DNA of 64,000 nucleotides from Protonemura montana (lineage: Eukaryota > Arthropoda > Insecta > Plecoptera > Nemouridae). The notes beneath the pieces were generated by a model. The model was not told where the DNA came from. It searched no databases and saw only the letters and a list, made by a program, of their open reading frames with translations. The stretch's first letter is position 1; every line of letters begins with the position of its first letter. The stretch is taken from assembly GCA_947568835.1 (NCBI GenBank), contig OX387605.1:10668418-10732417 (forward strand), in the 5' to 3' direction. Shown piece by piece: positions 1 to 64,000 of this stretch. Both the position numbers and the translations under genes were made by a program.

Positions 1-13
1 ATTGACAGCGAAA

Positions 14-3000
14 TCAGCACAGTGTGCTGGCATTTGTTCTTCTGATTGTTGACATCGGAGAGTGTATAGTTGCAGTGGAAAGGTTGGGGTAGCTGGTCAC
101 TTCCTGCATGTCCGAGCCGATGAAGGGGAAATATTGTACCCTACCGCTTGACCAAGCCTGCAAGGTAAGAAATAACAACCGTCAACCCAACAGAAATTTC
201 ACCAAACTGTTCAGAAGATACTTGAGTTTGCACAGGTAAAAATTTTGATTAAATAAGTTTCACAAGTTTGGAAGTTAATCTTAACTTACAATTGTAAGCA
301 ATGCGCCTTCGTCAAAGTTTTGTTGAAAGCTGATTACGCTCGGTGTTTCGCCCGACTGACCCTTGATGAAACAGCTGGAACCAAGATCGAGAATTTCTTG
401 TAAGATTCTCACAACAAATCTGCACAATAATGCTTGCCTTCAGCAGAAAGTAAATTAACTTACCCAGGTGAAACGTGGACAAATGATTTGATTGCTGTCC
501 TGAACACAGCAATGATGTTTGATTCACGAAACATTACTGCCAAGTATAGTCCGGTTCTGTCCCACACCATGGAAAGAACCGGTCCACCAACACTAGAACA
601 CGCACAAAAACACCGCTGTAAATATGAAAGACCAATGATGTGAACCTACAAAAACTTAACCAAATTATGTCTAATGCTTATTTTTAGTCTAAATTTTGAT
701 AATCATGGCAATCAATTAGTAATTGAGAATCTAATGGGCTGAACAAAAATTACCCAGAACAAATAGTTGAAAAAAAAGTAATTCTGCTAATACTCCTCAC
801 CACTCTCCATCCTCCAGTTCCAGCCGAGAGAGATCTATCACAGGCAGTGCTTTCACAATTTCATTCTCGTCAACCGTCTTGAAGACTGCGTCGAAGGGCT
901 TGAACGTCAGCGAGTAGATCAGCGGTTCGTCAGTGGTAGTAAACAGCAACACAGAGCTGCACGGTCCCCAGCATGCAGCCTGGACGCGACCAGACATTAC
1001 AGTCCAGTGTTCAGAGCTCCACCTGCTTGTCTCCCAGACCCTGCACAGAGCCAAACGGTAAGTCAGTTATATTTTTTAAGAATTTTCCAATGAATCAAAT
1101 AAAACTACGACTCAATACCAAATTGATTGCAAACATTAAATGTATTTACTCTGGCCTATCATCGAGATATCGTCACATTGTTAAAACGTTTTTGGTTAAC
1201 CCGCTGTAACATATCTTAGGCCATGAGACAGCAAGAGGGTTATGATATTTGTTCTTCTCCAGCGTACAAACCTGAAAACCATGCCCCCAGAGGCAGAAAA
1301 CACGCGTGATGTGTCGGGAGACCACGTGACTAGCGCCACTCCGCCACCGCCAAGCTTGTGCAACGGTGCAGCCAACTCCATAGCAACGTCCCAGACGTAC
1401 ATCGTTGTGTCCACCGCTGACGCAGACAGCAACAAGTCTCCCTAAAAAAAATTGTGGTTTTGAACGAAGAAACCCCACAGCCTCATATCATACTCATAGC
1501 CAATTTCTGTTTTAGAATTCTATGCAGCCAAAGGCATCTTAGCCCAAAGAAAGGTAAATGCTAGATAATTAGCATCCAAGCGTTTGAAGATGTCCTCACA
1601 TTAGCACTCCATGCAAGGCTGGTGACAGGTGCGTGATTGGCTCGCTTCAGCAATGTAGCGCAGCCAGGGGACGGCCGCAAAACCACGGAAACAGGATCCA
1701 CGTGCCACATCAGGACACCGACTTTACATCCTACGGCTAGCTCTGATGCTGAAAGTGGTCTGTCGGGAAAATAGTGGCATCAGTTCACACATCTGCACGA
1801 TCAATGAAATCGAAATACATGTTTTTCTCAGGTAAAAAAAATGAGACAGAACTTAACGATGATTTGTCTTATTGGGACAGTGTAAAAGACAATGGTGCTT
1901 TTAAATAATAGTAAGACAAACAAAATTTGTATAGGATTGGCAAAGTGGTTCAGAGCCGTGAGTAGCCGTTGTAGTATTGTAAATTCTATCTCTTACCGAT
2001 AACCAAACACCTAATTAACCCATTAATAGCAGTAGATACACCATCAATTTATTTTCCCTAGATCTGTATTTGTCGACATGAGACAACAACTAACATTTAA
2101 AGACAGGAAGGTCATACCTCCATGCAATGCACATGACCTCTTGTTGGTCTTTTGACTTAAGAACAGGAACAACTGCGTTATCAACGCTGTACACTCGAAT
2201 AGAATCGCCAGCAACAGCGCACGCCAGCTTGGTGATGTGTGGGTGCCATGCAAGGCATCGCACCGGACTCTTGTCCCAGTCTCGGGTCTGCGACATGCTG
2301 CGCCAGGTCAACGCATTTCCATTCTGCCAACATCAAACAGTAACTGTAATATTTTGCCCCAAGTGCTAGAATACCTAATGCTGAAAAAGGGTATAGGTAC
2401 GCTACGCCTTAAGCCTTATTTCCACTTGGGTGCAAACTGCAAACGGCGTAGTGTATCCGGCGATTAGAATTGTTTGAAATATGAATAGATATTTTACGTG
2501 TTCTTGTGTAGCAATTCTTTTGAGAGCATAAGCAGGAAAGTAAAAATTAAGCAGATGGTTGGACACCTACTGGAAGCCTCCAAGCATTGTGGAAAATGTA
2601 TTAAGTAAAAGATTGTAGCAAGAATATTTGGGAACTTACCCGTATCTGAGGAAGAAAATTGGTAATGCATCCTGCAATTTGCAATAAATTTGTGACACAA
2701 TATGTGACAGCAGGGTGCAGTTGATTTCTATCTGACTCTTCAGCTAGAAGGCGCATAGAGGACCGAAATCCTTGACTAACCCTAGAAAAAAGAAGTACAC
2801 TTAGGTCTCAAATATTTGTTTAGAGAAAAAATAAATATGAATTATAGACAGAAATTCCTTAAATTGATCTTACCAAACATTAAAGAATCTTTTAAGTAGT
2901 GGCTCAGCAACAGGCAAAAAAATAGGACGAGAATCTTCTCTTAAAAGTGATGGATTAAGCAGCTCTTGAGTGATTACAATAGGTGGATGTTTCGCTACCT

Positions 3001-3209
3001 GAAAAATTAGACCAAAAACTTGATGTTAGTTTTACCAACCTACCTACAGCCACAGCTTGCTACATTCTAAGGTGACTTACCGAATGTGTGAATGTAAGTA
3101 TGTTTGCATACTCAATGGGCATAGAGTGGAGTCGGCCCTCCATTTCACACAATAAAACATGTCCCTCTGGAGTTATGGGAGGAAATCCAAACAGAGAACA
3201 AATTGCCAT
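14..3209 (-). CDS. AAAS: Aladin WD-repeat nucleoporin, complete, 10 exons
   Basis: Aladin is a WD-repeat protein of the nuclear pore complex, anchored at the pore through NDC1 (family knowledge). I assemble ten exons (3209-3081, 2998-2874, 2781-2640, 2323-2118, 1759-1600, 1441-1272, 1040-801, 592-464, 419-290, 157-14) that join in frame with GT-AG introns to 524 residues; human aladin has 546. The start at 3209 gives MAICSLFGFPPITPEGHV, like the family N-terminus. Recognisable stretches are VRCLAWHPHITKLACA, VTSLAWSANGDLLLSAS, YVWDVA, SGRVQAACWGP, LLFTTTDEPLIYSLTF and VLSMVWDRTG. The last exon encodes AWSSGRVQYFPF and ends at TGA (14-16). The gene lies head to head with HM13, 1.1 kb away. I see no break. 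Identification is confident; individual splice sites are hand-placed. Confidence 0.95.
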
Positions 3210-4312
3210 TATAGTAATAATTGCTTCTGAGACTTACTGCAAGAGAAAGAACATGATCTTTATTTGGATAATGGTTTATTAATATGTACTTTGCATCAGG
3301 TACTTCTACTAGAGAGTAACATACCTAAATTGTACACTATGCTAATCAGGCCAATATGGCTCGATTTAAATCACACTCATATTTTCTAACAGAAATACTC
3401 TGTGCCTTACTCGAATTAACTTAATCTAATTTTTCTTTAACTACACTAGACTACTAGACAGACCAATGGCAATGCACTGGGGACAGCTCTGGGTTGAAGT
3501 AGTATGTATGGGTTTCCAGAGGGTCACTTGGGCAAATATGTCGAATGAATAATCACTTGTTAACAATCACACGGTACAGGAAATGACAAGATATCCAACA
3601 GCAACTCATTCGGCATCGTAACTCAATCAACCCACAGATCACATAGTAATAGACACAAAGAAACACAGGCACTAAATATGCTTACCACTATTAAAGGAAG
3701 ATAGTATTTAACTTATCACACCAGTAGTCGTTTGACTGAATTCTCATGAACATAACCAAACACAACCATTGACAAGAAACATAACCTCCAATAACCTGAC
3801 AGCCGGTTGTCTTTGCCCTTGACTGTCTTAAAAAAGTCCCTAAAAGTATCTAAAACAAGCAAATTATTTTAAGAATAAATATCTTTAACCTACATTAGAT
3901 TAATTTCAGTACACAATATCGGATTTGCTCCACGTTTGTGGCAGGATTTTTACAAAAATTAGCAGTGCGCGGGCTTCGAACCATACGAAGGCGCGATCAC
4001 GTGAGCAACCATTAATGTGATGTTGCCATCACATCATGCGATGATATCTCATTGTCGAGCAACTAAACATAGTTAAAAGAGCAACGAAAATTGATCTAGA
4101 ACTTGGAGCTAAATAGGTAGCAGGAATTGTGATATTATATCTAAATTCAGTTTATAAACGATTTATTTTCAATAAAAAAAAAAAACATTCGGCATTTTAC
4201 CTCCCATTTATTTAAAAATACGAGCCGGTATACCCAACCACTGGCAACTCAGCGTGTTGCCTGTCACGTGACGCAACGTCGCCTTCTAGCAAAGTGACAG
4301 CACATTTCAACT
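3210..4312. promoter_or_regulatory. Shared upstream region of AAAS and HM13
   Basis: This 1.1 kb lies between the divergent start codons of AAAS and HM13 and has no coding frame I can support. It should contain both promoters and 5' UTRs. Two CACGTG E-boxes are present, one near 3999-4004 and one inside a longer palindrome at 4263-4272. A short TTCGAA-centred stretch near 3976-3985 resembles the B-box of a tRNA-derived repeat, but no convincing A-box accompanies it. Confidence 0.5.
4263..4272. promoter_or_regulatory. Palindromic E-box GTCACGTGAC (CLEAR-type)
   Basis: The ten-base palindrome GTCACGTGAC sits 40 bp upstream of the HM13 start codon. This is the core sequence recognised by MiT/TFE bHLH-zip factors (CLEAR element) and also fits USF/Max-type factors. 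Position close to the likely transcription start supports function, but no expression evidence is available. Confidence 0.45.
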
Positions 4313-7300
4313 ATGGCAGACGTGGTAAAAGAAGCTGCCTCACAAATCCATGAAAACTTAACACAAAATGACGGTAATGCTACCGCGAGAATACCTGCAA
4401 CTCCCGAAGGAATGGCAGTTGCATACGGAAGTCTTGTTATCATGGCTTTACTTCCCATTTTCTTCGGTGCATTCCGCTCAGTCAAGCACCATACGGAGCA
4501 AAAGGTACGATCGCAGGTATGATCACCAAACTACATGCTTAGAATTAAATGCATGCCAACAATATACATTATCGCAATTGCCTTCTTTCGGTTCGAGAGG
4601 GCAATTTTTATTTAGGCTGACGCATTACTATCATTTCATAGATTTAGTAGATTCATAGATTTTTAGAAAATGTAAGTTTCTGACTAGTGATTCGGCAATC
4701 ATGCCACATCTACCAGCAGGCTAAGTCGCCTGTTAGAGAAAAAAGGTTTTGATAGTTGACCGTCCCTCAGACCTAATCTTAGCACTAGTTTTGGTAAAAG
4801 TGTGCTAAGCCGCCGCACTTGTGACGTCCAAGCATTAGACCAAGCTCTTGAAATTGATGCCATGCTAGGCATCAGTGGGGACTAAGAAATATGTCCCGGC
4901 CAAACCCCTGTCAAAATTTGGTCAGGGCAGACGTTAAGGTGCCCGGTACATGTATGGCACCCACTGTTCGTTAGCACCCTCAGCAAATGATCAAGAAACC
5001 AAAACAAATGACCACCTGTCAAATAGCCGCAATTCCGCACAGTAGGTACAGCCCGACTGAATTCACACTACAACTACATACAAAAAAGACTTTGCTGCAA
5101 ATGTCTCCAAATAAATGATATCAGATAGGTAGGATTGCAATGAATGCTCATGAGAGCAGGGGATCCAAAATCAGAATCAGTCAATTACGTTGGCATCTTT
5201 TAGAGATTCATGAGATAATATTCAGAGAAAATTGGATCCTACTAATGTTTGGACAATATCTCATTGTGAAAAAAGGTTTTAACGCTACACTTCTTTTGGA
5301 GGGATATGTTATACCTATCTTATTGTCCTTGTTGGATTTCGGATCGGTCTTCTGTGCCAGTCGTATAGTGAGTAGTGACAATACCATTTTCGGTCATACC
5401 ATTGAAATTCCATGAAGAATAAAACAATGGCAGCCCCTTACTGTATTGTGCTATCATACTTAAAATGTTTATAATTTATAGTCACTTTAAAATTATCTTA
5501 ATTTATATCATTTGATAAATGACATCTTTAATCCACGACACAATATCAATTTTATTTTAGGAGTCTGGTGAGAAACCTGAAACTATGACGACAAAAGATG
5601 CTGCACTCTTTCCGCTTATAGCTAGCGGTGCTCTTTTCGGCCTTTATATATTCTTCCAGGTAAATCAAGAGTTATATGAGTTATTTATTTATGACGATTT
5701 AAATTCAAGAGTTCTTGGACTTGGGTATACTAGATATTATTTTTAATACATGTTATATTACTTTCAGTTGTTTTCCAAGGAATACATAAATTTGCTATTA
5801 TCTGGCTACTTCTTCTTTCTTGGGATACTAGCACTTTGCCACCTGATGAGGTAAGCTCCTCCAAATCAATTTATTTTTCTTTAGATTTTTTTCTGACTTT
5901 CGAAATACTTCAATGGCATGATTTTTACTACTTTCAGCCCCATCATCAGTCGCCTAGTTCCTGCGGCTATCCCCAACGTTCCGTTCCACCTCCACTTCAG
6001 CCAAGGAGGACCAGATGGTGATGAAGATCTCATCAATTATCGCTTCTCCTCACACGATCTAGTCTGCTTAGCCTGCTGCTCCGTTGTAGGCGCATGGTAC
6101 CTGCTCAAAAAAGTAAGTGACACCTACTGCTAATGTAGCCAGGCACCTAGGTGTTTGCTCCTCATTTCTTGGTCATGGGATGCACCTACTGCTGCACCCC
6201 AATGCCATTCCATATTTGTTGCAGCTAGGCAATGTGAAGTTTATTAGAAATTATGATTTTGACAAACTATCATGTGGTAATACTAACCCTAGGAAAGACC
6301 CTACTTGTTAATTTTTGACATAGATACAGCAAACCTACAAAATATGGAAGAGAATGGAATGGTATTGACGGCATGCTTAAAAGACGCTCCTTTAACTACA
6401 ATTAATCCCAAGTATGTCTGCAATACTGCCTACCTGGGTACAATGGCAATATCTTGCCACATTTCAGACATTCCAGGCATTGCATTCAGACATTTCTTTT
6501 TGTACAAATCATCTAAAAAGTCTAAAATCTGTAAATGGTATTATAATGAACAACTTCAATTTCCAGCTGCAAATTTGTCATCTAAATACAATCTTATATT
6601 TTACCCTTCAAGTTCAAACATTTTTTAAATCAAAGTTGCCCACTAAATGGCCTCTTTTTGAGTTTTCAGACCAAGTTTGTTTATTTTGCTTCTTTTTAGA
6701 GTGATTTACGATTTTTATAAAGTGTGTATTGTGTGTAATGTGGAAGGGGTGGATCTAGTAGGGGTATCTGTAGTGTCATTCGTTAAGACATTTTCACTTA
6801 TTCTTAAATGGCTCGATATCGGGGCATCCACCTTTCTTCTCATCGCAAGCGTTGGAACGTGGCGGTGCACGCTTCCTGGGCTTGCATGCACCAAGCTCTT
6901 TCGGTCCAGGAGGGTTGCATCCGTCGATAGACAGACCTTCGTTTGGTTTGAGACAGTGCTCAGGAGGTCCGGTATCTTTGCGTGGACACTCGGTCCTCTT
7001 TGCAGGAGGAGTCGGGTCCTTGAGACATTCAGAATATGATGCGAAAGGTGGTTCCAGCTTCTCACATGGCGTTCGTTCTTTGATTATGGGGTTGCAGTTT
7101 TCTCTGGCTCGGGAGCCGCATCCGGTTGCTTTCACTTTTACACATTTGCCCTGTGAACTTGGTGGAGGGACATTGGATGGAAGTTTCTTACACTTTTCTC
7201 CGCCTTCTTTCTTCTTGGAGCTAAACTGTGCAGATTGTGAGCCTAGAAGTTCCTTAAATAAAAGTTAAAATTTACATTATTGTTATGTCCTAGGTGTTAG

Positions 7301-10300
7301 GTGTCAAGGTACCTTGATATGTCCCTCGATAGGTACCCTGTCATGTAAAAGTGTCAATGAACTGTAATGTAACTTCTATCCATTTATAACTAGGACTATA
7401 TTTTGTGAATTTGTTGGAAACAATATTTTACCTGTGCGGCTGCAAGTTGCTTAAACAATTTTGCTGCAGGCCGAAAATTAGACATTTTAAAAAAGTATTT
7501 TTTATTGAAATTGGCCTTATAAATTTAGATGCTTGTCCAAAAGAAAATATTACTCTTTTTATTGATTTACACCGCCCTCTTAGTTTTTAATTGCATTTTT
7601 TTGGTCAAATACAGAGCCCTCCTTAGTATATTCGACAGTGTGCTTGGAAAATCTGAAATAGCGAATATTTTAAGTTGGACTCCGATTTGCTTTTACGATT
7701 TTTTCTTGAGTCAAAAACACCAAATCATGAAATACCCCGTTTTCAGAAAAAATCTAAAAAATTATTGGGCGGCTCAATTACGTATTTTTTATTTGGCAGC
7801 AAGCTCCGTGAGTGACGTCACGAGTTAGATACTGGCTGCAGTGGCACCAGTGGTGTAGTCGAGGGTATACGCCGTATACCCAAAAAACTTTTTGACAACG
7901 AGCGTATACCCCAAAAAAATATACAGGGTATACGCCCACTAAATACTCTTTGCAAAACTTTAAAATGCGTTTTGCAACGAAAATTCTTAATCTCCCAACA
8001 ACATGCACTAGAAAAACTCGAAAAGCAAAGTTTATTCCGAAAAGTGGGTAGTCCCTGTATAGTAGCGGTTCGTATGATCTGGATGGGTATGCAATGGTTT
8101 TTCCAAGCAGTCAACGTACTCATTCAAGAGGAAAGCGCGATTGCAGCTACCCCCAACACCAAGTAGTAGTTTTAGTGTTGATAGGAATGAACTATCTATG
8201 AACTATAACTAGTGAATAGACTAAAGGTAAAGAATAAGAAACACCCCCCACCTAGTACCTAACCTAGTGATGACCACGGCATTTGGAACTCACAGCCTGA
8301 TAACCCAGCGTATACCCAAAAAAAATGTAGGACTACACCACTGAGTGGCACTATGCACTCGGTGGGTGCCCGCTTGCCGAGGCTGCTGTCCTGGCTATTA
8401 GTTTGCGTGAACCTTCTTGCGAGTAGCAGTGTGGTATTTTATCTCATGTTTGTGCTTTTTGTCCTTACAATTGTCGTTTTAATTGTAAGCCGACTGCAGG
8501 ATAATGGGGAAACATTGTTGAGTGTACCAGCGCTCAAATGAGTCGGGCAACACAAACTTGATGTCTCTTTTCATGAAAACTTGAGGTCTAAACTGTAAGG
8601 TAGTGCTGCCATTTTCACACTGCTATGAAACCATGCAACACGATCTCGAGCGCGCTGCACCAGACTGACAGCCTCCGCAAGCGGGCACCCACCGAGCGCA
8701 TAGCGCCACTGCAGCCAGTACCGCACTCTTGACGTCACTCACGGAGCCGTCCGCCAAATATAAAAAAGATGATTGCTTCGCCCCATAATTTTTCAGATTT
8801 TTTCCGCACATGGGATATTTCATTGATTGATGTTTTTGAAACCACAAGCATGTCTTAAAGAGAAAATCAGAGATTTACTTTAAACAAAATCTTTTCAGTA
8901 CTTGATAAACTACCACTACTATTGGATCTACTATTGGAACAATAGATATTATCCAATATCCATCAGACTGAAGGATCCTGTTGATTGATTGCCTCTTGAG
9001 GCCTAACTCAAAACGACAAGCCCTAAGCCCTATAAACACTAGGAAAATGTAGAGATAATAAGTGGATAATTATCTTTGTTATCTCCCCAGCATTGGATTG
9101 CCAACAATCTGTTCGGACTTGCATTCTCAATAAACGGCGTCGAGCTTCTTCACCTGAACAACGTCGTTACCGGCTGCATCCTGCTTTGCGGTCTGTTTGT
9201 CTACGACATCTTCTGGGTATTCGGCACCAACGTCATGGTGACTGTTGCCAAGAGCTTCGAGGCACCCATCAAGCTTGTCTTCCCTCAAGATCTCCTCGAG
9301 AATGGCCTCGGCGCAAGCAACTTTGCCATGCTCGGGCTCGGCGACATCGTAGTTCCTGGAATCTTCATCGCATTGCTATTGCGCTTTGACAAGAGGTGGG
9401 CGTGTTACTAATTCACAAATAAATGAGAAAGTTGACGAGTTGCGATAAAATCGGATTGTTAAATTGTTAATTTGTTTAAAATTCAATGAATGTGTGCCCC
9501 TAGAATTTTGTTGAAAACATGTTCCTTTTAAAATTTGAAAGAAACTTTTGAAAGTGCCTTTTTTATTGTATATTTTTTGAACTTCATTTATGCAGTACAT
9601 TAAAGCAGTCTGATTTTAGAAGATCCCTCTTATTTGAACTAATAATCTTTATTAATCTAAATCAAATCGTACACAACTGTTAAAAACAACAAAGTAAATT
9701 AGTGAAACATTCCTATTATATCCATACATTAATTTCAATTCAGAACACATGTGAACCTCGACTTAATGTCTATTCCAGCCTCAACCGGAACAACAATACG
9801 TACTTCTATGTGACGTTCCTTGCATACCTGCTGGGCCTGCTTGCCACCATGTTCGTGATGCACGTTTTCAAGCACGCGCAGCCCGCACTACTCTACCTGG
9901 TGCCCGCATGTCTCGGTGCCCCGCTGGCACTCGCTCTCGTCAAGGGCGACCTCAAGGCACTCTTCCAGTGAGTGACTTTTTAAAATTTTTGGACAGGCTA
10001 AAAATTAAAATATGTGTGCTGACTATTATGGATTTTAGACTCAGGTCTACTTTGTCTGACCTTAGCACTAAATTTGAAAAAATATCTTTACACCTGGGTT
10101 ATGAGTGCTTATTATGTTTCAACTAACTTTCCCAATGTTGTGTAATTAATGCCTGTTACTTTATAAAGGGTGATATCAGTTGTGACATTTCAACTGACAA
10201 AGAAATCAAAGAAATGTCACAACTGTTATCACCCTTGATAAAGAAAAAAGCATAACCCAGTTGTAAATAGTTTTTTTCATGTGTGCTGACTGGTTAGAAA

Positions 10301-10863
10301 GGTACATCATCCCATATTGCTTGTAAATATTAGCAGAGTGAGGGGTTGAGAGTAGGGCTCCAGTGTTTTGATAGTTGTGAGAATTTTAACAATTCAATTA
10401 CTTAACATTAGGCATTGTTTCTGAATCTGAAATTGATATGATTAGTGCAAGTTCCTTGCATTGATGATGAATGATAATATTTTATATTAACGATATGTAG
10501 TTAAATTAAGCCGCTGACAGCACCGCTAATTGTGATGATTTAAAAACCTTTTTTAACTAAATATTAATCTTTATAAAAAAATTTAAAATCTCTTCCTAAC
10601 TGTTCATCAATAACGGTAAGTCTTAGCCTCTTGTCAACACTTCTGCTTTTAACTCGACTATCACACATTTATTTTTTTCTTCTTATAATATATGAAGTAA
10701 AATAGTCGACGGAAATGTATCCCTACCAGTTTGCAAAAGTATCCGTATCCGTATGCTCTAATGAAGTGGTTTTTCACCGGCTAGGTACGAGGATCATCCG
10801 TCAGATACACCAGAGAAAGCCACGTCGGCCGTTGAAGAGAAAAAGGATAAAAAAGAAAAGTAA
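4313..10863 (+). CDS. HM13: Signal peptide peptidase, intramembrane aspartyl protease, 7 exons
   Basis: SPP cleaves remnant signal peptides within the ER membrane. Exons 4313-4516, 5561-5659, 5768-5850, 5938-6112, 9091-9395, 9779-9967 and 10785-10863 join in frame to 377 residues, the same length as human HM13. The start gives MADVVKEAASQIHENLTQ, followed by TPEGMAVAYGSL as in the family. The catalytic motifs are intact: YD (Asp about 226, in VYDIFWVFG) and GLGD (Asp about 272, in AMLGLGDIVVPG); the PAL motif is QPALLYLVP (about 323-331). The C-terminus KKDKKEK is a KKXX-type ER retrieval signal. Intron 4 (6113-9090) is 3 kb and holds an antisense gene and repeats. Introns 1 (4517-5560) and 6 (9968-10784) show nothing coding that I can support. 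Confidence 0.97.
6794..7485 (-). CDS. Nested antisense Cys/Pro-rich protein, mitochondrial-type N-terminus, 2 exons
   Basis: I do not recognise a family. Exon 1 (7485-7432) starts MSNFRPAAKLFKQLAAAQ and ends at CAG|GTAAAA. Exon 2 (7252-6794) follows a TTTAAG acceptor in the same phase, giving 170 residues to a TGA at 6794-6796. The first about 33 residues are basic and amphipathic, with few acidic residues, ending in a QFSSKKK stretch like a mitochondrial presequence and its cleavage region (inference). The rest is lysine/proline-rich with 12 cysteines spaced roughly every 10-14 residues, often in TPC, TEC or DGCNPP contexts. It lies wholly inside HM13 intron 4 on the opposite strand. An AATAAA on the minus strand at 6680-6685 could end the transcript. 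The open frame, plausible first exon, splice sites and poly(A) signal argue for a real gene, but expression is unproven. Confidence 0.65.
7690..8860. repeat. Inverted repeat pair in HM13 intron 4
   Basis: A segment read on the plus strand from about 7700 to 7847, continuing at 8352-8400, matches the reverse complement of about 8640-8860. Shared words include TCCGTGAGTGACGTCA, GTACTGGCTGCAGTGG (with small changes) and CTCGGTGGGTGCCCGCTTGC. The two copies are clearly related but diverged. The left copy is interrupted by a 496 bp insertion; the right copy is not. I cannot assign the family. Confidence 0.75.
7848..8343. mobile_element. hAT-like non-autonomous DNA transposon (MITE), 496 bp
   Basis: The element begins CAGTGGTGTAGTC and ends with its inverse GACTACACCACTG. 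It is flanked by the direct repeat AGTGGCAC at 7840-7847 and 8344-8351. Eight-base target duplications and CAG...CTG inverted ends are hallmarks of hAT elements. No transposase frame is present, so it is non-autonomous. The interior contains several copies of a GGTATACGC/GCGTATACCC motif near both ends. A related sequence in inverted orientation (8640-8860) has the same site uninterrupted, which confirms the insertion boundaries. Confidence 0.85.
10157..10245. repeat. Short hairpin repeat in HM13 intron 6
   Basis: AAGGGTGATATCAGTTGTGA (10165 on) and the opposing TCACAACTGTTATCACCCTT (to 10236) form a stem of about 25 bp around a 20-base loop. The right flank (CACCCTTGATAAAG) recurs near 45727, so this looks like a small dispersed MITE-type repeat rather than a regulatory hairpin. 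Confidence 0.6.
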
Positions 10864-11812
10864 GAAGTATGTCAATTGGAGAAATGTTCAAATTTAAAAT
10901 GCACAACATACCTACTACTGGTTCTTCTCTGTAATATATGTTAAATGTTGATCAATTATGCAGTACCTAAGTCTAACGCCTTATTTTTCTTGAGTCAAAA
11001 GAAAAAGTTTTGCATTAATGAAAAGCTGAAAAGACTACAGAATGTTTTTCATATTACTTCTTATCTTAAAGCAAGGAACAACATATACAAGTCTTAATGA
11101 CTCTTCCATGTATTATTTAATATTTTATATTACACTCTAGTATTTTGTATTCACATCTCTACGTAACTGTTTTACTGTCAATGTATGTAACAATACCTTG
11201 CTTTTTGGCAACCTTCCAACTGTTCACATAAAAGATTTATCTTCTAATAATTGGTTTGATAATTTGAATTCTTAAAAACCTAAAATTTAGGTGTATTTTT
11301 ATTTAGTGCAATAGTATTTCTGCCTCTCAGATCCTCTAAAATGAAACTAGGTGGAGTATGAGAGAAATACTATATTTAACTAACTATATTCTTAGCACGG
11401 ATCTCATTTGCGTAATCATTGAGGGTTTATATATATAAAATACGCTCAATGACGTTATGTTACGAGCATTCAGAATGGCATCCGTCTGCAATGTCCTGGT
11501 CTGCTGAAAATTTCCATATTGTAAATCCAAAATAAAGATGACAGAAAATAGTGAAGATGAATAAGTCGTGGATTACAGATATTGTGAGATTAGGGATACC
11601 TTCAAAAATTGGCAAATTCAATCTTCATGAAGGAAGTCACGTTGAGAGGAATTATCTGATAGATTTTTATCCGAGTGTGGGTTTCCTCAGTGGAATCAGT
11701 GGGTGTTTCAAGCATAAAAAAGATCGTTTAGATTATCTGTAGTCGCAGTTCCACTACAATATTTGAAAATGCCACCTTAAATCGGCCACGAGGATTGCAC
11801 AAGTGTGCAGAA
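10864..11812. other. HM13-TATDN1 intergenic region
   Basis: About 950 bp between the HM13 stop and the TATDN1 start, both on the plus strand. It should include the HM13 3' UTR and the TATDN1 promoter. I see no coding frame or repeat family that I can support. A short frame at 11551-11739 has no recognisable similarity. Confidence 0.4.
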
Positions 11813-14370
11813 ATGTCATCTATCAGAAGATTCATAGGTAAAAGTTTTAATAATGTAATAATAATGCAAATAAAATAAGATCTAAGTAATTTAGTGGATA
11901 TGCAATTTTAGCTTTAGTTTTATATGTAATTGTAGCTTTCGTGACTCCTGTGTATTCTGATACTTTAAAAGATACATTCTGAACATTCTAACCTCAAACA
12001 TTTTGCATATTTTACACATTTTTTCAATTACGTATACATTTTTTAGATATCGGGGCTAATCTGACGGATGGTATGTATAATGGCATTTACCATGGATTGA
12101 AGAAACATGACGCAGACCTGAAAAATGTTTTGGAAAGATCATGGTCCAGCGGACTGGAAAAAATTATCATAACCGGTGGAAGCTTGGATGAAAGTAAAAC
12201 GGCTCTTGACCTATCACAAACTGATGGTATGCAACTGTTAATTAAATATTGGTTCTACTTATTCCTACTTCAGACTTAATTCATATCTTAAATTAATTTT
12301 CATTCAAGGAAGGTTGTATTGCACTGTCGGCTGTCATCCAACTCGCTGCGTTGAAATGGAGGATGAATCCGGGGACTCAAGTGCATACATAGACTCTTTA
12401 GTGGCGCTTGTGCGTGAAGGAAAGGACAAAGTCGTTGCTATTGGAGAGTGTGGGCTCGATTATGATCGCCTTGAATTTTGCCCGAAAGAAACACAAAAAA
12501 AGTGAGTAGGAAACTTTATTGCTAAAGTCATAGCTCAATAAAAAAATTGAAAAAAATCTGTCTGAAATATTCACGTTTTATTGTTTGGGAAATAAATTTT
12601 CATCCGCATCCACTAAACATTGTCCTATCTCTTCCAGATGTTTCGAGGCTCAGTTAACAGCCTTAGGACCTTTACGCCTGCCTTTGTTCTTGCATTGTCG
12701 CAATGCAGCTAGTGATCTTGTGGAAATTCTAACTCGCCATGAGAGCCAGCTTTTGGCAGGGGGAGTTGTGCACTCGTTTGACGGATCTCAGGACGATGCT
12801 GCCGCTATCCTTGATTTGGGGTATTACATTGGCATCAATGGCTGGTAAGTTCTTTTAACCATTTACAATAAAATACAGCTGTACTGTATATGATAACTGT
12901 ATTTTAAGTAATTAACTATAGATAGACTATATATGGACCTTGATATTTTATGAAGAAAAGTGGAACAGATAACCATGAGAAAAAAATGGGCCATTCCTTC
13001 TTCCAAAAACTTACCTGTCAAGTCAAAATTGTAACCCTAACATAAACAAAAATATTGAATTCCAAAGTACTATGACCCAGTGACTAGTAGTAGTAATACA
13101 GAATAACACATAAAAAAAAGTTTAACAACCACCTACCTTACTACAACAATGAGTAAGTAAGTAGCAAAAAAAATGTATCCTACATATGACCTCTCTATGT
13201 GCAACTATAACTATAATAAGCTACTCGTGACTGTCAGTATGCAGCTAAAGCTAAGAAGAATTTGATATATCGTACGCTTTGGGTATGTCAACCGATGCAT
13301 GCTTGTTTCGATAAACTACCTGTTGTGCCAGCTCTCTGAAGACGGAGCTGAACCTGAATGTTTTGGCGAGCATTCCGAACGACCGCCTCTTGCTTGAGAC
13401 AGACTGCCCGTGGTGTGAAGTACGACCCACGCATGCTGGCTCAAAGTTTGTCAAGACCACCTTCCCTTCAGTCAAGAAGGAGAAGTGGGAACCCAACTCT
13501 GGCATCAAGGGCAGGAATGAACCAGCAAATATTCGGTATGTTGAAACCAAAATATGCAGTTTCACCCCTTAAAAACTGGCATGTGGTCAACTCTGTGTTA
13601 CCGATTTTAAAATTGGTGTATATAGAATGCCTACCATGGAAGATTGGTCGAACCCAGCGATAAAAAAACGGGAAACAAAAATAAAATTGGAAACCTGAAA
13701 ATATTATGCCTTGTAAAGATTACTTACATTTGCTCACATGTACGTAGGTAGAATAGGGAAATCTCTTTAAATTTGAAACTATTTTTTTTATTTTTTTTTT
13801 GTGTGAGAAAATAATGAACACGTATTTTTTTATTTTCTTCCAAATCCAATTTTGAATAAAAATATACCTGTTTAAAATGTTTGCGTTTCAATCTGGTACG
13901 AAAACGAGGGTCGCCATTTTTTTATGACATGAAGTGATATCTGACGTCAGTATGACGTCAAAAAACGTCAAGAAACAGTAGCGAACGCAAAGGTGACCCA
14001 AAATAACGTCAGAACACTATTTCTGACGTCACGGCCCGTTTTCATCCCACCACGAGAATTTATATTTTAGCCATTCTTAAAACAAATAGAAATAGAAAAG
14101 TTATGCTCGGATTGTAAAAAGAAAAAATAGTCAGATTTTATTTTAAATGCGTATTTGAACACAATGATAATAATTAAATAATATTCTTAAGGAGATTTCC
14201 CTATTGTCTTTTTTAAGAAAATGCTAAGGACTTGGTGTTTTTACATCTGATTCTCCTATTTCAGACAAGTGCTCGAGATATTGGCTGCTGTTCGTGGCGA
14301 AGATGCTGATGAACTGTGTGAAACAATTTTCCTCAACAGTAAAAGACTGTTTTTCCCTAATGAACTGTAA
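11813..14370 (+). CDS. TATDN1: TatD-type metal-dependent deoxyribonuclease, 6 exons
   Basis: TATDN1 belongs to the TatD family of metal-dependent DNases (amidohydrolase-like TIM barrel). Exons 11813-11837, 12047-12226, 12309-12501, 12638-12844, 13332-13535 and 14265-14370 join in frame to 304 residues (human 297). The tiny first exon supplies MSSIRRFID, completing the conserved [10 protein letters not shown] start. Family motifs follow in order: [20 protein letters not shown] (metal-binding Glu region), LPLFLHCRN (His), GGVVHSFDG (His), SLKTE and [10 protein letters not shown] (Asp), then [10 protein letters not shown] and a C-terminal [10 protein letters not shown]. All expected metal ligands appear present. 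Intron 5 (13536-14264) contains AT-rich sequence with several TGACGTCA-like motifs near 13940-14035 but no gene that I can see. Confidence 0.95.
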
Positions 14371-17300
14371 ATGTGTCCTATGTCCTTACATATTTATTAC
14401 CACTCAAGCTCAATAGTATCGTGGAGGCAGTGGTGTAGCCAGGATTTCACACTTGTGGAGCTAATCAGTAGATCAGGGATGCCAATTAATCTTTTTTATA
14501 ATTGCATATGTCTCAATTGACTTTACTGTACGAGGCATATAATTCCATGTGTAATAACACTCTTTATGTGGACACAGAAAAAAAAAAGCGGTTTTGCACA
14601 CAATCCCCTCCAGAAACGTTTGAATCAATGTCATATTTTGGAGAGAAAATGTATGCATTTCAAACATATATTGAAATTCTGAGCTTCTCGTGCCCGTAAA
14701 TTAGTGTCAAGAATGTTAGGCATTTATTTTGAGGTCCTTGCAAGAAAAAATGTGGGACTCTAGGAAGGCCATATGAATTAAGAGCCTAGTGTTAGGGTGC
14801 TCGATTTTTTTGTACTTGTTTATTTATCCAAAAATAACAGATGTATCGAAGGCGCTTGGCATTTATGCTGATTGCATTTTTTCCTGTACTGAAAGTAAAA
14901 TAGGGGTTTCATACTTCCCCCCCCCCCCCCCCCCCCCCCTCCCTGGCACTATAACAATGCTGCAAGTACCTAAATGGTTTTCAAATTCTGCTCCAAGCAT
15001 CGATATCAAAACTGGGCCAGTGGGCATCTAAAAGATAGACACAACCAATGTGAACCATACCTACATCCAATATGAATGAAACACCTGTGTCAAATCAAAT
15101 CAAACTTCATCAAAACATCATCAAACTTTACTTTTGTTACCATTTAATAATACTCATCAGGGATTTTATACAAATGTAATTGCCAAAAATAAATCAACTT
15201 CTTGAAACTTGTGTGTTCTTTAGTTATTGTACCTACCTAATGTGAAGTGGATAATTCGGTTCAGTTACTGAATACAGAAAGTTGTATGCGTTTGTAAACT
15301 ACAGACGTCTTGAAATGTAATTGCTGTTATTTTCATGGAATTGTGAATGCACCTCAAAGTTTCGAGCATGTGACTAAAAAAAGTGCAAATTTACATTTCC
15401 TCTCTGAACGTTGGATTTAGTGAAATGGTGCTGTGGCATTTAATTTGATGACAGTAATTAGGTTTTGTAAACATGTAATTTATCTAGGTCCTCAAACGCG
15501 GTTGAAAATGTAGTGCAATTCATGTCTTTAATTTGACGATTGCATCCACATAGCATCCTAAGAAACATTTTGTTGTACCAGTACAGGAGGCGTGCGTGCT
15601 TTAAGAGACCTCGTAAAGCATTGTCACCTGAAAATGACAGAGTCAGGTTGGTCAGGATGCTTGTAACAAGATTACATCCGGACTTTCTCAGAAGCATCAA
15701 CTGTACTTCTACTTCTTTTTTCCGGTGACTTTCAAACTGTGGTTTACACGATACTAAAGACACCGCAATGCTTAGGTACTTCTACTTTTATCGACAGAAG
15801 AAATCCATAAACAGCTAGTTCTAAGAAGCAATGGCATTATAGGTAAACTGTTCGCTTACTCTTCGGCACACAAACTGTCATTTGCAACATGCTGTATTAC
15901 TAGATGTCATTCGGGTTGCTTAACTCGTTTTACAGTAAATACCATAATTTTTGCCCGTGTTGTAATTCTCCTACATATTTTCTTTAGCCCCTGATGCAAA
16001 GGGCATTGAGACATAAGTCAAATGACGAGAAAAAAAATACCGTCGTTAGTACAATGGTGGTAATCAAGAAGGCTGGAAGGTCGTTCTGCTGTTTTGCGGG
16101 CAGCAAAACAGAGAACGAGGTCCCAGCCTCATAGGTGGTACTATATCTGTGCTGAGGTAAAGTAGTGGTGTATATGTATGAATATGTAGCGTCTGGGTTA
16201 GGGTAACTCATTTGCAATACCTATACCTGGTACCTTACAAAGTTTTAATTAGAAGTTACATTCCCAAGATCCTCTGTAGGTTCCAATTTTATCATTAAAA
16301 TAATGTTTCTGATTGGACTTGATTCAATGCATGAATTGGTCATCTTTGCGGATTGCGTGTTTTAATAAATGCTACTTTCGAAAACGTTTGACTTTAGGGT
16401 GAATGAATAAGTCCGAAGTCCGAACACTTTATGTAAACTAACACGTTTTCCTACTTACTGATCACGAGATGCCTTGCTTTTTTTTCGCTATATGGCATCG
16501 TGAGTATCGCCAAAGATTGCGCCTAGAACTAACGAGTTTTCAGCGTCTTTTTATTACATTAGAATTCCCGAACGCAAGATAATAATCGTTATTAATCTGG
16601 CTCAAAATGTATCATGCTGGCTTCAAATCAAGTTCATGCTGCTGACCATTATACCTACTGGCCACTGAATGGCCATTATCCTTTTGAGTCTCTCTCTTTC
16701 TCTCCTCAATCACTGTTCCAATCAAAGTCTCCACATGTATGTTATTCAGAAGACGTATCACATTCTTAACTTAAGAAACAACAATACATTTCTGAAACAA
16801 ATTGCCAAAATACTCCACTCAAATTTTGGTCAGTCCCCGAAAATATACAAAAATAGTGCAAAGAAGCAGGTACTCATCTCATAGACCGTGTGGGTTACTA
16901 AGTAAAGATACGAAGCTGTGTTCAATTATCTGAACGCTGTACAAAATAATAGTGTCAAGATAATTTGGATAAATGAATTGGGACCCAGTCATGTCATACT
17001 AATTGATCGTAGCATCGATACGATTTAGGTCCGACACATCCTTCACACACATCCGTGCAGGACGATGTGAGGTAATCAAAACTTTAAAAGAACCGTTACA
17101 TAGTAATGGCTCAGATGCTTAGCTTGGCCGCGATTCCACGACGGAGTCTCCAATGCACGATGACGATATCAGCTCGAGGGAACAGGTCAGTAGTTTACTT
17201 GCGTCTTCGTCGACCATCTAGCAAGGTGTACGCGAGCAATTCCGATATCATAACCGACTCATGCTCTGTGTGGAGGAGATGAAAGTAGTACACGTTCTAG

Positions 17301-17769
17301 AGCCGGCTTGTCGTAATAGCATCGTTCTCATATTGGCAAGCGGTATTGTTTCATTGCAAGTGAAATAAGTGTTCGAACCACGGGCTACGGATTGTGGGGA
17401 GCGCAATTTTATACAGTGCACTTAGAAGTAATTAGTGGTTGATTAGTGTTGCCAAAAACGCACGTGCTCTCATTGTTATTGTTTTGGCGTGTGAAGACGT
17501 GAGAGTGAAAAAGGTTTTGCGGTGCAGTGCAGTTTGTGTCCTCGGTCCAGTGAGTTGAAAAGTTTTGTGGTGAACCAAGAAAAAAAGTTGTGCAGTTTTT
17601 TTTTTTATCATTTTGGTGTGTGGTTAAAACGATATTTTTTATTGTTCTGTAAGAGGAAGCTATGGAACACAAGATTTGCGTTTAGCATTTATCAATCGTT
17701 TACTTTTTTGGCTGTACGCGTGTGGTGAGTTAAAATTTCTTGTCACATGAAGAAACGCGACTGTGAGTG
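14371..17769. other. Intergenic region with poly-C tract
   Basis: This 3.4 kb separates TATDN1 from the large receptor gene. It holds the TATDN1 3' UTR and probably the receptor's promoter and 5' UTR near 17.4-17.77 kb. Visible landmarks are a hAT-like end CAGTGGTGTAGCC at 14428 without a partner, and a run of 23 C at 14917-14939. Minus-strand frames at 15458-15763 and 15984-16217 are open but unrecognised. I can support no gene here. Confidence 0.4.
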
Positions 17770-20700
17770 ATGGAATTGTTGAAGAATTGGCGTTCGATAT
17801 CCACGTGCATATTATGGCTCTGCTGGTGCATTGGTGCCCTCGACTCCGGAGAGAATCTGCACAAAATCACCATCAATCCCACAGCAAATGCAATAATGGG
17901 TAAGCAAAATTGCTTCTTCGTTTCGCTTGTATCCACGCTTCAAAACTGCATGCCAGAAAATTTCATATTTTCTTCATTTTTTGCTATTTCCCACGGGCGT
18001 ATTTTTCAGTTTTACCACAGATTTTATTACCTTTCATCAGCTCTTCCCAATTAGAGAACAAAACGCAAGTTTCACCATTTAGGTGAGAGATCGCAATCAC
18101 ACGCAATGCATTTGTACATAACTACGGTAGGTGCATGTATATTATTGGTTAATATAATTAATCCCTTTACCTGGAAACAAAATTATTCTTGCTCTTGCCA
18201 TTGGTTACCATTTTCAAGTTCAAGGATAGTTCCTCGACCTCTGATCGCGACCGCCTCTCACAGTAAACACCCTTGCACTTGTGTCGTCCACTTTCGTCCG
18301 CTACCGATTGCCAGAGATGAAGGTCATGCAAGGCCAACCCAATTCCGAATCTATTGCTTCTGAAGTTCGACTTCAGGTTTATGGAATTTGTGATCATACT
18401 TGCATTAGTACGCGTATGCGAAATGTTAGGTACCTATTCAGGTAGGTAGACTTATCAGGGCACATCTTTTTACGCACAAATTTCGATTTACTTGCGTGAA
18501 TTTCTGCCTCCTTGGTCTTACTCCTATCAATAGGTTGTGGTCAATCGGATGACCTGAGATCTTTGCCCGAGATTATCCCAAATAGGGACCGGCTGTTGAA
18601 CGGGGTTTGCGTCCGTCAATTGGCAAACAATGCAATGTAAAGAGTGTACACCAAAGGTTATAGTTGTATCTTTGGTGTATACTGAGCATAGGAACTTTGG
18701 AGCCCACTGTTCATGGATGACTGCATGTGATATCCATGTAGTGTCGTGGTAAGGTACATCTTTGAATCACAATCTCTTTTCTATCTCATCGCACATCTAA
18801 TATTCTAATGTCCCTGAGAGGCTACATGATTCCGAGTTTTCTGCAAAATACATTTTTTTTCTTTGCACTGTTTAGAGATATAATCTTGCAATTTTGGAAA
18901 TGTTATATTAGTCAGTTTTTTCGCCTTCAGGACAATTTTGGATCATTTTTGGGTGTTTTTTTTTGTAATTTCTCTATTTTTAGGCAACATTAACCTATTT
19001 ATTTTGACAACTTGTCACGCTGGGTGGCGCCTGAGAGTCTGGGTGGGTGGGGGGGTTTATCGTCTAATAACATGGGGCCCTGCTGAACATACTGCTGACC
19101 CGAGTTACCGAGGTAGCTCCAGTTCAGCATTCTGTCAGCATTCTGTTAATGGTTATCTGGGTTCCCTTGGGCAACATTGGCATTGCACCTTGATGTCCGT
19201 CTACGTACACATTATCGCAGTTGACAACGGGCGTTATTTTTCCAGGGGCGGTGGTCCAAGTCCAAGAGAGAGGCATGGGGCTGTTTGGGTGTGGCCCGCC
19301 ATCCAAAGAGGGTATAATACGTGTTGAAGCCATGCGCTGGATGACCAGCATCCTCAACCAGGAGTGGGCCAACCAGACGTTCCTTCCAAACATCACAATA
19401 GGCAAGTTTGCTAAGTTTTAGAAGCCAAATGGCACTCGTCTTTTGCGTTTTATTTCAGCTGTTTTTTTCGTATTTTTATGTGAAACCCAATCTCTTTATT
19501 TCTCTCCATAGAAAACGATAGAGTAACAAGGTTGCAGCACAGCAAGTTTTATTTTTAGCACAAGGTGTATTCATATGATGCGAGCAATATAAATTGTGGT
19601 TAAGGAAGCTATTTCGTGAAATAGCTGACAGCAGGAAGATAGGCTGCAAAAATTAACTTTGCTGGAATTTTGTTGGCTTGTGTTATGCTTGCTTCTATTA
19701 CCCTTCTTTCACTAACGACAACCCCTTGGCTGAACAGGCGTGCAGGTATTTGACAGCTGCGGCCGGACTCGTGTGGCTGCCTCACACCTGGGTGAGCTAC
19801 TTCCGATGTTAAGGGGCGACGATGGTGCTCGGCCCTCTGCAGATGCCCAGCCTCCTCTACAGCTGGGCCTCATCGACGGCGCAGGGCTACTAGCAGACGC
19901 GGAGGTTAGAGATACGCTCGAACACTTCCAGGTGCCTGTCGTAACGATGGACGCGGACACCATGCTCGTAGCTGCGGGCCTCCGAGCAAAGGCAAGTCGA
20001 ATAATCGCTTGCACCAGAAAATGTGGTGTTCAGTTGCTGAGTTGCTGTGCAACTGGCATAATGATTTCCTGTTATTTCTAAAATTTGATTTTCTAGTTTC
20101 GTTTATATGCAGTACCTAGTGAAAGATTGTATCATTTCTTCTCAATCCACATTTAATATTTGTATTAGATATAATTGTGCATCGTACTATTCTTTTGAAA
20201 CCTTAGGTTTATCAAAGCCAATTTTCTTAAACTACTTTCTTTTGCAGGCAATGGTTGCAATGACGTCGCATTTAAACTGGCAAAGTGTTGCAATTGTTCA
20301 CGACAACGACTACTACAGCCTTCAGATGGTTGACACATTGATGAGTTACTCTCCGGATGAGGGAAGGCTATTTCTCAGCGACATAAAATCATTCGCGCCG
20401 GGGTATGATGTTTTGAGCAACTCTGATTCCACCAATGAGAACTCAGTCACTCTGCAATTGGTATCTTCAGCTAGACACAGCAATACGCCTGTTATGGTTA
20501 TAATGCATCCATTTGCTACGAGGAATTTTCTTGAAGCTCTTGAACATGAACTCAAAGCCACAGAATCAAGAAATAACAACACTTTACAAATATTATTCTC
20601 GAGTGTCTTGACACACGACGACTTGGATTTTCTCTCAGACAGAGCAGATGTTTATTCTGCTATGATTTCTCCAAACAGTATTGGAATATTTGAAAAATAC

Positions 20701-23700
20701 TGGACTGAACGAATTGATCTGCTAAAGGTAAGAGAAACATAGTAGCTCACATTAAGATTTATGGGCTCAAATTTGAAAATTTAATTTTTATTTTGTAGGT
20801 GGAATTGATTAACTTACATTTGTTGGGTGCTGTATAACAAGCACAGCATACATTATTTTTATAAAGCATCAGCTCTACCCTGAGGCTGGTTGTACGTTTA
20901 ATTAATGTAAATAGCACCATCTCAAACATCTAAGCAAATAAGAATTTAAACAAGAAATAGAAACTAATCCATTGAAACATTCTACTTTCTACCAGATGTA
21001 TTTTACTAGCAATTTATTTAACCCATTTCTTTCAGAACATGACAAAGCCTTTATTACTTGAGGATAAGTGGGTGTTTGACTACATAAATTCCGAGTCATA
21101 CTGCTCGGCGGAAGACTGCACAGAGGACGAACTGGACGTGGCTTTGCGAACCTTGCAAGTGGTATCCGCTGGCCGGTCTGTTCTAACACTGGCACAAGCA
21201 TTGAAGCATGCGTGGCAAATCAAGTGCTCCGAAGAGTTATGTTCTACAAAGCAAATGGCAGCTGCGGCAAGTGAAGGAGATGTGCTGCTTAGGCCACATT
21301 CCGACAAGGGGTGGCTGAGAGAAGTGAACGGATCTCTGGAGTTGGAGCTAGTCAGATATCAAAGCAATAACACGGATGGAAATATTCTCAAAAAGGTAGG
21401 TTTATGAAGACACACAGAAAATGTTGCTCGATCTTTGGTCATGGCGTAACCACCAGTGGCCGAAGCCACAAACCAGAGTTTAAGTTTATCACTTAAAGAA
21501 GATTAGCCAATCACAGACTGTGTCAACATTTTTAGTGGTTTTACCACGGTGATAACAACTTAACCCCCCAATGAATGGGGGGTACGCTTAAGCTCTGCTA
21601 TGTAAATCTGGCCCAGATTATTAATGGCAAATATTTCTTGAATGCATTATTTTTATAACTATATCTGTAATTCTTAACGGTCGCTTCCAATTCATAAACG
21701 GTATATGCTTGACGCCTTTTCTTTTATTTCTGCAGATGAAGTTGATTAATCAATATGACCTTATCAAGCTTGAAGAACACTTTAAAACTGAGCACATCGA
21801 AGGGTATGATTTCGGTGAAGCACCAACTCCACCACCAATCAAGAGCACCAATGTAACTACCTTGGCACCAACAACACAGAAATTTATCGAAACAGGTCGA
21901 TACATTGATTCATCAAACCAACAATCTTTGTTTGCACTGGGGAAAACTGAAGCAGTAATGGTGCCACTAGAAGCGTCAAATAATTATCGGATTCTTGTGC
22001 CGTCGAAGGATAATTTGTACATCGCTGCATTGTTTGCTGTGCATAAAGAAACTCGTGGCCAGTCTTTGCTGCAATGCAACAGCAACGATGATGACTTAGA
22101 TCTCAGTGCAGTCAGACAGCTGGAAGCGTTCCTTTGGGCTTTGAAGAGAGTCAACGTCAAGGTATGCAAGACAGGGTCTTTTTTAAGGTTTCTGGTATAT
22201 TGGGCTATGGATGGCCAGAGCATTAACTTTTGAGTTAATTTAAAAATGTATTCCGTTAATATTCTCTGCCAGAGAGTCTGGTCTTTAAAAAAAAATTTTA
22301 TGGGAATTTACATAACCAGTGTGCTGGATCTTGAGCCAAAGAAAACATCTTCCTGATTGAGAATCGTAAGAATGACCACTCAGGTCCTCATTTGTTTGAA
22401 AAAACTTGAAAATCCAACCTCGACTGATTATCTCGGATCATTCCAGAGTGGAGTTGAGATTGGCGCTTTCTTGCTTGACTCGTGCAACTCTCGACTACGT
22501 ACGATGACACTGACTGCGGGTCTGGACAGCCAGCACGTGCTCGCTGCTATCAATGCTCTGCCCACTGCTGATGCCACCGTGGCCGAGGATATTATGGCAG
22601 CTATCAATATCACTTCTGTCACCACCGGTCATGCTCTTGCTCTTGTTGACACAGCGGATGGAGGAACAGTCAGCCCCTACATTCTACAGGTGATTCTTAA
22701 AACCTTCGGAAAAAACGGCAAATGTTACATACCATTACTTATTATAGTATTTTTATAGGTAGTGAATGCCTAGCACCCTTCTGCTACTTACATTTATAAT
22801 TCTTTTGTATTCCTAAGTTCCACATTATCAACTTTTCCTCCCAGTTACATTGTGTATCTCTAGTTTCTTTCTTCCGAACAATTATAATATCCATGACTTT
22901 GCATTTCACATTGTTACCCAGCCAATGATTTGGCCTCATTTGTGTCAAGGCAGTTGTGATTATTGGCAATTGTGGTAACAGAGTGGTTATATTCATTTAT
23001 GTTTTCCAAAGGTGGAGGCACCAATGTCTGCGCTAGTTTCGTCTATGGTGTCAGTGCTGAGACACTTAGGCTGGACATATGTCAGCGTCGTGTTTTCCGG
23101 CCATGGGGAGTTCCTTGCCGGCGTCAAACTATTCCAAATCGCCGCAGCCAAGGCCGGCATTTGTCTAGCACTTCAGGAAGACATACCCGAGAAAAACAAC
23201 GAGGCTGCGGTAAGAAATAAAGCCTTGTTAGAGATTATGTTTTTTCTCCAAATATTTTTTTTAAGATCTTAAGCCATCAAAAGTGAAATGAATCCAAAGG
23301 ATAATGTCGAGCAACATTAATTACAGTTAGAAAGATGTGATTGGTACATTTTTTTTGAAGAAAAAAGAATAGCAATGAAATGCACAATAAATTGGTTCTG
23401 ATGTTTTAAGACAAGTAAAAAATACCTATATTTAAAAATCTGTGTAACTAGAATTCAGTTTTCCTAGACTCAACATTCCCTCTTTTATTTCCCATTGAAA
23501 TGGACTTCAAAATCAAATTTTTGTAGGGAAGAATCCCCTGAGACTAGATATTCAAGACAACATTTCTCAGTAGCAAAGGTAGACAGAGAAACTATTTAGC
23601 ATTGGTGTTGTTCAATCCAAGTAAATTCCATGCAAGGCCATACCTGTGACTTTGAAAGTGGAAAGCTCTCCCAATTTCTACCAGTCAGCCTCACCCAGTC

Positions 23701-26700
23701 CAATCATACTGCCATGTGCATCTGGCAGGTGGATGCCCAGATGGTGTCGCTGATCCCAAGTCTGGTGGGCGCTCGAGCCGATGGAGCACGAGGCGTGGTG
23801 CTCTGGACAAACGAATACCACACGAAACGGCTTCTGCAAGCGGTGAGCCAGGCAGTGGCCTTGGGCACCGTGGCACGTGAGGACTTCTTCTGGATGGTAG
23901 CAAGCCCCAACGGGGGCCGCACAGACCTACTTAAACAGTTTAGTAATGTCCTGGGTGGAGCACTAGTGTTCAGGTCAGTGCTCGCAAGGAGGGTAACAAT
24001 AAACGTCTGTCGCTACTCGCTAATAGAAAATGGTGCCAAAAAAGTCACATAAAAAATTAATTACTCCTTTTTATTTTAGACCATACCATCGACCCATCAG
24101 AGAGTTTCAGCATTATTTACAGAAAATTCATTCTAACTTCAAGAACACCAGCAGAAGTAGTAACCCGTGGATCAAGAAGTATATCGAACAGGTAAAATAA
24201 GTCCTAATATCAAAGGTGCATTAGCAATTTATGATAAAATTAGATCATTCCCAAGTTTTTCTAGTAGAAATTGTAAGTTACCCAGCTCCTGGAATTACAA
24301 ACACCGAGTGAAAGATGAAAATCCATATCACCTACCTTGCATCATAAATCAGGTAAATCGCCTACCTAAATCTTTTTTCTCTGCTTGCATCAAAGATAAC
24401 ATAACTTCTTGATCAGATGTCTGACAATAGAGAGCTAAAACTACAAAATGTGACTAGAAATCTTTTGATTTTGAGATAAAAAATTATACTAACAAAGATT
24501 GTGACTGCATCGTAGCAATATTATCAACGTAAAAATTTCACTGGAATATGCTCAATTGAGCAACATTGCATTGGTCAACTTGTTGCTGGATCTCAAAATT
24601 TCCAGCTGCAAAGTTTCTAACATATCAACATATTTTATTTTATTTATTTATTTTTTTTTTTATTTAATGTCTTTATTAGCTTGGTTCAGCTATTTACATT
24701 GTCAATATATAAGTCTCATACTCTATAATTATCATTACACATTTTAATAAATTTTGCTCTAAATTCTTTAACATTTTCAGCCCTTTTTATTAGTATTGGT
24801 AGTTGGTTATACTCTCGTATTCCATTATAGAAAATTGATCTTGCTGATTTTGTGGTTTTGATGCTGCTTAGATATAGAGAATTGGTAGTTACATTTCTAG
24901 TTTTGTGGGTATGGAGTATGGGTATATAAAGGTAAAATGCCTTTGTACCTAATGAGCATTCTTATTCCCCCAAAAATGTTTTACCAGAATGAATATTGAA
25001 TGCGAACTAAAATGAAAGGAAACGTAGACATGAGTTGAAAAGAAAAAGTACCCCAAAGCCTACATGGTCGTGATGCAATGCTATGCTTATAGTGTGAAGA
25101 CATCGAGTGTTTCTTCCACGTCGAGACTACTTTTCCCGCGGACAAAAACACAGTACAGGCAGTGTATGCTGTGGGTGCTGCCGTGAGCCGTGCTCGAAGT
25201 CAGCTGTGCAGCAACTCAACTTCAACGCATCCCATAGATGGCCTCTGCTCCGGCCAGTATAGCAGGTTAGTACCTGGTGCTTTGTGGGTTACCAAGGCAT
25301 AGGAAAGCACTTTTCAATAGGTGGATTGCAATAGGATCATGGCCTAAGGAATTTCTTTGATACAGCTCAGTTCAAAACCCTGGTTTGTTCAAGTAAATAA
25401 ATTCCAGTGCACTGCTAATTGATATATCGTGATCGTGATGTATGAAGCATGCTTCTAAAATAAAAATCATCTTGGCCGGATATTTTTCTATGGGTAGAAA
25501 CTTGTGACCCAATCTAAAAAATGAAGATGCACAACTTTGAACAAAAACATCTATTTTAACCATTTTAATGTATCTCTTTATCGTCCAGAGTGGAGCTTCA
25601 GCAAGTATTAAACAAACAACTACGGCAATCAGTGACCGAACGAGCAGATGGAGCTGCAAACGAAAACTTCAGATTCACATCATCTGGGGCTGGAAATGTG
25701 GCGGTTGAGATTTTAAACTTCAGACGGAAGTCAAATGAAATGACCCGCTCCTTGAAAAACATCTACTTTGAAAGGGTAGGATGTTTAAAATTTTTGAAAT
25801 TTGTGACAATGTTTTGTGTGTTTAAAAAGCTACAAGCTATTTGAAAGCTCCTTTTAAGTAAGTAGGTTTCAGCATTAAGTTGTTTGCTGGGTGTGGGACT
25901 GGATTATTATTTTGTGGACTGAGAAAATTAGAAGTGAGCATTGTTCCAAACACTAGAAAATGTAAACTCTTACATAGTCTTACATAGCAAAAAAACGGCG
26001 AGACTCTGCAACCTCAAACGGGCGGTAGACGGTAACCCGGGATGGGTAGAGTGGAGGGCTAAATTAGACCCCTCAAGAAAAGAAAAGAATTTAAGAGAGA
26101 GAGGAGCCAGAGGCGACGTGGGCAAATTCTCCCAGGTCACTAGGACCATACGGGAGTGGAATGCCCTAAAGACTGAGAACCGAGCCAAAGGAATAACTAT
26201 TGCCAGATTCAGAGAAATCATTTCTAACAAAAGTTAATCTCCAACTCCGAAATTTTACATTATTCCTAACATATTGTAATTGTTCCTAGCATATTACTTT
26301 TGTTCCTAATCTACTATATCCTAGCTAATATATTCTATTCTTATGTTACCATGTTATTATTACTATATTATACTATGTTACTTATATCACTATTATAGAT
26401 TATCATATTCATTATCATACTCATCATATTATGTATTAAAATGATAGCATTGTACCTAGAATAGTTCCTTACCAACGTGCAATACCATGTACAATTGTAA
26501 GATGAGAAATAAATATCAATATCAATATAGCAGATAGTGCCTAGCCTTACCCCATCAACGTATTTTGATTTCCAGGTCGGGTCGTGGATCGAGGGAAACC
26601 TAACAGGCGAGATATCCCCTATGGTAGCGTACCGCGAATCGGGGACAGAGACACCGCTGCCTGGGCTGACTTCTCAGTGCCGAAGCAGCAAGTGCTGCAG

Positions 26701-29700
26701 CTCTGTGTTTAGTGCCGACCGGCTGACGATACAGCCGCACAGCCAAGAAGAGGACAATACACCAGTGATCTACGTCGCCGCCACGTTCGGCGTACATGAG
26801 CCAGATGCCAACCCGCTAGTGTGTGGGGTGGACATAAACAAGGCGGGTATAGAACAGCTTGAAGCGTTCCTCTGGGCTGTCGATCAGGTGAGTGCTCGTT
26901 GGTTTTATTATTTACTGATTCTGAAGAACCTTGGATAGTGCTATAAAGTAGTGCAAGATTTATGCACAGGCTAGAGGATTCCTAGGTCAAGGCTAAGAGT
27001 TCCACAAATGAGGAAGTGCTAAATGAAATGCAGCTGAGGTGAAGATATGTTAATAAAACAAGTAGCTTTTTTCCATGTAGTTGCAAATTTGCCAACTCAA
27101 CAAATTAGCTGTTCTTATAAATGCGTGGTATGCCAAACGTTAAAATATTTCAAAATGTTAGAAACTGTATACTCATTGCTAGAGAATATTCATCCTACAT
27201 CATAACAAGAATTGGGAAAATCTGTTAACTTGAAATTTCTTGTAGGTAAACTTAAATAACACCCAGTTGCGGCTGGCCGCAGTTGTGCTTGACACTTGTG
27301 GCAGCATTGTCAAGACGTCGCGCGTCGTTACGGACCTGCTGTCAAACCCGGCTAACAACAACATCGTTGCGTTGATTTCCGGCGATGGAATGGAACTCAC
27401 CGACCCGCTCCTTGACGTGATCGGCCACCTGAAAGTGCCGGTGCTCTACGCCCAAGCCAGCGGTCCTCCCGCCCACAGGAAGACTCACTCACCATATCCA
27501 CTACAACTTGCTCCATCCAACATAGCGCAAGCTGCGGCGATACTGACTCTGCTTGAAAAATTGGCTCGCAAGTGCGCTACGGTTTTCTATCATCAGGACG
27601 GTGGAGAGTTCGAAGAGATTTTTAAAATCATCGAAAGTCAAGCAGACATGGCTAACATGAAACTTACTGGTATGTTATTTAAGGTGAACCCAGAAAAATA
27701 AATCTGTTTATGCCTAGATCTTGAATCCTAGATCTTTGTGTGTGGATCTTGAAACATTTGACATCACATCAACACTGCGCTAGTAAGGCCAATAGTGGAA
27801 TTTGAGAGAATCATATGGGATCCATAAAGACAGGGAGAGACCCGAGAGGTGGAGAGAGTTCAGAGACTGGCAGCAAGGAGAGTCACAGGGAGAACAGGAA
27901 GGTTTAGGTGGGAGAAGGAGATCAGAATGATAAAAGCCCAGCCGTAATGATATGGGAGTTGGGGTGGGAGAGTCTAGAAAACAGAACATTGGAAAGTATT
28001 CGTTCACTAACAGAACGATAGAGCAGTGGAATGAAATGTAAGTAGGAGTCAAGATCAAAGCTAAGGAAATGTCTGCCGAAAAGTTTAAAAGCAGCTACGA
28101 CCAAGATGTCGAATATCCCTAATTGTACAATGCACGTGTTCCTATAGATTAAAGTAGAACTTATGACTTAGTCCACATAAACTCCATTATCATATCTACA
28201 TTATTATCATTATATTATTAGTATTATTTTATTATCATTATATTATTAGTATTATTTTATTATCATTATATTACCTTACCACCATTACTTAATTGTACAA
28301 TTGTAAGAGGAATGGAAATTACACTAAATTAATGCTCAAAATATTGTGGCAGTAATTTTAACTAAAAAAACTCTTCTTGGCATAATATTTAGTTACATTA
28401 TACATTACATTTTAAAAGTTAAAAGTTATGAAAGAAAAGTGTTAAACTGGTCCAAATGGAGGTGGAGAAAAAGAGTAGATTACATTATTTAAAAATCAAA
28501 TTTATTGAAGGTTGTAACAATCACACATTTCTCCCCAGGGGTCGCAATACCGGTTGCCTCTGTCAACATATCGGACGTATTGCGGGAGTCTTTCGGATAT
28601 ACGACGACACTTCGAGATAACAGCACCGCTGCCGGGGTTTTACTACTGCCGCAAAAACGTCTCGACTTGCTCTTGCGAGCTGTTCACGTTCTGGATGACC
28701 AGGGGCAGTTGAATGCAGCGCACATCACGTGGTTTTCCTTGGGATCTGATCAAACTCTCAAAGCTCACAGGTTTGGAAACATTGGGAACATTGCAGAACA
28801 TTAGAAACATGTAATTGGTCAAGCAAATCCAAATGCGATTGTAGTACAAATATCTATACCTAAAGATAAACTCACCAGAGATTACCATTGACAAACTGGG
28901 AAGACGATCGTACAATTACAATAGCAATTGTGTCATTGGCTGGCACCAGGGGAGGTTTGTAACTTGCTTGATGGCATTTTGCTCTCCACCAGGATGCACC
29001 AGCTCTGAGCGAAAGCGGCCTCAACCAAAGACATGATCACTAGCTGTTTCTGCATTATTTTTTTTTTAAATTGCACCGTCCAGATTCTCCGGGCAAGAAA
29101 AGTGTACCGGGGGCAACCCAGTGAAACACGCAGATTGCTCCCGGTGCTCACCTGGGTCGCACTGAGGCAGCCAGTCGAATACGCCATACCGACGTATCAG
29201 CAGTTCAGGATGACCATACCCATTTTTTGTGGTGGAACTCTTTCGTACTCTTGATGGGGATCGTGTAAATATAAATTGGTCAACATCCACAAGATCAACA
29301 TTTTTAAATTGGCACCATGCAATAAACAACACTCAGGATGAAAATGGACTCCTGAAAGTAAGGCACACATGCTCTCAAAAGCTAAAGAGTTGTGTCTCGT
29401 AATTCTGGGAAATGAACTTAAGTTTGTTAACTAAAGTGTGAAAACTAATAATTTAGCGGAGAATCGCTGGGAGTGCTACTGCTTCGCTCCAAGGCTAGTC
29501 GGGTTCTTGAATTTGAGGAGCACTTCCGCAACCTGACCCTGGACGGGAACGTTCGTAACCCGTGGTTCCGAGAGTTCTGGGCCAGGGTGTTCCACTGCCG
29601 GGGTTCCGTTTGCAACAGCCAACAGAAGCATAGCCTACACAGCTACCAACTCACTCATGTTAGTATTTAGGGGGAAAACTAAAAAATGTATGCACCAATT

Positions 29701-32700
29701 TATTTCAGTCTCCTAAAAAATTTGAATTGTTTTAGAATCACGCTGTTGTGAACACCATTAATGCAGTGCTGGCTGTAGCCCATGCCCTTGAGACTGTAGC
29801 CAGAGACCTTTGTCCAGGTGAGCAGAGCCTTGATTGATTTACAAAATTATTTTCAATTTAATTTTTGCTGTTTTTTTTTTTTTTTTTTTAATTCGGCTAG
29901 AAACAAGATTTTGGCTTACTTTTGAGAGAAAAAATCTAGTACCGTTCAGTATTTCTGTGATTTTTTTTAGGAACGATTGCCAATTCTTGTGCAATGGCCA
30001 GCAAAGTAGTCCGTGTTCGGCAGAGATTGTTCGAAGTGACGCCTCGAATGGCATTCGTTGGAGTCGGCATGAATGCTGTTGCATTTTCAGTCAATGGCGA
30101 GAATGCTCATGCAGGCATTGAAGTGAGTGCTGATTCTAACTCTTGATGACAACTTGATTGTGATAGAGGAGATCAACTGATTATAAACTTTTTGCAGGTG
30201 ATGAACCTCCAGCCTAGTGGACTTGAATCTGTGGGATACTTTGACGCGAGTGGAACCCCACTACTGAACGTCACTCAAATAAAGTCCTACGTGTCTCGAA
30301 ACAGAGTTGAAGTGTTGTTGCGAGATGTCAAGCCGTCATGTTTCGGACGGAAGTTACAGGGAACAAGGGAAAATTCGGCACATTTAATTGAGGTGAGAGA
30401 GTAACTATTGAGTAGTTCTAAGGTATTTGATACAGCTCACATAGCTCACAGCGTAGGTATAGCTCACACTTAGTAGGTACATGCATTTTGTATGCCCATC
30501 TACAAAGCCATTTATCAAAAAATTCAGACTATATTTTTTGTGAGAAAGTTATGAGGTTTAGTATTTGTTTTAAAGTACAGTTTCCATTAGAATATATCTG
30601 AATGCCTTGTTTCCATCTTTATAAAATTCAATCAATTTTCTGCAAAAATCATAATGTACAGTCATAAATCATAATGTAAAGGATTGAAAAGGATCTTGAC
30701 CCATCTGTTATTTCCCAATCAGATCTTTCTTAGTGCAAAGCAAAAGAATAATGCAAATTTATTGTCTATTGGCAATCTCAGTGACAGACAGATTCCCTGG
30801 CAATCAATCCAAGGACTGGACTTTAAATACATGTGCGACCATGTCTCAGCTTTCGCCAAACCGGCACCTTTCGCTGCTGGGCGTGATGGCAGCTGGAGAG
30901 GCTGGCGCTGGGATGTTTGCATGCGGTCCGACGCATCTCGCTGCAAACCTCCAGCTGGCGGCGTTACGACTAGCACTGGACCAAGTCAACCTGGACCCTG
31001 CGATACTGCCTGGCATCCAGCTCGGCCTCACTGTGCTCGACAGCTGCTCACGGCCTGTAGCCGCACACAACGCCGTCTACAACTACCTGGCTTCTACAGG
31101 TAGGCCACTTTATTTGGTCACACATGCTTTGGATTTATTCAAATCATTGTTTTGCCAAAACATAAAAAATGCATACTTACAATCTATTGCGGTAAGTAAA
31201 GACAAACAACATTTGTATTGCAATTATTTATTAATTTGTTTTGTCATTTAGCTGTAAAGACTCATCAAATACACTTACATCATCTCAAAGAGGTTGTGTC
31301 AAATTAGCATGGATGATCAATCTAATACCTGCCAAAGGTGGAGATATTGGTTTGATTCTCTGATAAAGTAAAAAAAAATGAGAGAGTAGCAGTATTAGAA
31401 TGAAATCTGATTTAAATTGCAAACGCTTGCAATGCGCGGGGTATTTTATTATTAACAACACTATAACCGACTCAAAAGTTGATGCCCAAACGCAGACTCG
31501 AACCCCGATTTCCACCTTTCGCGGGTGTTGCTCTGAACCATTGAGCTATCTGGACACTGGCTTCTTGAGACGATTTTAGTGTATTTGATGAGAATGACAG
31601 TTCTCCAAGGAGTAGAACCATGAGGCTGTGAAAACTCACAGTCACTCTGATTCTAGTGACGCTATATCACGTCACAACCTGTCAAACTTGAATAACTCCA
31701 ATTTGACGTTGGATTCGTTGCTGTAGCAGGATAAAATCTGATTTAAATTGCAAACGCTTGCAATGCGCTAAAATACAAATAAAATAATAAAATACTAATA
31801 ATTTACTAATAATAATAATAAGAAATAATAAAATACACTAAAATCGTCTCAAGAAGCCAGTGTCCAGATAGCTCAATGGTTCAGAGCAACACCCGCAAAA
31901 GGTAGAGATCGGGGTTCGAGTCCGCGTTTGGGCATCAATTTTTGAGACAGTTATAGTGTTTTTAATAATAAAATAGAGAGTAGCAGTGTTTGTAAAAACA
32001 ATAATAAGTTTGACAAAATGGTAATCTTCTTACAGACCCTGACGGAAGACTGATGTCGGAGGACATATTTGCTGCGGTGACCCTAGATGAGCCATCAGCG
32101 TCTACGGTAGACCAATTGCTTAGCGCCCACAACATAGCACAGCTTGTCGTTCCGGCCAACTTTTCTGTCCTGCAGTCTTATCAACTGTTTGGTTCACCCA
32201 GCCAGGAAAAGGTGAGAAAATTAGGTGAATGGTCAAAGAAAACTAGCAAATTTAAAAAAGAGCGTCATGAATAACCATGGAATTGGTACAACGTTATGTG
32301 TTATTACTACATTATTTTCCTAGCGAGAGATTTTCTGAGTGTCGTAATTTTGTAAAATACTCACTGCATGATGTGGAGTTGGATTTTTTCAATGACTAAA
32401 ATATGCACTGATTCAAAGACTATTTTAATTTTTAATTTAATTTTTTTTAGATTGCCCTTCAACTGAGTGATAGCCTTCTCCATGCCATACTTTCTCTCAT
32501 CCATTCTCTAAATTCCCATTCATATTCAATAATCCGAGGGAACACTTCAAATGCAGACTACCTCACTCAGCACCTTAAAAATCAGTCAGTTTTGGGGCCT
32601 GTCTGTCTGGCCGGAATCTACACGTTAAGTGAAGAACAGCTCTCGGATTCGGGCAGGTCAATGGTTAATGAAGAGGTAGCACAGCTTCTGAAACCTGGAA

Positions 32701-35619
32701 CTCTTGTGATTCTGTTGGTGGAAGACCCAATCCAGATGCAACAATTCTTAGAAGCATGCCGAGGATTTCACAGCCTCATTTTCTTGGCAGTGCTTCATTC
32801 TGCTGAATTCAATTTTAATGGAGGTAAGCCACTTAGGTGTTGGTAGTTTCAAGGATACCTTTCAAAGGGTTTTGGTAACCAAATTAGATATTCAATAAAA
32901 TAGGCAGTATAAGAAAGCAATTCACGCCGATTTGACACATCAAATGTGTGTCTTTGTGTTTTTGTTCCTATGCCCCTTGTTAACAGTGTTGCTTGATTTT
33001 GTTGCAGGGATAAATACGGTACTAAACTTAAGTCCGTCTTATTACGTAGAACAACACTTATCAGAGATGGCTGCTAAGTTTGCAAGATCTCTCAGTTCCA
33101 AGCAAGCCAAATTTCTCGAGTTTTCAATGGTGAATGATACCAATTCCTCAATAGTTACTAAAGAATCTCATCAGCACCTAATGATGTTCAAGAAGATCAT
33201 GGGTTCAGTTATTATCTTGTCGAAAGGATTACACAATTTCATAGACAGACATTGTCAACAGAAATTTGATTTAGGTGCACTTTCTGAATGTATAATGCCT
33301 AGAAGTGAGAACAGAAATATAAGGCAGATATTTTGGGAAGAAATATACCAGTCATTCCCAAACTTTTCATTTGATGTGTGGAATCAAAATGGACCAATAG
33401 GAACATGGAACAAATCATACGGCTTGAAGATAACAGAAAAACTGCCCAAGTAAGTTGAAACTCTTCTACTGCTCTTTACACCATTCTTTGCTTGAGGAAA
33501 AATTGAAAATTGTTCTCCATTTTGTAGAACATTCAAAATTCTAAAGATTAATTGTATATTTTTTTGTTCTATATTCCATGCCAAAAAAAGTTACGAAAAA
33601 TGCATTGTTCTTATCAGATTAAAAGGTCTCAAAAACACCAATATGATTGATTACTAATTATTTTACGTTTATCTCCAATTTCCTTAGATTTATATCCGAC
33701 TGCCGATCCCTTGAGTGCACAGCCTGTGGTTCGTCTAGGCGTCACGACTCAAACCGACGTACGAGTTTCTACCACAACCTGCAACACCCATACTCTGCCG
33801 TTCTCGGAGGCTTGGCTCTGCTTGGAGCGTTTCTCACAATCCTTACTACGGTCTACTTCCTGGCCGCTGCCGCGATACCCAACAACAATGTCACGGGAAG
33901 CACTTCAGTGCTTGGCTACTTGATCCTGCTCGGGCTGATGCTGTTGTTTACGGCAAATCTGAGCTTTGTGCTGATACCCACAGAAGTAACCTGTGGGGTG
34001 AGAAGATTCCTGCCAGGCCTTGCATATTCCATGATTATTTCTGGCATGTTGTTGAAGGTATATGCTTATATTTTACATTTTCTTTTTAGTTAAAATGTAT
34101 GTTCAAATGTATTTGAGAAGATTGGACAACAATTTAAAAAAATGTTGTGCTTCTTCTGCAACCTAGGTGTAATATTTTCCATTAGCGACACATTACATAC
34201 AACAAAAAGGCCAGTAGCTCCGTTGAAACTAGGCCCTTGCTGATCTTGCATACCAGTCCAGTAGCTGTGAATAAATTTATTTGCCAAATGTTTTTACTTA
34301 ATCAATTTCAAAAGCATGCAGACTCTGTCTGCTCATATGCAACTTAATAACAAGTATACATCTTTCAAAATCATCTCTTTCTTATCCAGGTTATCGTAAC
34401 GCTGCGTTACGGAAGGATCTCGAGCCGAGGTAAAGATGTTCTGAGTCGTCCAACGGCATTGGTTGTTGCCGGCTTGGTTCTGACACTCATTCAGATCCTT
34501 CTTGCGGGCGGCTGGTTGACGATTGTGCCGCCGAGAATTTACTCACTGGGGGCGTTAACAAACCCAGCCACTTGGCGGTGCTATCCGAGCGGCAACTTCC
34601 ACATCCACCTACTACTCTCACTCACATACATATTCCTGTTGCTTACGTTCACAGCAATATTTGCACTTCTGTGCATATTGAGGTAGGAATAACAATTTGC
34701 TTCTTACTAACCATATTGTTTTCATGAGTCGTATGAAATAGGCAGGCTCATATTATTATTTTTATAAAGTAGGACTGTTCTAAAATTTCATGAAGATATA
34801 CGAACTATTTGAAAATTCATAAGAGTTAATGCTAGTCATCTTTCAGCACATATAGACTTATTTTCTGGAAGGCACCCTCTGAATTGTGTTTCGGTTCTGT
34901 TGTATATTTTTTCAGTTCTCGTCGTAAATGCCTGGGGGAGTGTTTAGGTGAGGCTGGGTGGATCATGGTATCCTGCATCTTAGTGACAGCGGTCTTCACT
35001 GTTTGGGGCATTGCTGCCGTTTCCTTCTTGACTCCTGGTCAAGCAGATCTGGCAACTGCTGCCGCTCATTTGTTAGCGGCCTACGTGCTCCTCCTCTGCC
35101 TCTATGTGCCAAAAGTCATACTCTATTCAAGGCTTAAGTCAGAAAAGAAAGTGGCGCAGAGTAATTTGCACCCCGTCTATGATATCACACATTTCCAGCC
35201 ATCAACACTGAAAACTATACCAAGTAAGCATGTTGGCCCCAGAAGGTGGCAAAATAAATTGATTTTGAGATATCCATAAAACAAGCATTCTCAGTCACCA
35301 TGCATAATTTGTCTGTAAATACTCACCTGTTTCAGATTTTGCCTCACCAATCTTAGGAATGGGTACGGACATGATGGAAGTAGATGATGATCTACTAAAC
35401 GACCCAACGCAAGTCGTACCAAGTTCTCTGTATTCACTGTCCATGTTCAGTGCAGGGGATGATGAATGTTCCGATGAGAATGCAAGTCATTATGAGCCAG
35501 GCACTAATGAGTTTACTGTGCCGGTTCATCTTTCGAACCCTCTGCTTGGTCTTTCCTCCACGCTGGATTCAGACTCCACACTCGGTATGCCTAAAATGAG
35601 CAATTCTTCTCCTAAATAA
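17770..35619 (+). CDS. Class C GPCR with four tandem Venus flytrap modules, 27 exons
   Basis: Class C GPCRs sense extracellular ligands through a Venus flytrap (VFT, ANF-receptor) domain coupled to a 7TM core. Here 27 exons join in one frame to about 2,352 residues. Exon 1 encodes a signal peptide (MELLKNWRSISTCILWLCWC). Four VFT modules follow, each with the mGluR-like strand ending D-S/T-C: VFDSC (about 101-103), LLDSC (613-615), VLDTC (1108-1110) and VLDSC (1585-1587), spaced 477-512 residues. Two modules keep QLEAFLWA before it; VGSWIEGNL recalls the mGluR VFT end. Instead of the nine-Cys domain there is CRSLECTAC, then seven hydrophobic spans, a TM3-region Cys (VTCGVRR), an ECL2 Cys (TWRCYPSG) and TM7 LYVPKVILYS (YVPK about 2219). 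Introns after exons 2 and 3 start with GC. The start of exon 20 (30850) is the weakest boundary. Ligand unknown; possibly an arthropod orphan receptor group. Confidence 0.88.
18643..18683. repeat. Small inverted repeat in GPCR intron 1
   Basis: AGTGTACACCAAAG and CTTTGGTGTATACT form a 14 bp stem with one mismatch around a 13-base loop. No function or family can be assigned. The rest of this intron (17900-19245) shows no feature I can support. Confidence 0.45.
24630..24930 (-). mobile_element. LINE 3' end fragment in GPCR intron 10
   Basis: Read on the minus strand, about 24925-24735 encodes a stretch containing SLYLSSIKTTKSARSIFYNG, then REYNQLP and VKEFRAKFIKM, typical of the C-terminal end of CR1/Jockey-type LINE polymerases. 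An AT-rich tail follows, ending in a poly-A (poly-T on plus at about 24630-24665). Only the 3' end is present, so it is a truncated, dead copy. Confidence 0.7.
25960..26530 (+). mobile_element. LINE 3' end fragment in GPCR intron 12
   Basis: A frame from about 25985 to 26237 ends with RTIREWNALKTENRAKG and then ARFREI, the usual R-x-W-N-x-L plus F-(K/R) ending of non-LTR retrotransposon ORF2. It is followed by an AT-rich 3' UTR and the simple tail AAATATCAATATCAATAT. The 5' portion is absent. Confidence 0.7.
27770..28320 (+). pseudogene. Degenerate LINE 3' end in GPCR intron 14
   Basis: Translating 27780-28120 gives broken segments such as RPIVEFERIIWDP, REVERVQRLAARRVTGR and FTNRTIEQWNEM, which match the conserved end of LINE polymerases (Y/FxxxxWDP, QRxAAR, RTIxxWN). 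Stop codons and frameshifts separate them. An AT-rich 3' UTR with short repeats of TATTATTAGTATTATTTTAT follows to about 28320. Confidence 0.65.
31378..31590 (-). mobile_element. tRNA-derived SINE copy, minus orientation, GPCR intron 20
   Basis: The minus strand of 31555-31484 folds as a complete 72-nt tRNA cloverleaf: acceptor GTCCAGA/TTTGGGC, D-stem GCTC/GAGC, A-box TAGCTCAATGG, B-box GGTTCGAGTCT. The anticodon loop lacks the universal T33, so it is unlikely to be a working tRNA. A non-tRNA body follows, containing GCGCATTGCAAGCGTTTGCA, also found at about 31745-31770. Confidence 0.75.
31720..31990 (+). mobile_element. tRNA-derived SINE copy, plus orientation, GPCR intron 20
   Basis: A second 72-nt cloverleaf of the same family lies at 31862-31933 on the plus strand, with the same acceptor, D-stem and B-box and a better-paired T-stem. 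Upstream at 31735-31770 is a piece of the SINE body in the opposite orientation, so this region is a composite of at least two insertions or an inverted rearrangement. The flank AAAATCGTCTCAAGAAGCC precedes the tRNA part in both copies, so the repeat unit extends 5' of the tRNA region. Confidence 0.7.
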
Positions 35620-36697
35620 TGGGAAATGGAACTCATGTACTAGCCATTTGGCACTGTTACCGTTTCATTACATAGACATTTACTTGATATTTTTTAAATT
35701 CATTTGAGTAACAAACTTGTGTCAAGTCAACAGCTACCTACCTACCAATTTTCTTGAAATTAAGTGAAATGTCTCGTAAAATGTTACAATTTATTTCATT
35801 TCTTGTTTATTTCAGAAAGTATTTCTTACATGTAAATTGAGAGTATGAATTCACAACACGGGCAGCTCAGTCTGGACAATTTACACTGCCATTCCATGAC
35901 AGAACATTAATACAACAACCAACTCAGGTAGTATGGCAAAGTGATCAATTTGACAACAGCTAGCATTCTTAACAGCTAGTTTCTCTACAAATCACGGCTG
36001 AAGCCTGGTTTATTATTTACTTTGTTTTATAAACAAATTCTGATTTAATAGTTGGAGAGTCCACCACCAACAAAGTATGTTACATTTCACTTAGGAAAAA
36101 ATCAATACATATAACATGTCGTTAAATATATTGCATTTATTTCGATGCACCTGTGACTATTATTGGGGACGTTTATTGGTTTAAAATAGATTTTTCCATG
36201 TGAAGTATTATATGGTTTGAGGTACAAAGTACCTTTTAACAAACCTGACAAGTTGCCACCGAGTATTAATTAATAAAATGTGTGACAGCTATGAAATCTC
36301 GATAGTATGCTTTGAGAGGTACTTGACTGTAATGGAATGTGTGTACTAATGAATCTGGCAATTTTGCTTAGTGATAATTTGATGCAATGGCAGCACCACT
36401 ACCAGAGAAATCTTGTTGCAGTTATGTAAATCAGTAATGATCAGGCATTCCTTTTCGCACCCTCCCCCTTGGCAACATCGTATCGAGATTTAATTTCACT
36501 ACAGATTATCCAATCGGTTCGTGCCGATTATAGGAAATAACAATGCAAAAGATATAATGTCTCTTTTAAAACATAGATCAGTGAACATCAATTTTACACC
36601 GATTTAAAGTTTGAATTAAAATCAAAACTTTCCATACAAGAAATTAAAATAGCACATGGAAGTTGGTTAGGCCAGCATGTATAGGTAATCAACAAGA
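35620..36697. other. Convergent 3' region between GPCR and SELT
   Basis: About 1.1 kb between two convergent stop codons. It must hold both 3' UTRs. It is AT-rich with no coding frame or repeat family I can support. Confidence 0.4.
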
Positions 36698-38082
36698 CTA
36701 TTTAGCAAACCCAGGCTTCAATTCAACTTTTCCTTGAAATTGTAATTGATTATCAATGATTTGAAACAACTCAGGTGGCTGCGGTATTCTTCCAGTTTCT
36801 AGTTTTGACCACACAGGGACATCTGAAATCATATATTATATTTTAGAACTGTAGGCACAGGAACTCTATTAGTTTCATAGGAAATATAACAAGATAGGAA
36901 AGTAATTTTATCCATGCTTTTACCATTAAAATATATTTCAAATGCTCCCGAAGATATGAGTTGGCCTTCGATTGCGTTGCACAAGAAGAACAACATCATG
37001 CATGAATAAAGTTTGTTTGTGATGCACCACGTCCACCACGCTGGCGCCTCTGGTTGTCCAATCCACGTAAAAATGTTAGCACTGCTCAAGATGCAGACTA
37101 TAAATAACATTTTTAGCGCTCCCTACATGAGGATACAAAGGGAAATTAATTGTAGTTATTAAAAAGTCATCACCACCTGCAAGTCAAGTATGAAGCATTA
37201 AATTATCAGAACTTAATTTTAATAATTATGTGTGAGTATAGTGTGTTTAACAGCACTGCTTTATTAGAGCAAATACCAAAGTTCTACTTGACTCACCAAA
37301 AATTTAGCTAAATACATGTTGGCTCCATTTGGGTTGTAGTTATCTCCTTCAACTACAATCTCCGGATACTTCTGTTGTATTATGGACCCATATTCTTGGA
37401 ATGCCTTTTGATAACCACATGAGTAACTGAAAAGAGGTAAAGTAAAGATAAAGTAAACTCATAAACGCAACACAACTAAGATTAAATTGCTAACTGACTT
37501 CACCAGCTAAGGGAGAAGGAAATATTGTTAGTGTAGAAGTGCTATTGTTTGATACCTAAAATGGAGTTTCAGGTACATTGCATTGATTTTAAATGTACAT
37601 GTTTCAAGTAGAACTTACGTAAGAATCCAGAGACACCCAGTTTGGGCTAAACCTACAATCGTCAAACGAGACGTTGGGTGTTATCGTAAAGTGATCTAAT
37701 GATTTTGAAAATCTCATTCATCAGCTTAAAACAGTCGCCACCCAAATCATAAAATATAATCTGATGGTACAGGTGGTTATGTAACCAAAATAGTACCAAT
37801 GGTTTTGGAGGAGTTCGTTTCAAGCACGAAGTTTATGCACAGTGCAATGAACCTAGATTATCACTTTCTAGTTTAACTAAACGTAAGCTTCATACGAGCG
37901 ACAAATATTACTTACCAATATTCAAATCTCAGTGTAGGGCCCATAAACTTACTGCCATCAAACTTGGTTACTGCAGGTATTTCCTTGGTATTTGATTCTG
38001 ATTGCACAAACACATTTCCATCCGACAATAAACAGAAAAATGCAATTACGGTGATATACACAACTTTCCTAAAATCAAACAT
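36698..38082 (-). CDS. SELENOT: Selenoprotein T homologue, Cys form, 4 exons
   Basis: SELT is an ER-resident thioredoxin-fold oxidoreductase of the Rdx family. Exons 38082-37916, 37426-37297, 37122-36924 and 36822-36698 join in frame to 206 residues, close to the family length. A hydrophobic N-terminus (MFDFRKVVYITVIAFFCLLS) serves as signal or anchor. The redox motif is C56-Y-S-C59-G-Y, where vertebrates have CxxU: the fourth position is TGT (Cys), so no selenocysteine recoding is needed. The conserved membrane segment (MLFIVCILSSANIFTWIG) and the end YSCMMLFFLCNAIEGQL, SGAFEIYFN, DVPVWSKLETGR are clear. The gene is head to head with EB1, with 803 bp between start codons. Confidence 0.95.
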
Positions 38083-38885
38083 TTTTTAAAGATTGCTGAT
38101 GAAAGATCTCGAAGAAGATTAGTAGAATCAACAGACCTAGCCCTACTTATTTGCGTTTTATCGGTCAGTCATCTGATTCTGACGTTTAGATGTTGCTGGT
38201 CTGACAGTCAGCTGTGGCAGTGAGCGGTGAATATCTTTTGATCCGAGCTCGGTGAACGACCTCGCCTTCGTTTGAATCTTGATTTTTGAACGCACCCCGT
38301 CATTCGGAGGCACTCGGAAATCTGATCGGGCGACGGACATAACTGGAGTTTAGCCTAGAAATCAAGGCGTTTGTGCCTAGTTGGAATCGTCGGCTTTTAC
38401 TGAATTGTATTCTTTAGAAGTAAGTTATAAACTGACTTAAAGATTTTGAAGAAGTGTCATTTTATTGATGATTGGTATACGCATTGGTTGTTGGAGGTTT
38501 CTGTAGCTATTTGAGGATAACAATTTGTTCAGGAAAATTCCATTTTCGTGTGGCTCTAGGCTAGGTAGGTATGATTAAGCGTGGTGACCTAACGTCAAGT
38601 GTCTAGTAATACACGCGTGGGTGCTCCGATAGGTTGGCGTTCAATACCAACTTCAAATTTTTAATAGATCATTTTAGCGTAACCTGCTGAGTTCTGGTTG
38701 TCCCGTCCAAACCAAATTGTAATGGCAAAGTATAGCCAGAGATAAAAGTATAGCATGCATGTCAGCCTTGCAACTGTTTTTCAATCATTACCTTAACTTT
38801 CTGTGCCATATAGTGAAGGGACCAGATTTGCAAAAGTATTATTAGCTAAAAGCTGCAAGTAAAGATGGACATTATTTTTCAGAAA
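38083..38885. promoter_or_regulatory. Bidirectional upstream region of SELT and EB1
   Basis: This 803 bp separates divergent start codons. An acceptor (TTTTTCAG) directly precedes the EB1 start codon region, so EB1 has an upstream non-coding exon; a GAA|GTAAGT donor at about 38420 could end it. No coding frame here is convincing. Confidence 0.5.
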
Positions 38886-41800
38886 ATGGCAGTGAATGTA
38901 TTCTCTACCAACGTGACTGCTGACAATCTTAGCCGTCATGATATGCTTGCGTGGTTGAACGACTGTCTTGCATCCAGCTTCAGTAAGATTGAGGAGCTGT
39001 GTACAGGAGCTGCTTATTGCCAGTTCATGGACATGCTATTTCCTGGTAAGTCATTATTAGTTGATACAATCCTAGGAACTAGGAGAAGTCATTGATTTAT
39101 TATTGTCAACGTTAATGCGAACTTCCTATTTACAGGGAGCATCATGGTAAAGAAAATAAAGTTCAAAACAAACCTTGAACATGAATACATTCAAAACTTT
39201 AAGTTATTGCAAGGATCATTTAAAAAAATGAGCGTAGAAAAGGTACGGTTACATTTTTATTCTTTATGTCGCACTTTGCGACCATTAATGGCACAATGGT
39301 CAGTAGCCTTTGGTCTTAACCATTCTAAGCTGAAACTCATTGTCTCCTAGTGCAACTCCTATTGGAGCTCTTTCTTCTCTTTTCTATTTGGGGTAAAAAT
39401 GAGCATGCATTGATTTTTATTGTTGGTTAAGCATTTATGTCTTCGTTTTAGGTCATTCCTGTAGACAAGTTAATTAAGGGGAGATTTCAGGACAATTTTG
39501 AGTTTCTTCAGTGGTTTAAAAAATTCTTTGATGCCAATTATGATGGTCGCGAATATGACGGCTATGAGGCTCGAGGGTGTACACCGTTGGGGAACGGTAG
39601 CCGAGCAGGAAGCTTGCACCAGCTGCCTCTGGTAGCGGCACCTCTGCCTCGGCCCGCTGCGAAAGCTCAGTCTCAACAATCCAGGCCTGCAGCTATGAGA
39701 CAGCCGGGTAGATTGAGTTCAGTCTTTACTCCTTGTTTGGTGTTAGCTACCAAGTTGGCAAGGGACAATTGTCATCAGAATTTTATTTCATACCAGATCT
39801 AATTGATCGTCAGCTATATTGCTGGTGGCTATGTTGTTTTGTGTGGATAGGAGGATTTTGACTACGCCATTTGGCTTTGCTGATCTTGATGTCTTCATAC
39901 AAACAACTTGTGTTAAATCCATTGCTCATCCATTGAGTCACTTCTGAATTTGTATGTGATATTAATTCCAGCTCATAATTAGTTGCTGCAGGATTTTGTA
40001 GGCGTGATCTTGATGACCAACTTTTGTGGGTAGCCATCTTTTATTTGATTACATTGTACAGCCATAAAATAGCAATGACAACTAATACCCATCTCTGCTT
40101 TGGTGTAACTGCACTCTCATTTCTCACAGCCACACGCCAAGTAACTTCCAATTTAAAACAAAATGTACAAATGAGAAGCAATGCAGTTTACCTAGAGCTC
40201 AGTTTTCTCTTGCCACTTGGGGTTGTAAGGTCTAGTATCTCCGTGCAGTTGCCAGCATGCCTGCAGATAGCACGATGGCACCCATTGAGCTTGGCTCTGA
40301 TTCTAGATGTCACCTCTCTGAAAATGACAATTGTGCATGACACCGTTGTTGTGCTTTTTTGGCACGCGTTTTTTCATCATTACACCAATTACTCTTACCT
40401 TGGGGCGATTGTTTTTCTGTCTGTTTTGTCTGGATTTTGGGGATTTCCATAACCTGTAGTAAAGCTGTGTCCTGTCAAAACAACCTCTCCAAATAATACA
40501 AAGCCTTCTTTGTAAATCACAGGCGATATCTTTCTTTTGGCTCTATTTGCAGACTTATCAATCTCTGCAGAACTGGAAACTGTTGTCTTATAGATTTTCT
40601 GCTGATGGGCATCTTCTTCCCTTGCAGGAGTTTTCATTGAGAATGTATTCAAGTTATTATATTAGTTGCTTGTTTTTATATAGTTCAAATGAAGTTGATG
40701 GAGTAGATGACCTTTGAGTGTTAAGTAGTATTTACGTATATAATTAGTAATCGGCATCTCTTTTAGATCTTTCAGAAAATTCATTCCAAAGTTACATTAA
40801 ACATTTTTTCTTCAGTATTGGCACTTAGTGCTGGAATTGTTTTGCTTTTACCATCATTTTTTGTTTTTGATTTTCAGATTGTCCCTATAGATAGGCTTGT
40901 TAAGGGCCGATTCCAAGATAATTTTGAGTTCCTCCAGTGGTTCAAAAAGTTTTTCGATGCAAACTATAGCGGTAAAGAATACGACCCGATGGCCGTTCGC
41001 GGGGGGGAACAGATGGGTAACGGGGGCACGTCAGCTCCGCGGGGATCAGGTTTGCTCATGAAGAAGGCTCCTGCACCGGCCCGCTCGGAGATCGTTCCTC
41101 CTCCCTCCAAACCCGTGGGTAGAGCCGGTAAATAATCCTTAACTCACCTTATCAGTCTACATGAGAGTAGTTGCTTTAAGTTTTCTGATTGAGCCTATTT
41201 GGATGAGGAAAATGACCTATTGAGGGCCTGGTTCACGGCACACCATTAGTCAGTAAGGAAAGCAATACAATCTGTGCTTCAAATGGTAACAATGAAACAC
41301 GTTGAATTCCGGCTCTAAATAGTTGTCATATAACTCATATAATTTTGTTTATAATGGCTGCTTTGTATTATCCTGTTGATGTCTGCTTGTACTGCATTTG
41401 TGTAAAACCTCCCTGGTTTTCTTATCTGAATTTTCACGCATAAATGCTTGTAGCTGAGGTATAACTTAGGTCTGTCTGCCTCTTTAGTCTCAATCTCAAT
41501 TTAATGAAAACAACGTGGACTGGTAGACGCAATGCTTGAAAGCCAGAGCTTTAGCCACAGCATGCACCTAAACACTGCCTAATTACACTATCTCTATGTA
41601 GGTAGAAGAATGTTGCTGGTGTCCCGTGTCTCAAAGCATGAATTTATCCGTACTTGTCTACTCAGCAATGTCATGAGTATGGGCTACAGGTGTGATAATA
41701 ATACCATTATTATTCAGGCTGGTACCCCATAAGAAAATGCCTCACTAAAAGTTGCCCAGCACACAAGTACCAGGATAATATTCTTCCATTGATTCATGGC

Positions 41801-43946
41801 CTCAGTGTATAGTCGCTGATGTTTTTTGCATTGTTCCAGTACCCAAGGTGCAAGCAAATGTGCGCCCAATAAGTAACAAAATGCCAATGGCGGGCCCACG
41901 TGGTGACGGGGGAAAGATGGAAGAATTGAACACGCAGGTAACATGCTTTTTTTTCTTATCTGTATGTTAAGGACAGGGAATGAAAACATTTAACCACTTA
42001 GATTGAGAAATGACTGGTATCATGGTTCGGTGCCTTACGCTATTGGATGAGCATAGTTTGAACAATTTAGACGCGATTTGACTACCGCAAGGAGAAGGGA
42101 AGGGGGGGGGGGGGTGATATTTGTTTTGCTGCGTTGTTGTTTAGGCTCCAATAACAACCTTTAGTATTTCTCTACCACGTTCGTGTTTTGAAGAAGTAAG
42201 TTTTTACGTCTGGCACTCTTTGAAAATAGTAGCACGCCCTTCTTCCGATCTCCACCTGTTGCGGGTGTTGCTGTTCTGAGTGGGCTCCAATCTTCGAGGG
42301 TTTATTAGTGTTCCTAATAATAAATTTCTTTGCCCATTGCAGGCAATTGTAAGTTGAATCAGATTTCACATCATAATTGGAATCCCAATGTTTTAAAACA
42401 TTTAATTTCATTTTCAATTCAAAAAATTTTGAATAAAAATAAAAATTGAAATCTCTGTTGAAAATAAGAAGCAGAATCTAAATTCATAAAAATTCTGACT
42501 CTTGTAAACAACATTTAAGAAAACAGTTTGCGTTGAATGTCTCTGCGGCTGAACATGTTAGCTAGACTTTGTAATGCTACCTGCGGAGACTAAGCTTACT
42601 GCCAGGACAAAGTATCCATGGCCCATGCATGCCAGTTTTTTAACTGTGCATGGTACTCTGTGACTGTTTAACTGTTATGATATTCTGAAAGTTGGTTTCA
42701 AATGGGGAGTCCCTTATAAGTTATTACTACTCTAAATGCACCCAGAATACAATAATATAATATGTATTGTGGTGAAGAAGGAAAGAGAGATGGAGCGCAA
42801 CTTACAGGAAAAGAACATTGGCATCGCGTGGTGCACTTATCGAGAAATTGCTAGAAAATTTTCAGGTTCTCGACAAGTGCACCGCTCGACATCAATTTTC
42901 TTCTCTGGTATGTTGCGCTCCCTCTCTCTTTCCTTTTTCACTGCAATCAATATTCAACTTCTTGGCACTCTATTTGCATTACTATATTCAATTCAATTTA
43001 ATTGTTTATTATGCTCGAACATCACAATGTACAGGATTTAAGCTCGTCCACAGATAAATACAAATATGCAAAATTAAAAAAAAAAAAAAAAAATTATTTA
43101 AGACTATTTACAATTCTCCCATTCATTTGAGGGGATTTCATAGAATTCTTCAATATTATACAATGCTTTTTGTAATAACATACTCTTAACATTTTCCTTA
43201 AAACAGTTGACATCTTTTATTTTAAAAGTTATAGTAAAAAGTTAAGTTAAAGTTTAAAGTTAAATATATAATATTTCTTGGTCAACAAAAACAAACCATT
43301 GATTCAGGGTTCGTCCAATTAATTATTAGTGCGTTTTTTTCAGTGACTGATTCCTCCTGCCTGCTTGTTTATAATGACTTGTTTTTCTGCCTCGACAGCT
43401 GCTGGATATGAAGTTGACTGTTGACGGTTTGGAAAAGGAACGGGACTTTTATTTTGGAAAGCTGAGAGACATCGAGGTCATGTGCCAGGAGCATGACAGC
43501 GAAGCAAACCCGATCCTGCTCAAGATATTGGATATACTCTATGCAACCGAGGTATACTCACTACAAGTTCCTATTGTGTCCTCCACAGTTTAAAATATTA
43601 AAGCACACCTTACCGTGTGTCGTGGCTTTTCAGCCAAGTCATGGCCCCAGTTGGGGTAGGTGCTTGGCTGGAAAGCAGAGAAGGTCACACAAGAGCTTGC
43701 TATAAAACGAAAAATGTGTGACTACTTTCTCCCACATTTTTTGGAATTACGTTTTTTTGTATCCTTTCTCACACTAGAAAAAACCTTAAAAATAGATCAT
43801 AGGTTCATAACTTTTCTTCAATATCCATCTCCAACCTTGTGAAATTGGTCAGTAATTTAACCTGCGCCCTGTTTCAGGACGGGTTTGCACCCCCTGAAGA
43901 AGGAGAGGGTGATATCCCACCGCCTGATGAGGAGGAAGAATATTAA
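38886..43946 (+). CDS. MAPRE1: EB1-type microtubule plus-end binding protein
   Basis: EB proteins track growing microtubule plus ends and recruit CAP-Gly and SxIP partners. Constant exons are 38886-39045, 39136-39242, 41840-41937, 43399-43551 and 43878-43946; one of two alternative exons (39452-39707 or 40878-41127) fits between the second and third. Products are about 280 or 278 residues. The CH domain begins [20 protein letters not shown] and continues [15 protein letters not shown] and [10 protein letters not shown]. The C-terminal EB homology coiled coil contains [20 protein letters not shown], then ILDILYATE, and the acidic tail ends EEEEY, the CAP-Gly-binding motif. Intron 4 (41938-43398) carries a palindromic repeat and a SINE fragment. 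AATAAA at 44268 is the likely poly(A) signal. The symbol follows the vertebrate name (Eb1 in flies); the exact paralogue is not implied. Confidence 0.95.
39452..39707 (+). CDS. EB1 alternative exon A (end of CH domain plus linker)
   Basis: The exon starts after TTTTAG and ends at CCGG|GTAGAT (phase 0 in, phase 1 out). It encodes [20 protein letters not shown] and the following [20 protein letters not shown], then a Ser/Pro/Ala/Gln-rich linker with [20 protein letters not shown]. The first 45 residues correspond to the last part of the CH domain. It has the same phases as the exon at 40878-41127 and encodes the same domain part, so only one can be used in a transcript without duplicating that segment. 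Confidence 0.85.
40878..41127 (+). CDS. EB1 alternative exon B (end of CH domain plus linker)
   Basis: The exon starts after TTTTCAG and ends GCCG|GTAAAT, with the same entry and exit phases as exon A. It encodes [20 protein letters not shown], then [20 protein letters not shown] and a Gly/Pro-rich linker with [20 protein letters not shown]. The CH part is nearly the same as in exon A but the linker differs completely, so the two isoforms would differ mainly in the flexible linker. Confidence 0.88.
42235..42370 (-). mobile_element. tRNA-derived SINE fragment in EB1 intron
   Basis: Words such as CTCCACCTGTTGCGGGTGTTG and TTTATTAGTGTTCCTAATAA match the minus-oriented SINE at 31378-31590 (its anticodon/D-arm region and its body). 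The tRNA part is degraded. It is a decayed copy. Confidence 0.5.
42759..42990. repeat. Palindromic repeat (MITE-like) in EB1 intron 4
   Basis: GGAAAGAGAGATGGAGCGCA (42780 on) ... GTGCACTTATCGAGAA is followed after about 20 bases by its inverted counterpart TTCTCGACAAGTGCACC ... GCGCTCCCTCTCTCTTTCC (to about 42932). The arms are about 65-85 bp. The right arm and its flank recur, diverged, at about 60540-60660, so this is a dispersed element. No target duplication was identified. Confidence 0.65.
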
Positions 43947-44435
43947 TTGTAATGTGTAAGTTTGGCTCTATGCTACGCCTCTCGGCTAGAGCTGTATTTT
44001 CTACGCGATTGTTGCAAGATTTGTTGACCTATTCGTACGTGATTTCTGCTAAGAGTAAGAACACCTTTGCTTATTTTGTGCATCTGAATCAATTCTTCAT
44101 CCGTGACTGCTTTTTTTTTTAACTTATGCCTCAAAAACAAAGATAAGATAGAGGATGGTGGGTGGTTTTCATGTACATATGAAATGAATAGGTGTAAACT
44201 ACATTACATTACATAGAATGTGCACAAGTGTGGCTTACTTCATTTTCATTAATTAACAATCATTATGAATAAAATATTACAACTAACATGGCGGCATTAT
44301 TTATTTTCGATTTTCATTTGATTAACTGCTTCAGTATGCATCTAGCACACACCATATTTCCTAAATACAGGCCTGACCAGATAAATACAAAGGTGGAAAC
44401 TTTATATACCTAATCCAGAACCTAAAATATTGCCA
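43947..44435. other. EB1 3' UTR and flank
   Basis: The sequence after the EB1 stop contains AATAAA at 44268-44273, which would give a 3' UTR of roughly 340 bases. I see no further gene before the repeat that starts near 44440. Confidence 0.5.
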
Positions 44436-44439
44436 CATA

Positions 44440-44780
44440 TATATTGGATGGGTGACCATCATATACATGACAAATTCCATTCTGGAAAGAGACTGGAGGG
44501 ACGGAAATGAGTACAGCAACTTCATTTGCAGTGCTTATCAACTTCTCTACACCTTCTCTACAACTTCTCACTCTACACCATGAATTTGTGGAAGAATCAT
44601 GTTGTTCTGTCCTTAGGAAGGGACGTTGAGCTGGTGGTCCCCTTGGTGCCCCTGAACAGGAGTAGGCTATGTGCTGGTGCCTGGTTTCCTCTCCTCCTTT
44701 CTAGGCTGTGCTAGGTTCATCTTTATCCACTCCTCATTCACCGATGCCACTACACCAGTGCTGTTGTGCCAGCTGGAAAA
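44440..44780 (+). mobile_element. 5S-rRNA-derived SINE, 5'-truncated copy
   Basis: TTGGATGGGTGACC at 44444-44457 is the 5S rRNA internal promoter C-box. The body that follows (GGGACGTTGAGCTGGTGGTC, AACAGGAGTAGGC, TTTCCTCTCCTCC) matches, diverged, the body of the repeat at 48760-49160 and the element at 49905-50130 inside the large inverted repeat. Only the 3' half of the 5S-like head remains here. Confidence 0.65.
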
Positions 44781-45079
44781 AAAGTAAGTCAAACCCCACA
44801 AATCGATCCGTCATATTTATATTCCATGCAAGAACTTCACATGTTAACATTTAATAATCCATGGTCTTGTCACCTGCTCTTGGGCCTGCTCCTGAGTATT
44901 GGACCTGCTCTTGTGAAATACCAACAACAGAGACTGTCAACAAGTTTCCTTCAACCCAGCTTGTCATGTCTACTGAAGGTGAGCAATTCAGAGCAATGCT
45001 AGATACCAATATTTTAACAATTTTCACTATTTGACTGACTATTGCTATCCTGACTTGTCATAATGTTTTCCTCATTTTG

Positions 45080-45420
45080 CAGGTTGGCGTTCCCTCCCCT
45101 CTTGGCCGTGAAAGTCGACCCGCTGCACCCAACGGAAGGAGAACTCGACTGGGGAAACATCGATCTACGTCGACGCAAGACCAGCCATGTTGTCCACTTT
45201 CCGTCCCTCGGGGAGAAAAGCAAGGTTTTTATTTTATCATCATCAAGATCGATTCTCGGCATCGGAAGAAACACGCTTAGTTATGTACGACAATATAAGT
45301 GTTGTTTGGACAACCGCAGGATGAGAAGCAAAATGTCATTGGGACCAAGATCTCAGAAAACTGTCAGCTGTTCTTTAGCTTCCTCCAATCAAAAGCACCG
45401 GTCAACTGGAATGTAAAACT
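45080..45420. other. Unassigned open stretch
   Basis: Both strands are open over about 200-340 bases in more than one frame. The plus strand has an acceptor-like TTTTGCAG before 45083 and a frame with KVDPLHPTEGELDWGNIDLR that looks more protein-like than its alternatives. I recognise no family and no partner exon. It could be an exon of an unknown gene, an alternative EB1 3' exon or a transposon remnant. Confidence 0.25.
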
Positions 45421-45942
45421 TATTTTGATTTTGTTTATTAGACGTAGCTACCCAATAGCTTCCACGACGGTCTGATATCCATTTTGTGTTCAGCTTTGAA
45501 CTTGAGATGGTTGTTGGTGTTGGATCGTGTCTTGGATTCGGATAAGAACCTTCGCACCAGTTTCGAGAAAACTCTTTTCAACTGGGTTTTTGAATGCCTA
45601 ACAAAGAATAACTAATTTTCCAACGTTAACCAACAGTAATTGTCAAGAGTAATTATATAAGTAAAATTAATTATTTATATTTTTGTGGTTCTTTTTGTTA
45701 TAAGAGAAATGTAAGGACTGCTTCACCCTTGATAAAGGAAAAGGCTAAGTTGTAAAACTTTGGGAAATCTAGTAGTTCTTCACTCAGCATTCAAAAAACT
45801 TCGTTGAAAGTAGATTTTTAAAACGCATCTTTGTTGCTGCTTGTGTGATAATGAAATGAACTTCCATGACTAACAATAAAAACAAAATTTTGCTTACACA
45901 ATTTTTTGTATTCCAAAAAACACTTACCCGTTATCCTTTCCA

Positions 45943-45943
<1 letters not shown>

Positions 45944-45995
<52 letters not shown>
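45944..45995. repeat. Run of 52 A
   Basis: An uninterrupted A run of 52 bases sits 30 bp to the left of the first tRNA-like unit (46026-46102, minus). In that orientation the run is T, so it is not an ordinary SINE poly-A tail; it may belong to a plus-strand retroposed sequence ending here. The exact length may be affected by sequencing. Confidence 0.8.
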
Positions 45996-45997
<2 letters not shown>

Positions 45998-46025
45998 GTC
46001 CCAAGGCGTTTCCAAAACGGATTTC

Positions 46026-46102
46026 GGCCGGATTCGAACCCAGGAATATAATACCTGGTCCAGCTACGAAGCTAGCACGTTACCAGTGAGCCAAGCTGTC
46101 CT
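46026..46102 (-). repeat. tRNA-like unit 1
   Basis: The minus strand carries an A-box-like TGGCTCACTGG, an anticodon-like hairpin (GCTAGCTTCGTAGC), a long variable-arm-like hairpin (CCAGG...CCTGG) and a B-box GGTTCGAATCC. This resembles a type II (Ser/Leu-like) tRNA, but the acceptor ends do not pair well. Probably a tRNA-derived repeat. Confidence 0.55.
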
Positions 46103-46254
46103 GATAAATAACGTTTGGTGGAAGTCGTATATATGCCTTTATTTTTGGACTTAGTAAAAAAAAAATCTTACAAATAAAAAACTTCGTATCGTCGCTCCCC
46201 AACCTTTCACTTGAACTATGTTCGAGGTGGAGGGCTCCGAGAGACAAAATTGGG

Positions 46255-46325
46255 AGACGCCGGGAAGCGAACTGCGGCCTCTACGATTCAAATCTCCCGA
46301 CCAACCCACTGTGCTACGAGGACAT
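46255..46325 (-). repeat. tRNA-like unit 2
   Basis: The minus strand shows TAGCACAGTGGGTTGG (A-box consensus TRGCNNAGYNGG) and, 25-30 bases later, GCAGTTCGCTTCCC, a diverged B-box. Same orientation as the other units in this cluster. Not a credible functional tRNA. Confidence 0.5.
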
Positions 46326-46417
46326 GTGTCATACTGTCTATTTGTTATCAAATAGGTGATGCAATCTGTCTCTCAGAACAAATTCCTGTAGCTACTTTCC
46401 GAAGACCAAAAAGCGGC

Positions 46418-46500
46418 GTAGACAGGGTTCGAACCCGGTCTCGCCCGAACGGATTTGACGAGCAGCGACTTTTTCAATCAGCTACCATGACTCGATGATT
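46418..46500 (-). repeat. tRNA-like unit 3
   Basis: The minus strand has GTAGCTGATTG as a partial A-box and CCGGGTTCGAACCCTG as a strong B-box/T-arm with a paired stem. Orientation matches its neighbours. Confidence 0.5.
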
Positions 46501-46651
46501 CGTGCATGGAAATAAGAGGTATATGAATTGCAGAAAACGACTTCAGTGTAATGAAAATAATACTTCGAAAGTTTCGATCGATGAACAAGCGATGTAACAC
46601 TTGCAGCATACAATGAATGCCAGTCGCCACTAGATGAAGAACAAAAAGTGA

Positions 46652-46730
46652 ACCGGGCAAGATTCGAATCCAAGATAGCTACAAGATATACTTGCATAGC
46701 AGCGTTACCATTCAGCCACAGAGACCATCC
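46652..46730 (-). repeat. tRNA-like unit 4
   Basis: The minus strand has TGGCTGAATGGTAACGC, close to the A-box/D-arm of Ser/Leu tRNAs, and GGATTCGAATCTT as B-box. The middle region is long, as in type II tRNAs. Confidence 0.5.
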
Positions 46731-46889
46731 CACCTGATAAGGAAATAACACGTACTTGCACAGCACTTGGCGGAGATGTCAGTACACCATGGAGACGATA
46801 TGAAAGTTTTCTCTGTAACGATTGATTCATCTTCCGCAAATTAACACACACAGAGATTGATAATAGGTAACTCACCTGCTTCGAACAAG

Positions 46890-46965
46890 CAGACCGGGGT
46901 TCGAACCAGCGACCCTCTGTCTCCTGCCGCTGGGAATGAGGTCGATCTTCACTCGCCGCCAAACG
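46890..46965 (-). repeat. tRNA-like unit 5
   Basis: The minus strand has TGGCGGCGAGTG as a weak A-box and CTGGTTCGAACCCCGG as a strong B-box. It is the last of five units with one orientation in about 1 kb. Confidence 0.45.
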
Positions 46966-47359
46966 TTCGTGACGAAAACTGGCGAGAGTTTCATGACAAT
47001 ACTCTAACAATCTTGGTAGGTGATTGTTTCTTAGCTGAAAAAAGTGTACCAAGCGGGATACGCCATTTCATTTTCTTGTACCCTTTGAAGGAATTAAATT
47101 AAACAAGGTATCAATAAATCACATCTAGCAGTGAATCCTGATTGGTAGGCCATCCATCGTACATGTGTGCGCCTTTGTCATGTCTACAGCCCAGGCGTTA
47201 GGAGTCGAGCAAGACGAGGGATTCTCAGAAGAAAAACGTGGTAAGTTTCCATCGCAGGTTCAACAGGGGGTTGAATTCAACTATCCTTGAAATTCTACCC
47301 CTGTTAACACCCCTCGCAGGTCAAAATTTGTCACGTGAATTTCCACTCCAAAAAAATTG

Positions 47360-47945
47360 CAAAAATCAATGGACTAACCCCTTACGTTTATATTTTCATT
47401 TTTGAAGCATGTGGAGCATAGAATTTTCATTCTATGAAAATTTCGCCCATATTGTTGTCGAAGGGGTAGTTTGCACCCCGAATACGATGGGCTATTTGGA
47501 ATTTGCGTAAACATCATAATTTAGCCGCTATATTGAGTTTAAACATTAAAACTCTCTAGCTTGTCACGCACAGTATCTTCTATGAAAATTTCGTTTCAAA
47601 CAATAAATGAAAACCAAATTTTCGTAAAAGTTAGCCTTTTTTGACCAGGGTTGGGCCAAAAATTAAGACTTTCACGGATCGACACCTTGTCACGTACTCT
47701 ATCTTCTGTGAAAAATTCAAGGATGTTTCCCCCTCTCTTCATTTTCGCGCAAATAAATGAAAACCAAATTTTTGTAAATGTTAGATTTTTTTGTCCCCGG
47801 CTGGGCCAAAAATAAAGACTATGACATATCGATAGCTTGTCACATACATTATCTTCTATGAAAAGTTCGAGGAGGTACCCCGCCCTTCATTTTTGGGCAA
47901 ATAACTGAAAACCAATTTTTTGTAAAATGTTACCCGCTGTTTCTG
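47360..47945. repeat. Diverged tandem repeat
   Basis: Three or more imperfect copies of a 125-150 bp unit. Recurrent words are TTGTCACG (47561, 47687; TTGTCACA at 47837), TATCTTCTATGAAAA, AATGAAAACCAAATTTT and GGGCCAAAAAT. The unit has no coding frame. The stretch 47000-48100 holds nothing else that I can support. Confidence 0.6.
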
Positions 47946-48759
47946 TGAAACGGTTTAGTATACATTTGATCAACAATCAATTCATGGTAGTGTCAGTTTG
48001 CAAAGATCTTACCCCAGACCGTGATATTACTTTGGAGCAGAAAAGTTAATGTGTTTCTTCACCAGCCTTGGAATGGGCGTCCGGAGGGGAGTGCGAGGGG
48101 GTGCGCTTGCACCCCCCTGACAATAACATTTGCAGTCGCCTCTGTGCAGGACATTCCGTAACAGGGTGCTTGTTTCGCTCCATGCAACGAAATAAATTTT
48201 TAATTTTTGCTGGCAGCGAACAAAGTACCTATTGGTCTAGGTTCCTTAATTCAAAAGAATCGGTAAGCTCACACTTTGTTTTTGACGACTATCTTGCAGA
48301 CACGAAACTTCGCGCCCATCCAGAGCAGAATTACTCATTTCGCGGTAGTGCTGGTCGCCGGGAAACTAGTCCACTGGTTAAAATTTAACTCGGCAGTCAA
48401 AAAAGCAGCAGTATCTCTCTCCGTGTGAGATGTTCCAGGACTGCAAGAGAAGCTCTAGCAGACTGGAGTTCACTGATCAGGCTGATCTCTGAAATATTAT
48501 CGCTGCTCCGGCGCCTCTGATAGCTGACATCATAAGGGAGCATGCATGCAATGCAAAATGTCTCCTGCAACTTAATTTGACATTTGAATTGTGGTTATTG
48601 AAGTTATTTTCCCCGTATCGACTTCGACATTAAAACATTGAAATGGTATGTGTTTGATGAGCATAGCGAGCGAAACAATCAAACCCCATTTGCAATTTAA
48701 ATACATGCTTTAAATCATTTCACATAGTTGTCAGCTTTTGGATTTGACTTCTGAAAAAT

Positions 48760-49160
48760 GGGTGATCATCATACACGTGATCAGTTCTGTTCGGGAGAGA
48801 GGTTAGAGGGTTGAAAGTTAGTTCAGCAACTTAACTCGCCTTGCTTATCAACCTCTTGACAGCATGGATTTTTGGAGGAATCCTGTGGTTCGAGTTGTAC
48901 CGCCCTTCAATTTTTTCAATTGCTGTCAATTGATCAATTGTTCAATTGCGGAGGGGACGTTAAGCCAGTGGTCTCATTGGTGCTCGTCGACAGGAGTAGG
49001 CCACGTGCACCGGGTTTCCCCTCCTCCCTCCTTAATTAGGAAGGTATAAATCATCATTCTCATCATCACTCACTCATTTACCGGCACTATTAGAACAAGT
49101 GCCACATTGTCCGTTGTCAAAACAGTGTGTCGTTTAACGTCACTAATCAATCAATCAATC
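48760..49160 (+). mobile_element. 5S-derived SINE body, first copy in left arm
   Basis: AATGGGTGATCATCATACAC at 48757 is a decayed 5S C-box end, followed by TTCGGGAGAGAGGTTAGAGG and the body GGGACGTTAAGCCAGTGGTC, then the tail with ATCAATCAATCAATC near 49150. It matches the other family members at 44440 and 49905. The mirror copy lies at about 55815-56235. Confidence 0.65.
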
Positions 49161-49904
49161 TGTAAGATTTGTAAGATCTGTAAGATCACACTACAACGCT
49201 GAAAATATCGCATCTCGTCAAGGTTTGCAACAAGTTTTGCAACAAAAGTCAGAATATCACATATTTTTAACTCCCGATCGGTCCTATTTTGAGGCGTTGC
49301 CGACGCCTAAAATTCAAAGCTATAGTTAAAAAATTTGTGTCAAGTAGCTGGGAACGAATGACGTTGTCAAGAAATTTAGTTTGCCTGTGAAAACTTTGAA
49401 GCAACTCGTGGTACGCGTGATTGCTACGGGACTGCCTATACGTACGGTTAATCCAACCATGACAAGTTTCAACTGAAATAATCGTCTAAAACGAAGCGAA
49501 AATTTGTCTCTTCGTACCAGGCGAGTAGCCGACAAAAGAGTATCGCCTGAAACCTACTGCATCGCTGTGCAAGTGACGTCACAACACGTGCTCGATCGTC
49601 CCCGCCAGTGTCCCCGCCTCGTACTTTCGATCGACTGAAGCTCGGTTCCTATTGGCTGACCGGTTTTCGAAGTGGATCGCGGTGATAACAGCAATGGCGT
49701 CCACGGCTGCTATCACAAACAAAATGTTTTCCAGGCATGCAGATGCTAAAGAACTGCAAATTCTCGTACTTTAATTGCGGATATTTAATTAGATTCATTT
49801 TAACTATGTTAACATTTGTTAGATGTGAGTGTTCTTGACCAAATCAAGTCACACAGCGGGTCCAATTGCTTACGAGCCCTTCTCGAATCGTTACACCGAA
49901 CGGT

Positions 49905-50130
49905 TTGGCGTGCTGGAAACACCGGTTCTCGTGAGATCACCGACGTTAAGCAACACTGCGCCGGGTCAGGTATTGGATGGGTGACCATCATACACATGAT
50001 CAGTTATGTTCGGGAGAGAGGTTGGAGGAATGAAAGTTAGTACAGCAACTACATTAGCCTTGCTTATCAAACACTCGACTGCGTGGATTTGTGGAGGAAT
50101 CCTGCTGTTCGAGTTGCACCTTCCTTGAGG
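49905..50130 (+). mobile_element. 5S-rRNA-derived SINE with recognisable 5S head, left arm
   Basis: Positions 49910-49986 align to eukaryotic 5S rRNA: AAACACCGGTTCTCGTGAGA, then TCACCGACGTTAAGCAAC (A-box region) and GGTATTGGATGGGTGACC (C-box), with the spacing of a true 5S gene. The 5S 3' end is replaced by ATCATACACATGATCAGTTA and the SINE body. This is the design of SINE3-class (5S-derived) retroposons. The mirror copy is at about 54870-55100. Confidence 0.75.
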
Positions 50131-50940
50131 CCTTCCTGAAAAATACCTAAATTTCAGCCGAACTTCTACATATCTATTCTCACCGTTTTCACAATGCTAA
50201 ATGCCAGTTAAATAAGCACGTTAAGATGAAAGTATCTGATTAGGTGTAACCATGAGGATGAGTCTCATAAATTAAGTTGGACATATTAAAACTGCCCGTT
50301 GGAAGAAATGTTGCCTAAAGTTGAATATGCACTCCTAAGTAAATGTCATAAAGGAAAGAAATTAGATTCACAGTTTTGTCAATGGTTGATAAACAAACCG
50401 TTTAACTCTTGTTTATTTTTATCTTTTTTATTTGATGGGTTTAATGCTTATTGAATGGCAAACACTATACCTATAACACGTGTAGGCAATTTTTATCACC
50501 AACTCTCCCATCCCTATGGGGTGGTATACAATACTACCATGTAGCAAGCGTGTTTACCTTATTCTGTGCGAAAAGATAAGATATGCTTCAAAAATCATTA
50601 ATGACGGAAAAATATTAAAACAATAATTTAAAATTAATATGAACATAATATAAAACTCTTATAGACATAAATTAACAAAATAAAATAACGACGGTCGTCT
50701 TCTGGACGCTACGTCGTTATCATTGCGCGATTAAAGTGCTCAATTACACTCAATTACCCCAAAGTTCTTAATTCACTGAGGTCTGCCACCAATTTCTCTT
50801 GTATTTATAGCAAAATTACATTGTTTCATCATCAAAAGTCACCTTTACATGCACTGCCATCCAAAAATGAACCATCGTCAAAATGAATTTCTGTTCATGT
50901 GGTTTTATCAAGTGTGGCTTTAGCACCTGGTCACTGACAG

Positions 50941-51545
50941 TCCCATTGGGTGATACATCGCAGTCACACAGATCAAAATAATTCTCATCCCCCCGTACTA
51001 CCCTCGTACCACCCGTCCCCCCGTTCCACCCTCGTACTAGACCATGCAGTAGGTACTCATATTCATAAAGTAGATTCATATGATAGTAACGCTCTACATA
51101 GTCTTTACACAGATCTTACATAGATCTCTTGGGTATCCATGTACCTTATCATACGTTTCACCCATAATTGGAAGTAGTTAGGTGGCCGTGCGCAAGTGCT
51201 CTACTCGCAACGCATGTTCTGAAGCAGATACACCGGGACCCTTGCACCGTGATCGAATAATAATACCCTCACAGACGCAGGTTTTCCTTTCTGTCTCTCG
51301 TTTTTTGTTCCAGGGCAGATTATTTGAGTATCTGTATATATTAGTATATTGTTGAATGAAAACTAGTCTGGGCGAAACACTCGCCTACCGCCACTGTGGA
51401 CGTCAGCTTTGTAATCATTTGCACTTGGAGACCATGGTTTTGTCACCAGCGTGTGTCTAAGTTTGTCGGCTAGGGATAAGGTTGAGTCCTGATTCACAAA
51501 GTGGCCAATATCCAAAGCAGCTTGAGGACCATAGATCACATTCAG
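50941..51545. other. Unique part of inverted-repeat spacer
   Basis: About 600 bp with no counterpart beside the right arm. It contains C-rich stretches near 50990-51035. A minus-strand frame at 51363-51551 encodes 62 residues including LADKLRHTLVTKPWSPSAND, which I do not recognise. No gene can be supported. Confidence 0.4.
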
Positions 51546-54055
51546 TTTCAATTCAATTCAATTCAATAATATATTTATTTCATTGTACAATATACATAGA
51601 TATTAGGTACACACTCCTTAGTTCAAGGTATAGTCTAAAAAATACACTTGTGAGTATAGAAATTCGTCTGTTTTGTTAAATGTACAGGTTCCTTCGCTTT
51701 ATATTATATTATATACATTTTATACAGTCACATTTTTTCCTGTTCCTATATTCGTCTAAGTCGTAAAAACAGTTATCAATTAAAAAACGTTTCGTCATAT
51801 TTTTAAAATTATCTCTATCACCCGACTTTTCCTTCAGACACCTCGGCAGGCTGTTGTAGAGGGCTGCCCCCGCGTATGAGGCGTTTTGTCTTGATATTTT
51901 TAGTTTTACATTTTCGGATGTCCTGATTTCTTTATTTCTTGTATTTTTATCGTGGACTTCTTGCGTCTTCGTGAAGGTTTCAGGGTTGTCGATTACGAAT
52001 AACAGCACTTCTAATATGTATAGTGATGTCACCGTCAGGATGCTTAGTTCCTTGAAGATCTTCCTGCAGGAGTCCCGTTTCTTCATTCTTGCTATTGTTC
52101 GGACCGCTTGTTTCTGTGATACAAAAATGCTTCTCGCCTCTGTGCCACCACCCCAGCACAGTATGCCATATTGTATCAGTGATTGTACGTTCGCATGGAA
52201 AGCAACTTTCCGTGCCGGCAGATTCAGTTCCTTTGCTAGGATTTTTAAGCCAAAGCATGCTGTGTTCAGTCTCTTCTTAAGCTTCGCCGTATGCTCTTTC
52301 CATTTGAGGTCGTGGCTAATTTGTAAGCCGAGGAATGTGCTTGAACACACTATTTTCCTTGTGTTTCCTACTTCTTCGATCTTAGATTTCCCTCGTCCTT
52401 TAAAGACGATAATGTTTGTCTTGTCGTTGTTCAGCTTCATCTTATTTGGCCCGAACCATTCTTCAATATCAGATAAAGATCTTGCGATGTTTTCCACTAA
52501 CATCTCTTCGTTTTTGGCAGTGACGAGGAGGCTCGTGTCATCCGCAAATAAGATCGTGTCGGCGAATTCATTGTTGATATTGTTAGGGAGGTCATTGATG
52601 TAGATACTGAATAATACTGGAGCGAGCAGTGACCCTTGCGGCAGTCCGGTAGATATCGGCTCCCAGTTCGACGCTATACTTCCGCTATGTGTGTTTATTT
52701 CCACTGCTTGCATCCTATCCGAGAGGTACGATTGTATCCACTCGCTAGCCTTACCTTGGATTCCGTAATGTTTTAGTTTTCCAATTAGTACTTGATGGTT
52801 TATTGTGTCGAAAGCCTTTGTAAGGTCGCACATTATCGCGCTTATTTGTGACTTTTTTTCTAGCGCCTTGGTGACTTGGTTCACCATTGCGTATATTGCC
52901 GTATTTGTGGAGAGTCCTTTTTGGAAGCCGTGTTGGCTCTTACATATTACGTTGTTTTCCGCCAGATATTTATTAATTCTTATTAGAAATATTTTTTCTT
53001 GCACCTTGGCGAAATTGGTGAGAAGCGATATTGGCCGGTAGTTCCCCATGTCGGTGCTTGCTCCTTTATTTTTGAAAATTGGCTTCACCACTGACCATTT
53101 CGCTAGTGAAGGGAACTCCCCTGTTGATAGCGAGTGGTTGCATATGTCTGCGAGCGGTCCGGCGATCTGGAATCGAACGCGTTTGATTATCTTGCATTGA
53201 ATGTCATCCCATCCAGTTGATTTCTTTTCTTTAAGGTCTTTGATGATGTCAATTATTTCCCTTTCCGTTGTAGGTTCCAGTAGAATTGCATTCACTGGCC
53301 TCGGGAGGTTTTGTAGTTTCTGCAGACACTCTTCTACTTTGTTGGTGGAGTCTTTGTTCGTTCTTATCGCCACTGTCGTGAAGTACTCGTTAAACGCGTT
53401 CGCTATTTCCTTCCCATCTGTTATTGTTCTGTTTTCTGTAATTATTTTCATATCCCTACGGATATCTGTACGTTTCTTCCTCCCCAAGCATTCATGGATT
53501 AAATCCCACGAGGCCCTGCTTTTGTTGCTGGCCTTCTTGATGATTTTGTCGTTCCTGATTTTTTTGCTTCTTCGTAGGAGGCGTTGCACTTTCCTTTTCA
53601 ATCTTCGAAGTTCCTTTTCGTGTTTCTTGCCACCTGCTTTTCTAGTACGCATGTATGCTTCCCTCTTAGTTTTGCAGACTTCTTTTATTTCTTCTGTCAT
53701 CCATGACTTTCCTCTCTGCTTTCTTGTCCTCGCTTTATAAGTTCTTTTTGGGAATTTTTCCTCATAAGCCGTAAGAAATACCTCAAGGAAATTGTTGAAT
53801 TTTTCGTCGGTGGAGGTGCCCACCTTCACTCCTTGCCAATGCTGTTCCGCTAGATATTCCTCAAATCCTTTAATTCTATTTTCCGATATTATCCTCCTCG
53901 TGTAGTTTGTGACGGTCTTGCTAATCGCTGGTATTGGATGTAACCGCTGGAAAGGCTGGTATTGGATTTTCGGAATACGCCGTCGTCGATGTAGATGCAC
54001 ATGCACTTTCAATACTGCGATCGCTGTTGCCATGGCTGTCCAAAATTTCACGCGC
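51546..54055 (-). mobile_element. Non-LTR retrotransposon (CR1/Jockey-like), 5'-truncated
   Basis: A LINE lies on the minus strand within the inverted-repeat spacer. Its 3' end at 51546 is a simple tail of repeated ATTGA units. Its 5' end abuts the right arm of the palindrome near 54055-54065. Only the polymerase half of ORF2 is present; the endonuclease domain is missing. Target duplications could not be identified. Family assignment to the CR1/L2/Jockey group rests on the polymerase motifs. Confidence 0.8.
51709..54051 (-). CDS. LINE reverse transcriptase (ORF2, lacks endonuclease)
   Basis: A single open frame of 780 codons with no internal stop. The reverse transcriptase core is complete: GNYRPISLLTNFAKVQEKIF (about 336-355), motif A DLTKAFDTINHQ with its catalytic Asp (about 409), motif B STGLPQGSLLAPVLF (about 467-481), motif C LFADDTSLL (about 501-509) and MKLNNDKTNIIVF. 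The C-terminus ends RNRKKCDCIKCI. Autonomous elements of this type also carry an N-terminal apurinic-type endonuclease, absent here, so this copy is unlikely to move by itself. The first Met (54051) may lie in flanking sequence. The open frame suggests a fairly recent insertion. Confidence 0.88.
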   Translation of the reverse strand: MKFWTAMATAIAVLKVHVHLHRRRRIPKIQYQPFQRLHPIPAISKTVTNYTRRIISENRIKGFEEYLAEQHWQGVKVGTSTDEKFNNFLEVFLTAYEEKFPKRTYKARTRKQRGKSWMTEEIKEVCKTKREAYMRTRKAGGKKHEKELRRLKRKVQRLLRRSKKIRNDKIIKKASNKSRASWDLIHECLGRKKRTDIRRDMKIITENRTITDGKEIANAFNEYFTTVAIRTNKDSTNKVEECLQKLQNLPRPVNAILLEPTTEREIIDIIKDLKEKKSTGWDDIQCKIIKRVRFQIAGPLADICNHSLSTGEFPSLAKWSVVKPIFKNKGASTDMGNYRPISLLTNFAKVQEKIFLIRINKYLAENNVICKSQHGFQKGLSTNTAIYAMVNQVTKALEKKSQISAIMCDLTKAFDTINHQVLIGKLKHYGIQGKASEWIQSYLSDRMQAVEINTHSGSIASNWEPISTGLPQGSLLAPVLFSIYINDLPNNINNEFADTILFADDTSLLVTAKNEEMLVENIARSLSDIEEWFGPNKMKLNNDKTNIIVFKGRGKSKIEEVGNTRKIVCSSTFLGLQISHDLKWKEHTAKLKKRLNTACFGLKILAKELNLPARKVAFHANVQSLIQYGILCWGGGTEARSIFVSQKQAVRTIARMKKRDSCRKIFKELSILTVTSLYILEVLLFVIDNPETFTKTQEVHDKNTRNKEIRTSENVKLKISRQNASYAGAALYNSLPRCLKEKSGDRDNFKNMTKRFLIDNCFYDLDEYRNRKKCDCIKCI

Positions 54056-54869
54056 GTGTCACGCGTGTCAGTGACCAGGTGCTAAAGCCACACTTGATAA
54101 AACCACATGAACAGAAATTCATTTTGACGACGGTCTATTATTGGATAACAGTGCATGTAAAGGTGACTTTTGATGATAAAACAATGTAATTTTGCTTTAA
54201 ATACAAGAGAAATGGGTGGCAGACCTCAGTGAATTAAGAACTTCGGGGTAATTGAGTGTAATTGAGCACTTTAATCGCGCAATGATGACGACGTAGCGTC
54301 CAGAAGACGACCGTCGTTATTTTATTTTGTTAATTTATGTCTATAGGAGTTTTATATTATGTTCATATTGATTTTAAATTATTGTTTCTAATATTTTTCC
54401 GTCATTAATGATTATTGAAGCATATCTTATCTTTTCGCACAGAATAAGGTAAACACGCTTGCTACATGGTAGTATTGTATACCACCCCATAGGGATGGGA
54501 GAGTTGGTGATAAAAATTGCCTACACGTGTTATAGTGTTTGCCATTCAATAAGCATTAAACCCATCAACTTTAAAAGATAAAAATAAACAAGAGTTAAAA
54601 GGTTTGTTTGTCAACCTTTGACAAAACTGTGAATCTAATTTCTTTCCTTTATGACATTTACTTGGGAGTGCATATACAACTTTGGGCAACATTTCTGCTA
54701 ACGGGCGGATTTAATACGTTCAACTTAATTTATGAGACTCATCCCCATGGTTACACCTAATCAGATACTTTCATCTTAACGTGCTTTTTTAACTGGCATT
54801 TAGCATTGTGAAAACGGTGAGAATAGAAATGTAGATGTTCGGCCGAAATTTAGGTCTTTTTCAGGAAGG

Positions 54870-55100
54870 CCTCAAGGAAGGTGCAACTCGAACAGCAGGA
54901 TTCCTCCACAAATCCACGCAGTCGAGTGTTTAATAAGCAAGGCTAATGTAGTTGCTGTACTAACTTTTATTCCTCCAACCTCTCTCCCGAACATAACTGA
55001 TCATGTGTATGATGGTCACCCATCCAATACCTGACCCAGCGCAGTGTTGCTTAACGTCGGTGATCTCACGAGAACCGGTGTTTCCAGCACGCCAAACCGT
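54870..55100 (-). mobile_element. 5S-rRNA-derived SINE, right-arm copy
   Basis: Mirror of the element at 49905-50130. The 5S-like head (TTGGATGGGTGACC to AAACACCGG) reads on the minus strand from about 55091 to 55013. It differs from the left copy at a few bases, for example within the A-box to C-box spacer. Confidence 0.72.
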
Positions 55101-55814
55101 TCGGTGTAACGATTCGAGGAGGGCTCGTAAGCAATTGGACCCGCTGTGTGACTTGATTTGGTCAAGAACACTCACATCTAACAAATGTTAACATAGTTGA
55201 AATGAATCTAATTAAACATCCGCAATTAAAGTACGAGAATTTGCAGTTCTTTAGCATCTGCATGCCTGGAAATAATTTTGGCTGTGATAGCAGCCGTGGA
55301 CGCCATTGCTGTTATCACCGCGATCCACTTCGAAAACCGGTCAGCCAATAGGAACCGAGCTTCAGTCGATCGAAAGTACGAGGCGGGGACACTGGCGGGG
55401 ACGATCGAGCACGTGTTGTGACGTCACTTGCACAGCGATGCAGTAGGTTTCAGGCAATACTCTTTTGTCGGCTACTCGCCTGGTACGAAGAGACAAATTT
55501 TCGCTTCGTTTTAGACGATTATTTCAGTTGAAACTTGTCATGGTTGGATTAACCGTACGTATAGGCAGTCCCGTGGCACTCACGCGTACCACGAGTTGCT
55601 TCAAAGTTTTCACAGGCAAACTAAATTTCTTGACAACGTCATTCGTTCCCAGCTACTTGACACAAATTTATGAAATATAGCTTTGAATTTTAGGCGTAGG
55701 CAACGCCTCAAAATAGGACCGATCGGGAGTTAAAAATATGTGATATTCTGACTTTTGTTGCAAAACTTGTTGCAAACTTTTACCTGATGCGATATTTCCA
55801 GCGTTGTAGTGTGA

Positions 55815-56235
55815 TCTTACAGATCTTACAGATTGATTGATTGATTAGTGGCGTTAAACGACACACTGTTTTGACAACGGACAATGTGGCAGTGGTCTAA
55901 TAGTGCCGGTAAATGAGTGAGTGATGATGAGAATGATGATTTATACCTTCCTAATTAAGGAGGGAGGAGGGGAAACCCGGTGCACGTGGCCTACTCCTGT
56001 CGACGAGCACCAATGAGACCACTGGCTTAACGTCCCCTCCGCAATTGAACAATTGATCAATTGACAGCAATTGAAAAAATTGAAGGGCGGTACAACTCGA
56101 ACCACAGGATTCCTCCAAAAATCCATGCTGTCAAGAGGTTGATAAGCAAGGCGAGTTAAGTTGCTGATCTAACTTTCAACCCTCTAACGTCTCTCCCGAA
56201 CAGAACTGGTCATGTGTATGATGATCACCCATTTT
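55815..56235 (-). mobile_element. 5S-derived SINE body, right-arm copy
   Basis: Mirror of the decayed element at 48760-49160, read on the minus strand, with the same GGGACGTTAAGCCAGTGGTC core and the GATTGATTGATT simple repeat near 55831. Confidence 0.62.
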
Positions 56236-56919
56236 TCAGAAGTCAAATCCAAAAGCTGACAACTATGTGAAATGATTTAAAGCATGTATTTAAATTGCAA
56301 ATGGGGTTTGATCGTTTCGCTCGCTATGCTCATCAAACACATACCATTTCAATGTTTTAATGTCGAAGTCGATACGGGAAAAATAACTTCAATAACCACA
56401 ATTTAAAGGTCAAATTTAGTTGCAGGAGACATTTTGCATTGCATGCATGCTCCCTTATGATGTCAGCTATCAGAGGCGCCGGAGCAGCGATAATATTTCA
56501 GAGATCAGCCAGATCAGTGAACTCCAGTCTGCTAGAGCTTCTCTTGCAGTCCTGGAACATCTCACACGGAGAGAGATACTGCTGCTTTTTTGACTGCCGA
56601 GTTAAATTTTAACCAGTGGACTAGTTTCCCGGCGACCAGCACTACCGCGAAATGAGTAATTCTGCTCTGGATGGGCGCGAAGTTTCGTGTCTGCAAGATA
56701 GTCGTCAAAAACAAGGTGTGAGCTTACCGATACTTTTGAAAAAAGGAACCTAGACCAATAGGTACTTTGTTCGCTGCCAGCAAAAATTAAAAATTGATTT
56801 CGTTGCGTGGAGCGAAACAAGCACCCTGTTACGGAATGTCCTGCACAGAGGCGACTGCGAATGTTATTTCCAGGGGGGTGCAAGCGCCCATGAAACGCCC
56901 ATGAATTAACAGCATGACA

Positions 56920-56995
56920 TGCACGGGTTTTGAACTCAGGACGCTATGGTTGAAAGACCGTGGTTCTATACATTCGTCTACGAGTTCACCCGTAA
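56920..56995 (-). repeat. tRNA-like unit outside right arm
   Basis: The minus strand has GAGTTCAAAACCCGTG as a diverged B-box and TAGACGAATG as a weak A-box. It resembles the five units at 46.0-47.0 kb on the other side of the inverted repeat and has the same orientation. Confidence 0.35.
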
Positions 56996-57427
56996 ACGAT
57001 CGGGTTTTTTTTGTGCTACATTCATTTTTGTCATAAACTGTTCATACACTAGCTACGTGGTGCTTCCGTTGACTTTTGGTAACATCAATATCTACGTGGG
57101 TCAAGGTGGATTCGATCGCGGACTTTTTCTTGATTAATTACAATTTGCGCTGTGCGGATCAGCTTTCGCCAACAAAAAATATTTGAACTGGTGCTGCTAG
57201 TGCTAAAAATAGTGCTAAGGTTAGATAAAGTAGACATGAGTCGTCTTTGCATGAGTCTAAATTCTATCATAAGCTTGCGCCGACTTTAAGGCACGGCAGC
57301 CGTGCGAATAGACAGATTTCACGTCATGTTCGTGTGTTTAACTCGAGCGCTGCTGGTTTGAAAACAATTGTAAAAGGTTAGAACGATTAGAACTCGACGG
57401 ATTTTAATTACAAAATATTGTTTGATA

Positions 57428-59018
57428 ATGGACGATATAACAGAAGTCAAAGTAAGACCTCTCGAAAAAACTCAATTTGTCTCACCTTTGACTCTTCAAT
57501 ATAAACAGAATGGTATAGAAAAAACATGGGACCTTATTAAAGTCCATAATAGTGTTGCCGTTGTAATTTTTAACATATCCCGAAAGGTTTTGGTGTTGGT
57601 TAGGCAATTTCGACCAGGTAAGTCGATGTCATTATAAGTAGTAGAATTATAAGGTAGGCTCTAATCCATTCACTCCATTATCAAATGTTCACGATTATGT
57701 AACATCAACGTTTAATTTCCATCCCAGCGTATAGTGCCGGCGAGAGTTTGCAATATTTTGAGGTATTGTAACGTAGGAACAGGACCAATATTTAAAATTT
57801 AAATGTGCTGGTCCAGCCTATGTCTTCAAAACCTTCTACACCAATGTTCTAAATTCAATGCATAATTTTGTGCTATGTGGAATTGAAAATTAACATCCGT
57901 TCAATAAAACGGCGATTAAAATGTAAATTTTAGCATTTCAAGTGGTTCAATTCATTTGTCAGTATTCTGACATATGCTTCTTTCAATGACCAACTCCAAA
58001 AGATAAAAGTTAACCCTATCAGATTCCAAATCTAACCTCTGGATGCACAAATTCTTCCACATTCAAGAAGTATTTTAAGAAGTATTTTAATATAATACAT
58101 TTTAAGCCCTTGTTAGCCTTACCATTTGAACCAGAGTGTACATCCTTTGATCGAAGGTACATCCAACCCACTGATCTGTATGACCATTGTCTTGATGTCA
58201 CAGGTAGTAGTTATGACTAGGGGTGAAAGCCCTTTAAAATAACAACTCTAGCTCCAAAGCTTAAAAAAAATCCTTCAATTCAGGAAAAATTCCCGTTTTA
58301 AAATTTCTATTCGATTCCTAATTTAAAAAATAATTATTCCTATTTAGTATGTGCTACTTTGAAACCAGTTTAATCTGAAATAAAAATTACTATGTTAAAA
58401 AAAATGTTAACTAAAAGAAAGAAAATAAAACAGCCCTCACTATGTGGCATTACCCGTTTGTTACCTTTCAAACATTACTCTTTTTTTTCCAGCTGCCTAC
58501 TATGCATCTATACCAGAATTTGATAAACAGGAATCGATAGATACTTGCAAATATCCTGGAAACCAGGGTTTAATGTTGGAGCTTTGTGCAGGTATTGTCG
58601 ACAAAGATAAGTCACTGGAAGAAATAGCCCGAGAAGAAGTATTAGAAGAGTGTGGATACGATGTCCCTGCAGCCAACTTCAAGAAAATTATTTCACTTCG
58701 ATCCTCTGTTGGGGTTTGTGGTGACCGACAGACTATTTTTTATGTGGAGGTTTCAGACAGCCAACACGTTTTGGCTGGTAGGTACTGTGTGGCTACTAGA
58801 GACTGACAGGAACTTTCATCATGACCAGAAGTAAATGTTCTTTTAACAGCAGTGGCTTTTTTTTAGGTGGAGGAAACAGCGCTGAAGGAGAGTACATAGA
58901 AGTAGTGGAGATGACACCAACCGAAGCTCAAGATTACTTGACCAGTGGTGACACTCTCAGCCCTGGTGGATGCCTTTTTGGTCTTCAATGGTTTTTACAT
59001 AACCAACTAGGGAAATAA
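57428..59018 (+). CDS. NUDT14: Nudix hydrolase, UDP-sugar diphosphatase type, 3 exons
   Basis: NUDT14 hydrolyses UDP-glucose and related sugar nucleotides (family knowledge). Exons 57428-57617, 58493-58777 and 58867-59018 join in frame to 208 residues (human 222). The start MDDITEVKVRPLEKTQFVSP leads into LTLQYKQNG..KTWDLIKVH and VLVLVRQFRPAAY, the conserved NUDT14 lead. The Nudix region is MLELCAGIVDKDKSLEEIAR followed by EEVLEECGYD; the catalytic EExGY is intact, while the Arg that opens the canonical REUxEExGU box is Glu at the aligned position (Lys in human NUDT14), as is usual for this atypical subfamily. RQTIFYVEV and GEYIEVVEM follow. It is convergent with BECN1. Confidence 0.93.
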
Positions 59019-59132
59019 CAAAAACAATAAGAGTTCAAATGCCTTCATTCCAGCAGTAGTATTTTACCGCAAAAATACATTAATACGAAACGTGTATAAT
59101 TAATTTGTAAAACTCTTATTTGAATATCTTGC

Positions 59133-61390
<2,258 letters not shown>

Positions 61391-62544
61391 TAGGTTGAAA
61401 CCAAAGACGGCTCAGAAGCTGCTGTTAAGGTGAAGAATATGTTATTACGGTAATTTTTTTTAAATGAAGAAAATAAACACTATACAAGCAAGGGTCCAGA
61501 AATCATTGTCTAGCTTAAATAGTATTCCCAACAATTAATAACCTGGAAATTTTTGACAGATAGAAAATCGCAAGCTGGTGAATCAGTCAAGAAGTTTTGG
61601 AGGCACACCTGTATGCTTTTGAGCACCACTTCTTACTTTTCGTTTAACTATCTTGATTAAGCCTGACAGCAAAGTCTTCAGACTTCAGAATTAATCAAAA
61701 ACGCAGTTCAAGTTGCAGCTGACTGCAGCTGTCAATAAACACGCAGGAATCCACCATATTGAAATTCCATGGTACAGTCGTGTCCAAAGTCGTGTTACCC
61801 TAGAGAAAAGAATGGGTATACAGAGTGATTTACACTACAATTAATTTCAGTTTGCCACTATCTGGAGTTCTCATACCAACTAGAAAATATGATACCACGA
61901 TGCTTCTGTTCATTATCCGGGTTAAAAGCAGCAAAAATTGTTTTTCTTTGTTTGAAACATTAAATAATATCAGTAAAAATAAATATTGAATGAAAAACTA
62001 TAAATATTAATCAACCAAAGTTAAAATTAATATATTTCGGGTTAATTTTAATTTGTATCATGTTTGGCATGCACCCAAGCTTGCAAACCGCCCTTTGGCA
62101 ACTACCTATTGCTTTTTTTGTATGGTAGGTATTTAGCAGAAGTCACTAGGACTTTTAGTTCAGAATGTATGGGATTAGACTGCTGACCTCACATACCCCA
62201 ATCCCACTAAAATCAAATGGTCAACATTATTTTATCCTGGTTTTATTTTCAGTTCTTCATTAAAATTACGAATCATAGTTGCAACCAAACACTTATTGTA
62301 CAGCCATAATGAATATATTGGTTGCTTCAAATTCACTAAGCACAAAACTGCAATAAAAATATAATTTACGCTTTCAAATAAATCATTTTTACTGCCGCTA
62401 TTTGATCAAATTATAATGGTATACGATTCTTTACTCTGTAGTAACAAAAATAGCATTTAAGGTTTCGGATAACATCACCTTATAGCTCGATTTACATAAT
62501 CATGAGCTTGGAATAGGTACTCAATTTCTAAAACTAAGCAAATC
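61391..62544. other. BECN1-AQR intergenic region
   Basis: About 1.15 kb upstream of BECN1 and downstream of AQR, both on the minus strand. It should include the AQR 3' UTR and the BECN1 promoter. AT-rich, with no coding frame or repeat I can support. Confidence 0.4.
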
Positions 62545-64000
62545 TTAGTTGGATACCTTCTCTTCGGGTTGGTTACCACTTGCTACTTCATCCTTTACTC
62601 TTTCTACTTCCTCCTCACTGTCTGTGTCATTGTCGGCTCCTGGATGATGGGAGACAAAGTGCTGTGGTTCTGATGCTTTGTGAGATCCGGGCTTCTGCCA
62701 TACCTTTTGAGCGCTCTAAAAAACAAATATAAGCATATATTAAAAACAACTATTTGGAGCCATTTAGATTTTAAAAGTTCTGGTCAAAAATTTAAATTAT
62801 GAAATATAATAACTCATCAAAAATGTATAGGTCACTTATAATTCGAGCTTAGAAGAGATTTATGATACAAATATAAAGTAACACAAATACGCACATAAAC
62901 CTTGGACTTCATGGCTTGCACTTTCTGTATGTAGAAATCATATACAAATGCAGCCATTTGTGGCATATCGGCCACCTCCTGTGGGTCTTCGAAAGGTGGC
63001 GCACTGCAAGAGCGCCTTGACGGATAGACTTCGCCTGGTGTTATATGCAGGCGCAGCGGCCTCTGCATCAGCTGACTAAAAGCCGGTGTCAGCTCGTAGC
63101 AGTTCTTGAACAGAGAGACGCGCGCAAAGACGTACAGGCCAAGCCGTGCTCGGGACATGGCCACAATGAGGCGGCGTACATCTCGCAAGTGACCCACAGC
63201 TTTCGTGCGCACTAGGGAGAGCAGGATATAGTCGTTTTGCTGGCCCTGGTACTTGTCAACTGTGGTCACTTTGTGCGGCCGCCCGATCAGTGGGTTCGAG
63301 GCGCAACGGATGTTGATCACGTCGCGGATCAAATGCTTTTGGCCATTGTAGGTCGTCAGAATTGAGATCTTTTCAGCTGCATAACCGAGGAGGCGCATGT
63401 ACATGAAGACAGCCACACAGTATTCAGCCTCGGCCAGGTTCTGAAAATAGGGGTGAGATGAACTATCAAGACTTCTGGTTTAGCTGCAACAATTTTTCTT
63501 AAAAGGTAGATGACATAACGATAAAATGAAAAAATATTTTTTAAGTAACTGAATTTGACAGACAAGTTATTTTAACACTTACTTCTGTTGCTATAAGAAA
63601 TAGGAATTCAGCTCAACATCGAGTTGCAAGCGCTATAACAAATCAAGACTTGAGTATCAGGAAAATTAAGCAAGATGTACCTGATAGAAGTATGGGCTGG
63701 GCTCTGACTCGCCCACATTGTTGAAGTCCTCAACGTTGACCAGCTGGAAATCGAACTCGAAGCCAGCATTGGCCACGCGATACTCGGGCCAGGTTTCGAC
63801 GTGCGCCAAATTGCCAAGCTTCTTGTAGCGCCAGTTGTACAGGTTGCAGATGCCAGGCCGAGCACGCCCCTGTCCGTCCAGGTCAACGGTGGGCACGCCC
63901 AGACGCACGATGCGCGTGAACAACGACTGTTCCATGTTGGAGAACTTTTGGAATGCCATGTTTTTGATAACAGGAGGCAGCTGGTGGTGGTCACCAATCA
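62545..64000 (-). CDS. AQR: Aquarius / intron-binding protein IBP160, C-terminal part (truncated by window edge)
   Basis: Aquarius is an SF1 RNA helicase of the spliceosome that contacts the intron upstream of the branch point. Three exons are visible: the edge to 63681, 63440-62901 and 62715-62545, all joined in phase 0. They begin inside the helicase with [20 protein letters not shown] and continue [45 protein letters not shown], then [58 protein letters not shown] and [17 protein letters not shown] (helicase motifs V and VI). The last exon encodes an acidic tail ([14 protein letters not shown]). The last intron's donor is GTTTAT, a weak consensus. The N-terminal part is outside the window. 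Confidence 0.96.

Follow-up and report, generated by a model that had tools for sequence, protein, structure and literature searches.

Class C G protein-coupled receptors (GPCRs) carry one Venus flytrap (VFT) domain per subunit and signal through dimers, and in the metabotropic glutamate receptors (mGluRs) the VFT is followed by a nine-cysteine domain. A single VFT is likewise present in the class IV mGluRs, which are of the insect DmX type. According to PMC12716839, metazoan architectures combine ANF with NCD3G, ANF without NCD3G, or Cache with EGF, and in the GABA-B receptors the VFT joins the seven-transmembrane (7TM) domain without a cysteine-rich domain; this agrees with the premise of the original prediction that known class C receptors bear one VFT per chain. 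In the sections considered here, PMC6307864 distinguishes mGluR classes I to IV and lists five mGluRs for amphioxus, with tandem domains unmentioned, and it describes class IV as occurring in invertebrates and not in vertebrates, with the glutamate-binding Arg78 and Lys409 replaced. Among the matches listed from the full-text literature, with subscription journals and preprints outside the coverage, there was no description of a class C receptor with several VFTs per chain.

The receptor encoded in the window analysed here, a stretch of 64,000 nucleotides from the plecopteran Protonemura montana, resembles the mGluRs in the sequence of its VFT and 7TM regions (profile match to mGluR7 of 367 bits, with mGluR2, mGluR3 and mGluR4 also matched), but it has four VFTs instead of one, its cysteine-rich domain is a stub, and in the arthropods examined the amino-acid pocket residues are lost. 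It resembles the GABA-B receptors in having no cysteine-rich domain between VFT and 7TM domain, yet it possesses more than one VFT and a 7TM sequence that is closer to mGluR and CaSR. Its family, like class IV, is found among invertebrates and not vertebrates as far as the named matches go, and class IV has its glutamate contacts replaced; however, class IV retains, according to PMC6307864, the amino-acid-backbone contacts that the window receptor has lost. Venus kinase receptors are also invertebrate and VFT-bearing, but have one VFT, a single transmembrane segment and a tyrosine kinase, while in the bacterial sensors EvgS and CdgH several VFT-type domains are arranged in tandem and feed a single signalling output; these are unrelated proteins and offer an analogy only. 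The window receptor is a real, ancient and apparently undescribed variant branch of class C GPCRs.

Gene structure and neighbouring features

The gene model was reassembled directly from the nucleotide sequence, with open stretches linked at consensus splice sites. This independent chain reproduces exactly the 27 exons and 7,059 bases in a single frame that had been predicted originally, extending from 17770 to 35619 on the forward strand and encoding 2,352 amino acids plus a stop codon, with no internal stops. Of its 26 introns, 24 are GT-AG and two are GC-AG, the latter following exons 2 and 3 with the same strong donor (AG/GCAAGT).

The modules are numbered V1 to V4, V4 being membrane-proximal. 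Exon 1 (17770-17899) contains the start codon and an N-terminal hydrophobic, signal-peptide-like stretch, recognised by eye. V1 is encoded by exons 2 (19246-19401; 28 of 51 aligned residues identical in the cockroach Periplaneta), 3 (19738-19991), 4 (20248-20727) and 5 (21036-21395), and exon 6 (21736-22161) carries the V1-V2 linker and the start of V2. The latter module continues through exons 7 (22447-22689), 8 (23012-23209), 9 (23729-23973), 10 (24080-24191), 11 (25093-25265) and 12 (25589-25775) to exon 13 (26576-26887), which includes the V2 end, a cysteine stub and the V3 start. V3 occupies exons 14 (27246-27669), 15 (28539-28770), 16 (29457-29658, with an NPWFREFW motif), 17 (29736-29817) and 18 (29971-30122), and ends, with its linker, in exon 19 (30198-30392). 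V4 follows in exons 20 (30850-31099), 21 (32036-32211), 22 (32451-32823) and 23 (33008-33449). A second cysteine stub and TM1 to most of TM3 lie in exon 24 (33688-34057), the end of TM3 to TM5 in exon 25 (34390-34682), TM6-TM7 in exon 26 (34916-35223), and the cytoplasmic tail and stop codon in exon 27 (35336-35619). All exons rest on the exon chain; exons 2 to 23 are additionally placed by the Periplaneta alignment (exon 13 also by linker comparison), exons 24 to 26 by Pfam and hydropathy, and exon 24 by the 7TM alignment as well.

Among 15 AG sites considered as the acceptor of exon 20, those in phase were 30682, 30814, 30850 and 30901; 30682 was rejected as a stop is met at once, and 30850 was taken by eye. 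A cysteine-containing frame at 29084 was considered as the missing cysteine-rich domain and rejected, since it meets a stop after 26 codons and the V3 frame runs on without that stretch. Aligned to Periplaneta protein P0001, the window protein shows 1,011 identities over 2,295 aligned residues, with only two gaps of at least 12 residues (14 and 12 residues, both inside V1), and all 27 exons have an aligned, partly identical counterpart. The gene model is thus complete, as far as comparison with the cockroach can tell.

Intron 20 contains two tRNA-like sequences in opposite orientation, at 31481-31556 on the reverse and 31861-31936 on the forward strand, called as Ser and Leu; they are identical to each other at 72 of 76 bases and are probably SINE copies or the arms of an inverted repeat. 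Elsewhere in the window, reverse-strand exons at 36700-37450 with YSCGYQKAFQEY and NKLYSCMMLFFLCNAIEGQLISSGAFEIYFN belong to a SelT-like gene, with a cysteine codon near 37405 standing where vertebrate SelT has selenocysteine. Forward-strand coding stretches at 9100-9968 (FVYDIFWVFGTNVMVTVAKSFEAPIKLVFPQ, MLGLGDIVVPG) resemble signal peptide peptidase, the WD-repeat-like coding stretches at 803-1441 (reverse) resemble Aladin, and the helicase-like ones at 62949-63992 (reverse) Aquarius. An open, reverse-transcriptase-like frame of about 490 residues at 51949-53418 (reverse) probably belongs to a non-LTR retrotransposon. Finally, a 431-base unit occurs as inverted copies at 49585-50015 and 54985-55415 (423 bases identical). 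Both copies contain the same coding-like stretch together with a 5S rRNA match that scores 54-56 bits; the unit is perhaps a 5S-derived repeat or a 5S gene unit.

Four VFT modules on a single 7TM core

The original prediction of a multi-VFT class C receptor had been set against an outcome of fewer than three VFT domains in profile searches. Pfam supports the prediction, recognising four stretches of PF01094 (ANF_receptor; 196 bits, cut-off 25.4 bits) and one of PF00003 (7tm_3; 93.7 bits, cut-off 33.5 bits) in the window protein, and when the modules were excised singly, V1 to V4 scored 30, 68.2, 73.6 and 43.7 bits against PF01094, all above the cut-off. An HMM trained solely on modules from eight arthropod homologues, whose module boundaries had been set earlier by an HMM that included the window, also found four modules: V1 (17875-21365, residues 36-450; 211 bits), V2 (22000-26590, residues 549-993; 311 bits), V3 (26753-30257, residues 1048-1476; 313 bits) and V4 (30853-33411, residues 1523-1922; 154 bits), all on the forward strand and all spanning introns. 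Aligned by hhalign to an mGluR VFT profile consisting of mGluR7 and two Actinia modules, V1 reached a probability of 99.7 and the other three 100, and the nearest solved chains to V3 are mGluR1/2/3. The repeated D-S/T-C strand ends that had been noted at residues of about 103, 615, 1110 and 1587 correspond to C103, C615, C1110 and C1587, which are invariant across ten aligned arthropod sequences, the window included.

The 7tm_3 domain (33782-35114 on the forward strand, spanning introns; residues 1967-2222) coincides with seven hydrophobic segments. A hydropathy scan of the entire protein gave eight runs, two of which overlap, and hence seven separate segments, all within residues 1972-2226; no hydrophobic segment was found between modules, which indicates that no module has a membrane anchor of its own. 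As to the earlier claim that the chain runs from one signal peptide to one 7TM domain, the 7TM part is borne out by Pfam and hydropathy, while the signal peptide stays a reading by eye that falls below the hydropathy threshold. The architecture of four VFTs and one 7TM domain is near certain. The protein thus displays two class C superfamily features, a 7tm_3 domain and extracellular VFT domains, and its four modules set it apart from the mGluR/CaSR/T1R subfamily, where one VFT per chain is the rule.

Linkers, 7TM core and cytoplasmic tail

At the place of the mGluR nine-cysteine domain, alignments locate a three-cysteine stub (C1940/C1945/C1948; 33701-33727, forward strand). Pfam found no NCD3G (PF07562) match at E ≤ 1 in the window protein, nor any in seven family homologues, and the profile alignment to mGluR7 covers the strand pair after the VFT and ceases to be alignable past the first cysteines. 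A remnant of the approximate form C-x(2-6)-C-x(1-3)-C follows all 14 modules of amphioxus, Lineus and Limulus (the third cysteine is absent after Limulus V3), so that the repeat unit consists of a VFT plus a truncated cysteine-rich domain. A looser two-cysteine pattern, counted without a background control, lies ahead of the 7TM domain in all 13 rows that have four VFT hits and in 28 of the 30 that have five (these 30 include four arthropods with a split or broken module); of the 13 four-hit rows, only seven show it after the third module. The linker that follows V1 in the window lacks cysteine altogether, and the one that follows V3 retains a single one.

The 7TM alignment comprised 49 sequences, the window and the non-family Actinia included, after four of 53 with an incomplete 7TM domain had been dropped. 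The receptor has the TM3-ECL2 cysteines and the K3.50/E6.35 pair, hallmarks of class C, in common with mGluRs. The TM3-ECL2 cysteines are present in all 49 (C2037 and C2122 in the window), K3.50 in 45 (K2058), and E6.35 in 43 with a further five having D (E2168); W6.50 was left out, as the mGluR7-profile alignment fails to place it. With these hallmarks kept, the core looks competent for G-protein signalling, judging from its residues. The solved 7TM sequences nearest to the window (37 distinct ones with E ≤ 1e-5) comprise mGluR and CaSR chains exclusively, with no GABA-B among them.

The cytoplasmic tail carries the motif DPTQVVPSSLYSLSMFS (35401-35451, forward strand); nine of 13 insect homologues share its pattern DP(T/S)Q(V/I)(V/I)PSSLYS with the window. 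Of the remaining four, P0005, P0006 and P0010 stop before the tail and Ischnura P0011 is without the motif; it was found in none of the non-insect sequences of the homologue set used for the 7TM and tail alignment.

Relatives across Bilateria

Three protein searches, each of which scored the approximately 8,000 candidates sharing most words, yielded 52 cluster representatives. Actinia tenebrosa P0026 was rejected as a family member, as its model is a fusion of two ordinary receptors, each of the form VFT-NCD3G-7TM, which leaves 51 members, 19 from arthropods and 32 from other animals. Matches to a cockroach and a katydid protein, with E = 0 over 97-99% of the length, exclude chance. Insect relatives occur in Periplaneta, Cryptotermes, Diploptera, Blattella, Anabrus, Schistocerca, Timema, Ischnura, Thrips and Frankliniella, chelicerate ones in Limulus, Tachypleus, Uloborus and Dinothrombium, and crustacean ones in Oratosquilla and Daphnia, while outside the arthropods there are many molluscs (Octopus among them) as well as a nemertean (Lineus), a brachiopod (Lingula), amphioxus and an urchin (Diadema). 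The named matches, drawn from the best ~8,000 word-sharing candidates per search, contain no holometabolous insects, hemipterans or vertebrates, which suggests lineage loss in these groups. Database names are mostly 'uncharacterized' or 'hypothetical protein', with some 'family 3 profile domain-containing'; the names 'Metabotropic glutamate receptor 5' on P0013 (Frankliniella) and '3' on P0049 (Octopus) are probably mis-annotations.

Modules were counted with a family HMM seeded partly with window modules. Four were found in the full-length arthropod models and in Diadema, and five in amphioxus, a nemertean and the majority of molluscan models; among the 32 non-arthropods, 26 have five hits, and one more, P0035, has five with the first split. 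Exceptions to five are Diadema (four), Bulinus P0021 (four, the first truncated), the shorter Branchiostoma floridae model P0022 (three), Lingula P0025 (three) and Elysia P0052 (three, without a 7TM domain). Among arthropod models that are partial or have split hits, P0010 lacks the 7TM domain, P0005 and P0006 end inside it, P0009 begins inside V2, P0006-P0008 miss part of V1, and the thrips models match V4 in part only. Pfam, applied to eight proteins, recognised four stretches in Periplaneta, Limulus, Uloborus and Diadema, five in Branchiostoma and Ruditapes, and three in Lingula; these seven family proteins are without NCD3G, which the eighth, Actinia, has.

Fusions such as P0026, in which VFT-NCD3G-7TM occurs twice in one model, demonstrate that adjoining single-VFT genes can be read as one by an annotation or assembly artefact. 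For the window gene we regard this as very improbable: there is a single 7TM domain with no hydrophobic segment between modules, and module order and identity are the same in full-length models of insects, chelicerates and crustaceans. Indeed, it is the alignment of every exon to one Periplaneta protein, together with the collinearity of the modules across arthropods, that speaks against a fusion. Single open reading frames of 2,767-2,893 amino acids in seven 'lgn' proteins, a label we take to denote read assemblies, argue in the same direction. Their contigs, of 8.6-11.1 kb, are barely longer than the frame, as against 26 introns and 18 kb in the window gene, and are therefore most simply mRNA-derived. 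Six of these proteins resemble mollusc rather than insect sequences (53-81% identity to named molluscs), and P0050, at no more than 35% to anything compared, is too divergent to place; their support for a single multi-module transcript in insects is mollusc-like and hence indirect.

Evolution of the module array

A module tree was computed from 59 rows of 13 species, and a bootstrap tree from 48 rows of ten of these species, with Diadema, Lingula and Dinothrombium omitted for their long branches. The first modules fall into a single clade (support 99 in the 59-row tree; 100/99 in the 48-row tree). Arthropod V4 and lophotrochozoan V5 group together (96; 97/96), and the membrane-proximal module is thus conserved by position, with amphioxus V5 falling outside this clade. 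V2 and V3 of arthropods pair as sister modules (99; 100/99), and V2-V4 of lophotrochozoans are united in a clade of their own (100; 100/100). The placement of amphioxus V2-V5, Diadema V2-V4 and Lingula V2-V3 is weakly supported, as is the split between the family and three outgroup rows with a single VFT (44; 93/70). These clades indicate that the bilaterian ancestor possessed a minimum of three modules, namely a first, a middle and a last one, and that the middle ones expanded separately in arthropods and lophotrochozoans.

The sister relationship of arthropod V2 and V3, and the even number of modules in arthropods and the urchin, would suit a monomeric receptor in which internal VFT pairs (V1-V2 and V3-V4, or V2-V3) stand in for the dimer partner. 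Given the five modules of most molluscan models, the nemertean and amphioxus, and the three of a Lingula model, internal pairing fails to explain the whole family, although it is possible in the four-module forms; we consider it an unlikely account.

Identity between the window and Periplaneta amounts to 56% for V2 and 53% for V3, and to 35% for both V1 and V4, the poor conservation of which could reflect relaxed function. That V1 and V4 diverge fast and that the window V1-V2 linker is left without a cysteine might even point to a decaying gene, but an open frame of 2,352 codons with consensus splice sites and the conservation of the tail motif and the 7TM hallmarks make decay scarcely credible.

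Ligand sites

The modules were scored against an alpha-amino-acid signature of five positions (S, T/S, D, Y, D), taken from mGluR work, in five of the 32 non-arthropod receptors and, for arthropods, in the window and nine of the 19 homologues. Of the 22 non-arthropod modules, seven bear the signature in full (Ruditapes V4 and V5, lgn P0023 V1 and V5, Branchiostoma V2, Lingula V2 and Diadema V3), with at least one such module in each of the five receptors (two bivalve-type, Lingula, amphioxus and urchin). It is complete in none of 40 arthropod modules, of which 19 score 0, 15 score 1 and six score 2, the best arthropod value; window V1 to V4 score 1, 0, 1 and 0. The window receptor is therefore probably no free-amino-acid sensor at the classical site, to judge by these residues. 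The mGluR-like Actinia outgroup modules themselves score 3 and 4 of 5, so a missing position is no proof of lost binding, and at this low identity the columns for Y230 and D312 in window V3 shift between two alignments, which leaves single columns unsure.

A re-tuned pocket in insects found no support either, the classical pocket columns being no more conserved than random ones: among 5,000 draws, fractions of 0.62 (V1), 0.73 (V2), 0.31 (V3) and 0.97 (V4) were at least as conserved as the pocket, with 6-10 sequences each. These conservation values and the window signature scores lend no support to the original suggestion that several ligands could be sensed. They also lend themselves to another reading, namely that the upstream modules of arthropods are spacers or arms for adhesion or dimerisation that bind no small ligand, with V4 or no module gating the 7TM domain. 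The absence of any complete signature in the 40 arthropod modules, 19 of them at zero, fits this reading, but V2 and V3 are the best conserved modules, which implies a sequence-specific role, and a non-classical ligand site would escape the signature test; on balance, we hold it to be somewhat doubtful.

Proposed mechanism and implications

The explanation that we prefer, at a probability of roughly 0.72 as a whole, is a single-chain class C receptor in which V4 drives the 7TM domain, V1-V3 modulate it, and the ligand in arthropods is non-classical. Its gene structure, four modules, 7TM core, multi-phylum collinearity and loss of the cysteine-rich domain are established from the sequence. In operation, a short stalk would carry the signal from V4 to the 7TM domain, a coupling like that of GABA-B and unlike that of mGluRs. 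V1-V3 may influence V4 by additional sensing, by modulation or as partner domains, and closure or reorientation would perhaps be handed from module to module along the chain. The receptor would signal through G proteins, and, with the modules of the arthropods examined devoid of a classical alpha-amino-acid site, its ligand would probably be a peptide, another metabolite or a cell-surface partner. More tentatively, and with rather less than even confidence, one may envisage a bilaterian-wide class of receptors with three to five VFTs, fixed ends and an expanding middle, in which a chain of flytraps computes on several inputs, and in which an ancestral amino-acid integrator was re-targeted in arthropods after loss of the pocket.

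There is no vertebrate and no holometabolous insect among the named matches; if this absence is real, it would explain why work on fly and mouse has missed the family. A conserved family with several VFTs per chain constitutes a natural system in which to explore whether a chain may contain its own dimer partner, by what route a VFT acts on a 7TM domain when no cysteine-rich domain lies between them, and how several chemical signals might be combined by a single receptor; its carriers include the experimentally accessible Octopus, oyster, locust, cockroach and amphioxus.
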